A stretch of DNA of 64,000 nt, from NCBI RefSeq assembly GCF_042453785.1, contig NC_091670.1, positions 38,513,501 through 38,577,500 on the forward strand. The letters run 5' to 3'. How positions within the stretch are numbered: the first letter of the stretch is position 1; the number at the start of each line of letters is the position of its first letter. Of the stretch, positions 1-64,000 are shown one piece after another. The DNA comes from Malus domestica. Lineage: Eukaryota; Streptophyta; Magnoliopsida; Rosales; Rosaceae. The notes beneath the pieces were generated by a model, which worked only from the letters and a program-made list of their open reading frames with translations, had not been told where the DNA came from and searched no databases. A program made the translations under genes and the position numbers.

Positions 1-3000
1 CTAATGAAGATACCTGAGCAGCTGACATGGGTGAATGATTTAAGGATTGTTTTGTTGACATTGTGCCCTACATGCACTTAATTTCTTCTTCCTTGGGCGG
101 CTGCGTCATTCAATGCCGACAATGCTGGAAATTTAGCACCATACTTCTGTGACTTCTCCATCTCTTGCATTTTTGGCTTATGTTTTTCTGCGTAGTGAGT
201 GTATACGCGGTATTATGCGGATTTGTTTTATGCATAGTAATGGTAGCTAGCATTAAGTCAAAATATTGACATGGTTTTGTCTGTTATGGGCATGCATGCT
301 CAAATTGGCCATGGGAGGCCTCCTTATGTTTCTGATTTTAATTTATTTTATGATATTCTTATGGGGTTTTTTTTCCATTCGATGTCGATACGTATTTTTG
401 AGATTAGGGTTTAGGCAATTGATATTATTGTGTACCAGGAACTGTGAATGGATGTGGAATTGTACTACTACAAATAGTACTACATCTTTGATATCGATTG
501 CTTGTTAAATCTTGTGAATGTGTAATGAGCGAAAGTATTCATGTATTAAACCTATTTGGAGAGGTAATTATTTATTATTAAATCCAAATTATGATAATAT
601 TTACTTGCGAAACCCAAATTTGCTATAATTTTTGTTTATTGAGAATCATGCATGCCATAAAAAATAATTGCTCCATGTGTATGTGTCGAAATTAGGTGAT
701 GATACTTGGCATATGTTTATATTTTCAATCTGTTTAAATAAAAATATATAAAACTAAAACCCATGAAAATTAACAAAGGAAAAGGGTCCTACAAAACCAA
801 ATAAATGGTTCATGGGATATGATATACAAATTATTTGGGAGCAAAAAGAAGTAAGACCCACAAGGGTTTGTCACAAGAAAATGTATTAACATCTTGAATA
901 TCCTTCTCTTGAGAGTTGAAGTTTGGATGAATATATTTTAATTAAACTGATGATCCATCTAATGGTGGATAATTTGAGAGTTGTTTTCTGACTTTCGATC
1001 TATACAAAAAAAAAAAAAAACACAACTTGAGGCTGAATTACGCAAGAGGTCAATTACCCATGCAAATGCAACGTGTTCAACGCTTAGCTTGTACTGTCTT
1101 CTTCAGCGATTCTCTTTGTTCAGGATTTGAGGAACCGCCAGACCTCATTACTGGTTTTCTTCTTAAAGAGTGTATTGAATAGTTTAGCTATTGTTTTAAT
1201 CTTTTGTTGCATTGCTTCCGTGTATTGACTTGTTCTTCAAAGCAATGAAATTCTCTACCGTTTCAATTAAAAAAAAAAAAAAATAGATGGAGAATATAAT
1301 AGACAAATGCTAAAAGGTCAAACAAAGAAAAATTATTAAGAAATAACATAGTTATTACTCTTCTATGATCTTAACACGTCTACTAAATATAATGCTAAAG
1401 AATTTTCACGATTCTGTTTAGTCATGTAGCCTCCTAGGTCTTAACTAATTAAGTCAAACTTTGTTAATAATGTTACACTAATAAGAGTCTAAATTGCAAA
1501 AGACTGTAGTCCACGTCTCGCACATATCATTGACCTTAGGCTGCTAACAAAAGATAGGACATTGCGATGGAATTATTAGATTCTTTACTCTTTGAATTAT
1601 TATTTGTGTATTATATTAAACATAAACAATTTGATTAGGTGGTTATGGTTGCATAATAACACAACAAACTTGATAGCTACCCCAATATGTTATAATAATA
1701 TTCCATGGCATCTGCATTCTGCAGCAGTCCCACACAACCGCGTACCAGCAACAACTGCTAACAAAATTATTTTCTAGCTATGAGATTTACGGCAAAATCT
1801 AAAGAGATAATTAACTAAATCCAAAAGATTTGATTCTAAACAAATAAGTTCAAATATTTGTACATTAATCTCACCTCCAACCGCGGTTACAACAGTGGCG
1901 ATGCCCACCTACGCGTAGTTGGTGGTTGGTGGAAGAAGTTGGACGCACTCTAAAGTCACTCCATGGATACTCTTCAATCCTTCCTGAGTCCTCCACCAAG
2001 ATAACAAATGGGAATTTTTGTAGTTTTGTTTTGAATTATAGCATTAAAAACTCGTTCATGCTGAAAATCGAGGCTACATTGAAGTACATTTAATCATGGA
2101 AATTGATTCTCTTAGAAAATTAAATATGTTTTAGAAAAATTTGTATGTCTTTGATAGAAATTTAACTGAATTGCAATTTCATCAGTTTGAGTCTTTGAAA
2201 CTCTCTTTAAAGTGAGCTTATCAAAATGCTCATTTTCGACTAATCACTTTTGAATTAGACATCTAATTTATCTCATTCCAGATTTGTAGATATTTGATTA
2301 CTATTTTTAAAGTGAGACCACATATGGTTTGATTTTTATGAGTAAGGAAGCATGCATGGGAAGTAAAAAATTGTAATACAATATATATGGTTATGCACAT
2401 TAAACTGTGTGATAACTGGGCCTTGGAGACTGGGTCATTGATTTGAAGTGGGCTGGCTTTACATGACAAAAGGGTTTCAGACTGGCACAAACAATAGTTT
2501 GCTAATAAGGTTTATGTTTTTCTCAGACTCAGTGTGGTTCACTGTGGTTAGAGAATAACGTGCAACTGATTAAGTCTATTCCAACTTGCATTGGTAAGGT
2601 GCATTGTTAAACAAGAAATCAAGTTTTATATGGTAAAACAGAAGGCTAATCATAAGGTTTATAGACATTATTTTATATAAACATAACAAAAAAAGAATTA
2701 ATTTTTATATGGTAAAACAAAAGACTAATTATATGGTTTAGTGTTTTTTTTTTAATTTTTAAAAATGGTTCTTGACTTCAAAGAACTTCCAACCCATGGC
2801 CAATGGAATTGTCAAAATCCACTTACCAATGCACTATGTTATTGTAAAACTAGCAAACAATACATATATATATTAGTAAAATTTCAGGATAAGTCTGGTC
2901 CTAATCTGGCCTCCATGTGGCTCCGCCACTGGGTAATAGTACTTCAAAGAATACTTCCGGAATTGGGTTCTTGGAGATAATTGTAGATGGCATCTTCCCC

Positions 3001-3180
3001 TTCTGAATGTTATGATTTACATTATGTATACATGGCTGATTTCAAAAGAGAAGGTTGTTCAAATTTGCGTTGTTGCTTTAGAAAGCCCTGTTGGAATATG
3101 ATTATGATAACATGGTTTTCACAATATGTGTAATTATATGTGAAGGTATACCATAACATTGGTGTACTAATATACATATG
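1..3180. other. Intergenic region, no supported gene
   Basis: I see no convincing gene here. The first 81 bases are open in frame 1 and end in TAA, so they could be the tail of a gene to the left, but nothing recognisable is encoded. Around 1100-1283 a stretch ends in a poly(A) run after GAAATTCTCTACCGTTTC, which looks like the 3' end of a LINE or other retroposed transcript. About 2620-2745 contains two imperfect copies of a segment with TTTTATATGGTAAAACA. The sequence near 2915-2930, ending GGCTCCGCCACTG, resembles one end of the hAT-like MITEs described further on. Confidence 0.4.
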
Positions 3181-3185
3181 ATTGT

Positions 3186-3503
3186 AGTTGCATATGGGCT
3201 TGATAGAAATTGGGTATTCACATGATCGGAAACGGATGTGGTTAGACTATCGATCACAATATGGTGTAAATGATATGAACAGTTGTATTTCAACTATAAC
3301 TTCTCCTGAATAACACAACTTCTCCAAAAAGGTTACTTCCATCTCTATATATTTGTCAAATCCCTTTCTGTCAAATTCAATTCAATTTCCATACTCACTC
3401 TCTGTTCATATCTTTCGCACCATATTGTGATCGATAGTCTAACGACATCCGTTTCCGATCCTATGAATACCCAATTTCTATCAAGCCCGTATGCAACCGC
3501 AAG
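3186..3503. repeat. Long near-perfect foldback (inverted repeat, about 96-base arms)
   Basis: The left arm (about 3186-3281) and right arm (about 3408-3503) are reverse complements with only about eight mismatches and are separated by about 125 bases. The arms share the core ACTATCGATCACAATATGG. Outside the arms the two sides do not match, and I see no clear target-site duplication. Transcription would give a long hairpin able to produce small RNAs. It could be a foldback MITE or a young inverted-duplication small-RNA locus. I do not recognise the arm sequence. Confidence 0.75.
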
Positions 3504-5140
3504 ACATTCCCCCTTAAAGTGCTGTTTCTACACTGTTTTACCATTCATCAACTTATGCAGATTATGACATAGTTATAACTCCTTTGCAGGTTAAGAGTGT
3601 TGCACCATTTAGCCAGTCATTTACATGGATCCCGAAAGCCCGCCTCCCGAGAAGGACTACGATGTTTAGTTTAAAACTTTGGAAGATGGAATTACAGGAA
3701 AGGAAATCTTGGAACAAGAACTGTACCGGTGTATTGCTGCATGCGTTCTGTTATCAACCTTAACTCTGTAAGTGAAAAAAATGGAGCTTGATATGCTAAC
3801 AATTTTGATCTGTAGATATTAAAATAAATTACATCCAGCTATTAAATTCCGTCATATATATTATACATAGATGCACGCTAGAATTTTCGTTTTCGATATA
3901 GCATTTCCTTGGGACTGCTGCGGCTCCCATTTAATTTGAGGCCACCACTTGTCTCTCTAATTGCATGTGTATGTAAATACTCATAGCAGCAGATGAAGGG
4001 CAGACGACTCTTTAGGAACATCAAAGCAATCAAAGATTATAGGGTTCTGTGGGAAAAATTTACTTCAAAATTTGCTGTAACTGTGGAATTATAGCCTTTG
4101 ATCACGAGGTCCAAATCTCCTTATATATCAGGAGGTTTGAACCTTTTTTTCAACATCAGTTTACTTTCTACACATGAGTAGCTTATACAATGTTTTCTAA
4201 TGATATTCAATGAGATTATAAGTATTTAGAAAAATGGATACTTTTTTAATTCTCTCTTAAAACCCTAATGTCTCGACTCTCTAGACCATCCTAAATTGAG
4301 GAGAACGAGGAGAGCTGAAAATATTCAGTAATTCAGTTAGCTGGTCAAGTCACTCTCACAAAGGGTGGGTCCTTGTATATCGGAAGTAATGCTTATGCAT
4401 AGTGGGGGCTTATTTCGTTGTGAGTGTACCTCAACATCCAGTTAATTAGGCTGCCATATCTAAATTTTTTTCCAAAGTGAGACCTCGTGTACAATAACTT
4501 ACCTATAATTGGAAATCTTGAATGCATTGTGACAGTATCTCAACCAATCAAACATTGCTACATGAGAAAGTTAAAACACATTGCAATATTTAATTAGTTT
4601 GTAATATTATCACAACCGTGTCCTAATTTATAGTTAAGCTATTCACCTCAGGTATGAACGGGGGTGGCCGCATAGTTTGAAAAGCAATCTTTCTCTGTAC
4701 AATGTAAGATTTGATGAAGGCTCTTCAGTCTTCCCTTTTAAGTTTCCTGACCTTGTCATGTTAAAAGTAGACATCTCTTTGTACAACTGGAAAAGTTCAA
4801 AGCTTATATAAAGCAGAGCTTCTGCAGCAAATTTAGATGTCTGTGACTGTCAAGCATTGCTGCCACATGGAAAATAAAGCCTTGGGCGCTGCATCACCAC
4901 ATGATATACATGCTGACATGATCTGGAGGAAGTTATTCCCTTTGCTATTTAATGCAAAAACTGCAATTTGAGGACCCTACAAGTTTGTCTGAATGAGCTG
5001 TGATTTTGGGATATGTTTCATGACCTCACTAATCACAGCAATTCACTCAATTGACTGATTTGTTGGTACACAAGGATTCCTTTAAATAGGGACATTACAA
5101 TACATTGATAGGATAAATATTTAATGCTAAAGATTATGGC
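3504..5140. other. Intergenic region, no supported gene
   Basis: No gene, hairpin or structured repeat could be supported. The part near 3590-3760 has short open stretches next to a possible splice acceptor (TTTGCAG) but matches nothing I recognise; a decayed gene fragment is possible. Confidence 0.35.
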
Positions 5141-5149
5141 CATTTAACA

Positions 5150-5305
5150 CTACGATTTAGTGGTATTCCTCTTCACTTGTAAGTAAAAGATCTTAGATTC
5201 GATTCTTGTCAAAAGCAAATTTGAACCACATTGTTGCTAGCCCATTGTGAAGCTAAACCCACCATCTTCCGTTAATATAGATAATATCATTTGCTAAAAA
5301 AAAGT
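5150..5305 (+). mobile_element. tRNA-derived SINE copy
   Basis: The element begins near TTTAGTGGTATTCCTC. It contains a degenerate pol III B box (AGATTCGATTC) near 5190, then TTTGAACCACATTGTTGCTAGC, and ends TATCATTTGCTAAAAAAAAG. The same order of motifs recurs at 22150-22288, and 3' parts recur at 16.0-16.3 kb and 28.4 kb. The B-box-like core, short length and A-rich tail fit a tRNA-derived SINE family. Confidence 0.7.
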
Positions 5306-5915
5306 TTACAAAAGATTATAGTTTCTAAACATCTAATTAGAAGGGACAAGGATTCTCTCCCTTTTTTTTCCCTCCCCCTTCCTTCCTTCTGTTTGAAGGC
5401 TCATGATTTCATCTTGTATGGAGAGAGAAGAAAAAAATTACTGTGAAAGGAGGAGAGGGAGGAAAGGAAAAAAAGGAGGGGAGATAATCCCCATCCAACC
5501 TTTCACTCTTCCAAGTCCGAATACAAATAAATGAGCAATAGTTTTCCATTCCTAGGTACATTAACATTTTCATGACATCTATGCATATGAAATCACTGGC
5601 TAATTGAGTGCTGCAATTGAACAACTAAGCATATATATGCAAATTACAGAACTTCCCAATTTTATAAACGAAATTAAAGACCAAAAAGAAAGTAAAAAGA
5701 AACGCAAAGAATAAAAAGGGTCGATGCCAAATTATTTATTTTCTCTAAATACTTTTTTCCTTTTTTCGGCTGTAAAAATAGGAACATTTACATGATAAAA
5801 TAAAAGAGAAGTAAAAATGAGGTTCTCTAGCTATTTCTTTTTTCTTGTTTGATTTGAATTGGTTTCTTGACCTGCAATCCTCATAAATGGAGTTCTGATG
5901 GCTTCACAATATCCT

Positions 5916-6376
5916 TCAATAACACCAGCATCCCTACAAAAAATCAGACAAATAAATACATATAAAACCAAGTGTGAAACAATATAAGCGCGATAAAAAA
6001 GCACAGAGGTAAGCCAATCACACAAACGAAACAAGAAGCTTAAGCAACTCACCCCAAAACAAGCTTTATCGTGTCTTGCAGGAGGAGCTTCCGTTAGGGT
6101 TGAAAGTCTGGCAAGCATTTCTTGTTCAGTGAATATTTTACCTTGAGAGCTCACGAACACGGTCCGCCGGACCGGAGGAGACCACAGTCCACTCTGCTCG
6201 TAATCAAAGTCGAACTCCGCGGCATCAAAGAACTTCTGAAGAAGTCGATCAGAAGTGGATTTTGGGACCAACTGCACAGTTGGAGAAGTGGGAGGAGGAC
6301 AAGTGTCAGGCAACCCAGGTGAAGAATAAGAAGAAGAAGAAGGAGAAGAGAGCTCAGACTCTGTCCCAGAAGGCAT
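5916..6376 (-). CDS. Small conserved plant protein with a DFDYEQSGLWSPP motif, two exons
   Basis: Function unknown. The proposed coding sequence is complement(join(5916..5933,6053..6376)), 113 residues. The start is the first methionine of a Ser/Pro-rich N-terminus (residues 1-40). It is followed by a leucine-rich short helix and the motif DFDYEQSGLWSPPVRRTVF (about 55-74), then GKIFTEQEMLARL (79-91). The motif is the kind of small conserved plant protein I have seen before but cannot name. Exon 1 ends GGG before GTGAGT; the acceptor is TTTTTTGTAG. The 18-base last exon adds a Cys/Trp-rich end, GCWCY, and a stop, so the C-terminus is ACFGGCWCY. Without splicing the frame runs on to 5831 in sequence that looks intronic. 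A TATATATA-like box lies at about 6535-6546, roughly 160 bases upstream of the ATG. Confidence 0.7.
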
Positions 6377-6534
6377 TTGGACGAAATGGAATCCAGAATA
6401 ATGGAGCTGAAAAGATAAGGGAAGGCAAAACTTGACAAAACTAATGTATGTGTATAAGGGGGAGGTCAGAGGTGTGATAAGGACGTGTATGGCTGTATGC
6501 AATCATAGGGGGACGTCGTGGCTGCTATATATAA

Positions 6535-6546
6535 TACATGATTTTT
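6535..6546 (-). promoter_or_regulatory. Probable TATA box of the small conserved gene
   Basis: On the minus strand the sequence reads ATTATATATAGC, about 160 bases upstream of the proposed ATG at 6376. Position and sequence fit a core promoter. Confidence 0.5.
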
Positions 6547-6549
6547 ATG

Positions 6550-11269
<4,720 letters not shown>

Positions 11270-12677
11270 AGTCCGAATCTGCACCGGATGTAGCTGGTTT
11301 GTGTTTGCCACATCTGTTTTTCCCTATACCGGGGTTGTGTAAAAAAAAATCTTGGAAATTCTGCCGGCTTTAGGAGATAGGAAGGCGGGGTTCGGTGTTT
11401 ACTTCCATTGTCATTATCATTAATTACCCTAAGGCAGATATGTTTAGCTGATCAAGAGGAGCTTGTTTAGTAACAAGATATTACATGTTCTTACTTTTCA
11501 TAGGTGTTGAATGGGGGGTTTACTTTCACCCGAATTTTTTCGGTATTCCGAGGTTATTCTTGAGACTAATTAATTGAAATTGTTTATTCAACTTCTCTCT
11601 CTAATCTGTCCTATATTCGCTTATGTTTCATGGCGGCTGTGCACAGTGATGAATGTACATTGGGACCAAGGTGGTCCAGAAGAGTTCAAAAATACACATG
11701 CTAAGGTCTTCTGAGGACCATTCAAAGTTTGGTATGAGTTTTTCTTGTGCCCACCAAGTGTTTTTGTAATATATGCTAGACATATTTCTGCCAGCATTCA
11801 GAAGGTTCCGCTGAGAGTAAATTATCTCGATAGCACTTAATAGATTGCTTTGGCATTTGCAGACATCTAATGAAATATATGCAACATAGTTCGGGTGACG
11901 ACAACAAACCCACGGTGTTAGACAAAATGCCTCAGTGAGTAAACAAATTTTATTTTTTTTGCGCGCTTCACGCTCTGTTTCTACTAAAAAATTAGATCTT
12001 TAAACACTGAAACCAATTTTCGAATCTAAATTCCCCACTGACTGGCTGTAGTTCCCTCTCGAGACAGGCTGTAGTGCAGGTCGATTCCTAGAAAACAAAA
12101 CAGTTGGTGAAGGTGGTGCATCATGCATGCAAACAATAAGGCATGTCGTTTTGGAATATCCTTCTTGCCAAATTTAAAAAGTTTAGTTTGGACGTCCTTT
12201 TTCAACGATCTGATCTGTCCGTAATCATTGGGGAAAGGATATCATTGCCAATATGAATTAAACAATTTCAAACACTTTCCTTGTCCACAGGCAACGCCGG
12301 AGTTCCAGTAACCTAGGCTGCTATCCACAAATTAGCCTACGACAACAGCACAAATTGCACAACATGTTCTATTATTCATTGAGGAAAGCTAAGGAAACTG
12401 CAAGCCGTTAGATCCGTGTGGACCCCGCAGTGAAAGCGCGAGAAGATGATACAATACCGAGTGTCTTAAGCCAATCACGCATTATTACGTGAGATGGTTA
12501 AAACACATGTAATGAGTGATTTGAAATCTTCGATATAGATAAGTTTTTCTGACTTGCATGTGCAGTTGTCTCTTAAGCAACTCGTATCTACTATGGTACT
12601 GCTATATTTGATCACACATGCAAATCAAAATGAATGTGATTCATACAGAGTTATCCTTCTAGACTTTAGGCAGCAAG
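11270..12677. other. RABA1 3' UTR followed by intergenic DNA
   Basis: The first few hundred bases after the stop are probably the 3' UTR of the Rab gene; several AATAAA-like signals are possible but none can be chosen. The rest is intergenic and I see nothing coding. Confidence 0.5.
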
Positions 12678-13031
12678 CAATGACCGATTCAGAATTTCGG
12701 GTTCGGAGAGGCCTCTCAAAAATGTAAAAAAACAATGCAACAATGCTGCAAACACGCTCACGAATATCTCTAAGCCATCATCTCATCTATCGTTTGGTCA
12801 TCATCTCAGCTAGTACTTAATTTGCTACTTTAGATTTTTGGTCCGATTTTGATGTTTGTTTGCTTGGTGACGATGATGTTGAATTTTACGAATATGGGAA
12901 TAGTCAAAACCTTCTTTGTCATCACATATTCACAATTATTGGAAATCAGAGGGATAACTCTAGTTTTTTCTATGTGAAAAAATGTCAAGTAAGCCCGGGA
13001 CCATTATGGTCCCTTCATGGCTCTGCCCCTG
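12678..13031. mobile_element. Degenerate MITE, hAT-like ends
   Basis: The left end, CAATGACCGATTCAGAA, and the reverse complement of the right end, CAGGGGCAGAGCCATGAA, match imperfectly. They resemble the ends of the element at 35842-36186. No clear target duplication is left and no protein is encoded, so this is probably an old non-autonomous DNA transposon. Confidence 0.4.
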
Positions 13032-13426
13032 ACAACAGGAAAGTTATGGTCACTTATCGTTCAATCTTAATTCAACGGTAAGTGGTCATTTAATTTTCTT
13101 GCGTACTTTCTCCTTACTAATGGATTAAAAGAAAACGGTGGTGGCCATGATTTTCTTAAACCCTTGTAAGTCTAAGAAAATGAAACTCGTGATTCATATG
13201 TGATCGACACAGTTTATCATCATAATATTTTAGACCGTACCATAAAAAATATTTCTAACTTTACCGCTGCTACAAGTGTGACATATTTAAACTTCGATTC
13301 CAGCAATACCAGCGGAAGGTATTAAGCATGTTATATACAGAGACAAAACATGCAGGCTTTGCAGGTTATTAGGGTTTTAATAAAATGGTGAATCTTCGTG
13401 GCTAAGCTGTCATTTGCCTTAATTTG

Positions 13427-13428
<2 letters not shown>

Positions 13429-13481
<53 letters not shown>
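13429..13481 (+). repeat. (TC)n microsatellite
   Basis: About 26 uninterrupted CT/TC dinucleotides. Confidence 0.97.
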
Positions 13482-13485
<4 letters not shown>

Positions 13486-13598
13486 AATGCCTTAACGGAT
13501 AAGGAAGACGTAGATCCGGTCCAACTTATCCCAAGGATGGTTTCATTTCATGACATGGGCAATGACTCTGCAATAATTTATATGACGTACTAAGCCAT

Positions 13599-13942
13599 GG
13601 CTTGGTACTGAAGTGATTCTGAAAAAAGCTGGTATAAAAAAAAGCTAACAGCTTTTTTGTGTTTGGTAAACATTCAGCTTCAGCTTTTTTTCACAGTTTT
13701 GGGTGAAAAAAAGCCAAAAACAGGAAGCTGCAAAACCTAGTTTTGAAAAACCGGTTTTTTTTCACATCTGTTTTGCATAAAAGTTTACTACACACTATAA
13801 TACTGCTTTTTTTTTTCTTTTCAAAAGCACATTTACAAAAAATTTACCAAACACTCTGCTGCTTTATTTCACAGCTGCTTATTCTTACAGCACAACAGAA
13901 GCAGTTTTTTTTCAAAGTACAACAATACCAAACCAGCCGATG
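13599..13942. mobile_element. Probable MITE with GGCTTGGTA ends
   Basis: The left side reads GGCTTGGTACTGAAG and the right side, reverse complemented, GGCTGGTTTGGTATTG. Inside are many AGCTTTTTTT / AAAAAAGC blocks in both orientations, giving a strongly self-complementary segment. No protein is encoded; a 91-residue open frame here is low-complexity. The exact ends and the target duplication are uncertain. Confidence 0.5.
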
Positions 13943-14134
13943 TGCTGGTGTTGTAAATCAAATAGCAAAAACAAAAGCCAATTGCAAAGATGAGTGTTTT
14001 TTTAAACAATCATATTAATTTTTTAAATTCGACGAGACTAAGTAGGGTTTAAAATAATTAGGGTTATTCGTCCCAAAAAAAAATGGATAGGGTTTGAACT
14101 ATACTGGTCCCCTTCTCTAGTCTTCATTAACAAC

Positions 14135-14139
<5 letters not shown>

Positions 14140-14175
<36 letters not shown>
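14140..14175. repeat. (AT)n microsatellite
   Basis: About 17 uninterrupted TA/AT dinucleotides. Confidence 0.95.
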
Positions 14176-14179
<4 letters not shown>

Positions 14180-16030
14180 CACTCTGCATTTAGGGTTTAT
14201 AATAAACTGAGGTAAGCTGGTGAAGTTTAAATTATCTGGATTTAGAGTGTGACATGCAAGATATTTTAGTTGTGTTTCTTTTTCATAGGCTTAGGCTACC
14301 AAGTGATTGGTAACGAAGTCAAGATCCAGCTATACCATCATCAACTAAAAGTCAATGGTTTTGGGTTTCTTTAACTTTGGAAATGATGTGCCGAGAAAGA
14401 CATTTTCATTCGACGTCTAATCGAAAGATGAGAATCTTAGTTTCTGAGTTCCTCACTTCTATGATTCGAGTTGTGTTCTTCCCAGCCCAACTCGTTGGTC
14501 GCCCATCTAACAGATGCTAAGATTGGTTTGATCGAATTATTTTATGTTTTTAAATTAATCATATATATTGGAGGAAATCAATATTTAGCCAATTATTACG
14601 GCTACGTGTTATCTCTTTCATCCCACTAATTATTTAACAAGAAAGATAAACACATTACTGTATAATATATAGATGATGATTCTAAGACAAAAAATTATCC
14701 TAGTATCATGTCAATATATTACTATATATCATTCAAAAAATGAAAGAAATGTTTAAGAAAATGCAGTGTGATTGCTTCCGGGAAAAAAAAGGTGAGAAAA
14801 TATAATGTGCAAGATAAGATCGATGGAAATCAAAGAGCATAAAGAGGAAGCAAATGGCCATGTGATAATCAATGGTTGCTGGATTATTTTATTTGTCATA
14901 GTTTAGTTTAAAAAGAATAGAGCTGCCAACTATCCTAGTAGTTCTCTAATAATATAATTAACCTAGCCAACTCCAAGGGCTGGCTAACAGTCCGACTTTT
15001 GAATTGAGCCAAGTTTGATTTGGTTCAAGCTACATAGAAAGAATAAAGGGTTAATTACAAAAAAACTACCCAACTTTTTGAGGTGATTCCAAATTAATTA
15101 ATCTTGATCTTTTAAAACACTACAAATAACTATATAGCATTTTAAAAATTAGACATTGGTAGGTTAAGGGGGACTTTACCAACATTAATGATGATGCTAC
15201 TAGAACTAAACGATGAAGTGGACAAATACTAAAGCTAGTGTTCACCAATCAACGTTTTCAAAGTTCTAATCCTCCAAATTGAACCATATTAGTCAAGTTA
15301 AACCATAAATTACATGTCAATTTGGAGATTCAAATCTCCATAGATGACTTGAGAGTTAAAACCCGCTTAATATTTGTTCACGTCATCACTAAACGCTAGT
15401 GAACCCAACAGATGTCCATTTTTCAAAACTTTAGGTGGTTAATTGGAATGTTTTAAAATGTTAGAACCAATTTGGAATCACCCTTAAAGATTGGGTAAAT
15501 ATTTAGATGACTTAACTCAAGAATAAGTAAAGAAATTATATTCAAGTGGAAGGTAGAAGATATATTACTCGTGAAAAAACTAGTTAGCTTCAATCCCCAC
15601 ACAATGACATTAACACCTTATTAATTTCTTCAGTTCTACTAATTGAATCCTTGACACCAAACGAGACTCTCGTGAAAAATTATGAAGATATAATTTATTT
15701 TTTGTTCCTAATCACTTTGTCTAAGTTTTCTATATTTTAAGAAATTATGTCACAAATGTGTGATTTATAAATACTAGCCTTCATGCACGCGCTCACGCGT
15801 GTACATAAGACATTTTTTTAATCATGGCGTTCTACACGCGACTTGTAGGTTTTAAATATATTTATATGCGTAAATTGACAAATGGAAAGTCAAATATTTG
15901 AAGTAAATGAATAATCTTAGATCATGCTAGAAGAAACCTCTTATAAACCAATTAAAGCAGCTGAATCCACATAATAAAATAGGTCTCTATTGAATTTATA
16001 TTAAGAATAGAGAAAATACTATTTAATAAA
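14176..16030. other. Intergenic region, no supported gene
   Basis: AT-rich sequence with no recognised gene or structured element. Confidence 0.5.
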
Positions 16031-16300
16031 CAACTGGTTGAATCACATTATTGATAACTCATTGTGAGGCTAAGTTCATCCCTCTTTGTGTAGATAATAT
16101 TGTTTGTTAAAAAAAAAAGCAATCATTTGACAACTAATTTAATCACATTATTATCCACGTGCGAAAGACTTTTTTATAATCGGCATTACACGCCTCTTTT
16201 TCAGATGTTTTGAACGTGTTTAAAAATAGAGAAAATAATATTTAATGAAAAACTGATTGAATCACATTATTGTTAGCCTATTGTGAGGTACTAATTATTT
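16030..16300 (+). mobile_element. Two 3' fragments of the SINE family
   Basis: The 16030-16121 segment reads TTGAATCACATTATTGATAAC, then TCATTGTGAGGCTAAG, then GATAATATTGTTTGTT plus A run, matching the 3' half of the SINE at 5150-5305. A shorter piece of the same 3' half follows at about 16246-16290. Both lack the B-box region. Confidence 0.6.
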
Positions 16301-16998
16301 TAAAAAGAAATTGTACAAAAGAAATTAATTATTAAAAAACACTTTTAAAATGATGAAAATACCCCTCCACATTTGATGCATTATTTTGGATTGCTTTTGA
16401 TGTTTTTTGTTTGAGGAGTATTTTTGTCCAATTATTTTTGGTGAAGTTTATAACACCAAAAAAATACTATTCATTGGGCCATCAACTTTATATGTAAAGA
16501 TAAAATTAGCAATAATTGACTTGTGAGCCCCACTTATGAATATTCTATTCTATGCAAAAGTTGGAAACGGACGGCCAAAATATGCTAATTACACCAACAT
16601 CATGACAGATCCAGATTAAAAATTGTGTTTATTCATTCACTAAGCTAAAATTAAGGCAAGGAAATATAATAAACTTTTTATTACTAAAAAAGAAAAACTA
16701 AAATCATAAAAATGTTAAATAAATTCGGTATCTTATGCGCGCACGATACTCGTTTGAACGTAGAGATTTTTTAAAGTGTTAGAATACGATCTGATTTATT
16801 AAGTGTTATAATATCAATGATTGAATATTTCAAAAAAATTTCAACCAGTTATATTATAACACTTGATTTGAAAACCGTTTTCTTAGCACACTGAAAAATT
16901 TCTTTCTTGACACAGACCTCATGTATTTACGGGGAGAGAGGTTGTGTGTAAAAAAACAATAAAAATTGGAGGGTATTATAGGGAAGGAAGGACACGTG

Positions 16999-18223
16999 TC
17001 AACAGATCTGAGCTTGTGGTCCCACGCCGCGGTGTCGAAACACGAGCGAATACTCCGGCAGCTCGCCGAGATCGGCGAATAGAGACTCGTCCTCTTCTCC
17101 CATCGGGAACACCATTGCCGCCATGTCCCCGGAATCGGAGCCGCCGCTCTCGGCGAAGAGAGGGCTCTCGAGCACCGTCGACGACGTCGTCTCCATGTCG
17201 GCGAACCAGACGTACTCGTCGTTTACGAGAAGCGACTCGTTGTTTAGATCCGCGAACCTCGGGTCTTGGTCTTGGTCTTGGTGGTCGGGTTGCTGGGCCT
17301 CCGGGGTGGGGCAGGGTTTGGTTCCGGCAGCGGGATTTGAAATGTTGCGGTTGTTGTTGTGGTTGCGAGAGGCGGGCCAAGGGTGGTTGTGTTCGGCGGA
17401 GTAGGTGATGACCAGCATGGTGGGGTCCACGCGGCTTCTTTCAACTTGTTTCCTCGCCGGGCATCCCTTTGAGCTACTGCACCTGTAATATCCTCTGCCC
17501 AATTTGGTAAATTAACCAAATCCCAACAAAAAAGACACATAATTAGTCACGGATCACCAGGTCTGTAAAAACCTGCCAAATTCTGCGATATTCTAAACTG
17601 CTCTGATATACGTACATTACAAGTGATTCTAATTTTGTGTACGGAGCCGGACACATGTGGTTAGGAAATGATTATTAGTATAGAAAGTGAAATTCACACT
17701 TAGATGTAAGAGGGCGAACACAGTCTCTCGGCCAAACTTGCTTAACTTAAATATGTAATTAAGAAGTTGATTGATTACTAGTAGAATTACCTGGGATAAG
17801 GGGAGCCCTTGATGGGTTTCTGGCCGTACTTTCTCCAAGCCCAAGAATCTGACGGCGGCGGAGTGTTGCTGTTCTCGTTTTTTATGGGTACCGACACCAC
17901 TCGTTTCTGTATAGCTCGCCGAGCACTGTAACAATTGAATTCATGTAAATTAACGTGAGCTTAAAAATCCCATTACAAACATTGGTTTGGTGCATGGAAT
18001 TGAATTGAAATCGGGTTTATCTTGTGAATTGAGAACAAGAGTAAATTACAAACCTTTTTTTGGGGGAGGAGGTGGAAGTGGTGATCTTGGAGTAGTCGCT
18101 GAAATTGGTGGACGGCGGGGGAGTGTCTGAGCTGTTTTCCGGCGTGGAGGAGGTGGTGTTGTCATTCTCCTCCTGGTCGCTCATAATCTGTTTGCTGTTG
18201 CTGCTGAAGAATGTGGGGTCCAT
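16999..18223 (-). CDS. WRKY65: WRKY transcription factor, group IIe, WRKY65/69-like, three exons
   Basis: Complement(join(16999..17494,17791..17925,18054..18223)), 266 residues. A DNA-binding regulator expected to bind W-box (TTGAC) promoters in the nucleus. The N-terminus is Ser/Thr/Pro-rich; a basic stretch ([11 protein letters not shown], about 55-65) precedes WRKYGQK at 87-93. The zinc finger is C107-X5-C113-X23-H137-X-H139. The second intron splits the Arg codon of PYPRGYYRC, the usual group II position. [20 protein letters not shown] and the Asp/Glu-rich tail point to the WRKY65/69 branch; which of the two it is cannot be settled here. Donor and acceptor at each junction are GT/AG and the phases agree. 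The start is the first ATG of exon 1. Several antisense open frames across exon 3 are shadows. Confidence 0.93.
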
Positions 18224-19764
18224 TTTTGGAACTTTTGGAGCTCTGAATTTGATGATGATGCTTGCAGAGAAACAGAAAGCGGCTGCTCAGAGCAGAGATG
18301 GAGGGGAGAGAGAGAGAGAGAGAGGTTAGAGCGAGAGGGAGATGGAAGTTTGTGGTTTGATGAGGGGGGTTTAGAAGAAGAAACAAATGGAGGGAGGTGT
18401 AAGAGTAAAGGTGGGGTCTTGAAAAATTGGCCGTCACATTGACAAATGGGCGTTTGGATTATAATTAAATGTTTATGTTGAATTAAGGACGTGCAACCAA
18501 ATGTTTGTTTTTTAATTTAAACCCCCCAATAATTGGATTTATGAATTATTATCCATCTCCATTTTCTCCTTTCTTTTTCTTACCCAAACTAATCACATTG
18601 CAAAACGAAAGAGACCTTTCTCTTTTTTTTCCAATTTCCAACCAAATCTTTGGGGACAGTTGAATGAGTTCTACCAATTTAAAGGAATTTCTGTTTGTTT
18701 CCTTTTTAAAGGTTGCGTACGTCTTTTGATCTAAATTTTTTACAATCCAAAAGATATTTACGTATATACGTTTAACAGTTAGTCAGAACAAACACAATAT
18801 ACTATGGTATTACAATTGGACTAGCCGCAACTAGGTATTCACAGGATGGTTTTTAATGATCTTGAGTACTCATGCTAAAGTTTGGAGCTCAGTTAATGCT
18901 TGGTATTTAGGTACATTGTTATATATGTTTGTCTATTGTTTTGTGAGTTTGCCAACACCCACTCCGTTGTGATTGGGTGTATTTTTGCTCACCATCTTCA
19001 CGTGGTTGTAATATTCACCACCATATTTATTATTGTTGGATGAGTTTAAATTTTGAGATTTGTATCTATCCACTACACATATCTCAAAATTTAAACTCAA
19101 GAGACCAAAAAACACTTTTTCGTTTTCTCCCCTTCTTCGGCCCACACTGCCTTCCTTAATAAGCCCTCAAGCCTCCTTTGAGCTGCCTAATTAAAATGAG
19201 GAATTAGTAAAATATGCCATAAAGAAAATAGAGGAGCAGACGGACATCGGCACGTGCGTGGAGGCTAGGGCAAGTAAGTTCACATAAGGGCCTGAGCTCA
19301 TATGTTGTACTCTATCATTGGCATGGGTGGCATCGATTCATTCGATTACATTTTACCTTTCAAAATCCATGTATGGTACCAAGGACCTCGAGAATACCTG
19401 CCGCAAGAATTCATAGGTTCTTTCACTTACTAGCACTAGTTTGTACCTTACCTTAGAAAGCATGTAGCCGTGATAAAATAGTGTGGTGAGCAAAAATATT
19501 CCCTTTGTGATTATGATAAATAAACAAAGATATTAAGTATGTTCTTCCCGTTAAATTCAATGGACACCCGGTTTTGTTTAGTTCACACTTCCTTTCCCTT
19601 TCCTCCCCAACCGATGATACGAATAGAATAGAGGCAAGTAACATTCAAAATATGATTATCTAAATAACATGATAATGTTATTTTATCGACTCATATTATA
19701 TTAACCATGATGATCTCACCAAATTTGTTTGTCCTTTTTGTGTATCAAGGGTTCTTAGCTCTTA
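18224..19764. other. WRKY promoter and intergenic DNA
   Basis: The minus-strand leader upstream of the ATG at 18223 is rich in CT dinucleotides (18300-18325), typical of plant 5' UTRs. A small perfect palindrome at about 19040-19100 has 20-base arms containing AGTTTAAATTTTGAGAT and a loop of about 21 bases. I see no coding sequence. Confidence 0.55.
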
Positions 19765-20163
19765 GACCATCTCCAACCCTTGGGCTAAAAGCCAAATTTT
19801 TTAGCCCGGAAAATTTAGCTTTTAGCCCAGAAACATTTTTTCTACTCCAACCTTTCTACCCTAAAATTTTAGCTCGGAATTATTAAAGAATGAAATTAGC
19901 CTAAATTTTTTTCTTAAATCAATTTTTTAAAAAAAAATAAATATGTAGATTATTGTAAATTAATTTTATGAACATTTTAATCTAAAAAAATTTAAATTCC
20001 GATAAACATTTCGCATTTAGCCCAGGGGGAAAGCTGGGGGGGGGGTATTTGGCCCAGAAATAGCATTTGGCATTTAGCCTAAAATTTTAGCATGGATTGA
20101 AGAGTGTTTGGGGGGGGTAATTTGGGGGGTAATTTGGCTTTTAGCCCAGGATTGGAGATGGTT
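19765..20163. mobile_element. PIF/Harbinger-like MITE (family A)
   Basis: The left end is GACCATCTCCAACCCTTGGG and the right end is the inverted form with one change in the last base, ATTGGAGATGGTT. A TTA is duplicated on both sides (19762-19764 and 20164-20166), the target preference of PIF/Harbinger elements. The interior repeats the word TTTAGCCC in both orientations. No transposase; about 400 bases. The interior matches, in reverse, the 3' half of the split MITE at 22289-27440. Confidence 0.85.
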
Positions 20164-20166
20164 TTA

Positions 20167-22149
20167 GCCCTATCTAATTCAAATCAATTTTCCATTAATT
20201 AATATAAGAAAAGTCAAATTACACCTATTGTAGCTAGGTTAACAAATACCTCAATGACATATATTAAACTTTATATTAAATTAAACTTCTTTTCTTTATA
20301 GTGTCAGACTAGTCTGTTAGGTAATGTGCTTGTTCCCTTACATCTGAGTTTGATTTTCAATCTTACAAATTATAGTAATTTTAAACATTAAAGAGAAAAA
20401 CAAAACAAACATTAAACATGACAGAATGTTACGAACATACTAAAACTATTCATAACGAATTATAGCAATTTTTTGTTGGTGGTTTCATTGCCATAGATAA
20501 TCCCAAAAGGTTGAAGATAATCATTTTTTTTATAATAAATTGCAGAAAAGTTAAAAATGAGTACATTTTTAGGGGCCATGGCTGAAGACAAGGCCAACTT
20601 CACGAGGAATGCTAAGGAATTCTTTTAAAAGTAAGATTTTTTATGGATTTCCTAATATTTCATAATTTTACGTTAATTTTTATTTTAATATTATAAAATA
20701 TTGTGTTAAAAACATGAGGTGACAGAAAATTAATAAGGAGTCGCCCTTTTGAAAGAATCTCAAATAACATTTGGATAATCTGAGGCATTTGGCGTGGTCC
20801 CAAAATTAAAATTTTTGGCGTGAGTCTAAAGTTGAGCCTCAGAATTTGACCAAGTCAGTTGCAGTGCCCAATTGGCCTATATGTTACATCAAATTTATCA
20901 AAAATCCCTAAATATATACAAGTCTCCTATGGGTGCCGTGAAGCAATGTATATGCATTTGGATACGGCTTATATTATTCATTTGTACATTGTACAACTCT
21001 AAGATCTACTAACCCTAGTGGTTTTTTTTTAAATAAAAAAAAAATCAAATGGTGACTTTGCTATGACAGTTCTCAATTCTAAGGTTGGAAACTAACCCTA
21101 ATTTTTATTGTAATTATTTTTATATTTTCATTTAATTTTATAATACAACATATTAATTGTAATAATTTAATTAATTTCGTATTCCTTCACCCACTGCATC
21201 CATCATGGCCACTCTCTCAAACATATGTCACAGCTCACACCTATGTATATTTTTCAAGGGATGGGAAGGTTCCTATTGGCTTTCCTTAGTCATATTTAAA
21301 ATTAGAAATGAATCTTCGATTTGAAATATTTTCCTAAGAGCCAAACACATGCTTTTTACGCACGACATGAATGTTAAATAAGAAGCAATATTATGACTAT
21401 TAATTTATGTTCATATTTATGACTGCGATATGATAAGAGAGCGCCATATTTGGGTGAGTATATGTCGCATTAAAGCTTTGTGATCTTCCAGCGATTAAAA
21501 TAGGCAATATTAACCAGCGGAATGTAACCCACATGTTATCCTGATCCGTGTAATACTGAGAGGGTCAGAAGAGATATCACTCGATCATTGCTGGGGTGGT
21601 TTAGTGGAGGGGAAGAATTATAGGTTCGTATTTCACACGGTACGTTTTGGGTTTGATTTTTAGCGCTGGTGAATCACACAACAGGGGTAATGGAAGACTG
21701 AAATGCATATATAAGTCTTTTTAGGCCCTGAAAAGGTAAACTGTAACTATGTCCAATTATTTTATTTGTGGGTTTGGGTGTGTGCACGAGATGCATTCAT
21801 CTTTTTAAACTTTGTCCGAAGCCAATTTGGCATCTGCACGGAATCACACCTAAACTTAAACGTAGAAGGAACTCTTGTTGATATATTCATAACTTAGCCA
21901 ATCAACTTAGCACTGTGGTGTTACTTACCTAGCAATGGAGCAGCACTCAGTGGCTTCGTTGATTATTAGTAATAGAGGTTGTTATCGACGGCCGGAGTTA
22001 GACATGCCAGAGTGGCTTTCTAATATCCTAGCAATTGACCCAAAAAAAAAAAAAAAAAACTTGTATGCAACATGTTTTAGTTGCGAGAAATGGTTGTCTA
22101 TGAATGAGTACTTTAAATGATATTTTATGCCACTTACACTTAATACTAT
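20167..22149. other. Intergenic region, no supported gene
   Basis: Nothing coding is recognised. The sequence is AT-rich with poly(T)/poly(A) runs. Confidence 0.5.
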
Positions 22150-23052
22150 TGTATTACAGACAGTCTAGTGTTATTCCTCTTAATTTGTAAGTGAGAGGTC
22201 ATAGGTTCGATTCTCACCAAAAGCGAAGTTGAACCACATTATTATGGCAAACTCATTGTAAAGTTTAGTCTACTCCCCCACCCCTTTAGACCATCTCCAA
22301 TGGTGGGCTAAATGCTAAATTCCCCCCCCCCCCAAACACTCTCCAACCCATGCTAAAACTTTGGGCTAAATGCCAAATGCCAAAGATGAGCCAAATCCCC
22401 CCCCCCAAATCCCCCCCCATGCGAGTGGACTCGCAGGTTGTTGGGCCAGTCTCGGCCCGCCCACGCTCCAACGCGCCCCACGCGGTGCACTTGCAAAGGT
22501 TTTTCAACAGGGGTGGACCCCGCCGTCAGGCGTGTGTCGACCACCCACAAAAACCCAACGGCTATAATTTTGATCCTATGGCTGGGCTTTAAGGACCGTT
22601 GGTTGATCCAATGGTCCAAATTCAAATTTAATTTTTTTAGAATATGTTATTTTAAAATATATTGAATCCAACGGCTGAGATCAAATATAATCAAATCTAA
22701 CGGTAAAAAAAAAAAATCTAACGGCCCAAATTTAAATCCAATGGCTAAAATAATTAAATAAAATTTATTTAACTCAAAATTCACCAAAAAACTCTATAAA
22801 TACCTATATATTTGTTTAAACATCCACACAAAACTCAAATTTCTCCTACAATTCTTCCAATTTATCTTTCTACCATTTCTTTCCATTTCCAAATTGTTCA
22901 ACATGGCAAGAGAGCATATTAGAGGTTGAAAGTTTGGTGTTGAACGGTTGGTGAATTGAAAATTTGGTGTTGAACGGTTGGTGAATTGAAAGTTAGCCCA
23001 AGGTTGAAAGATTGCTAAAAGTTGAAGGCTTGCTTTGTGGAAAATTTAGTGA

Positions 23053-23483
23053 TGTTTCTACCATATTTAGGGCCTCCATATTTAGACCTTGTATAAATAC
23101 TCGGGGGATTTAAATGTAATTATGTAATAAAAGAAGGGGCAAATATGTAATAAGTGAGAAACCATTATTCTATAAAAGGACCCCTCACTCTCCTCATTAG
23201 GGGAGGCCAATTCCTAGACCATGAGAAGCCCTCTCACCCTCACAAAGCTCATCTCTCTCAAGCTCTCATGCTCACAAACAGAGAGCCCTCTCAAACTCTC
23301 TCTTTCTCTGGGGGACTCCCCCTCATCCTTGTAATCCATACATACAGTCAGAGAAATACAATCAGTGTGGACGTAGCCCAAACATTGGGGTGAACCACGA
23401 TACATCTTGTGTTATTTACTTTCTTGCAGATTAACGGTCGGATTTACGTTGTTCCAAGACCCCTCCGGTTTTGTGCATCAACA
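23053..23483 (+). repeat. 5' LTR
   Basis: Direct repeat of 26756-27186, 431 bases, with a promoter TATA box (TATAAAAG, 23171-23178). The two LTRs differ at scattered positions (for example near their 5' ends and at the TATA box), so this insertion is older than the 41.6 kb element. Confidence 0.93.
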
Positions 23484-23840
23484 TTTGGCGCCGTCTGTGG
23501 GAAATCGACACGAAAAGCTATGTCGGTTATTTCTTAATTTTTCATACCTCCACCGTGAATCTGCAGAAACCCAACACCCACACTCAGAGACACGCCCATT
23601 CAATCTACAGAAAGAAAGAGAAACTCAGGTGCATCTCTCTTGAATCCGCTAACTAATAGCCTCAAATTCCACAAGCAAATCACAGCCAAAAGACTCTCCA
23701 CCTCCGACGACTACTCCAACACTAGAGCTTCATTCTTTTACTATTACAACTCTCAATTTCTCATCAGAAAACCCCTAAAACCCTTTCGCGTTTTAAACAA
23801 GCAGCAGCTGAGACCGCTCTTTCAAGTGTCACTCTTTGTC

Positions 23841-24086
23841 ATGGCGACCACCGTTTCCCCACCTGCGGATCAAGCTACAAACTTGCTGCAAAATTTGGCC
23901 TTGGAATCTCAGACCAATGGTCCTGATGATATCCCTAACCCCACCACTACCAGGAAGCCCGTTGTCGTGACTTCTAAGAGCAAGTCTTATCATCGGTCTA
24001 CGGCCCCATTGCGAAAGAATTTTATGGATCCATCTACGTGCTATCTACCTAATGGTTACACATTTTCTGCCTATTACTATGGAGGG
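23841..24086 (+). pseudogene. Captured N-terminal fragment of a YTH/ECT-type m6A reader gene
   Basis: Inside the LTR element an open frame of about 82 codons begins MATTVSPPADQATNLLQ. It continues with ESQT, a region with FMDPSTCYLPNGY, and ends SAYYYGG. This order (MAT-PPADQA-LLQ-LSLDSQT, then DPTMCYLPNGY-AYYYGG) is the N-terminus of plant ECT proteins, whose YTH domain binds m6A RNA. The YTH domain is absent; after YYYGG the similarity fades and the frame ends at 24155. No intron interrupts the fragment, consistent with capture through RNA. Recognition is from memory of the family; a protein search would settle it. Confidence 0.65.
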
Positions 24087-24360
24087 TCTCTCACTGGAAT
24101 CAGAATCTGGTCGGGTTTGCCGGGATGCTCCACTTTTGACTTTGCGTCTTCATGAAGGTGAACCTCGAAGCTCAAAGCAGCAACTTCAAGGGGAAGCCCA
24201 ATATAGGGGAAGCTCAAAGTAGCAGCTTCAAAAGGAAGCTCGACTGCGCCATAAAGTTCCACCGGTACGATTTAAAGTTTAAGAAAGGTGCTCAAAAGGG
24301 GAAGCTCCCAAGCTTGACGGTAATCGAACCATGTCATTTCGACCTCAAGGGGATGCCGGC

Positions 24361-24480
24361 GAACGACGACCGCTGGACACTAAGTCTCGTCCTCTTCCGC
24401 GGCGAAGAGATCATCTCCATGACTGTCGAGGACCCGCCTTCTCAGGAAGAATCTTGTGCTAAGGCAGCCAGCGCTGCTAC
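24361..24480 (+). pseudogene. Captured fragment of spliceosomal SmB gene
   Basis: In the second open frame of the element (24152-24658) the stretch DDRWTLSLVLFRGEEIISM, then TVEDPPSQEESCAKA, matches the Sm2 region of SmB/B' (family form DRRTLGLVLLRGEEVISM and TVEGPPPPEES-AKA). SmB is a core protein of the spliceosomal U snRNPs. Only this central piece is present; the Sm1 motif and the Pro-rich tail are missing, and several conserved residues have changed. It sits about 0.3 kb after the ECT-like piece. Confidence 0.7.
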
Positions 24481-24720
24481 CACAGACAGCTCTTCGACTC
24501 GGTGGGCCCACTTCGACTTCGGCTCCGGCTCCGTCTTCTTTTTACTCAAGACTCCCTCACCTTCATCTCCGGCTTCGTCTTCTTCTTGCTTTAGATCTTC
24601 ACCAAGGGATGAGTGGGCTGTACAAGTTGAAAGAATATTTCAGAAAAAGAGAAAGTAAAAACCATCTGCAATCTGAAGTCTCCACTGATTTTGTCTGCAA
24701 AAGCAGAAAGGGAAAAGAGA

Positions 24721-24885
24721 CACTCCACATGATTTCCTTGTCTGCCATCTGCAAAAGGAAAAGAGACACTCCACATAATTTCCTTGTCTGCCATCTGCTC
24801 CACATGATTTCCTTGTCTGCCATCTGCAAAAGGAAAAGAGACACTTCACATGATTTCCTTGTCTGCCATCTGCAAAAGGGAAAAG
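24721..24885 (+). repeat. Tandem array inside the LTR element (about 46-base unit)
   Basis: About four imperfect copies carry TTTCCTTGTCTGCCATCTGC followed by AAAAGGAAAAGAGACAC. The open frames across it on both strands are by-products of the repeat. Confidence 0.85.
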
Positions 24886-25277
24886 AGAAAGTAAAAGCAT
24901 AAAGCAAAAGAAGATAAAAAGAAGCAGACATAATTGAGGTAGTAATGGCATGCAGAAAAGAGAATTATGGGCGTGACCCATTGAGCAGAGGGTTAGATTT
25001 ATTTTTGAATGATGTAATTTATTTTCCTTATCTTTCGGAGACATTTGTATAACCCCATCAGATGGTAATAAAAAAAAAACCAAAATAATGGGCTGGAATG
25101 TTATGTGGAGGGCCAAGGCTCATATGCCCAAAAGAGCCAGGGCCTATGGCTCCATAATTATTCGGCACCATGCCGCTATTATCACCAACCATGTGATCAA
25201 AAGTACGCCCAGTACTCCAAAATTATTCGGCAGCCTGCCGCTCTTATCACCAACTAGGTGATCAAAAGAACGTCCAG

Positions 25278-25770
25278 TACTCCAAAATTATACATGAGCA
25301 TCACTCATGTCATTCATACATAAACATTCATGAGCATCACTCATGTCATTCATACATAAACATTCATGAGCATCACTCATAACAATTATACATAAACATT
25401 CATGACCATCATTCATGAACATCACTCATGTTAACATTCATGAGCATCACTCATGTTAACATTCATGAGCATCACTCATGTCAACATCCATGAGCATCAC
25501 TCATGTCAATCAACATAAACATTCATGAGCATCACTCATGTCAATCTAGCTTCAAAAGCTTCATTTACAAAGCTCTAGCTTCAAAAGCTTCATTTACAAA
25601 GCTCTAGCTTCGAAAGCTTCATTTACAAAAGCTCCAGCTTCAAAAGCTTTATTTACAAAAGCTCCAGCTTCGAAAGCTTCATTTACAAAAGCTTCAGTTT
25701 CGAAAGCTTCATTTATAGAGCTCTAGCTTCAAAGCTTCATTTGCAAAGCTTCACCTACAAAGCTTCAGTG
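25278..25770 (+). repeat. Two short tandem arrays inside the LTR element
   Basis: From about 25278 to 25545 the word CATGAGCATCACTCATGT recurs with a variable spacer (about nine copies). From 25546 to 25770 the word AGCTTCAAAAGCTTCATTTA recurs (about seven copies). Both are non-coding. Confidence 0.9.
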
Positions 25771-25914
25771 CAGGGTATACAAATATCGCATCTTCGGCCC
25801 ATACATAGATTCAATTTGAAGTCTCCAGCCAACAGACTCTATTGACTAAAGACTTGGGAGACTACACTATGTACCATATATTAAGCCTTATAAAAAATAT
25901 TTGGGGGACTTAGC

Positions 25915-26545
25915 CCATTATTTATGTACTGAGGAGCGAACCCTTATTCTATAAAAGGGACTCCCTCACTTTTATTAAAGAGCACCCATTACTTATGTAT
26001 TGAGAAGCGAGTCCTTATTCTATAAAAGGGACTCCCTCACTTTTATTAGAGAGCACCCATTACTTATGTATTGAGGAGAGATCCCTTATTCTATAAAAGG
26101 GACTCCCTCGCCCTCATTAGAGAGCATCGCCGCCAGCTGAGCAACCGACTTGCCGCAAGCATCACTCCTAACCCATCACTTATGTATTGAGGAGCGAGCC
26201 CTTATTCTATAAAAGGGACTCTCTCACCATCATTAGAGAGCATCGCCGCCAGCTGAGCAACCGACTTGCCGCAAGCATCACTCCTAACCCATCACTTATG
26301 TATTGAGGAGCCAGCCCTTATTCTATAAAAGGGACTCCCTCACCATCTAGTTGAGCATCACTCTAACCTATCACTTATGTATTGAGGAGCGAGCCCTTAT
26401 TCTATAAAAGGGACTCCCTCACCATCATTAGACAACATCACCGCCTGCTGAGCAACCACCTAACCGCGAGCATCAATTCTAGCCCACCATTTATGTATTG
26501 AGGAGCGAGCCCTTATTCTATAAAAGGGACTCCCTCACCTTCAAC
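25915..26545 (+). repeat. Seven-copy tandem array of an LTR-promoter-like module
   Basis: Each unit contains TATGTATTGAGGAGCGAG, then CCCTTATTCTATAAAAGGGA and CTCCCTCAC. TATAAAAG boxes start at about 25950, 26021, 26092, 26208, 26323, 26402 and 26519. The same arrangement (TAATAAGTGAGGAGCCCTTA, then TTCTATAAAA and CCCCTCAC) is the core promoter of this element's own LTRs at 23171 and 26873. The interior therefore carries a multiplied version of the LTR promoter. Some units also have a longer spacer with GCCGCCAGCTGAGCAACCGA. Confidence 0.88.
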
Positions 26546-26755
26546 ACCACAAGCCAAGCCAACCAAGGCAACTTAAGCCACAAGCAGAGCAGCCTCACAA
26601 CATGTGCTACTTCTAGTTGAGCATCATTTCAGATTGAGCACCGCCTCATATCGAGTATCAATCCTAGACGACATCTAGTTACTTCGACCCACACATGGAC
26701 TGAATTTCAAGTCTCCAGCTAAAAGACTCTCTTGACTGACGACTTGGGGGACTAC

Positions 26756-27186
26756 TGTTTGTACCATACTTAGGGCCTCCGTATTTAGACCTCGTATAAA
26801 TACTCGGGGGACTTAAATGTAATTATGTAATAAAGGAAGAGGCAAATATGTAATAAGTGAGGAGCCCTTATTCTATAAAATGACCCCTCACTTTCCTCAT
26901 TAGGGGAGGCCAATTCCTAGGCCATGAGAAGCCCTCTCACCCTCACAAAGCTCATCTCTCTCAAGCTCTCATGCTCACAAACAGAGAGCCCTCTCAAACT
27001 CTCTCCTTCTCTGGGGGACTCCCCCTCATCCTTGTAATCCATACATACAGTCAGAGAAATACAATCAGTGTGGACGTAGCCCAAATATTGGGGTGAACCA
27101 CGATACATCTTGTGTTATTTACTTTCTTGCAGATTCACGGTCGGATTTATGTTGTTCCAATACCCCTCCGGTTTTGTGCATCAACA
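26756..27186 (+). repeat. 3' LTR
   Basis: Direct repeat of 23053-23483, 431 bases, starting TGTTTG and ending TGCATCAACA, followed by the AGTGA target duplication. Confidence 0.93.
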
Positions 27187-27443
27187 AGTGATTTTTCAAT
27201 ATTTATCGGAATTTAAATTTTTTTAGATTAAAATGTTCATAAAATTATTTTACGATAGTCTACATACTTTTAAAAATAATAATAATAATTTAAGAAAAAA
27301 AATAGCCTAAGCTCATTATTTAATAATCCCGGGCTAAAATTTTAGGACATAACGGTTGGAGCAGAAAAGCTGTTTCTGGGCTAAAGCTAAAATTTCCGGG
27401 CTAAAATATTTGGCTTTTAGCCCAACCATTGGAGATGGTCTTA

Positions 27444-28099
27444 TGGCGTGTTTACCAAACCGGAATGGAGGTAGAAGAAAGGGAATTGAATTCCCATCCA
27501 AGTGATTCCAGCGTTTACGAAATTTTGGGAATGAAAAAATTAGTGGGCTCCACCCAAAATCAGTAATCGAATTCCTGATATTCCCAGAATCCAAATACTG
27601 ACTTGAAAGTGGTAATTGAATTCCGGAAGAAAGCCAACATCTGGAATCAAACTTCTCTACCAAAATTGCCTTCCCCTTCCATCTGCCTCCCACGATTCAA
27701 CCACCCAAAGCACACACCCATCCCACCCTTAACCAAAGCAGACCACCGCACCACCTCCCAGACTACCAAGACCTATCACCCACTAGTGAAGCTACAGAGG
27801 AACAAGGAAGGGTGGCCGCCCCTCGGCTCGTTTGAAATCGCCACTGAAAGTCTGGATTCCGCCCCTCAGATCTTTCGAACTGCAAGAAACTGGGAATGCT
27901 TCTGGGTATGCTGCTTAGACGGAGAGAATGAGAAATAGCTAGAGAGACTGAGAGAGAGAGAGCTAGAGAGAACGGACGGAGAGAACGAAGCGAAAAGGGA
28001 CTGAAAAAAATAGAAAAAAAAAATGATGTACTCTGATGGTGTGCCAACCAATATATTCCAATATTTTCCAACGGGAATGGTTAATATTTTAATAAAACT

Positions 28100-28150
<51 letters not shown>

Positions 28151-28416
28151 TGTGAAATTGTATTAAAAACTTATGAATTTTTCTATTATTTAGATTAAGG
28201 GTATTTTAGTAATCATATTAATTTTCATTACGATTCAGGTGAACTAGTAAACAACTTATATGAATTTTGTTTCCTTTTTACTCCGATTCCAAAACATTTA
28301 AGTAAATAGCTTTAACAGGAATCCGATTCTGACTCATCTTCAATCCAATTCCTCCTCAATTCAATTCTTCATCAATCCAATCCCTCTATTTTGATTACGG
28401 TTACGTAAACGCGCCA
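27444..28416. mobile_element. PIF/Harbinger-like MITE (family B)
   Basis: The ends are TGGCGTGTTTACC and, inverted, TGGCGCGTTTACGTAACC; TTA flanks both sides (27441-27443, 28417-28419). The left TTA is shared with MITE A, so the two elements abut exactly. Near both ends the word AATTGAATTCC and related AATTCCNNNTC motifs recur. A (TG)n run at about 28115-28148 lies inside. Open frames of 80-119 codons on both strands resemble no known protein. Confidence 0.75.
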
Positions 28417-28450
28417 TTAGTGTAAACACTAGACACTATCGTTTGTTAAA

Positions 28451-29140
28451 AAAATATATGTTTTTTTTTAAATCACATCCGAGATTTTTTTTATCCATAA
28501 AGTATAACCAATCATAAATACGACATAGTGGCATAAGTTTGAGATGATGTTTATTGTTAAAGGTTGCTAGAAGCTAAAGAATGTGTCGCCGCAACATGTT
28601 GAATGCAACAATTCGATATCTAAAACGGAAGGGACACTAACTTTTGGTTGACTTTAGATTTGTTTCTGACTTTTGATTTTGTGGGAGGGAGAGTGATGCA
28701 TTTCCTCTTTCGTACCAACCATAGTTAGAATATAACTCTCAAACAATATATATATAGACACACACATATAAGGACAGATTCGTGACATTATATTTTTTTT
28801 TTTTTACACATGTTTTTGTGCAGTTTACTTGTAATATATTTTAACAATCTGAATCGTATCTTTTAGACCATAATTCATTGATTATCCTTTCAAAAGATTA
28901 GACAAATCCAAAACAATTAAGATATTTATTTGTAGAGAACAAAATGGAAGAACATGATCCTACAAAGAAACCTGAAACTCTTAATTCAACGGTCATATGG
29001 TTTTAGATTTTATTAATCTTTGGTAGATATAATATTTGAGAAAAAATTTAAAAGATAAATGGTTTGAATCGTTAAAATTGTGTAGAAGAACGTTTATAAA
29101 AAATTGTGTAAAGAAAAACTGGTACCCTACGAATCAGTCC
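28451..29140. other. Intergenic region, no supported gene
   Basis: AT-rich; I see no gene or element with definable ends. Confidence 0.5.
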
Positions 29141-29145
29141 CATAT

Positions 29146-29374
29146 ATGAATGAGGATCCTTTACAGATTCTCTTTGTGAGGATCCCGGGAATCCTTCAAT
29201 CGTATCCGTTTATCGTATATCGTGTGATCAGTTTTTGTTAGGTACTGTTTATATTCAATTTTAAATTTAAAAAAATTATAATAATTTTTTACTGCACGAT
29301 ATACGATGAACGAATACTATTGAAGAATCTCTGGAATCCTCACAAAAAGAATCTGGAGAGGATACTCATTCTCC
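29146..29374. mobile_element. Foldback MITE
   Basis: Arms of about 80 bases are inverted copies. The left reads GAATGAGGATCC, then CAGATTCTCTTTGTGAGGAT, and CGTATATCGTG; the right is its imperfect complement. The central spacer is about 60 bases. Non-coding; the target duplication is unclear. Confidence 0.75.
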
Positions 29375-29932
29375 ATATGTATCTCGAAATAGTTTTAGTT
29401 ACTGTACGTATGTTGATGAAATTTGAGAAATAATCGTATTTAACCGTTTGGGTGAACGCTTTTAACAAGAAACTATGGAAGTGGACCTGGACCCTGTCTA
29501 ATCTCAAGGATTTAGCTAATTAAATCTGCATATTAAAAGAAGAAATCTAGCATTTCTTCATCAAGCGGGTCACATCAGTCTGATCACATATAATTAAACT
29601 AATAATTAATGGTCAAGACTGAAGCTGCAGCCTGCTGCAGGCCTTCTCTGTAATTATCGATAGGGTGCAAGTTAAAGTCGGTAACGTCGACATTTACAAT
29701 AGTTGGATAATTGTATTGCATGGAAGCTTCTATTGATGAATTTGATTTGTACGGCCATGCACATTGCACATGTGTGATAATATGCAACCTTTGGCAGTGT
29801 AAAGTTGGATCGGATTATATAAGATCTAATTTTATATCAAAGAGGAAGAAATGAGAATTCCTCTTATGTATAACGTCAATTCAGAAGTTGAGTTTGATCT
29901 TTACGCTCTTTTCTTTTTTTAGTTACAAAAAA

Positions 29933-30090
29933 AAGAAAACTAATGAAAATTACTTGAAAACTTTGAGTTTTAATGATAAGGACAAAATAAAGGGTAAAGT
30001 GAATAGTACCAGATTTGACTTTTTAGTGTAAAAATGTGGTTTTTCGTTAAAGTGAACAGTACCGTGGGCTTTTCGTTAAAACTCCCTACA
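29933..30090 (+). mobile_element. Short interspersed element of unknown class (copy 1)
   Basis: This segment has AACTAATGAAAATTACTTGA, AAACTTTGAGTTTTAATGAT, AGTGAATAGTACC and TTTTTCGTTAAAGTGAACAG, and ends CTTTTCGTTAAAACTCC. The first and last 16 bases are imperfect inverted repeats. Further copies lie at 40697-40862 (reverse) and 61480-61640. It looks like a MITE; the superfamily is unknown to me. Confidence 0.7.
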
Positions 30091-30672
30091 AAAAATGAAT
30101 TTTAACACTAGATTTATAATCTATTTTTATCAATCACCCTACAAGTTACCCTCATCAATAGACTAACCTTAGTGGTTTATATATGCTCGTTTATTTATCA
30201 TATATGCATGTCGTAATTTATATGTTCAAAGTGTATATTATGAAAGACGTACTAAATAACTTAATTAAGCGTTAGATACGTTATTATGAACAATAATAAT
30301 AATAATAATCTAATGAAAACAAATCTTATATAAATTGAACAAAGCAATCTCCTAACGTATAATGGAGTGTATGTGTTGAGACTCATTGCAAGTTGCCTGC
30401 TAGTTCGTACCATATAATGCTTGGTTGTTAGTTAGAGATGTCACCACCAAGTACCAACCTATCAGCTAAGGACCAAGCGGAACTGATAAAGCACCTCTAC
30501 ACACTACATAAATCAAAGATAACCTCTGGACCATAATACCCCCACACTAGTTACAACCACCTCCATCTCCGCCTGCAATCCCCATTAAAGGAAAATTTAG
30601 GGTTTGTGGACAAGCTCTGGGCCAAAATACCCTAACCTAGCCAGTTCGGTAGCTTCGCCAAAACTAGTACTG

Positions 30673-30950
30673 ATATATATATATATATATATATATACAG
30701 CCAAATCAACATCAGTACCCACACCTTCTGATTTTTATGGCTCTTGTTTTATGTGTGTTCTCTTCAAGGTGTTTTGAGTGTTGATTAGGTAGAGCTGGCA
30801 AGATGAACTCAACCCATTAATTAACACTATATATATATATATATACATACAGCCAAATCAACATCAGTGGCTCTTGTTTCATGTGTGTTATCTTCAAGGT
30901 GTTTTGAGTGTTGATTAGGTAGAGCTGGAAAGATGAACTCAACCCGTTAA
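30673..30950 (+). repeat. Tandem duplication of about 120-155 bases
   Basis: Two units each begin with an (AT)n run, then CAGCCAAATCAACATCAGT, and end AGAGCTGG.AAGATGAACTC. The second lacks about 20 bases after CATCAGT. Confidence 0.9.
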
Positions 30951-30990
30951 CACGATTCAATTCATTCATAAATTTTTAACTATCGGGTGA

Positions 30991-31955
30991 CAGGGCCGGC
31001 CCAGGCCAAGTACGAGCTGGGCAACCGTCCGAGGCTCAAAAAAAGGGGCACCAAAATTATCGAAGTGGTATATTTATATATGTTTTTATAAGAGTATAGA
31101 TTTTTTAAATTTGGTTAAATGACAAAGAAATTTAAGTAGAACTGGTGAGTTTTGTTATTTGAAATTAATGAGGAGACCTTGGGTTCAAAACTTCATTTGT
31201 GTTTATTTACTTTCCAATTTTTATAAATTTCTTTTCATAAGAGTATAAATTTATAAAATTTGGCTAAATAATTAAAATATTTGTCTATAAGCGGTGGTTT
31301 AATTTGTTTAAAATTAATAATGAGGTCTTGGGTTTGAAACACTACGTGTGTTTTTTAACTTCTAACTTTTACAAATTCTTTTCATAAGAGTTTAAATTTA
31401 TAAAATTTGGCTAAATGGTCAAGAGGTTTAATCAAAATCAATGGTTTTTGTTTTTTAAAATTAATGAAAGGTCCAAAGTTCGAAATGCTATGTGCATGTT
31501 TATTCTTTTCAATTTTTACTCATCATTTATCTACTTGTAATCCCAGGTTTCTTTGTTCCCTTCTCTTGTTTTTTAATTTCTAACTTTTACAAATTCTTTT
31601 CATAAGAGTTTAAATTTATAAAATTTGGCTAAATGGTCAAGAGGTTTAATCAAAAGCAATGGTTTTTTTTTTTTTAATTAACGAAAGGTCCAGAGTTCGA
31701 AATGCTATGTGCATGTTTATTCTTTTCAATTTTTACTCATTATCTATCTACTTGTAATCCCAAGTTTTTTTGTTCCCTTCTCTTAATAAAATTAATTTGT
31801 TTTTCTGTGTTTCTAAATTATTGAGTTTGAAATGGTTTTCTAAGTATAATTTTATCGAAGTCTTACTTGTGAAAACAAACAGTTTTCTTATATGAAGTTA
31901 GGGCACATTTTTTAGGCGTCGTCCCGGGCCTAAAAATATCTCACGACCGGCCTTG
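30991..31955. mobile_element. hAT-like non-autonomous DNA transposon
   Basis: The left end CAGGGCCGGCCC and the inverted right end CAAGGCCGGTCG fit the CAGGGCCGG-type ends of plant hAT elements. An 8-base target duplication matches at 7 of 8 positions (TCGGGTGA at 30983-30990, ACGGGTGA at 31956-31963). The interior is made of imperfect repeats of a block with TAAATTTATAAAATTTGGCT and GAAATGCTATGTGCATG; the last two copies (about 31380-31570 and 31590-31785) are nearly identical. No transposase. Confidence 0.82.
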
Positions 31956-32115
31956 ACGGGTGAAGGCTTAATTGTTTGAATTAATAATGGATGAACCCAT
32001 TAGATAAGGAATGATTTTGAGTGAGCCCAGAAAACCCACAATCACCCATTAATTTCAAAGGCTACATCTTTTTTGAACTATAGCTCGATTGTAGAGCCAA
32101 CACTGTCCTTCTCGT

Positions 32116-32316
32116 GGGATTTGGATCCTCTCCTGAGCTAATGGAGAGGATCCTCCTGACCAATCATCTTGGGCCGTTGGATTTTTATCCAACGGCTACA
32201 AACAAGGAAGTCCCTATAAAGTTTTAATAATTATAGCCGTTGGATAAAAATCCAACAGCCCAAGATGATTGGTCAGGAGGATCCTCTCCATTAGCTCAGG
32301 AGAGGATCCAAATCCC
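32116..32316. mobile_element. Foldback MITE with almost perfect 80-base arms
   Basis: The left end GGGATTTGGATCCTCTCC and the inverted right end are the same. The arms run through AGGATCCTCCTGACCAATCA, then the Pfam-free word GCCGTTGGATTTTTATCCAA, with only about one mismatch, around a loop of about 35 bases. The flanks TTCTCGT and TTCTTGT (6 of 7 identical) may be the target duplication. The low divergence suggests recent movement. Confidence 0.85.
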
Positions 32317-33171
32317 TTCTTGTGGATCCAAATGCACTAAACGAACCAGAATTGAAACCCTAATTCACAATTAACATAAAAGTATAAAATAAAAAAAAAA
32401 AATTGCTCTGATTTTTGGAAAATTTGGTTCTAATCTAGTTCAAGCGCGGAAAAAAGAAAGAAAAAAAATGATTTAAATTTGGTTCTAACCTAAACCAACT
32501 GAACCTAATCATTTGCCAGCTCTACGATTAGGGTTTTGTGTTTGAGTTTTTGGGGCTTTGAAAATGGATTGCTGCTTGGGAGTTTTGCAATTTAGGGTTT
32601 TGTTTTTGGGTTTGGCTGCTACGGTAGTCTCGCATTTGTGCATTTGTGGTTTCAGCCAGCGGTCCGATAGTTTCTGTCTATTAATGAAGTTGCCGTTTTA
32701 GAACCAAAAAATACCAACTGCAATTAGGCCTTCTTTTCTTGGAAAGGCCCAAGAGCTTATAAGCCTCCTTTTGCCTAAACTTATAGAATAAATCCCACTG
32801 CCTAATCAACAATGGTTTTGAATCTTTTGATCCATTAGTATAGATGTGGAAGCTAGTTCTCTTGCATCAAAACTCCTTGTGAGTAAAGAACTTAGAATAC
32901 AAGAAATTTGAAGTGTCACTGGTGGCATATATTCTTCCCACACGCATAAAAGTGATTTGAAATCAATGAAGTGATTAAAATTGGGCAACGAAGTTTCAAT
33001 GTTTTTGGGCAACGCAACAAAGTTCCAATGTTTGGTCTCCTTTCGAGATACGACATTAATTTCAATCCTTTTTTCAGATGTTGAAAGTGGAAGTGACACC
33101 AAATACATTAATATTACATACGCATCAATTAATATCTTCACTACATTGATAAGAAGATTCAACACTACTAA
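32317..33171. other. Intergenic region downstream of the HLH/ACT-like gene
   Basis: This holds the probable 3' region of the minus-strand gene next to it. A 46-codon open frame near 32564-32704 (plus) begins with a hydrophobic stretch but has no recognised relatives, and I do not call it. Confidence 0.45.
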
Positions 33172-33564
33172 TTAAGAGTTATTAACCTGGGGAACTACAA
33201 TGCATTCACGCGTCTCCTTTCCATCTTGATTAATCTTGGTGGCCCTTAGTATTGCTTGTGTTACGACTCTCACATCCATCTGGTCTTTGTTTTCGCCATC
33301 ATCTACAGCTGCAATGGCTTCCATGGAAAAATAATTGTTGCATGAAACTCTAGCCTGCGCAACATTAAGACCCATTTCTTCAAATGCCTCCAAAACCGAA
33401 ACCAGAGTGTCCTTCGCTTTCTCGCACTTCACTCTCACAAGAAACCCTTCCTTAATCTTCTCTACCTTCACTTCCTGCTCATCCATGCACATATAAATAT
33501 CCACCAAATGTGTGTGTGTGTATATATATATACATGTATGTATATCGTGTGTGTGTGTGTGTGT

Positions 33565-33617
<53 letters not shown>

Positions 33618-33985
33618 TGGGGACTTGAAGATGTTTGATTAGGTTTATGTAATCTGTTTTGATAGCCATGAGATGCAAGTACTCTATTTGGACTGCTTCA
33701 AGCTTGAGTTTCAGCATATAAATGTGGAGTAGAGCATCCATGATAATGGAGCTCCTCTTGACCTTTAAACATAAAACATCCAACAAAAATACACAATGTT
33801 TAATAGGTTAGCTAGCGAGTAGTAGCATAAGAAAGTAAACCCTAATAGCTAGCCGTAAGAGATTAAAAGAACAGAGTATATGAAAACTTTTGTATTACGG
33901 ATTTTGTCTTGGTAAGGCTCCTTAGAATTTGAAGCTTTCGGCGCAATGCTGCTCTCTTCCACATCCCGGAGACTATAGCTCTCAT
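33172..33985 (-). CDS. HLH/ACT-like plant regulatory protein, three exons
   Basis: Complement(join(33172..33474,33616..33762,33899..33985)), 178 residues. Exon 1 begins MRAIVSGMWKRAALRRKLQI; an upstream in-frame TAG fixes the start. Residues 8-75 form a helix-loop-helix-like region (AALRRKLQILRSLTKTKS, then IIMDALLHIYMLKLKLEAV) without an obvious DNA-binding basic region. Residues 79-150 have the strand-helix pattern of the ACT-like domain found in plant bHLH proteins (EVKVEKIKEGFLVRVKC, LEAFEEMGLNV, FSMEAIAAVDD). Function is probably dimerisation-based regulation, by inference. A TATAAAAG box lies 96 bases upstream of the ATG. The last codons (after VVPQ, before GTTAAT) may be a donor to a further exon, so the C-terminus is uncertain. 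Confidence 0.75.
33475..33615 (-). repeat. Compound microsatellite forming intron 2 of the HLH/ACT-like gene
   Basis: On the minus strand the intron begins GTCTCTCTCTC (about 20 CT units), then GTGTG/CACAC and TATA runs, and ends TGAGCAG. It is 141 bases, a multiple of three, and has no stop codon. Retention would insert 47 residues of Ser-Leu and Thr-His repeats. The CT run begins at the third base of the donor site. Confidence 0.85.
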
Positions 33986-34080
33986 CAGCTATGTTTCTTT
34001 GTTTTGCCTGTTTCTCTCCGTGTCTTTTACTAGCTAGTATTCATATTTGATGAGTTAATTTTGTAGCATGCATGGGATGG

Positions 34081-34088
34081 CTTTTATA
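34081..34088 (-). promoter_or_regulatory. TATA box of the HLH/ACT-like gene
   Basis: TATAAAAG on the minus strand, 96 bases upstream of the proposed ATG at 33985; a normal distance for a short 5' UTR. Confidence 0.65.
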
Positions 34089-34089
34089 G

Positions 34090-35841
34090 CTGCCAAGAGC
34101 AAGGAGAGCACTTTAATTGATTAGTGGGTGTGTCTTGGAATTTTGAATTTCCAAACTATTCTCCTCTTGTTTTTATCTGAATAGGCAAAAGTACTGCAAA
34201 TCTGTATGTCCATCAGAAGTTCTTAAAATGAATCAAATGGCATACCATTCGTTTTTTTACCGACATTAAATTATTCTACACTAAGTTTATCTAAGTTGCG
34301 ACAATAGAGATGTGAACTTGATGTACAGGAGGAAGCACAATATTACCCTAGCCAACTTAACCAAGCATAAATCTACAAATCAAATGGTATATAGTTATAT
34401 AAGACACCAAATTAAGTCCAAATCCAATGAAAAAGGTAAAAGTTCTTTTTTTCCTTTTATTATTGATATAAAATAAATATAATATTACTAAGTATTGTAA
34501 ATATACAAAATCAATAGAGTGAATTCATTCTAGTCTTACATGAATGTCATCGACACTTGGGAGTTGTCACCCATTAATATTGTGTTAAACAGTCATGTTA
34601 GGCATGCTTTTTGACTTGACTTCTTAACACAATATTAATGGGTTGCTGGGATATTGGCGTTGTTGAGTATAGGAATTTCTTGTCTATATTGATAAACGAT
34701 CAACGACCTATAAAGGACTCTAGTAATTCAATTTTCAATTTATGTTCAAGAAAAATGGATCTAACTTATTTCTTTGCTTTAGGTATTTGTAATTTAGCAT
34801 CTCAAATATTGAAAATCAGTACTATCTAAATGGGATAGGGTTGGGATCTAGTAATTGGTACATGCCAAGACATGAAGATTAAGACAACTTCTTCACTATT
34901 ATTAAGATTGAAAGAGTTAAGAGGACCATAGAAAGCAGGTGGGGACTAAGCTAGCTAAGTTCAAGCTAAATAGCGATTTTAAGCCAAAAACACAAGAAGG
35001 AACGGGATTATGTACTTTTCCAGTTGGGAAATTTGCATTGGGATAGCTAGGTTTATGGAAAATGAGTCGGCAGAGATGGGGTTTGATCTGTCAGAACAAA
35101 GACACATGTGAGTACATCACAGACACTGAGCCAGTCAATAATCTGGAGGAAGAGGCATAAGACATGCATTAACGGTACTACGAATTCACGGGCCTCTCGT
35201 CTGGTATCGATTTGTCTCCCCTTGCCCTAATGTATTATACCACACTGTATGGCCATACCCTTAAAGCATATATTATTAGTGCTGGCAGATGCAGCTGGTT
35301 GGCTTTATTGCTTTACTACTGGCCGTAGCTCACATGCTCTGATACTACACATTCTGTTTTATTCCTTATCGTTCTTTCCCTTTAATAGGGGTCACCGAAT
35401 TCCCTTCACAAATTAATGTAACTAGCTACTCAATCTAAACATGTGGGATACCTGCATTTTAGAGTACATATGAGCTAAGTTGTAAACTCAAATATTTGAA
35501 ATTTGAAACCTCAAATGCTAGAATGCTCAAATTTATCAATACGTGTTGGTTTGCATTTGATTGTAAGTATTAAAATATGGGTAATGCTAGGAAGACTAAA
35601 TTTCTAAATTAAATTTTGTAAACTAAATGATGTGGTTGTTGACGATTGGATTATTACTTAAGTGTTATTAATGTATAGGCAATCACTAACATTAAAATCT
35701 TAAGCTATCATAAAATGGCAAACAATGTATATCAAAATTACTTATGCATCCTACAACGTTTTAAGTTTAGTGCAAATTAATATAGAATTAAGAAACAAAA
35801 ATAATTAAACTTAGGATTACTTACAAAGAAAGCTCTGATAT
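34090..35841. other. Intergenic region, no supported gene
   Basis: Upstream of the HLH/ACT-like gene. A pair of inverted words (AACACAATATTAATGGGT and its complement) near 34570-34645 could form a short stem. No coding sequence is recognised. Confidence 0.45.
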
Positions 35842-36186
35842 CAATGGCGGATCCAAGAAATAATATTAGGGGGGTCAATAACAATAGCGCGCGCAATGCT
35901 TAAATTTTTTTATACCAAAAATAGCATGCATATCGTCATTTCATCGAGTCTTGGTAGACCTAAAATCATTTGAAAATGCATACTACAGACATGTTAATGT
36001 ATGCAAGGGGCAGCACCCAAGGTATTCATGGACATTCATCGGGTTTTGGTAGGCTTGAAGTCGGTTGGAAGGCAAGTATGAACTCAACTCTAATCTTCAA
36101 AAGGATAACACTCAAGGTATCCATAGACATTCACCGAAGTTCGAGGGGTCAGCTGACCCCCCTTGCCCCTTAATGGATCCGCCAGT
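35842..36186. mobile_element. MITE with GGCGGATCCA ends, hAT-like
   Basis: The left end CAATGGCGGATCCAAGAA and the inverted right end ACTGGCGGATCCATTAAGG share a 10-base core. GGGGGTC and its complement lie just inside both ends. No protein; about 345 bases. The target duplication is unclear. Confidence 0.6.
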
Positions 36187-36392
36187 ATCATATCAATTAC
36201 ACAACCACTAGCCCCAAAATTCAATCTATCAGAAGAATAACAAAATATATAACAAGGTTACAAATTCAAATTAACGAATTAGTATAATATAGTAACGATA
36301 TTGTATGTAACGAATCAATATCTAGAAAGATGTTAGCTAGTTGCAAACAGTGGACGGTTAGCTCATTCTTGCATGCTAGTAAATTCCAGCAT

Positions 36393-36519
36393 GGGGTGTG
36401 ATATCCACACATTCCTTTTTACTTCTCCCACACCTTTTTGATTTTCGGTCGTCGGATCGGATGGATTGAAGAAGATCAACGGATAGAAATTAACAAGGGA
36501 TGTGTGGATAGCACACCCC
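36393..36519. mobile_element. Mutator-type MITE with a perfect 9-base target duplication
   Basis: The ends GGGGTGTGATATCCACACAT and the inverted copy GGGGTGTGCTATCCACACAT differ at one base. TTCCAGCAT is repeated exactly on both sides (36384-36392 and 36520-36528). A 9-base duplication is the hallmark of Mutator-like elements. Only 127 bases and non-coding. Confidence 0.93.
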
Positions 36520-36529
36520 TTCCAGCATA

Positions 36530-39500
36530 TAGCTAGCCCTGTCCCTTGCCTGTACCGTGAAAAGACATGTCCATCGACTTCTCAATTATCTCTCTCATTA
36601 TTCTTCATGTTGTAGAGGCATATATATGTCTACAACAACACATAAGCACAAAACAAAAAGGCAAAAACACAATTTGGATTTTAGCATGCAGTTGCATAAA
36701 AATATTACACCAAATCCACTCCCAATGTATGCGTTGCTATTGGCTGCTATCTGTATTTTGTTTCTTGTATGAGCTACCAGAGAGTCACAGAGCTAGTGTT
36801 ACCCTGCTTTTTAGAAGACGGATCACCAAGAGGTCCTTATCTGTCTCCTTATTTTTGTTCTTCCCATTTCTCTTTGTCCATTTGTGTTTGACATATCTCT
36901 CTCAAGTTCTCACGCTGTACGGGGAAGGAGGCTCAATGCATGGCTTATCTGATCTCATGCATCTTTTCGATTTCTAGGCTTGCTTGTGAAACTTTTTTGC
37001 ACTTTATCTCTTCGTCCATGGAATCCGCCACATATGGGCAAAAGCGCAATCCAATTTTTGAAAAGTAGCCAAGACTAGGTGGTTTATATGATACTAAGGT
37101 TTGTTTATCAATAATCATGTCACAAACATGATCTTATTTGGTGTTTATTTCTTAAAAAATAAGGATAATACTCATTATTTAATTGTATGGATGTGAATCA
37201 AATATTGATTGTCCCCGGAATAAAGATAGCTTATTAATTTGACGGGAGTTTGCATGTACTAGAGAATAATTTACCAGAACTCCTTTTTCATTGACTAAAA
37301 TTCCACACACACGATTAAGGGTCGATTTTTTACTCCACCAACATGTGTATCTAATCATTCATACCATAGATTACCATGGCAACTACACAAAAAGAGTTCA
37401 TCTATACTATATGACATGTTTTATTAATATGCTTATTATTAGCAATGTCTCATATAACTCTACATAAATCTCACTTTACCCCTTACACATTATTGTGCTT
37501 CACTGCACTATTATTTTGTTTCTCACTTATCCCATTTTGTCAAGGTTGAAGAAGCATTATTTTTGCTGACATAGCATGGTCTCTTGGTTGTTTCAACAGT
37601 GAACTTGTGATGCCCTAACTTCTCACTGGGTTCCAACCATCAAAACAGAAAAAGACGTTTTTCTGACTATCTTAAATTATTATGTTTGAAAATTTTGTGT
37701 TATATTGTTTATGTTCAATATTCTATCATGAAATGTGCGGCCAAATTGCAAATTTCTGTTACAAGATTGGACAAACATATTATAGTAAATAGCTCGAAAC
37801 TGCTTAAGCTCTGTATCAAGCTTGAATTTTTTTTAAACTTGATTGAACTCGGCTGGTAGAAGAAGCAAACAAAACTTAGTTTGAGCTCATAATTAATTAA
37901 ACAGAGCACACTTGAGGATATTGATATTCAGTTTGACTCAACGCATGCCCTAATGTGTTGCAATTGGGCTGAGCCTCAATTTAATTGATTTATTCATATT
38001 TGGTCTTTTGTGGAGATGTTAACTTGAGATTGGATACAATTCAACTTAATGTATCACAAGTCCTTTAGGACTCGTTTGGTGGGTTGAATGAGATTACACT
38101 GGCAATGACATGTAAGACATAAATTGTAACATATATATAAAGATAGGTTATATAGCTCACTCTATTGTGGATCTATAACCCATCATGTCTAATCACGTCA
38201 TCTCACATTTTGACACAACAAACAAAGATTGGACTCAAATCTATTTTAATTGATCATAACATATCCCACCCAACCCATCAAACGGGCCTTAAAGTCCATG
38301 CCTCAAAATCATGGGCCTACATATATAAGGTCCATGCCTCGAGGGCCAACATATATAAAGTACGGAGGGAAGGTCCATATTTGAAATTGGATGTTTTTTA
38401 AATTAGAATTAGAATTAGAAATTTGATGAATATTTTAACCAATTTTATTTGAATCCATATAATTTCACTCTAAACGCAACTTAATCTTTAAATGAGAATT
38501 GTCTTTATTATCTTATTGTATAATTACCATCAAATGCACAATAAAATTAGTAAAAAAAACCAAAATTTATCAATAAATACACTCCCAATAATCAAATCCT
38601 AACCATCATGCAATCTTTCTCTAATGTTCTATTCGGTACATTAAGACACTCAACAAGTTCTATTTTATGGATTGATGTTGATTTTGATATTTTGGATCCT
38701 CCAACTAAGGTATGAATCGAGTTATGCAAATTTTTTTGTTTGTTTCTTTTTAGTTTCAGAGTTCGAGAGACAACCAAGTTGACCTGATCAATCTTCTCAT
38801 TCCATAGCCTTGAATTTATTGCACCCTAACTTGATCATAAAATCATCAAAAAGTGGGCAATAAAGGTGTTATCAAACTTTTCCAACATGGTAATCGCCCA
38901 CTCCTTTATGGAATTTAGCCTCCAAAGATCAAGTTTTTACAACATGGTAGGATGGTTTTATGCCATCCTCCTGCTAACCCTAAACGATAAATTAATTCTC
39001 ACCCATCCTTATTAATTTCGATTTCAATTTCTATTAAATCATGAGAAATTGAAAGGAAAAATGACGGCCCTGTTGGAGGGAGAGAATGTTGGACAAGAGA
39101 ACATATGCTTTAATTTTGAGTTTATTTTTTAAATTGATGTAAAAACAAATTTACATATTGAATTAGGTTTGTGATGGTAATTTAGGTAGTAAATTAATAT
39201 TTAAAGAGATATTGATAGTTTAATTAGAAATAAGATAAGTGTACAGAATAAATTAGGTGTAAAATGAAGTTATATAGGTTCAAATAAAATTTTTCTTCTA
39301 CTATTCGACAAAAATGGCATGTATGTTGAGATAATGGCATGCAGAAAGAACAATTGTAAATGGCAGTCTCGAACTTCCGCATACATTGGGACGTGAGAGT
39401 GGAAAAAGAAAAAAGAGTATATATGAGAACACACATATATCATATATGCTTCAGCATCTTCCATCATAATTCTGACATGAACTTAACATATTGGAGGTCC

Positions 39501-39900
39501 AATTCATATTCAGCATTTGGTGTAAACGTTACACAAGGACAGCCTCTAATTTTCGCCTCGTAGTGTTGGTTTAAGGATATACTTCAGTTCTAGAGCATAT
39601 GCTGCAGCCTCATAAGTCACTCAAGCTTATGTGTTCCAGCAGAAGGTTTGTGCAGAAATTTTGCACTAACTTAGATCCAATAACCAAGCTTGTGTGTTCC
39701 AGCTGATGAACATATTCATCGTTCTTTTTAATTTTCTTTGGTAGAACCGTAGAAGCCTATCAGAAGTTTCATTATTATACCCTTTAAAATTTAGTCAATA
39801 TGTTTGAGTTTAGTTCTTCAGGAAGGTGCAGTTGTATACTTTGCTACATTATAAAGGCTAAGGTTATGGAATTTTTGATATATTAATACTTGCATTCCCC
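36530..39900. other. Intergenic region, no supported gene
   Basis: I looked for genes on both strands and found none. Open frames of 60-136 codons (for example 36567-36977) lack any recognisable domain, and their codons are AT-driven. Confidence 0.5.
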
Positions 39901-39905
39901 ATTTT

Positions 39906-40225
39906 GGGGATGGTCTCATCCCCCCACTTGCAAACATATATTCACTGTAAAAATTTCAATGTCTTAATTTTTTTATAGTTAAGTTCAATGTCTTAATCTT
40001 CATTTGAGATATATTCCTACAAAAAATCATTCGAATCGGAAATCGTTTAGTCATTCAAATCAAATGTATCAAATAATGAACAGTATTTAAATGACTAAAC
40101 GATATCTGATTCGAATAAATTTTTGTAGGAATGATCTTCAAATCAAGATTAAGACATTGAATAGTTCCTATTATGAAATTTCTATGGTGATAACGTTATT
40201 TGCAAGTGGGGAGAGCTCATCCTTA
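39906..40225. mobile_element. Foldback MITE (copy 1)
   Basis: The left part (CCCCCACTTGCAAACATATA, then ATGTCTTAATCTTCATTTGA and GAATCGGAAATCGTTTAGTC) is mirrored by the right part (GACTAAACGATATCTGATTC, CAAATCAAGATTAAGACATT, TTTGCAAGTGGGGAGAGC). A related element begins at 63747 and runs off the window. Confidence 0.75.
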
Positions 40226-40696
40226 AGAGGGGAATTAATGTAATTATTATCCCTCTAAGTTAGAGATATATAGGAATTTACAAGTAATTAAAATACAATA
40301 GGCAAAACCTAGCTAAGTACAGTGGGACTGCTATATATAATAAGAAATAAATAAAATCCCCTAAAATAGGGTAACTGATCCTGCCAACATAGTCCTCTAG
40401 AAATATATATAATGAAAAAAGAAAATTAAATGAATCCGTATGTTCGAATGCATATATGCACCACATGAGTACCCTCCAGTTTTTGCTCAACGATCAGATT
40501 TTGTTAGGTCCATTTGGCTGGTCCTGCAAGCAATGAAGGTGACATTACAAGACTACAAGTAGAAGAAAAAGATATATTGAGAACATGCTCTGAATCTTCC
40601 TTCTCATAAACATTCTTTTTCCCGATTTTCAACTCTGACCTTTTAATGTTCCACGTCCTAGCAAGCTTGTAAAACGACTTGTTGATACTACGGTGA

Positions 40697-40862
40697 CAAA
40701 TTTATTGGAAGTTTTAACGAAAAGTTCACGGTACTGTTCACTTTAACGAAAAACCACATTTTTACACTAAAAAGTCAAACCTAGTACAATTTACTTTACC
40801 CTTTATTTTGTCCTTATCGTTAAAACTTAAAGTTTTCAAGCCATTTTCATTAGTTTTCCTTA
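40697..40862 (-). mobile_element. Short interspersed element of unknown class (copy 2)
   Basis: Reverse complement of the family at 29933-30090, sharing TAACGAAAAACCACATTTTT, CTTTACCCTTTATTTTGTCC and TTTTCATTAGTTTTCC. Confidence 0.75.
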
Positions 40863-41213
40863 ATTTATTAGAGGATGTATCATTAAGTATAAGAACCCTA
40901 GATAAAAAGCATTAGACTATTAAAATCTCATGTATGACACTGAATATTAGTACTGTGAAGTTGAATCATCAGAGTTTTTTTTTCTCTTCTAGTGCAGCAA
41001 CATATTACTTAATCCACTTAACATCACGATTCAATTCAGAATAATCAGCTTCATGAAGTCTTTACAGCAAGTAACCGAAAAAAAGAGAGTAGTAATCTGT
41101 GCAGATAAGGTTTTCCTACCATGTAAAAGTCGGAGCAATTTCTGGATAATTAAAGTCATTGAAGCTTGTACTTTTCAACAAACAAATAAAAGAATAGTTT
41201 TTTAGGATCCCTG

Positions 41214-41221
41214 GCATATGC
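41214..41221 (+). promoter_or_regulatory. P1BS-like PHR1 site upstream of MIR399 hairpin 1
   Basis: GCATATGC fits GNATATNC, the palindromic site of the phosphate-starvation factor PHR1. It lies 15 bases before a TATAAATA box and 64 bases before the hairpin. One match to a short motif can be chance; its position next to a MIR399 locus makes it credible. Confidence 0.55.
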
Positions 41222-41235
41222 TCTCTCTCGGTTGC

Positions 41236-41243
41236 TATAAATA
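41236..41243 (+). promoter_or_regulatory. TATA box of MIR399 hairpin 1
   Basis: TATAAATA, about 42 bases before the start of the hairpin stem. Confidence 0.55.
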
Positions 41244-41284
41244 ACCGTCTCCACTTCATTACTCTGCAACTTAAACCTTCGGTT

Positions 41285-41440
41285 GTGCAGATGCATAAAT
41301 TACAGGGCAAAGTCTCTTCTGGCATGTAGCCACTTACAAATTACAAATTCTTAATTCTGGCTGAGCAAGCTGGCCAGCCTTGCATTACTTTTGTAGTGTG
41401 CTTTATGCCAAAGGAGATTTGCTCGGCAATTCTTCTGCAC
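41285..41440 (+). ncRNA. MIR399: MIR399 hairpin 1
   Basis: The mature miR399 arm is 41406-41426, starting TGCCAAAGGAGATTTG and continuing CTCGG. The 5' arm at 41305-41326 (GGGCAAAGTCTCTTCTGGCA) pairs with it with few mismatches. The lower stem GTGCAG / CTGCAC closes the precursor. miR399 represses PHO2/UBC24 and so raises phosphate uptake and transport under phosphate starvation. First of five such hairpins in the window, all on the plus strand with the mature sequence on the 3' arm. Confidence 0.92.
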
Positions 41441-41621
41441 TCTTTTGCATGCTCTATTGGAGAATAAGGAGATGTGAGACAATCACAATTGTTCAAACCC
41501 TGATCCTGCTATATTTCACTTTTCTGTTAGGATTGGCATGCAGTTGAAATTCATTCATTCATCATTTCCCAACAGCAGTGTGTTAATTTTTTACAACGTA
41601 CTATACCATGATAATTGATGT

Positions 41622-42074
41622 TGTAAACTTTATGTGGTTATATAATTAAAACACAAACGAAGGAATTTTAGCTGACCTGATCATGAAGCGATAGCCATTG
41701 GAGATCAAACGAAGAAGATGAAGGATGCGGCAACACCAAAGTCTTCTACAAAGCACCTAGCTGGATACAACTACTTTATGGGAAGTGTTTGTTGTGTCTC
41801 TAGGGTTTGCAGGGACCTTAGTATTTATACTGGCTAAGGCATTAAGGTTCCATCTATAAAGGAATCCCAAATCCCACTTTTTAGCCTATCAGTTAGGTAT
41901 CATAATCACATAAAATCAAGGACTCCATCAATCTTACTTATATTGCAAGACACCTAATATAAGATTGATATATTTAGGAAATAAATCACAATATCTACAT
42001 TAATCTCCAATATTACATTCCTATTATATGTTGTAGACCATTTAAGGTTGATTTACATCGGAATAAATCCAACA
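41622..42074 (-). repeat. 3' LTR (in element orientation) of the young LTR element
   Basis: 453 bases, TG...CA ends on both strands. Near-identical to 47029-47480. Confidence 0.95.
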
Positions 42075-42419
42075 TTCTCCCACTGGTCTACACATATAAT
42101 ATTTATGTTTATACTTGAAATTGAAGATTAATGTCACTTTAATGGCCATGTAGTTGTGATAACATCCTATCCTTGATACAAGTTTCTGTCAAATAAGTCT
42201 TTCAACATGGAACTAACAAGGTTGTAAGGTTGACACAACCAAAAACCTTCATAATCACACATGCTAAAATCCTCATCCACATGAAACACCGTCAAATTAT
42301 GATTGCAAAGATGAACTTTAATTACCTGAATGTGTCTCAACTTTTATCATCTCAGGTCCTCTTTAATGCAAACTTCTACTGCAGTTGCAAACAAAACTTC
42401 ATAAAACACAATTAATTCA

Positions 42420-44420
42420 ACACCTACGAGCAAGATGAATTAACATGTTTTTGACACTAGTTCATATACCATATTAGTTACTTTCGTGAGAAAAAATTTT
42501 CAACACTTATGAGCAAGATGAAAAAACCCTCACAACTAATACAACATATAAATCATGTCATGCCATTTTAAGTCGAACCAAAAGAATTAATCCACACCTA
42601 CGAGCAAGAAGATTAACCATTCCTTTATGACTTAAAATGCAATTTGCTTAACTGGATATCAGATATATCATCATCTGATAATTGACCAACACATAAACAT
42701 GTGACTTCATGAATCCAACCGGAGATTAAACTGAATGAATGGATTCAATCAACCATACATACCTTATAGGTCATCTGCAAATGTAAGGCATCAATTACAT
42801 GAAACTCAAGCTCCCACTGATTTGCAACATCGTCACTTAATTTGCAAATCACTACTTAAATCATACTTTTGAAATATGCTTGTGGGAACACCCTTACTTA
42901 GTCAATGAATGCATATCACTACAAAATTGTCTTTCTTTAACCTTTCCTTAACACCTTAAATAGCATAATCTCAATGAAAGGTAAAACTAAGACATTCACC
43001 GCTGTTTATACAAAACCATGCATTTCACAACCATCTATTTGCATTAATAATTCCATATTTGTGCTAAGTCCCCATGAGCCTCAAAATTCTTCTAAAGATT
43101 AACAAATAATCAATCAAGTCATCCAAATGATTGCAAGTAAAAATATACACATACACCAAGTACTCATTCTGCAACTTAAACATATTATTGTCATTCGAGT
43201 CATGGCATAATTCTAATTTCATCAACCAAAACACATATTCATGGAAGATAAAATAACACTTTATGCAAGTCCACTTAATGCTCAAAACTTTAGAACAACT
43301 CCCACTAAACTTTTAGAGTTTATACACTTATTGCAAATAAGTTAATGAGTGTGAAGCCCAATTTTCTTTCACTAATTCTCCCACTTGGGCAAACACTCAT
43401 TCATATATTCTTTCAAGGATTTACCTAAACAAATTTGCTTCATATTTTAGACATAATTAAATAGACATCACGACCAACATAAAGTTATCAAACAGAATTT
43501 CAGCAATGAGTTACACTTACTTTAGAATTTATCATAATTAATTTACAAGCTTAATTGCTACCAAAATTTTACAGATCAAAATAGACATACTATCATAAAA
43601 TAAAAATATAGGGCCGTTTTAGGTCAAACTAATTGTCTAAAGTGACGTCTCAAAAGACAAAAACAATCTGCCAGCAAAACTGTCTGTACGAGCATGGGTT
43701 ACTAGTAAATTCACCATAATTACACTACATGGCAAAACTTTACGAAAATTTGCAGACACATAGTAGACATATATATGTTGAACATATCAAAAATTCAGGT
43801 CGTTTGGTGATCATTAGACGTATCATTCACTCAATTTAAATCAAGACATGCAATCTGCCAGAAACAATTATGTGCATCTATCATGAATTTATACATCCAT
43901 AACAATTCAATTTCATATCATTTCAATTTTGATGTCCAAAGGAAACTCTAGTAGTCAAATTTCATCATCTAAAACGACATCATACTTCAAATTGAAAAGA
44001 TTTACAAGCATAAGACTTAAATAATGTGTACCTTAGCAATCCTTGATTAACCTTCATGGGTCCAATACTTTGCATCAACAAGTCTCATGAATAGACACAA
44101 AATATGTTATGATGCAACCGATTTCCATGCCTTAAAACCACAACCTATTATGGGGCTCATAGTGGGATTTTGTAACTGATGGCATGGAACTTTATCCCCA
44201 ATAAACTTCATGAAACTAGATTAATTTACACCTACGGGCAAGAAAATTAATTAGTTTCTAGTACTGAATTATATGTCACAAGAGTTACCTTCATAAAAAA
44301 CTTCAACACCTACGGGCAAGATGAAGTTTTCACAAACTCCTGTGAAATAAAACTCATACTATGCCATCTTAATTAAAACAAAGGAAACGATCCACACCTA
44401 CGGGCAAGAAGATTATCCCT
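42420..44420 (-). repeat. Dispersed internal repeat of the young LTR element
   Basis: The word ACACCTACGGGCAAGAAGAT, or close variants with ACGAGC, occurs at about 42421, 42497, 42594, 44228, 44310 and 44394, each followed by GAT- or AAT-rich text. Two blocks (42400-42625 and 44200-44420) line up over about 220 bases, so the interior contains an old internal duplication. Function unknown. Confidence 0.75.
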
Positions 44421-47028
44421 TTTATTCTAATTAAGATGCAACGTTGATCAAAGTAACTTAAAACCATAGTCCCAGCATCAACTAAGCCGCTACGGCTTGC
44501 TTAGTTGACAAGACATTAATCATCTCCAGCCTTCATGACTCCTTTCGATATCCAATTAATCTCAAAAAACCTGACAACATACTTGAAAGGAGATTAATCA
44601 CATATAGATCAAGTTGTATAAGAGCTATAATATCAATTTTCCACCACAAGGATGTCAATACGTATGAGAGAACATGATAAAGCTAATAGATTCAAAATAG
44701 AAACCCTTTAGACAATACCATCGATTTAATTCAAAAGCCAAATTGTGATATCACCTAAATGCTTTCTTAAGTCAAACGGGTTCCTTTCCTTTTGTGCCTT
44801 TCTTTCCGTAGTACAAGACTCCATATATTAGCCTTGAATAATTTATTTTCTTCTCCCCTTATGGCACAAAACGATTGACTGATCAAAACATTGTTTAAAT
44901 TCTTTAGGCATAGGAAAAACTAACAAACTATATACAAGTTTGAAAACTTATGCTTATCAATTTAGTCATATGCTTTAAATGAAATTCATTCCTCATGCCT
45001 TCATATGTTCACCACTTCTTTATAAACATATATATAATCACATGACCAACCACAATTCTCATATAAATAGATAAAATACAAATGAGAATTGTCACATAAT
45101 TACTGCATATCTCATTCATTTGTATAATGTTCTTGTTCTTGTTCTTGCCACTGGATGCTTTATGTCATTCTTAGTCAATCCACAAATTATACATCAAATT
45201 TTCATAATTAACTAGTTATGTATAATTTATACGACTATTGAGAGGAAAGCAAATTATAGATAAACCTGATCGATTAGTCACGCATATTGCTTGTGCTATT
45301 AATGGCATAAAAGTTCATTCACATATTGTGAAAATTAGTGGAAACAAAACCACAATTCACTATAGTTCAAAACCCACGGCAATATTAAAAATATGTTATC
45401 TCATGCTTGAACCAAATTAGCCATACAAGCAACACTATACACGTCATTTGCTTAACAAATGTTGCCAAAATTTGTATGACTTACTTTCATGTATGGGAAT
45501 CTAATTCATTAACATACTTGTATATAGTTGACATGTATAAAACTTAGCGTATGCTTCCCTGCAACACTATTGTAATATATGTTATTACAATCATAGGCAT
45601 AACATATCCCAATAGTATTGATAAATTATAGGATATGACTAATTATGTCTCCTACAACAAAAAACACGTCACGAGATGGTTGGATTTTGCAAGAACAATA
45701 TAACACTTCATGAATCCAACATAACCATTCCTTATATAATTTATCATGAAGACCAAAAGGCAACATCATACCAGAATTTCATATACCGATGTAATACGAA
45801 CCTCTTCATTGGGCTTGTTCCACTGAGGAATCTTAAGAAATTCTCCAATGCAAGGTTAGAACAAATGTAAATACATATACATGCTATGCGAACTGTAGAT
45901 ACATAATTGGCTTTAGAAAATTATATATACTTGCTTGATCCAACAATTGCTGGCACTTATGCAATTGTTTCTTGTCACATTAACGTATCACTCGTAGCAA
46001 TTCATATAGAATGCAATTCATGGAAAATAATATTAGTTCTTATTCAATAAGCATATGCCCATTTAGATACGTATTGCCAAAATATATAATATTTGGATCC
46101 ATATTCATGACATACTTAACCGATACATGGTAATCAATGTATGTACATACTCTACAATAATTAGTACATCACTCATGCAATTATATCTTATCTTATTACC
46201 AATTTAAGCTTTCAGGGATCAACCCAAATATATATCAACCAAAATACCATAAACCATTATGGAAATCAAAGTCAATGAAACAAACCATTTTGCTTTGGTA
46301 GATGACTTCGTTCTGTTTGCTAATCGGAGGGACCTCTTCAGTAAGGTCAGAACAAATATAGCATGCTTACAAAAATTGAGATCATCAGTGGCACATGGTA
46401 AATCAATTCAACCAAAACACTAGCATGAAGATTGAAATAGAACAAAAAACTGTTATTCTTCTTAGTGCCATGGTTTCCACTGTAAAAATACATAATATAA
46501 TACCACGCCTTACATATATGCTTCTTTACGTTCCTATTTGATTATAGGATTCCAATTCCTATATGGTTTTTAAATTTCATGCTTCAATACCATAAGAATA
46601 TTATATAAATTCTATGCTTCAATTCCATAATTTAATTCATGCTTGATCAAAAGCACCTCTAAGCGTAGTTCAATTTCCAATTGGCAAGCAAAGCTATGTG
46701 GTTATATATAATACACCGCATACAATATTATGGATTCGTGCTATAATCAGGCAACTTGTCTTGCTGATAATAATCAAGGTATCAATTAGCATAGTTCTTA
46801 ATAAATTTCCCTTGACTGCAACCATAATATTAGTGAAAAATATTCTTGATTAAAACTGAATAATTATGCAACCTGATCATAATTAACAATTGAACTTATT
46901 CAAATCGCATGGTGATGTTGCCGAGTATATGCAATGAGAATTTGGATTAAACACGCAGTTCAAGAGAATATTATATAACATTAAACCTAATAGGTTTTAA
47001 TTATATAACCAGTGGCTCTGATACCACA

Positions 47029-47480
47029 TGTAAACTTTATGTGGTTATATAATTAAAACACAAACGAAGGAATTTTAGCTGACCTGATCATGAAGCGATA
47101 GCCATTGGAGATCAAACGAAGAAGATGAAGGATGCGGCAACACCAAAGTCTTCTACAAAGCACCTAGCTGGATACAACTACTTTATGGGAAGTGTTTGTT
47201 GTGTCTCTAGGGTTTGCAGGGACCTTAGTATTTATACTGGCTAAGGCATTAAGGTTCCATCCATAAAGGAATCCCAAATCCCACTTTTTAGCCTATCAGT
47301 TAGGTATCATAATCACATAAAATCAAGGACTCCATCAATCTTACTTATATTGCAAGACACCTAATATAAGATTGATATATTTAGGAAATAAATCACAATA
47401 TCTACATTAATCTCCAATATTACATTCCTATTATATGTTGTAGACCATTTAAGGTTGATTTACATCGAATAAATCCAACA
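47029..47480 (-). repeat. 5' LTR (in element orientation) of the young LTR element
   Basis: 452 bases, near-identical to 41622-42074, with the primer-binding site just inside. Confidence 0.95.
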
Positions 47481-47485
47481 GATGT

Positions 47486-48845
47486 CGGTATATGTATATA
47501 TTAGAGTTAGTGTGAATTAAACCTAAAACCTTAATTTTTGATTATTCAGCAATTACTAATGTATCTAAGGAGAATTAAACTCTGCATGAATACCTCAGAT
47601 ACCAGTTGTTTTCTCACTTTGGTATTAACATTGATTTGAAAACTGATTGAGCATGATGATTTTCTTTCTCAATTTTTTTCCTTTCTCATTTAACTTCTCA
47701 GTGATGATCTGTGTTTCTGGAGTTTACAGCCTCAATAAGGGAATCGGCAGAAAGTGCAAGCGGCTGTCTGTGAATTTAGGAGCTGTCTGAAGCCTGAAGC
47801 TCAGTCACACTTGAAAATTTTCTGAATCTAAACCCTTTGTATACAATGATTAAGGTCATGTGAATTCGAAAGTTGTACACAATTACTTGTTGCAATAAAT
47901 TTTAATATAGGGTTTAAAGATAATCAGTATTGCAGGACTATTTCATTGATACCAATGTATAGAGCTGCATTTCATTCTCAATATGACTTCTTTTAGAAGA
48001 AATGTTATATATAAACTCATCTCCTTCCATTCATCAATGCATGAAGTTATCCTAAATCTCATGCATCTGTCATGTGTGAGTATTGAGTAGTCCACATGTG
48101 ACACGAATAATACCATACAGTTGCAAACTTGGATCCTGTATACCGTAAATATTGCCTGCAGTACCGTGCAGATGAATTCAACTCCTAGGTCCTTTGTAGT
48201 GAGACAGACATGAAGAAAAGCCTTAATCTAAAATGTTGCTATATGTCTCTCAATTTTGGAGTTGATTTTCTCTTCGATCTCATTGTAGTCGTAAACCCTA
48301 AGCAACGGTCTGTCAAACCCTAAAGGTTGGTATGTGCTTGTGTCGAAAAAGCAGTAGCATTTGCTACTTCAATTCGACACGGTTTACATGTTCGGAATAG
48401 CTAGGCATATCCATAACTACAAGAATTGTCAGGTGCTGAGGATCATTCCTCTACTAAATCCCAACTTCAGGAAGCATGTTCGAGCCTAGTAATTCAAACC
48501 CATCCAGCATGGTCCATCACTAATATCACTAATATATTAAGTATAAAAACTCTTATATATTAATTGTATATTATTTTGTTATATGACCGATTTTCGAACA
48601 AGAGAAACCTTAAGAAAGAGAAAAAATGGATATTCGTTTTTTTTTCTTCACATTCTCTATATTGTACGAACATTATCTTCTTCTATATATTGTACTATTT
48701 GTTTTTTTTCTTTAGGTAAAAGCAAAATGTTTGCTCTGATGTTTGTTGAATGATCATTTGGATGTGTTGGGCTTTCCAACGATGGACATGCACATATGTT
48801 GGACCACTGCCTTACAATACTATATGGCAGACAAAGAAATGCGTC

Positions 48846-48887
<42 letters not shown>

Positions 48888-49090
48888 ACATACATCATTC
48901 TATAAAAGAAATTCATTTATTCACATACATAAGGAATTTGTCTACGTGTAGTGTGCGTAATTAGTTGATTAGTAAATATGATACAAAAAACATGTAATCC
49001 TCATAAATAGAAGTATAGTGAGCATGCATTCCTCATAAGTAGAAGTATAGTGATAAAATTTGAAAATTAAACGCTACCTCATTAATCTCT
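47486..49090. other. Intergenic region, no supported gene
   Basis: No gene recognised. A (TC)n microsatellite lies at about 48850-48878. At 49100-49160 a 38-base segment with ATCTCAAATTTTCATCGGGA is present twice in tandem, right next to the plastid-derived piece. Confidence 0.55.
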
Positions 49091-49154
49091 GTACAGTTTG
49101 CAACTTAATCTCAAATTTTCATCGGGAAGGACGCTCTTAATCTCAAATTTTCAT

Positions 49155-49376
49155 CGGGAATGACGCACCTTTGGTGTACCAATTATCGTGCCCACGGTAA
49201 AAGCTAGGTAGCCAAGTGCAGAGCAGATAACTGCTGAAAGCATCTAAGTAATAAGCCCACCCCAAGATGAGTGCTCTCTTATTCCTACTTCCCCAGAACC
49301 TCCGGTAGCACAGCCAAGACAACGATGGGTTTTCTGCCCCTGCGGGGTGGAGCGACACAAGTTTTGAGAATTCAAA
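49155..49376 (+). pseudogene. Nuclear plastid insertion: 3' part of plastid 23S rRNA gene
   Basis: The sequence runs through landmarks of the plastid 23S rRNA 3' region: GACGCACC, TACCAATTATCGTGCCCACG, TAGCCAAGTGCAGAGCAGAT, AACTGCTGAAAGCATCTAAG, CCCACCCCAAGATGAGTGCT, CTCCGGTAGCACAGCCAAGA, CTGCCCCTGCGGGG and AGTTTTGAGAATTCAA. About 220 bases are present, with scattered changes that are mostly G to A and C to T compared with what I remember. That pattern is expected for an old insertion decaying by deamination. The rest of the rRNA operon is absent. An open frame of 71 codons on the minus strand here is a shadow. Confidence 0.88.
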
Positions 49377-49579
49377 TGAAATAATTGTTTATGCATTGCA
49401 AATAAGGGAGTAAAGTTGGTGCCACTCAAATTATTGTTCTTTGAGCATACATATACCTGAAGCGCTCGAGTATAAATACCATGGTTTTTGGCTATTAAAA
49501 ATCAATAGCATAAATTAATTTCCTTGTGACTATAAATTCCATGGTTATTGATCATAAAAATCCACAGCATTTTAATGCA

Positions 49580-49690
49580 CTGCAGGTGAATTACCGAGCA
49601 GCCTCCTCTTGGCAAACTACCTATATCTTCTACATAAGAATTGAGAAACGCTGTCTGCCAAAGGAGATCTGCTCAGCAATTCTACTGCAG
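49580..49690 (+). ncRNA. MIR399: MIR399 hairpin 2
   Basis: The mature arm is 49656-49676, TGCCAAAGGAGATCTG followed by CTCAG. The 5' arm at 49595-49614 (CGAGCAGCCTCCTCTTGGCA) pairs with it. The stem is closed by CTGCAG on both sides (49580-49585, 49685-49690). The mature form differs from hairpin 1 at position 14 (C for T) and near the 3' end. A TATAAATA box lies about 110 bases upstream (near 49471). No strict PHR1 site was found in the 450 bases before it. Confidence 0.9.
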
Positions 49691-49699
49691 TTTCTATTT

Positions 49700-51700
49700 T
49701 GCATGAACATACCGTACTCCTAATGTGCTTATACATGAACAGAAACAAGATACGATTATTAACGCCGTTACTTGACTTTGAATTCGTTCTACTTGGTTTA
49801 TGTAGCATATATTTCATATTTATGCTGTAAAGTTAATCTCTTCTTAATTTCCAATCTATACACATTCATTATGTGTGCTAATGGCTACTTGTACATATGA
49901 TTACAGGTAGTTTGCCACAGGCTGCTGGATCATTGCAGATTGGCTCCTCAAGGTGAATCTGAATTTGAACATCAGTGAAGAAAGTTGAGGTTTCACCATA
50001 AAATCAATTGTCAATATAATGAGTAGCAACTTTTTATAAACACATGCAAGATCCCTTAACTCCCCGATATTGGATTCACACTCTGAAACAGTTAGGATTG
50101 TTTGGTTTGGCCGTGAAATACATGTATTTTTTAAGTAATAGCTCCTTACAGAGTAGCAAATCAATATACATTGACAAGTTCTACTAATGGGATACTACTC
50201 TGAATTTATGTACAATAGCTCAATGAATATTCAAACACATGGATACGCAATAAAATTTGGAGAGAACAAATCATTTGCACTGCGGCCTGTTGACCAATTA
50301 AGTGCTACATCTCAAGGGACTTTTGTTCATCGATGTTCTTCAACTAATATGATATTCATACAAATTTGTTGTAATAAAATTTATATTTGACAGAAGAGAA
50401 TTTGTGGCATCATTCTTAAGACATGTAATATTTGAACTCGTTTGGAGTTCAATTCAAAGCAACTGATGAACAAAAAATAAGCACCATGCTATTATGCCTA
50501 CTACTGTTGACATGCAGATCCTTTAAACTGTTTTAAGCTTTAGCTTTAGTTTTCTAAGCTTATTTAAGTTGAGTTTGTCTGTACGGATGTAAACTTTTCA
50601 ACTTGTTCTTCTAGGGTTTCCTCTTCTTTGTCTTCTAATGTTAGCTTAAGTTGAGTTTGTCCGTAAGGATGTAAATTATCAACTTGTTCATCTAGGGTTT
50701 CCTCTGCTTTGTCTTCTTCTCGGCACTAAGAGGGTATGGACCATCAATCTGGCACACATATTATTTCTTGTATAGAAATTCATACGTGTACGGACATGCA
50801 TGTTACACAAATGGAGGTGTGATATCTTAATACATACCGAAAATTCTACAGTGCTCCAGAATATAGGATATTTCTAAACTTAATAACAGTTAGCTACTTA
50901 GCTATTGATTTTTATATTTTTGATCAAAAATCTAACGGTTAAAAAGCTCGGAGTTTCCTGTACTCTGGACCACCGTAGAAAATCCTTAATGCATACATCA
51001 TTCATGCCCGAGTGATCAATATCCATTATGCTAATATGTGCGTCCTTGCTCGAGTTTCTGCACACAAATATAACTTTCGGGTCCATCTGCTGGCTGCTGA
51101 TGACAGCCATGAGAACTGAGATTGCAACTTTACACGTACCTGAAAGATAAAGATTTTGGAGAAGATGCCTATGGAATATGGATCTTCCATAACGAAGCAT
51201 CCACAAAAAATCTGTTCTCTTTCTCTTTTTTCATCTTTTCCCCATTTTCTCGATAACCCTATCAAGCATTGTTAATTTGATTCTATTGTGTGAAAGCTAT
51301 ATGTGACGTTTCAGGTTGAGGTAGGGACATGATAATTATATGCATTGATACAAAATTAAAACCCTTGTAATAAATTGTTGACTAAATTGATGTGATATAT
51401 AGCATATGGTTTTATGGCATGACGGAATACAAGTGTCAGAAACCCTAGTAATCTAAATTCTGGGTAAGGTGATGGGTACTAGCCAGGTTAGAAGTCCAAG
51501 GATCAAAACTGTCATTTGTAACACAAGAAAAAATTTGGATCAATAACCTGTAATATATATAATTTGCGAAACAGAATCCTTTTCAATGTAAATTAAGAGG
51601 AATTAGTACTTATGAAATCAAGTGATGAAAAGCGTTCCAAGTCACTCAAGGGTCAAGAGTCAAGAGAAGAAAGCATTGTTCTATTGTATACGCTCATCTT
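49700..51700. other. Intergenic region, no supported gene
   Basis: A tandem duplication of about 80 bases lies at 50560-50720 (AAGTTGAGTTTGTC, then GTAAGGATGTAAAT and TCTAGGGTTTCCTCT in both copies). No gene recognised on either strand. Confidence 0.55.
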
Positions 51701-51755
51701 GGACAGTATAAATTGTACTGGTCTCCATGGCATCATTCCGCAGAACTGAATGAAG

Positions 51756-51880
51756 ATCAGCTGGCTGCAGTTGCATTACATGGCTGTTCTCCATTGGCAG
51801 GCAGCAATTATGAGATGCATGTGTTGGCTTCATGCATTCCTGCCAAAGGATATTTGCCCAGCAATTCTCCTGCCGCTTTG
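51756..51880 (+). ncRNA. MIR399: MIR399 hairpin 3, divergent mature sequence
   Basis: The mature arm is 51841-51861: TGCCAAAGGATATTTG followed by CCCAG. Position 11 is T where miR399 has G. The 5' arm at 51781-51800 (TGGCTGTTCTCCATTGGCAG) pairs less well than in the other copies. The lower stem (AGCTGGCTGCAG with CTCCTGCCGC) is intact. A TATAAAT box is at about 51706. It could be a functional variant or a decaying copy. Confidence 0.75.
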
Positions 51881-51889
51881 TTTCACACA

Positions 51890-53630
51890 AAAATTCTGTT
51901 GTTAATAATTTGCTTGGATATAGTTGTTTTGATTTGTAGAGTCATTCAATTTTCTATTACAAAAATGGCAAAATCAATTAGTCTATATGTGTATGGAGTA
52001 ACAAACTTTTAGAGTAAATAAGATAGTTATTAGATGTTTCACAAGATCATAAAAATACTAAAGATAGTTATTAGCAAGGAAGATGAGTATGGACAAATAA
52101 AAAATATACTATAGCTTGTGACATGCCATTGAAAATTGAGGGTAAATTTAGCAGTTTATGATTAAGGATAAAAAAATCCACACATGCGCACAAATGGAAC
52201 GTTGTAGGGTTTTATATACAAGTGGTATCGAGAGAGGCCGAATTCTAACTCAAGACTTTGGGTGCAAAGTGCAAAAGAAAATGCTTTTAACTAATTGAAC
52301 TAAAAACCTCTTGCAATATATACTTGTAGGTAACTTTATCGTTAATTTATTTTAAACTTTGAATACTCGAGTCATGCCATTGCACTTTTGGGGAAAATTA
52401 GGCACACAAAAATTTCGTCAGATTTCAATAAATAAATACAATAAAAATAAAAAGGATGAATATATTGGATTTTGATGCTTTATTGATCAATGAGAGTAGT
52501 GACCATGCTTATAGAAAAATTGGGTGATATACCTTATTGTCAAACATCAATAATAACACCAATAGAACACTCAGATCACCAATAGAACAATCTGATCACC
52601 AAATTGTGGCGATATTGTTCTATAGATTTTGGCCACAATCATATGTTGTCTTCATAAACACAAACAGAGACAATTGCAAATCATGTAACTAGTGGGTGCT
52701 TTTCTTGTAGTGATTGAGGTGAACCCCTTTAAAATATATACATCACAAGCACTTAGGCTAGAAGGAATAGGATTGTTTAAAGAGTATGTAAATTACAAGT
52801 TTTGTGGAAGAAGAAATTCTAATTAGGTTTGTATTCTATCACAGAAACGAATGTGGATTAGTAGCCCACTTAGAAACCAAAGTGGATTAGCTAGTTTTCA
52901 TACAACTGTGGCAAAACTATACATAGGGAAAATAACAGAAAGTGGAGAAGGAAATTAATCCTCTGAAAGTTCAAAACTGTTCACAATTTCTTGAGTAAAG
53001 TTTCATCTATAAATATTGAAACCAAAAAATTCCTTCTTTCTTTAAACCTTAGGCTTTCAGAGCACCACAATGTATACAAACTATCAAAGACTTAACTATG
53101 TCAATGCTAGATTAGTGGTACTTCTCTTTCATCCGTTGTGTTTGTTGCCTTGAATCATCTGGTAATCACTTTTCAAACGTTTGTATCAAGATCATCTGAA
53201 AGCACTAGCTTTCCAAGAATCAAGACTAGTTGGGGTTCTTGAGCTCTGCACAAAATTTAGTACAAATCAAACTGCAAATTTGCAGTTATCAATCTGTATC
53301 AGGCTTTCATCCGCATTGTTGTGACATGGTAATGTAGATGAGTTTCTCAAGTTGAAGTTGAAAAACGTAATTAAGGCATATCTGTCTTTCACACAATCTA
53401 ATCTCCACCTCTGCGCTTCAATGGCACGAATATGTATATTTTTCTCGGAGTATTATTCATTTACTAGTACTTTTGTTGCCAAAACAATCATCATCTTCAT
53501 ACCAAAGCAATAAAATATTAATTAACAGCAACAGTGAGCAACAAATAAAGATAAAAAAAAACATGTGCTAGCTAGCTTACTGTATTTGAAACCGATAGAT
53601 GGAAGTGCATGAATGGTGCGGACACACACA
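51890..53630. other. Intergenic region, no supported gene
   Basis: AT-rich DNA between hairpins 3 and 4. No recognised gene, hairpin or transposon ends. Confidence 0.5.
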
Positions 53631-53639
53631 CACATATTT

Positions 53640-53647
53640 GGATATTC
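53640..53647 (+). promoter_or_regulatory. P1BS-like PHR1 site beside MIR399 hairpin 4
   Basis: GGATATTC fits GNATATNC and lies just before the stem. A second match, GCATATCC, is in the loop at 53694-53701. Position inside or right next to the precursor is unusual for a promoter site, so these are less certain than those of hairpin 5. Confidence 0.35.
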
Positions 53648-53650
53648 ATT

Positions 53651-53780
53651 GGTAGAGTTATTGAATTGCAGGGCAATTCTCCTTTGGCAGAAAGCATATC
53701 CAGTGGTAGTACTCAAGAGTAAATGCACCAGAATCATTTCTGCCAAAGGAGATTTGCACTGTTATTCATCCCTACCCTCA
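53651..53780 (+). ncRNA. MIR399: MIR399 hairpin 4
   Basis: The mature arm is 53741-53761, TGCCAAAGGAGATTTG followed by CACTG. The 5' arm at 53671-53691 (GGGCAATTCTCCTTTGGCAG) gives a near-perfect duplex and itself has the typical miR399* form. The loop is about 48 bases. Confidence 0.93.
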
Positions 53781-53789
53781 GCACAGTCC

Positions 53790-55130
53790 TTTAATTCATT
53801 GTGCACCTTGCATATGCATGCATATGTACTTGTTAAGGTGAGTTGCTGCAGGAAGTTGAATTGCTTGCCATGGTTTTTATTAGGGCATGAATCGTGTGAT
53901 TCGCACATTAGACATGGATATTCTGGGGAGATCGATCAGTATATCCGAGGCATCATTCTCTACTGAGTCTTTCTTCTTGCTATATAATGCTATCATGGTC
54001 CCCTCCCCTCCCCCTTCCCTTAACAAAGCTGTTGTGTAATTTCTTCCCGTACATATGTACACAAACATTATATATGTTTAATTCAAATATCTATTCACAT
54101 TATGTTTGCAGTCATCTGTCTTGATTAACTAATATTGTCCAGTCCTCTTGCTTCTGCCTAAATTATATTGAGAATGAGTCCCACATTGATGGGATGAATG
54201 ACCTTAAATGGGCTTATAAGAGGTTTGGCTATTCCCTATATTGCTAATTGGTTTTATGGTGGAACCTCAACTTTCTTCATGTCTACTAATTAATAAAGCA
54301 TTCATTGTCAACCAAAACTCTATGAAATTACCAATTTAACCTTCTCGGACAATATCTCTACTAATTAATAAAACACATTGTCAACCAAAACCCTATGAAA
54401 TTACCAGTTTAACCTTCTAATTAAAGTAGAACATGAATAAGAAATATGGGGCAGAAATGTAATTTCACACAACCAAATTTTGCTGTTTTTTATATTTAAA
54501 CTTTACCTGCATGTAATCCTAACATATCTCTAATTATAAAAATAAAAAAAATAAAAAAAAAAACTTCCTACTCCCAGGTTCTCTATCACTCCTTTCCTCT
54601 CTTCTTCTATTTCAAAAACAAAAATAAAAAATTTTCTCGGACACACTGTGTGTGCCCATATGCTAGTGTCAATAACAGAAAGAAAACAACAAAATCAGAA
54701 ATAGGTACAAATGAAAATTTATCGGATATGCTGAAGTAAACAGTCGCATATGCTGCGTGCGGGTCAATATATATTCCTCCTGGAGCTAGCAATAGGTTCC
54801 CTTTCTCCATCATGTGATCGTGGTCCAAACCCAAAATATCCTCTCCCGTCCATCTCAATATTTTTGGCCATCTTTGCACTTTGAGGTCTGGTTATCAGTC
54901 TCTCCTTTAGTTCATATGCATGTTACATCCTTCATTACGGAAGCAGTAACGCACATTTGGATCTTCCTCCATGAGTCCTTTCGAGTTTTCTTGTTTGACC
55001 TTTTTGTTTCCTTCTTTTAATTCGTATGCGAAACAAGTAATCAAGCATATTAGGACAGCGTGTATGAATACTCTGTTTCTATGGGTCAGACTTTCTGTTG
55101 TCAATGAACAATTCTCCAAATTAATCCTCA
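53790..55130. other. Intergenic region with small repeats
   Basis: Two imperfect tandem copies of about 75 bases (ACTAATTAATAAA, then TTGTCAACCAAAAC and TATGAAATTACCA) lie at 54280-54425. The stretch from 54176 (GAGTCCCACATTGATGGG) resembles the end of an LTR-type element, but no partner was found. No gene recognised. Confidence 0.45.
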
Positions 55131-55492
55131 CTTGTGGCGATATTCAAATCAAACAATGCAAATAGGAAAGAGTTAGGAGTCTAACTAAATTACTGAAACT
55201 ACATACATATATACGTAAATACACACATACAACACACACACATGTATCCACTACTAGAATTTTGGCTAAAGAACATCCTTTTTGTTGGTGTCTATTATAA
55301 AGAATGGGCACTGACATTGGTGACAAACCTCAATTGCCACCATACAACCACTAAATAGAAGTCTATTATTACAATCACCACCAATTAGATAACGGTGGCA
55401 CAATGAATAGTTACACCTTTGAAATATTATTATACATCGGTGGCCATGTTGTAATATGTTTTTTTTTAAAAGGACCCATTAATCTGGGCACC

Positions 55493-55495
<3 letters not shown>

Positions 55496-55549
<54 letters not shown>
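55496..55549. repeat. (AT)n microsatellite
   Basis: About 27 AT dinucleotides, inside the CACTA element. Confidence 0.97.
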
Positions 55550-55554
<5 letters not shown>

Positions 55555-56171
55555 GACTACACAAAATTGCATGTTTGCTGTAGTCTTCCATAACTAGTCA
55601 CATATTCCTAAAATCAGGGCTAAAAACAATGAGCTATACTAAAAAACATGAAACTATCCATCAGAAGTACAAACAGGCAACAAATTGGAAGGAAATTGCC
55701 ACATAAAAGACTTCATAGTTTCTTGAACACCTCCAAACTTGTTTTTTAAGAGTGACATGCTCCCCGTAATGTTTGAGCCTCAGTAATTGCTATCTCTACC
55801 TGCAAACACATACGCACATGGATCAAATGACTAAAATATACAAAAAAGTATGCCTTTACAGTTTTATTGTTTCCTACAACCTGCATAAAAATCATATACT
55901 TGCGAGTATGATTCTCTATAATTTTCCACACGAAAAAAACAGGTTAAGACAAGTGTGTAAATCATTTCTCTTTTTGAAATTGTGAGAAGCTAGAGGCAGG
56001 ACTAAAGTAGAAGTTGGTACTGCAACATAATTGAGTTGGCGAATTAAAAAGTTAACTAGTTAGATATGTAAATTAACACCGAAGTCTTAAAATGCGTACA
56101 TAATACATATGCATACAGAAGCCCTTTATCTTATATGATCGATAGTAATAATTAGCATGTAAATGTGATGA

Positions 56172-56921
56172 TCAAAGGAGAGTAGATGTGCAATCCATGG
56201 AGAAGGGATTGCAGATTGCATTGTCCATACAGAAGTGGGGATAGTGATGGTGTTGATGAAGAGTTGGGTCCATCAAAACAAATTGCATGTCTTCTGAAGG
56301 TTTCCAATGGCGTTTCCTTTGGTTGATGAACCAATTATTTATCTGTTTAAGTTCCAAACCAGTTGATTCTGCCAGTGCTAGCTTCTGAGCCTCCTGCATT
56401 TAATAAACAAGGTCCCCTTATAATATATTGCGCTACCACAACAAGAAACCCAATATTCGTGGTATAATGTTTGCTTATGTTGTTAGAATCAATATGAACT
56501 AAGACAACAATCAACATGATGTATGTCTACGTTTGATTATGTTGTTAGACTGGATAGGAACTACAACAAAAATCCACATAATTAATGTTCCGGATTTGCA
56601 GTACATTTAGAATGTAAGGATCTAAATGAACAAGGATATAGATGAGTATGAAAAATATACCAATGGATAGGGCGACTTGTAATGTCTGCACCACCAGTCA
56701 AGCAACTGATGCCATGCTTCCTTTGGCAATTTTCCATTCTTTTTCTTCTTCATAAACTCCTGCTTCAGAGTGCCCAAATATCCACTGCATTTGTGCGAAA
56801 GCTGAACTTTGAGTTCTCTATCTTCAGCTTGAGGATCTATGTCATTGATCGCATTAGCCTCTTCTGGAGATCTATCTAGTCCAACAAAATTGCCACCACT
56901 AGTACTAGCTGATCAAGCATG
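56172..56921 (-). pseudogene. Captured 3' part of an STM-like class I KNOX homeobox gene
   Basis: Two exons: complement(56172..56393) and complement(56661..about 56921). Exon A has the ELK region (PQAEDRELKVQL, SGYLGTLKQEFMKKKK) and the start of the TALE homeodomain (GKLPKEAWHQLLDWWCRHYK). Exon B has [34 protein letters not shown] and a tail with [12 protein letters not shown] that matches SHOOT MERISTEMLESS. The junction (donor GTATAT, acceptor TGCAG) is in frame. The KNOX1/KNOX2 (MEINOX) exons are missing. Conserved residues have changed: Arg to Trp in KEAR, Trp to Ser in YKWPYP, Ser to Leu before the junction. A fragment inside a transposon; a truncated protein cannot be excluded. Confidence 0.88.
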
Positions 56922-57719
56922 CCACAGGATCAGAGGAGAGGAATGTTATAAGGAAGATAATATATAGCCTAGCCAGGAATATTAGTCAAACTCCATGAAC
57001 CATTAAAGCTTACAAGTATGTCTGGTGAATCGAGAAGAAACTTCATACATAAACTTCCCAAACAAGTGAAAATGACCAACAGAGATGAAGTTTGGATGAC
57101 AGTCTATCCTACAGATTTTATATGTATGGAAATGGTGAACGCAGTCAAAGAATACACACTTATTTTCTTCCATTTAGAAGAGAACATTATATTCTTTATT
57201 TAGTTGGATTCTTGACAAATGTTTACAGTTTACCTGACAAATAATCACTTGATGATGACACTTAATTTTTCTCTATCTCCTTCTTCATATATGGGATTTG
57301 AACCACATGTAATATCTTCACCTTGTGCAATTAGTACTTAAGAGGTACTCAGTGCCTACACCTATTTAATTAACTGTTCGATTTGATCCTATGGCTTAAA
57401 CTAAGTGACTGATGAAATCCAACGGTCACATGTGTCCACATATAGTGCATGTATTAACTAGGAAAAAATCACAACTTTTATAATATCTGTCATTAGTTAC
57501 AAGTCTCAAGATCTCAATATATATTTAGATTTCCCATATTCTAGACAACTAAAGCAAGAAGAGAATCAAAGGTCACAGACATATCTACGGAGTCTTAGAT
57601 ACACGTATATACGAGTAAGATCTCTAGCTTCAAGAGAAAAGTTTCCCTAACTACAAACTAATCGTATGGATTTTCTTTCAATATTTTTTCAAAAGAAGTT
57701 AAGCACAGCAGGAAGCTAC

Positions 57720-57858
57720 CAAAGGTATGGTCTTCATAATAGCCAGGTTCATCTAACAATCATGCCCTTGTGCAACGGAGTCATATTTCCAAATCGAAAG
57801 CTAAAACCTTGAGGTCCCTCATGAACATTTAATGCAGCTCCCACACCGTGCCCAGTTC
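57720..57858 (-). pseudogene. Captured, frameshifted exon of aminopeptidase P1 (APP1)
   Basis: One exon with splice signals at both edges (acceptor GGTAG, donor GTAGC). It encodes TGHGVGAALNVHEGPQGFSF and RFGNMTPLHKGMIV, then after a two-base deletion EPGYYEDHTF in another frame. This is the metal-site region of Xaa-Pro aminopeptidase 1 (M24B; HGTGHG and NEPGYY motifs). Neighbouring exons are absent. It is a genomic (intron-edge-bearing) fragment captured by the CACTA element and already broken. Confidence 0.85.
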
Positions 57859-58385
57859 CTACCACAATTAAAGACAAAAGTACAAATAACCGAGGGGTAT
57901 GAACTCTGTCTCTCTCAGGTTTTCAACACTTAAACAATTAGAGGACATAATTAAGTATAAATTTAACTGAGATCAGCTCAAATACCTCCATGCTTATCAT
58001 ACAACTCTACAGCTAGCTAATAAAAATACAGACAATCCAAGTTTGAAATTCCAGTTGATCGATCACAAGGCATCAAAGGTCAAAAACAAACCCCTTAACC
58101 ATCTTAACCATCTCAAATCTGATGCACGGGTATTGTTGGTGTTTTTCCAAGAAAAAAAGGAAAGAAAATCTCAGATCTGAGAGAAGTGAGAGAGGTAAAG
58201 AGAGATGCATAGATTTTGTTTGGTTGAGAAAGAGAGAATTTGGGTAGAGAGAGACAGAGGGAGGGGTTAAGGGGAGGGAGAGGGATAGGGAGGAGGCGAG
58301 GAGTTGAGCTCAAGAAGACTGAAAAAGAAATTAAAAAAACAGGTTCCAAAGTTGAAAAAACATGTAAAATAACTTAGGTGTCAGC

Positions 58386-59455
58386 TAAATCTCAGTTTAC
58401 CACCCTCAAGTTTTGTGATTTTAACTTTTGGTATATGAAGTTTTTTTAATCCCAGAATCATACCTAAAGTGTTAAATTTAGAACTTTATCGTAAATCTGT
58501 TAATCTGACTGTTAAATCTCTCGTTAACTACTGATGATGTGACGTCTATATAGATAATGATTGGTCGCCCCCTGTCATTAAAGATTCACGTGAAAATTAA
58601 AAATTCAAAAAAATAATTATTTAAAAGAAAGAAACAAAAAAACTCATATCCCCCGTCTCCCCCATAATCCCCATCCATGCCCACTCTCCCACCCCCTATC
58701 ACCCACCCCTTCCCCCATCCCCTTATCACCCGCAACCACTTCCCTCCCCACTTAACAAAACAGGGGGCTGATGGAGACGAAAATTCAGTCGTTGTCACTC
58801 AAATTCGACGAAAGGGTCTCCATTGAATCGAAGCTCAATGGGTTTAATGGGTTCAGGGGAGTCTTGTACACAATGAGGAACGTGAGCTCACTGCTGCTAA
58901 TGATCCTACTATACGGGCTGGTGTTCTGTTGGCCGGAGGAGGAGTCGTTCATGGTATTGACGGTGAAGCTGCAGAGTGGGTTGTGGCGGAGATCAGGCAG
59001 ATCAGGAAGAGGTCGGGGGTTCTGATGTGGGAGTTCAGAAGGTCAAAGGCGGCAATGGAGGAGTTGAGGGGGGATCTGGATAGGAGGGGACCATAGTTGG
59101 TGGAGTGGGAGGAGGAGGGCAAGCTCAGGTGGGATGGAGGCGCTGTTAGAAGGGAAGTGGTTGCGGGTGATGGGGGTTGGGAAGGTAGGCGCGGGTGGGG
59201 ATTTTTTTTTTTATTATGTACTTTTCTTTAAATAATTATTTTTTTGAATTTTTTATTTTCACATGGATCTTAATGATACGTGGCGTCCAATTATTGTTCA
59301 CATAGGTGTCACATCATCAATTAATGAAAGAGTCAAACTAACGGATGTATGAGACTGTCCTAAAATTAACACTTTAGTATGATTCTTGGACGAAAAAAAT
59401 TTCTTGTACCAAATGTTGAACACCACAAAACTTGAATGTAGTAAATTGAGATTTA
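58386..59455. mobile_element. Inverted-repeat element nested in the CACTA, with a gene piece between its arms
   Basis: The outer arms (TAAATCTCAGTTTACCACCC, AAGTTTTGTG, and on the other side CACAAAACTTGAATG, TAAATTGAGATTTA) and inner arms (ATTTTTTGAATTT..., GGAAGTGGTTGCGGGTGAT) are inverted copies about 250-380 bases long. Between them lies GC-rich sequence unlike the flanks. It resembles a Pack-type element that picked up host DNA. Exact ends and target duplication are unclear. Confidence 0.65.
58771..59095 (+). pseudogene. Captured fragment of an unidentified plant membrane-type protein gene
   Basis: The open frame from 58771 encodes a stretch with a hydrophobic segment ([18 protein letters not shown]). 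After a frame change near 58965 it continues with [20 protein letters not shown] and AAMEELRGDLDRRG before a stop at about 59095. The composition (hydrophobic segment followed by an amphipathic helix) and the GC content are unlike the surroundings. I suspect a plant membrane protein of unknown function but cannot name the family. Confidence 0.5.
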
Positions 59456-60105
59456 TCGCAAAATTTTTATAGTTTGACACTAATGAGTGGTGTTTACAAA
59501 GGTTAAAGCCACCATAATCGGTGTCAGGCAAGTTAAAGACACCAAATTTTGACAACAGTGACAGTCCAATTTACAAGGCCACCGATGAAGAACGGTATTC
59601 TCAAAACGTTGTCCTGTAGCACATTTTCTAGTAGTGATATTTTCTTATTATTCAAACATTTGTGAATATTATCTAGTATACTGGGAATTAAAGGCAAACT
59701 ATAAGGTTGTGGTGACGATGGAATAAAGGCTACAGGATCACATATTCTCTTCGCCGCACTATTCAACGAACTTATCTAACTAGCTAGTAAATTGGCGATA
59801 TTCAAATCAAACAATGCAAATAGGAAAGAGTTCGGAGTCTAATTAAATTACTGAAACTACATACATATATCCATATATACACACATACACATATCCACAC
59901 ACACATACACATACATATACCCACACACACACACACACACACATATGTATCTTTTCTTATTATTCAAACGTGTGTGCATATTAGCTAGTATACTGGGAAT
60001 TAAAGGCAAACTATAAGGTTGTGGTGGCGACGGAATAAAAGCTACAGTACCACATATTCTCTTCACTGTACTGTTCAACAAACTTATCTAACTAGCTAGA
60101 AAATT

Positions 60106-60124
60106 GGATATGCTCAGAATATGC
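60106..60124 (+). promoter_or_regulatory. Two adjacent P1BS-like PHR1 sites upstream of MIR399 hairpin 5
   Basis: GGATATGC (60106-60113) and GAATATGC (60117-60124) both fit GNATATNC, three bases apart. A TTATATAAT box follows at 60178-60186 and the hairpin begins at 60297. The order site pair, TATA box, hairpin is a normal promoter layout for a phosphate-responsive MIR399 gene. Confidence 0.7.
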
Positions 60125-60296
60125 TATTATGCATGGCCGGTTCCAGACTCTCCCTAGTCCATATGATCCAAATCCGTTTATATAATCATATTGAATCCCC
60201 AATCTGTTCATCGTCAATCATGTCTTCCCCCTAAAAAAAAAATAGTCAGAGAGAGAGAGAGAGAGAGCGAGCTATTCAGTAGTCAAAGATCATATG

Positions 60297-60363
60297 GATG
60301 CATTACTGGGCAATTACTCCTTTGGTAGTGGACTACTTGACTACTACATGCATGTATACTATA

Positions 60364-60412
<49 letters not shown>

Positions 60413-60476
60413 ATGGTTGTATTAATCGTACGTCGTCTGTGCTCACTGCCAAAGGAGATTTGTCCTGCAATTCATC
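60297..60476 (+). ncRNA. MIR399: MIR399 hairpin 5
   Basis: The mature arm is 60447-60467, TGCCAAAGGAGATTTG followed by TCCTG. The 5' arm at 60308-60330 (GGGCAATTACTCCTTTGGTA) pairs with it, and GATG/CATC closes the stem. The loop is about 115 bases and includes an (AT)n microsatellite at 60368-60408, which makes this the longest precursor of the five. Confidence 0.9.
60368..60408. repeat. (AT)n microsatellite in the loop of MIR399 hairpin 5
   Basis: About 20 AT dinucleotides. Repeat-length changes would alter the loop but not the miRNA duplex. Confidence 0.95.
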
Positions 60477-60479
60477 AGC

Positions 60480-61479
60480 TGTGCAAATTAAATTCATATC
60501 CAACCCAGTCATATATGCATGATCATGAGTCGTCTCCAACTCCTACAGGACGTCCCAACAGGTATGGATATAGTAGTCCCGCTAGGACAATACGTTATGT
60601 ATATATGCATGCGGCAGCGGTGGATTGGCATAAATATGTATAAAGATATATATCGCTTATTAGCTCATAAACATTGAAGAGATTAATATAAAACAAGACT
60701 TTCTTTTTGTTCTTGGTATAAATATAGGGCTTAGCTCATATTCTTATTGCACCACATGTGTTTAATTTAATTGATCAACTAGCCTGAAAGAAAAATCATT
60801 AAAAGCGTCTGGTTGCACCACATGGGTTTTGATTGATCATCTAACTTAGTGAGAAGGCTTGAATGACACTCACACGAGTTCACATTTAATGTATCGTTTT
60901 GTGCAAAATGTTATTATACAAAGAAAAACTTGCACATAACATAGGGACGCTTTGAGGGTAGCCTTAGGCTGCAACCCAAGTGAGATTTTGAAATTAAAAA
61001 TATTAGTTGTAGTTGTAATGATTTAGTACAACTCAGCCCAAGTTAGGTGTTTCACTTAATTTAGGTTATGTGATTAGGATTATACTGTGTTGTTTATGTT
61101 TGTTGAACTTTTTTTTGTCAATTGTTGAGTATTTTGAAGAATTCTCATTTTATTAAGATTTTACTTAGTATGTTGTACATATTTGCATTGCATGTTTGTT
61201 TCTTGCTTTTGTTGTATGTTTTTGTATGCATTTTGAAGATGCTCAATTATGTCCTTCTAACCAGGTACATATTTGTTATTTATTAATGAAATTTACTCCT
61301 GCCGTCGAGTTTTTTTAATTTTTTTAATTTTTTTTTTTACAAAGGTTTCATTTATGCCCAATGTATATTTTAGTCGAAGAGATGAGAAACAATATTATTA
61401 GGTTTTTTAATAGGTTATGTAGCCTAGAAATTTTGCCTTCATGACGTCACTATAATAATGTACATGTGGCATAACATTT
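60480..61479. other. Intergenic region, no supported gene
   Basis: Nothing coding or structured is recognised downstream of the last MIR399 hairpin. Confidence 0.5.
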
Positions 61480-61640
61480 AAGGAAAATTAATGAAAATAG
61501 TTTGAAAACTTTGAGTTTTAACGATAAAGATAAAATAAAAGGTAAAATGAATAGTATCATAATTAACTTTTTAATGTAAAAATATAATTTTTCGTTAAAA
61601 TAAATAGTACCGAATGTTTTTCGTTAAAGTTCCTAAAATT
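61480..61640 (+). mobile_element. Short interspersed element of unknown class (copy 3)
   Basis: Same family as 29933-30090: GGAAAATTAATGAAAATAGT, AAACTTTGAGTTTTAACGAT, TAAAATGAATAGTATC, and the end TTTTTCGTTAAAGTTCC. The most diverged of the three copies. Confidence 0.75.
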
Positions 61641-62172
61641 TACTCACAAGCTATTGTATAACTCATTTAGGTGCATGATGATCACAACAGGGGTTTGACC
61701 GGCTTTGATGTTGCCACGTTCTTCAGTATTTTACAAGAATATTTATATGTTAATCAATAATTAAGCATCGATCAGTCAAAGGAAATAAATATGTACATAC
61801 TTCTTTCACATCTATACAAACAGTTCAGTATGAGTGTGACCTCCAATCAGGCACGAATGCAAGATTAAAAAATAGGGTGAGTTGAACCTTTAGTTAATTT
61901 TTCCTCGTCTAAACTTTTGAAAAAGTCTCATGTTTTTACGAATTTTTTCAATTTTATACAACCTGTGAAACCTCGTGTTATTTATTTCTACATCTTCAAC
62001 TTCAACAGCCATAGAAGAAGAATCATATATAATATACATCGGGCGTATATAAAGTTATTTGTATAAAACAATGATAGAAGAGTAAGAGACGAACTGGTCT
62101 GTCAGATCGATATCGGGTGGGCAGTGGATGTATCATGTATAGCAAGATGGCTGAACCTCAACGTACTGCTAA

Positions 62173-63025
62173 GGCCATCTCTAACCGAGGGCTGGCCAGA
62201 GGGCTCGTTTTAGCTCTCTGGCCCTCCAAGATTCTCCAAGATATTAATATTTTAATGAACAGTACAGGACCATATTTGCCTCCGTCTCCAACCGAGGGCC
62301 AGAGGGCCAGAGGGCTCGTTTTAGCCCTGTCACAAAAAACCGTCTCCAACCGAGGGCCAAAGGGCCATAGGGCCAAACATAATTTATTATTTAAAAACTA
62401 CAACTTAATTTTATTTAAAAATCATGTTGGTTAGTGTTGTATAATTTTTATGTTGGTTAATGTTATTTAATGTTGTTTCATATTGTTTAATGTTGTTTCG
62501 TGTTACTTAATTTAATTTAATGTTGTATAATGGGTTAGGAAGTTATAGAAAAAAAATAGAATTTAAAAAAAATATGAAACAATTTTTGTGAAATAGAAGT
62601 TATAGGAAAAAAATGGAATTTAAAAAAATATATGAAACAAATTTTGTAAAATAGAAGTTATATGAAAAAAATATGAACCAAATTTTGTAAAATATAAGTT
62701 ATAGGAAAAAAATAGAATTAAAAAAAATTGAAACAAATTTTGTAAAATAGAAGTTATAGGAAGTTATAGAAAAAAATAAGAAAAAAAAAAGGTTTACAAC
62801 GGCTAGTGGCGCTAGCTGTTGGAAGTTTGAATTCAAATTGTTATTTCTGTCGGTTATAACCGACAGAAATGAGAAACATTAAAAAAAAAAAAGACCCTCC
62901 AACCCTCTCCGATCCCGTGGGACCCTCCCAGATTCCCGAGCCCTCTGGCCTAGTCCTCGGTTGGATACGGTTTTAGGGCTATTTTCGGCCCTTTGGCCAT
63001 CTGGACCCTTCGGTTAGAGATGGCC
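62173..63025. mobile_element. PIF/Harbinger-like MITE (family C) with internal tandem repeats
   Basis: The ends GGCCATCTCTAACCGAGGGC and the inverted GGCCATCTCTAACCGAAGGG match at nearly all positions. TAA is duplicated (62170-62172, 63026-63028). Blocks of CCGAGGGCCAGAGGGC recur near the left end. In the middle (about 62530-62790) a unit of about 55 bases with AAGTTATAGGAAAAAAATAG is repeated four to five times. No transposase. Confidence 0.87.
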
Positions 63026-63028
63026 TAA

Positions 63029-63745
63029 CATCTCAAATCTCGGGTGGGCTGCAGCACAAACCAGCCAAGGAAAAATAAAAAGACAAGAAGAAAGAAGGTG
63101 AAGAAGAGGGGAGTAGGATTATCTCTTTTTTTTTTTTTTTTAATTTTATTTTATTTGAAAGATCATGATTAAGTTATGTCAACATCTTATATTAATATTA
63201 TATTAAAAAAAGGACAAAATAAAAAGTATGATAGGAAGAGAGAGAATGAGATAAAAAAGGCTAAGAAAGAATCTTAGTGCAGCAGAAGGAGCCTTAGGGT
63301 TAGGAGTACGTGTAGTGTGAACGCTGGATCAGTACTGGCCATTTGGGAACCACCAATTGGTTGAGAGGAAGATGCACGTGTAAACTTGGATTATCTAGTC
63401 AAAACGTGACCTAGTCAGCTGGGTTTATGATCATCTCAGTATGAGGATTATTCTTTTAAAATTTGCTCATGTACTCCTCACGGTGATTTAAATATTATTA
63501 ATTAATAAATGTAATTCAGTTTACACTCTCGAACTAATTGGTCTGCTAATGTGTAACGAGATTCAAGTCAAATACGTAAATAATCATATTAAATGATACG
63601 AAATATATTTAATTGTTAGGGTGAGGAGTAAGTTTTATTTTTAAAATTAATTCACCATAATAAAAGATGGCCCAACTATGTATAAACTCGTCATTTAATA
63701 TTACGACCCTTAATGTGAATAGAATAATACTTGCATTTTCCCTTG
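63029..63745. other. Intergenic region, no supported gene
   Basis: No recognised gene or repeat with clear ends. Confidence 0.5.
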
Positions 63746-63746
63746 T

Positions 63747-64000
63747 CAGATGAGCTCATGCCCCAACTTAAAAATAACATATTTTCACTGTAGAAATTTT
63801 ATAATTCAAACTGTCGAATTTCTTAATCTTCCTTTAAATATCATCCATGCAAAAGACATTTGAGTTGAATATTATTTAGTCATCCAGATGTATCAAATAA
63901 ATCAACAAAAGGAGTTACCAAGTAACATATTAATGATGAACCATTCATTTATTTGATACATTCAGATGACTAAACGACATTTGATTCGAATGATTTTTGG
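63747..64000. mobile_element. Foldback MITE (copy 2), cut by the window end
   Basis: It shares with 39906-40225 the left end (GATGAGCTCATGCCCCAACT), TTTTCACTGTAGAAATTTTA and the inner pair TTTAGTCATCCAGATGTATC / GATACATTCAGATGACTAAA. The right arm continues beyond position 64000. Confidence 0.7.

Follow-up and report, generated by a model that had tools for sequence, protein, structure and literature searches.

The window analysed here is a 64,000-nt stretch of Malus domestica (NC_091670.1, positions 38,513,501-38,577,500; plant DNA with a GC content of 35%), and a covariance-model search with the Rfam MIR399 family (RF00445) matched five of five hairpin loci within the feature interval 41285-60476, with E-values ranging from 1.2e-10 to 8.6e-17. 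No further MIR399 match was detected in positions 1-38000 up to an E-value of 0.1, nor in positions 38000-64000 up to an E-value of 1. The five loci, numbered h1 to h5 along the window, are genuine MIR399-type sequences and constitute a real cluster of a known kind, the matches at every locus bearing out the family assignment of an earlier sequence-only reading. The precursors, with their RF00445 scores on both strands, are as follows:

41293-41436, plus strand: h1, MIR399 precursor (mature 41406-41426, star from 41305; 58.5 bits on plus, 36.5 on minus)
49584-49686, plus strand: h2, MIR399 precursor (22-nt mature 49655-49676, star 49596-49617, as sequenced for pear miRn8; 55.6 bits on plus, 53.7 on minus)
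51769-51871, plus strand: h3, decayed-looking MIR399-like copy (mature-like arm 51841-51861; 56.0 bits on plus, 39.9 on minus)
53659-53771, minus strand (most likely): h4, MIR399 precursor (mature 53689 down to 53669, star from 53759; 69.5 bits on plus, 76.4 on minus)
60296-60477, plus strand: h5, MIR399 precursor whose loop is an AT repeat (mature 60447-60467, star from 60308; 63.0 bits on plus, 36.9 on minus)

Plus-strand scores exceeded the RF00445 gathering score of 57 bits in h1, h4 and h5 (three of the five loci), with h2 and h3 just under it. Arms of the TGCCAAAGGA type start on the plus strand at 41406, 49656, 51841, 53741 and 60447, and searching both strands of the window for TGCCAAAGGAGA with up to two mismatches returned 14 matches, compared with a mean of 5.66 and a maximum of 12 in 100 shuffles. 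At all five loci the plus strand has a TGCCAAAGG-type arm on the 3' side of the hairpin, where the earlier reading had placed it; the mature UGCCAAAGGAGA core on this arm was exact in h1, h2, h4 and h5, and carried U for G at position 11 in h3. The proposal that the cluster holds several mature variants was likewise supported. Plus-strand folds surpassed 200 of 200 shuffles for h1 (z = -4.8), h2 (z = -5.5), h4 (z = -7.8) and h5 (z = -7.4), and unpaired mature bases numbered two to three of 21 in h1 (n = 2), h2, h5 and both strands of h4. The limit for a microRNA stem is about five, and h3 had eight of 21.

The sequence-only reading had described five sound hairpins, and the folding check sustained this for h1, h2, h4 and h5, which are stable, but not for h3, with its eight unpaired mature bases and a fold z of -0.2. 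Of 200 shuffles, 80 were at least as stable as the full-length h3; a second run put this number at 89, and with three shortened versions of the hairpin it came to 57, 38 and 11 of 200. Its mature U at position 11, next to the slicing point, sits opposite C in a proxy target site (the complement of canonical miR399), and literature queries with its mature string in RNA and DNA forms found no paper. Overall, h3 looks like a copy in decay that could still be transcribed, its TATA box being kept, and only small-RNA reads would justify listing it among the working genes.

No other gene had been noticed in this 19 kb, and that view proved wrong. Two further features lie between the hairpins:

41622-47480, minus strand: LTR retroelement of 5,859 bp between h1 and h2, with matching LTRs, GATGT on both sides and a primer-site sequence
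56912-56625 and 56399-56175, minus strand: ELK and homeobox exons of a KNOX-type gene between h4 and h5 (PF03789, 22.4 bits; PF05920, 42.2 bits)

The LTR element begins about 180 bp downstream of h1. Its LTR pair is 99.56% identical over 453 columns (two differences), GATGT flanks both ends as a target-site duplication, and TGGTATCAGAGCC adjoins LTR2 on the minus strand as a primer-site sequence. No gag-pol frames were found within 41622-47480, where the longest stop-to-stop frame spans 82 aa; the element is therefore non-autonomous or degenerate, and was probably inserted recently as a non-autonomous copy. The KNOX-type gene is perhaps a truncated copy, since no upstream KNOX1 or KNOX2 exon was seen by eye in minus-strand translations of 55900-64000. 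Some residues of the two exons appear unusual for the family. Neither the LTR element nor the KNOX-type gene is part of the function of the cluster. A candidate sixth hairpin, TGCCAAAGGAAG at 56717 on the minus strand, was rejected as coding sequence of the KNOX exon.

All five hairpins had also been placed on the plus strand, a claim that was not borne out at h4, which scored higher on the minus strand both in Rfam (by 6.9 bits, with either strand above the gathering score) and in a leave-one-out profile that scored each hairpin against the profile of the other four. In that test, h1, h2, h3 and h5 favoured plus (h3 by a margin of only 1.9 to 8.0 bits), whilst h4 favoured minus at 63.0 versus 50.8 (12.2 bits), or 20.6 versus 7.0 from the outer columns alone (13.6 bits). 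A covariance model built from h1, h2, h3 and h5 was set aside in favour of this profile, its consensus structure being poor (13 pairs, not the MIR399 stem). The stem of h4 is a near-perfect palindrome, so that TGCCAAAGG is seen on both of its strands; h4 alone among the five carries the exact 12-base core on both strands. The flank 3' of the mature arm reads GCAATTC in h1, h2, h3, h5 and the minus-strand h4, and GTTATTC in the plus-strand h4. Fold z-scores were -8.2 on minus and -7.8 on plus, and the mature-star duplex was computed to be slightly stronger on plus (-28.2 versus -26.5 kcal/mol). The minus-strand product is the canonical mature UGCCAAAGGAGAAUUGCCCUG, which stands next to mdm-miR399c in a mulberry table (PMC4131894) and is tabulated with PHO2 as a degradome target in Populus tomentosa (PMC8438446). 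Literature queries with the plus-strand h4 mature string, in RNA and DNA forms, found no paper.

Candidate promoter elements were located upstream of the hairpins, with P1BS sites called as matches to the pattern GNATATNC and reported without strand:

41214-41221, no strand: P1BS (GCATATGC) upstream of h1
41236-41242, plus strand: TATAAAT box, 69 nt ahead of the h1 star strand
49531-49537, plus strand: TATAAAT box, 65 nt ahead of the h2 star strand, with a second TATAAAT 125 nt before it
51707-51713, plus strand: TATAAAT box, 74 nt ahead of the h3 star strand
53810-53946, no strand: three P1BS (53810, 53916, 53939) upstream of the minus-strand h4, with two more at 54724 and 54746
60106-60124, no strand: two P1BS (60106, 60117) upstream of h5

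With a zone of 60-80 nt, which was set post hoc, the probability that TATAAAT falls in it by chance in at least three of the five genes is about 2.4e-6. TATAAAT precedes each of h1, h2 and h3, and separate genes are therefore favoured over one transcript. No TATAAAT was found within 400 nt upstream of the minus-strand h4, the only similar motifs there being TATATAG, 227 nt ahead of the star, and TATATAA, 315 nt ahead of it. Both h1 and h5 are preceded by P1BS together with a TATA-like box.

Within 500 nt upstream, P1BS numbered one for h1, none for h2 or h3, three for the minus-strand h4 and two for h5; within 1 kb of h4, five sites lie upstream in the minus orientation and one in the plus orientation. 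With h4 taken as minus, upstream sites across the five genes reached six within 250 nt (random mean 0.51, p = 0.0004), six within 500 nt (mean 1.03, p = 0.0094) and nine within 1 kb (mean 2.05, p = 0.006), and downstream sites one, one and two at the same distances. These p values partly presuppose h4 on the minus strand, because three of the six 250-nt sites belong to it; with h4 left out, three sites lay upstream and none downstream within 250 nt. Across the whole window P1BS was not enriched (26 versus 21.8 expected). Published tables list one to three P1BS in the MIR399 promoters of Arabidopsis and Nicotiana (PMC6296076). From these sequence features, whose lines of evidence are not all mutually independent, h4 is most likely a minus-strand gene, and should be annotated as such.

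Small RNAs matching h2 have been published from pear and apple. Japanese pear miRn8, described as pear-specific, was sequenced as mature CTGCCAAAGGAGATCTGCTCAG and star GAGCAGTCTCCTCTTGGCAAAC, which are the plus-strand arms of h2 (PMC4791883); compared with the window, the mature is identical and the star agrees at 21 of 22 positions. By inspection, the ends sequenced in pear leave 2-nt 3' overhangs. In the literature consulted, no hairpin of the cluster other than h2 has a counterpart for which both strands of the duplex were published (PMC4791883). For miRn8 a single degradome target is tabulated, which is not PHO2 but an RSH3 gene (category 2, p = 0.05; PMC4791883). Apple miRC27 (TTGCCAAAGGAGATCTGCTCAG; table total of 12, no star found) was listed as apple-specific and differs from the 22-nt h2 form only in its first base, T instead of C (PMC3446319). 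Both are 22-nt forms with the h2 mature sequence and, in those papers as consulted, neither is classed as miR399. Judged by sequence, 'pear-specific' miRn8 is a 22-nt member of the miR399 family, and 'apple-specific' miRC27 probably is as well. The strand margin of h2 in Rfam was only 1.9 bits, and its minus-strand fold was the better one (-56.9 versus -41.0 kcal/mol; z of -9.1 versus -5.5 on plus). Because P1BS is absent from the 500 nt upstream of h2, and because its pear product is 22 nt long, the expression and action of h2 may differ from those of the other copies. MicroRNAs of 22 nt can trigger secondary small RNAs, and the h2 product therefore deserves a targeted look.

Repeated local duplication had been offered as the origin of the cluster. 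A recent event of this kind is doubtful, because the copies are alike in register only in the hairpin arms, and counterparts of the mature h1, h5 and minus-strand h4, identical or one base different, occur in cassava, lupin and grapevine; h1 and h2 share about 15 nt of extra flank (BLASTN, E-value 1e-4). The mature sequence of h1 equals cassava mes-miR399e (PMC9963618) and that of h5 equals lupin Lan-miR-399c (PMC6376761) as tabulated there. In grapevine, MIR399a, d, e, f and h are all placed on chromosome 10, where mature a/h equals the minus-strand h4, d is one base from h1 and f is one base from h5 (PMC10931670, PMC2831844). Grapevine e lies at the same one-base distance from h1, so that more than one pairing fits; the comparison covers mature sequences and chromosomal placement. 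These counterparts suggest that the cluster may be older than the rose family.

The shared features with the RF00445 family are the 3' mature arm, the conserved outer stem and P1BS upstream of three of the genes. The present cluster differs in that h2 and h3 score slightly under the gathering threshold, that h3 seems to be in decay and that h4 passes on both strands. Closely spaced MIR399 homologues are reported for Arabidopsis and rice (PMC2358906), and the comparison with the present cluster covers that spacing. Might other repeats be traces of hairpin duplication? Two pairs, 59637/59949 and 55135/59793, were rejected, being direct repeats that do not account for an inverted h4. An inverted pair of 80 nt with 80% identity links 49976-50053, downstream of h2, with 54200-54279, upstream of the minus-strand h4; it was also rejected as such a trace, being out of register with the hairpins. 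Literature searches for an already described MIR399 cluster in Maleae, or for antisense or palindromic MIR399 genes, gave none that we recognized as this one among the matches listed, supplements and miRBase being outside their scope, so that this is a weak sign of absence.

We consider it highly probable that the locus is an old Maleae cluster of separately transcribed MIR399 genes, in which h1, h2 and h5 lie on the plus strand, h4 is inverted and encodes canonical miR399, and h3 is decaying. If the cluster behaves as its family does, low phosphate would activate PHR1, which would bind P1BS upstream of h1, the minus-strand h4 and h5; the hairpins would then be diced into miR399 variants that would cleave PHO2/UBC24 mRNA, increasing phosphate uptake. 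PHO2/UBC24 is here a predicted target that follows from the family. The likeness of a neighbouring WRKY exon to Malus proteins makes the apple tribe the most likely source.

Transcription of both h4 strands, each with an intact core and each yielding a miR399, is an unlikely alternative reading of the same locus, under which opposing transcription could set the amount of miR399. It draws on h4 being the only hairpin with the exact core and a score above gathering on both strands, where both fold z-scores are near -8, but a near-perfect stem by itself produces a two-strand signal, and the promoter-like P1BS sites lie mainly upstream in the minus orientation. We regard five working MIR399 genes, all on plus, as decidedly improbable: the 3' arm and a plus-strand Rfam match do recur at all five loci, with h4 above the gathering score there, yet the fold and pairing of h3 speak against it, as do the strand scores, flank and P1BS side of h4.

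Four of the hairpins (h1, h2, h3 and h5) share a strand, and co-transcription can occur in plant microRNA clusters, for example that of miR395 (PMC2358906). A single long polycistronic transcript is nonetheless very improbable, given the TATA box before each of h1, h2 and h3, the 5.9-kb retroelement between h1 and h2 and the inversion of h4. The decayed appearance of h3 and the transposons inserted nearby would fit a cluster that is wholly a relic without expression, but strong folds are kept in four of the five precursors and the pear counterpart of h2 was sequenced with its star (PMC4791883), making this reading extremely improbable. As miR399 controls phosphate uptake in crops, a corrected map is of practical use for apple and pear.

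A simple-pattern search for an IPS1-like target mimic gave two matches, both antisense of mature arms (those of the minus-strand h4 and of h3), and the candidate was rejected. Several repeats occupy the remainder of the window. Related inverted-repeat (MITE-like) elements at 39984-40161 and 63719-63998 flank the cluster, and a repeat of about 160 bp occurs in three copies that are 81-91% alike (29932-30092, 40698-40863 and 61478-61641). Long inverted arms at 58386-59455 (78% over 247 columns) are perhaps a foldback transposon. The segment 32120-32312 scored 118 bits for MIR7533 (gathering score 230) and 87.8 bits for MIR5380 (gathering score 150), and is likely a palindromic transposon rather than a microRNA gene, because its scores are similar on both strands. 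Three neighbouring genes were also identified:

8084-11269, plus strand: Ras-family GTPase gene
33172-33804, minus strand: bHLH ACT-like domain protein gene
16999-17508, minus strand: exon of a WRKY65-type factor, with 96% identity to one protein of Malus baccata and 82% to another from Malus
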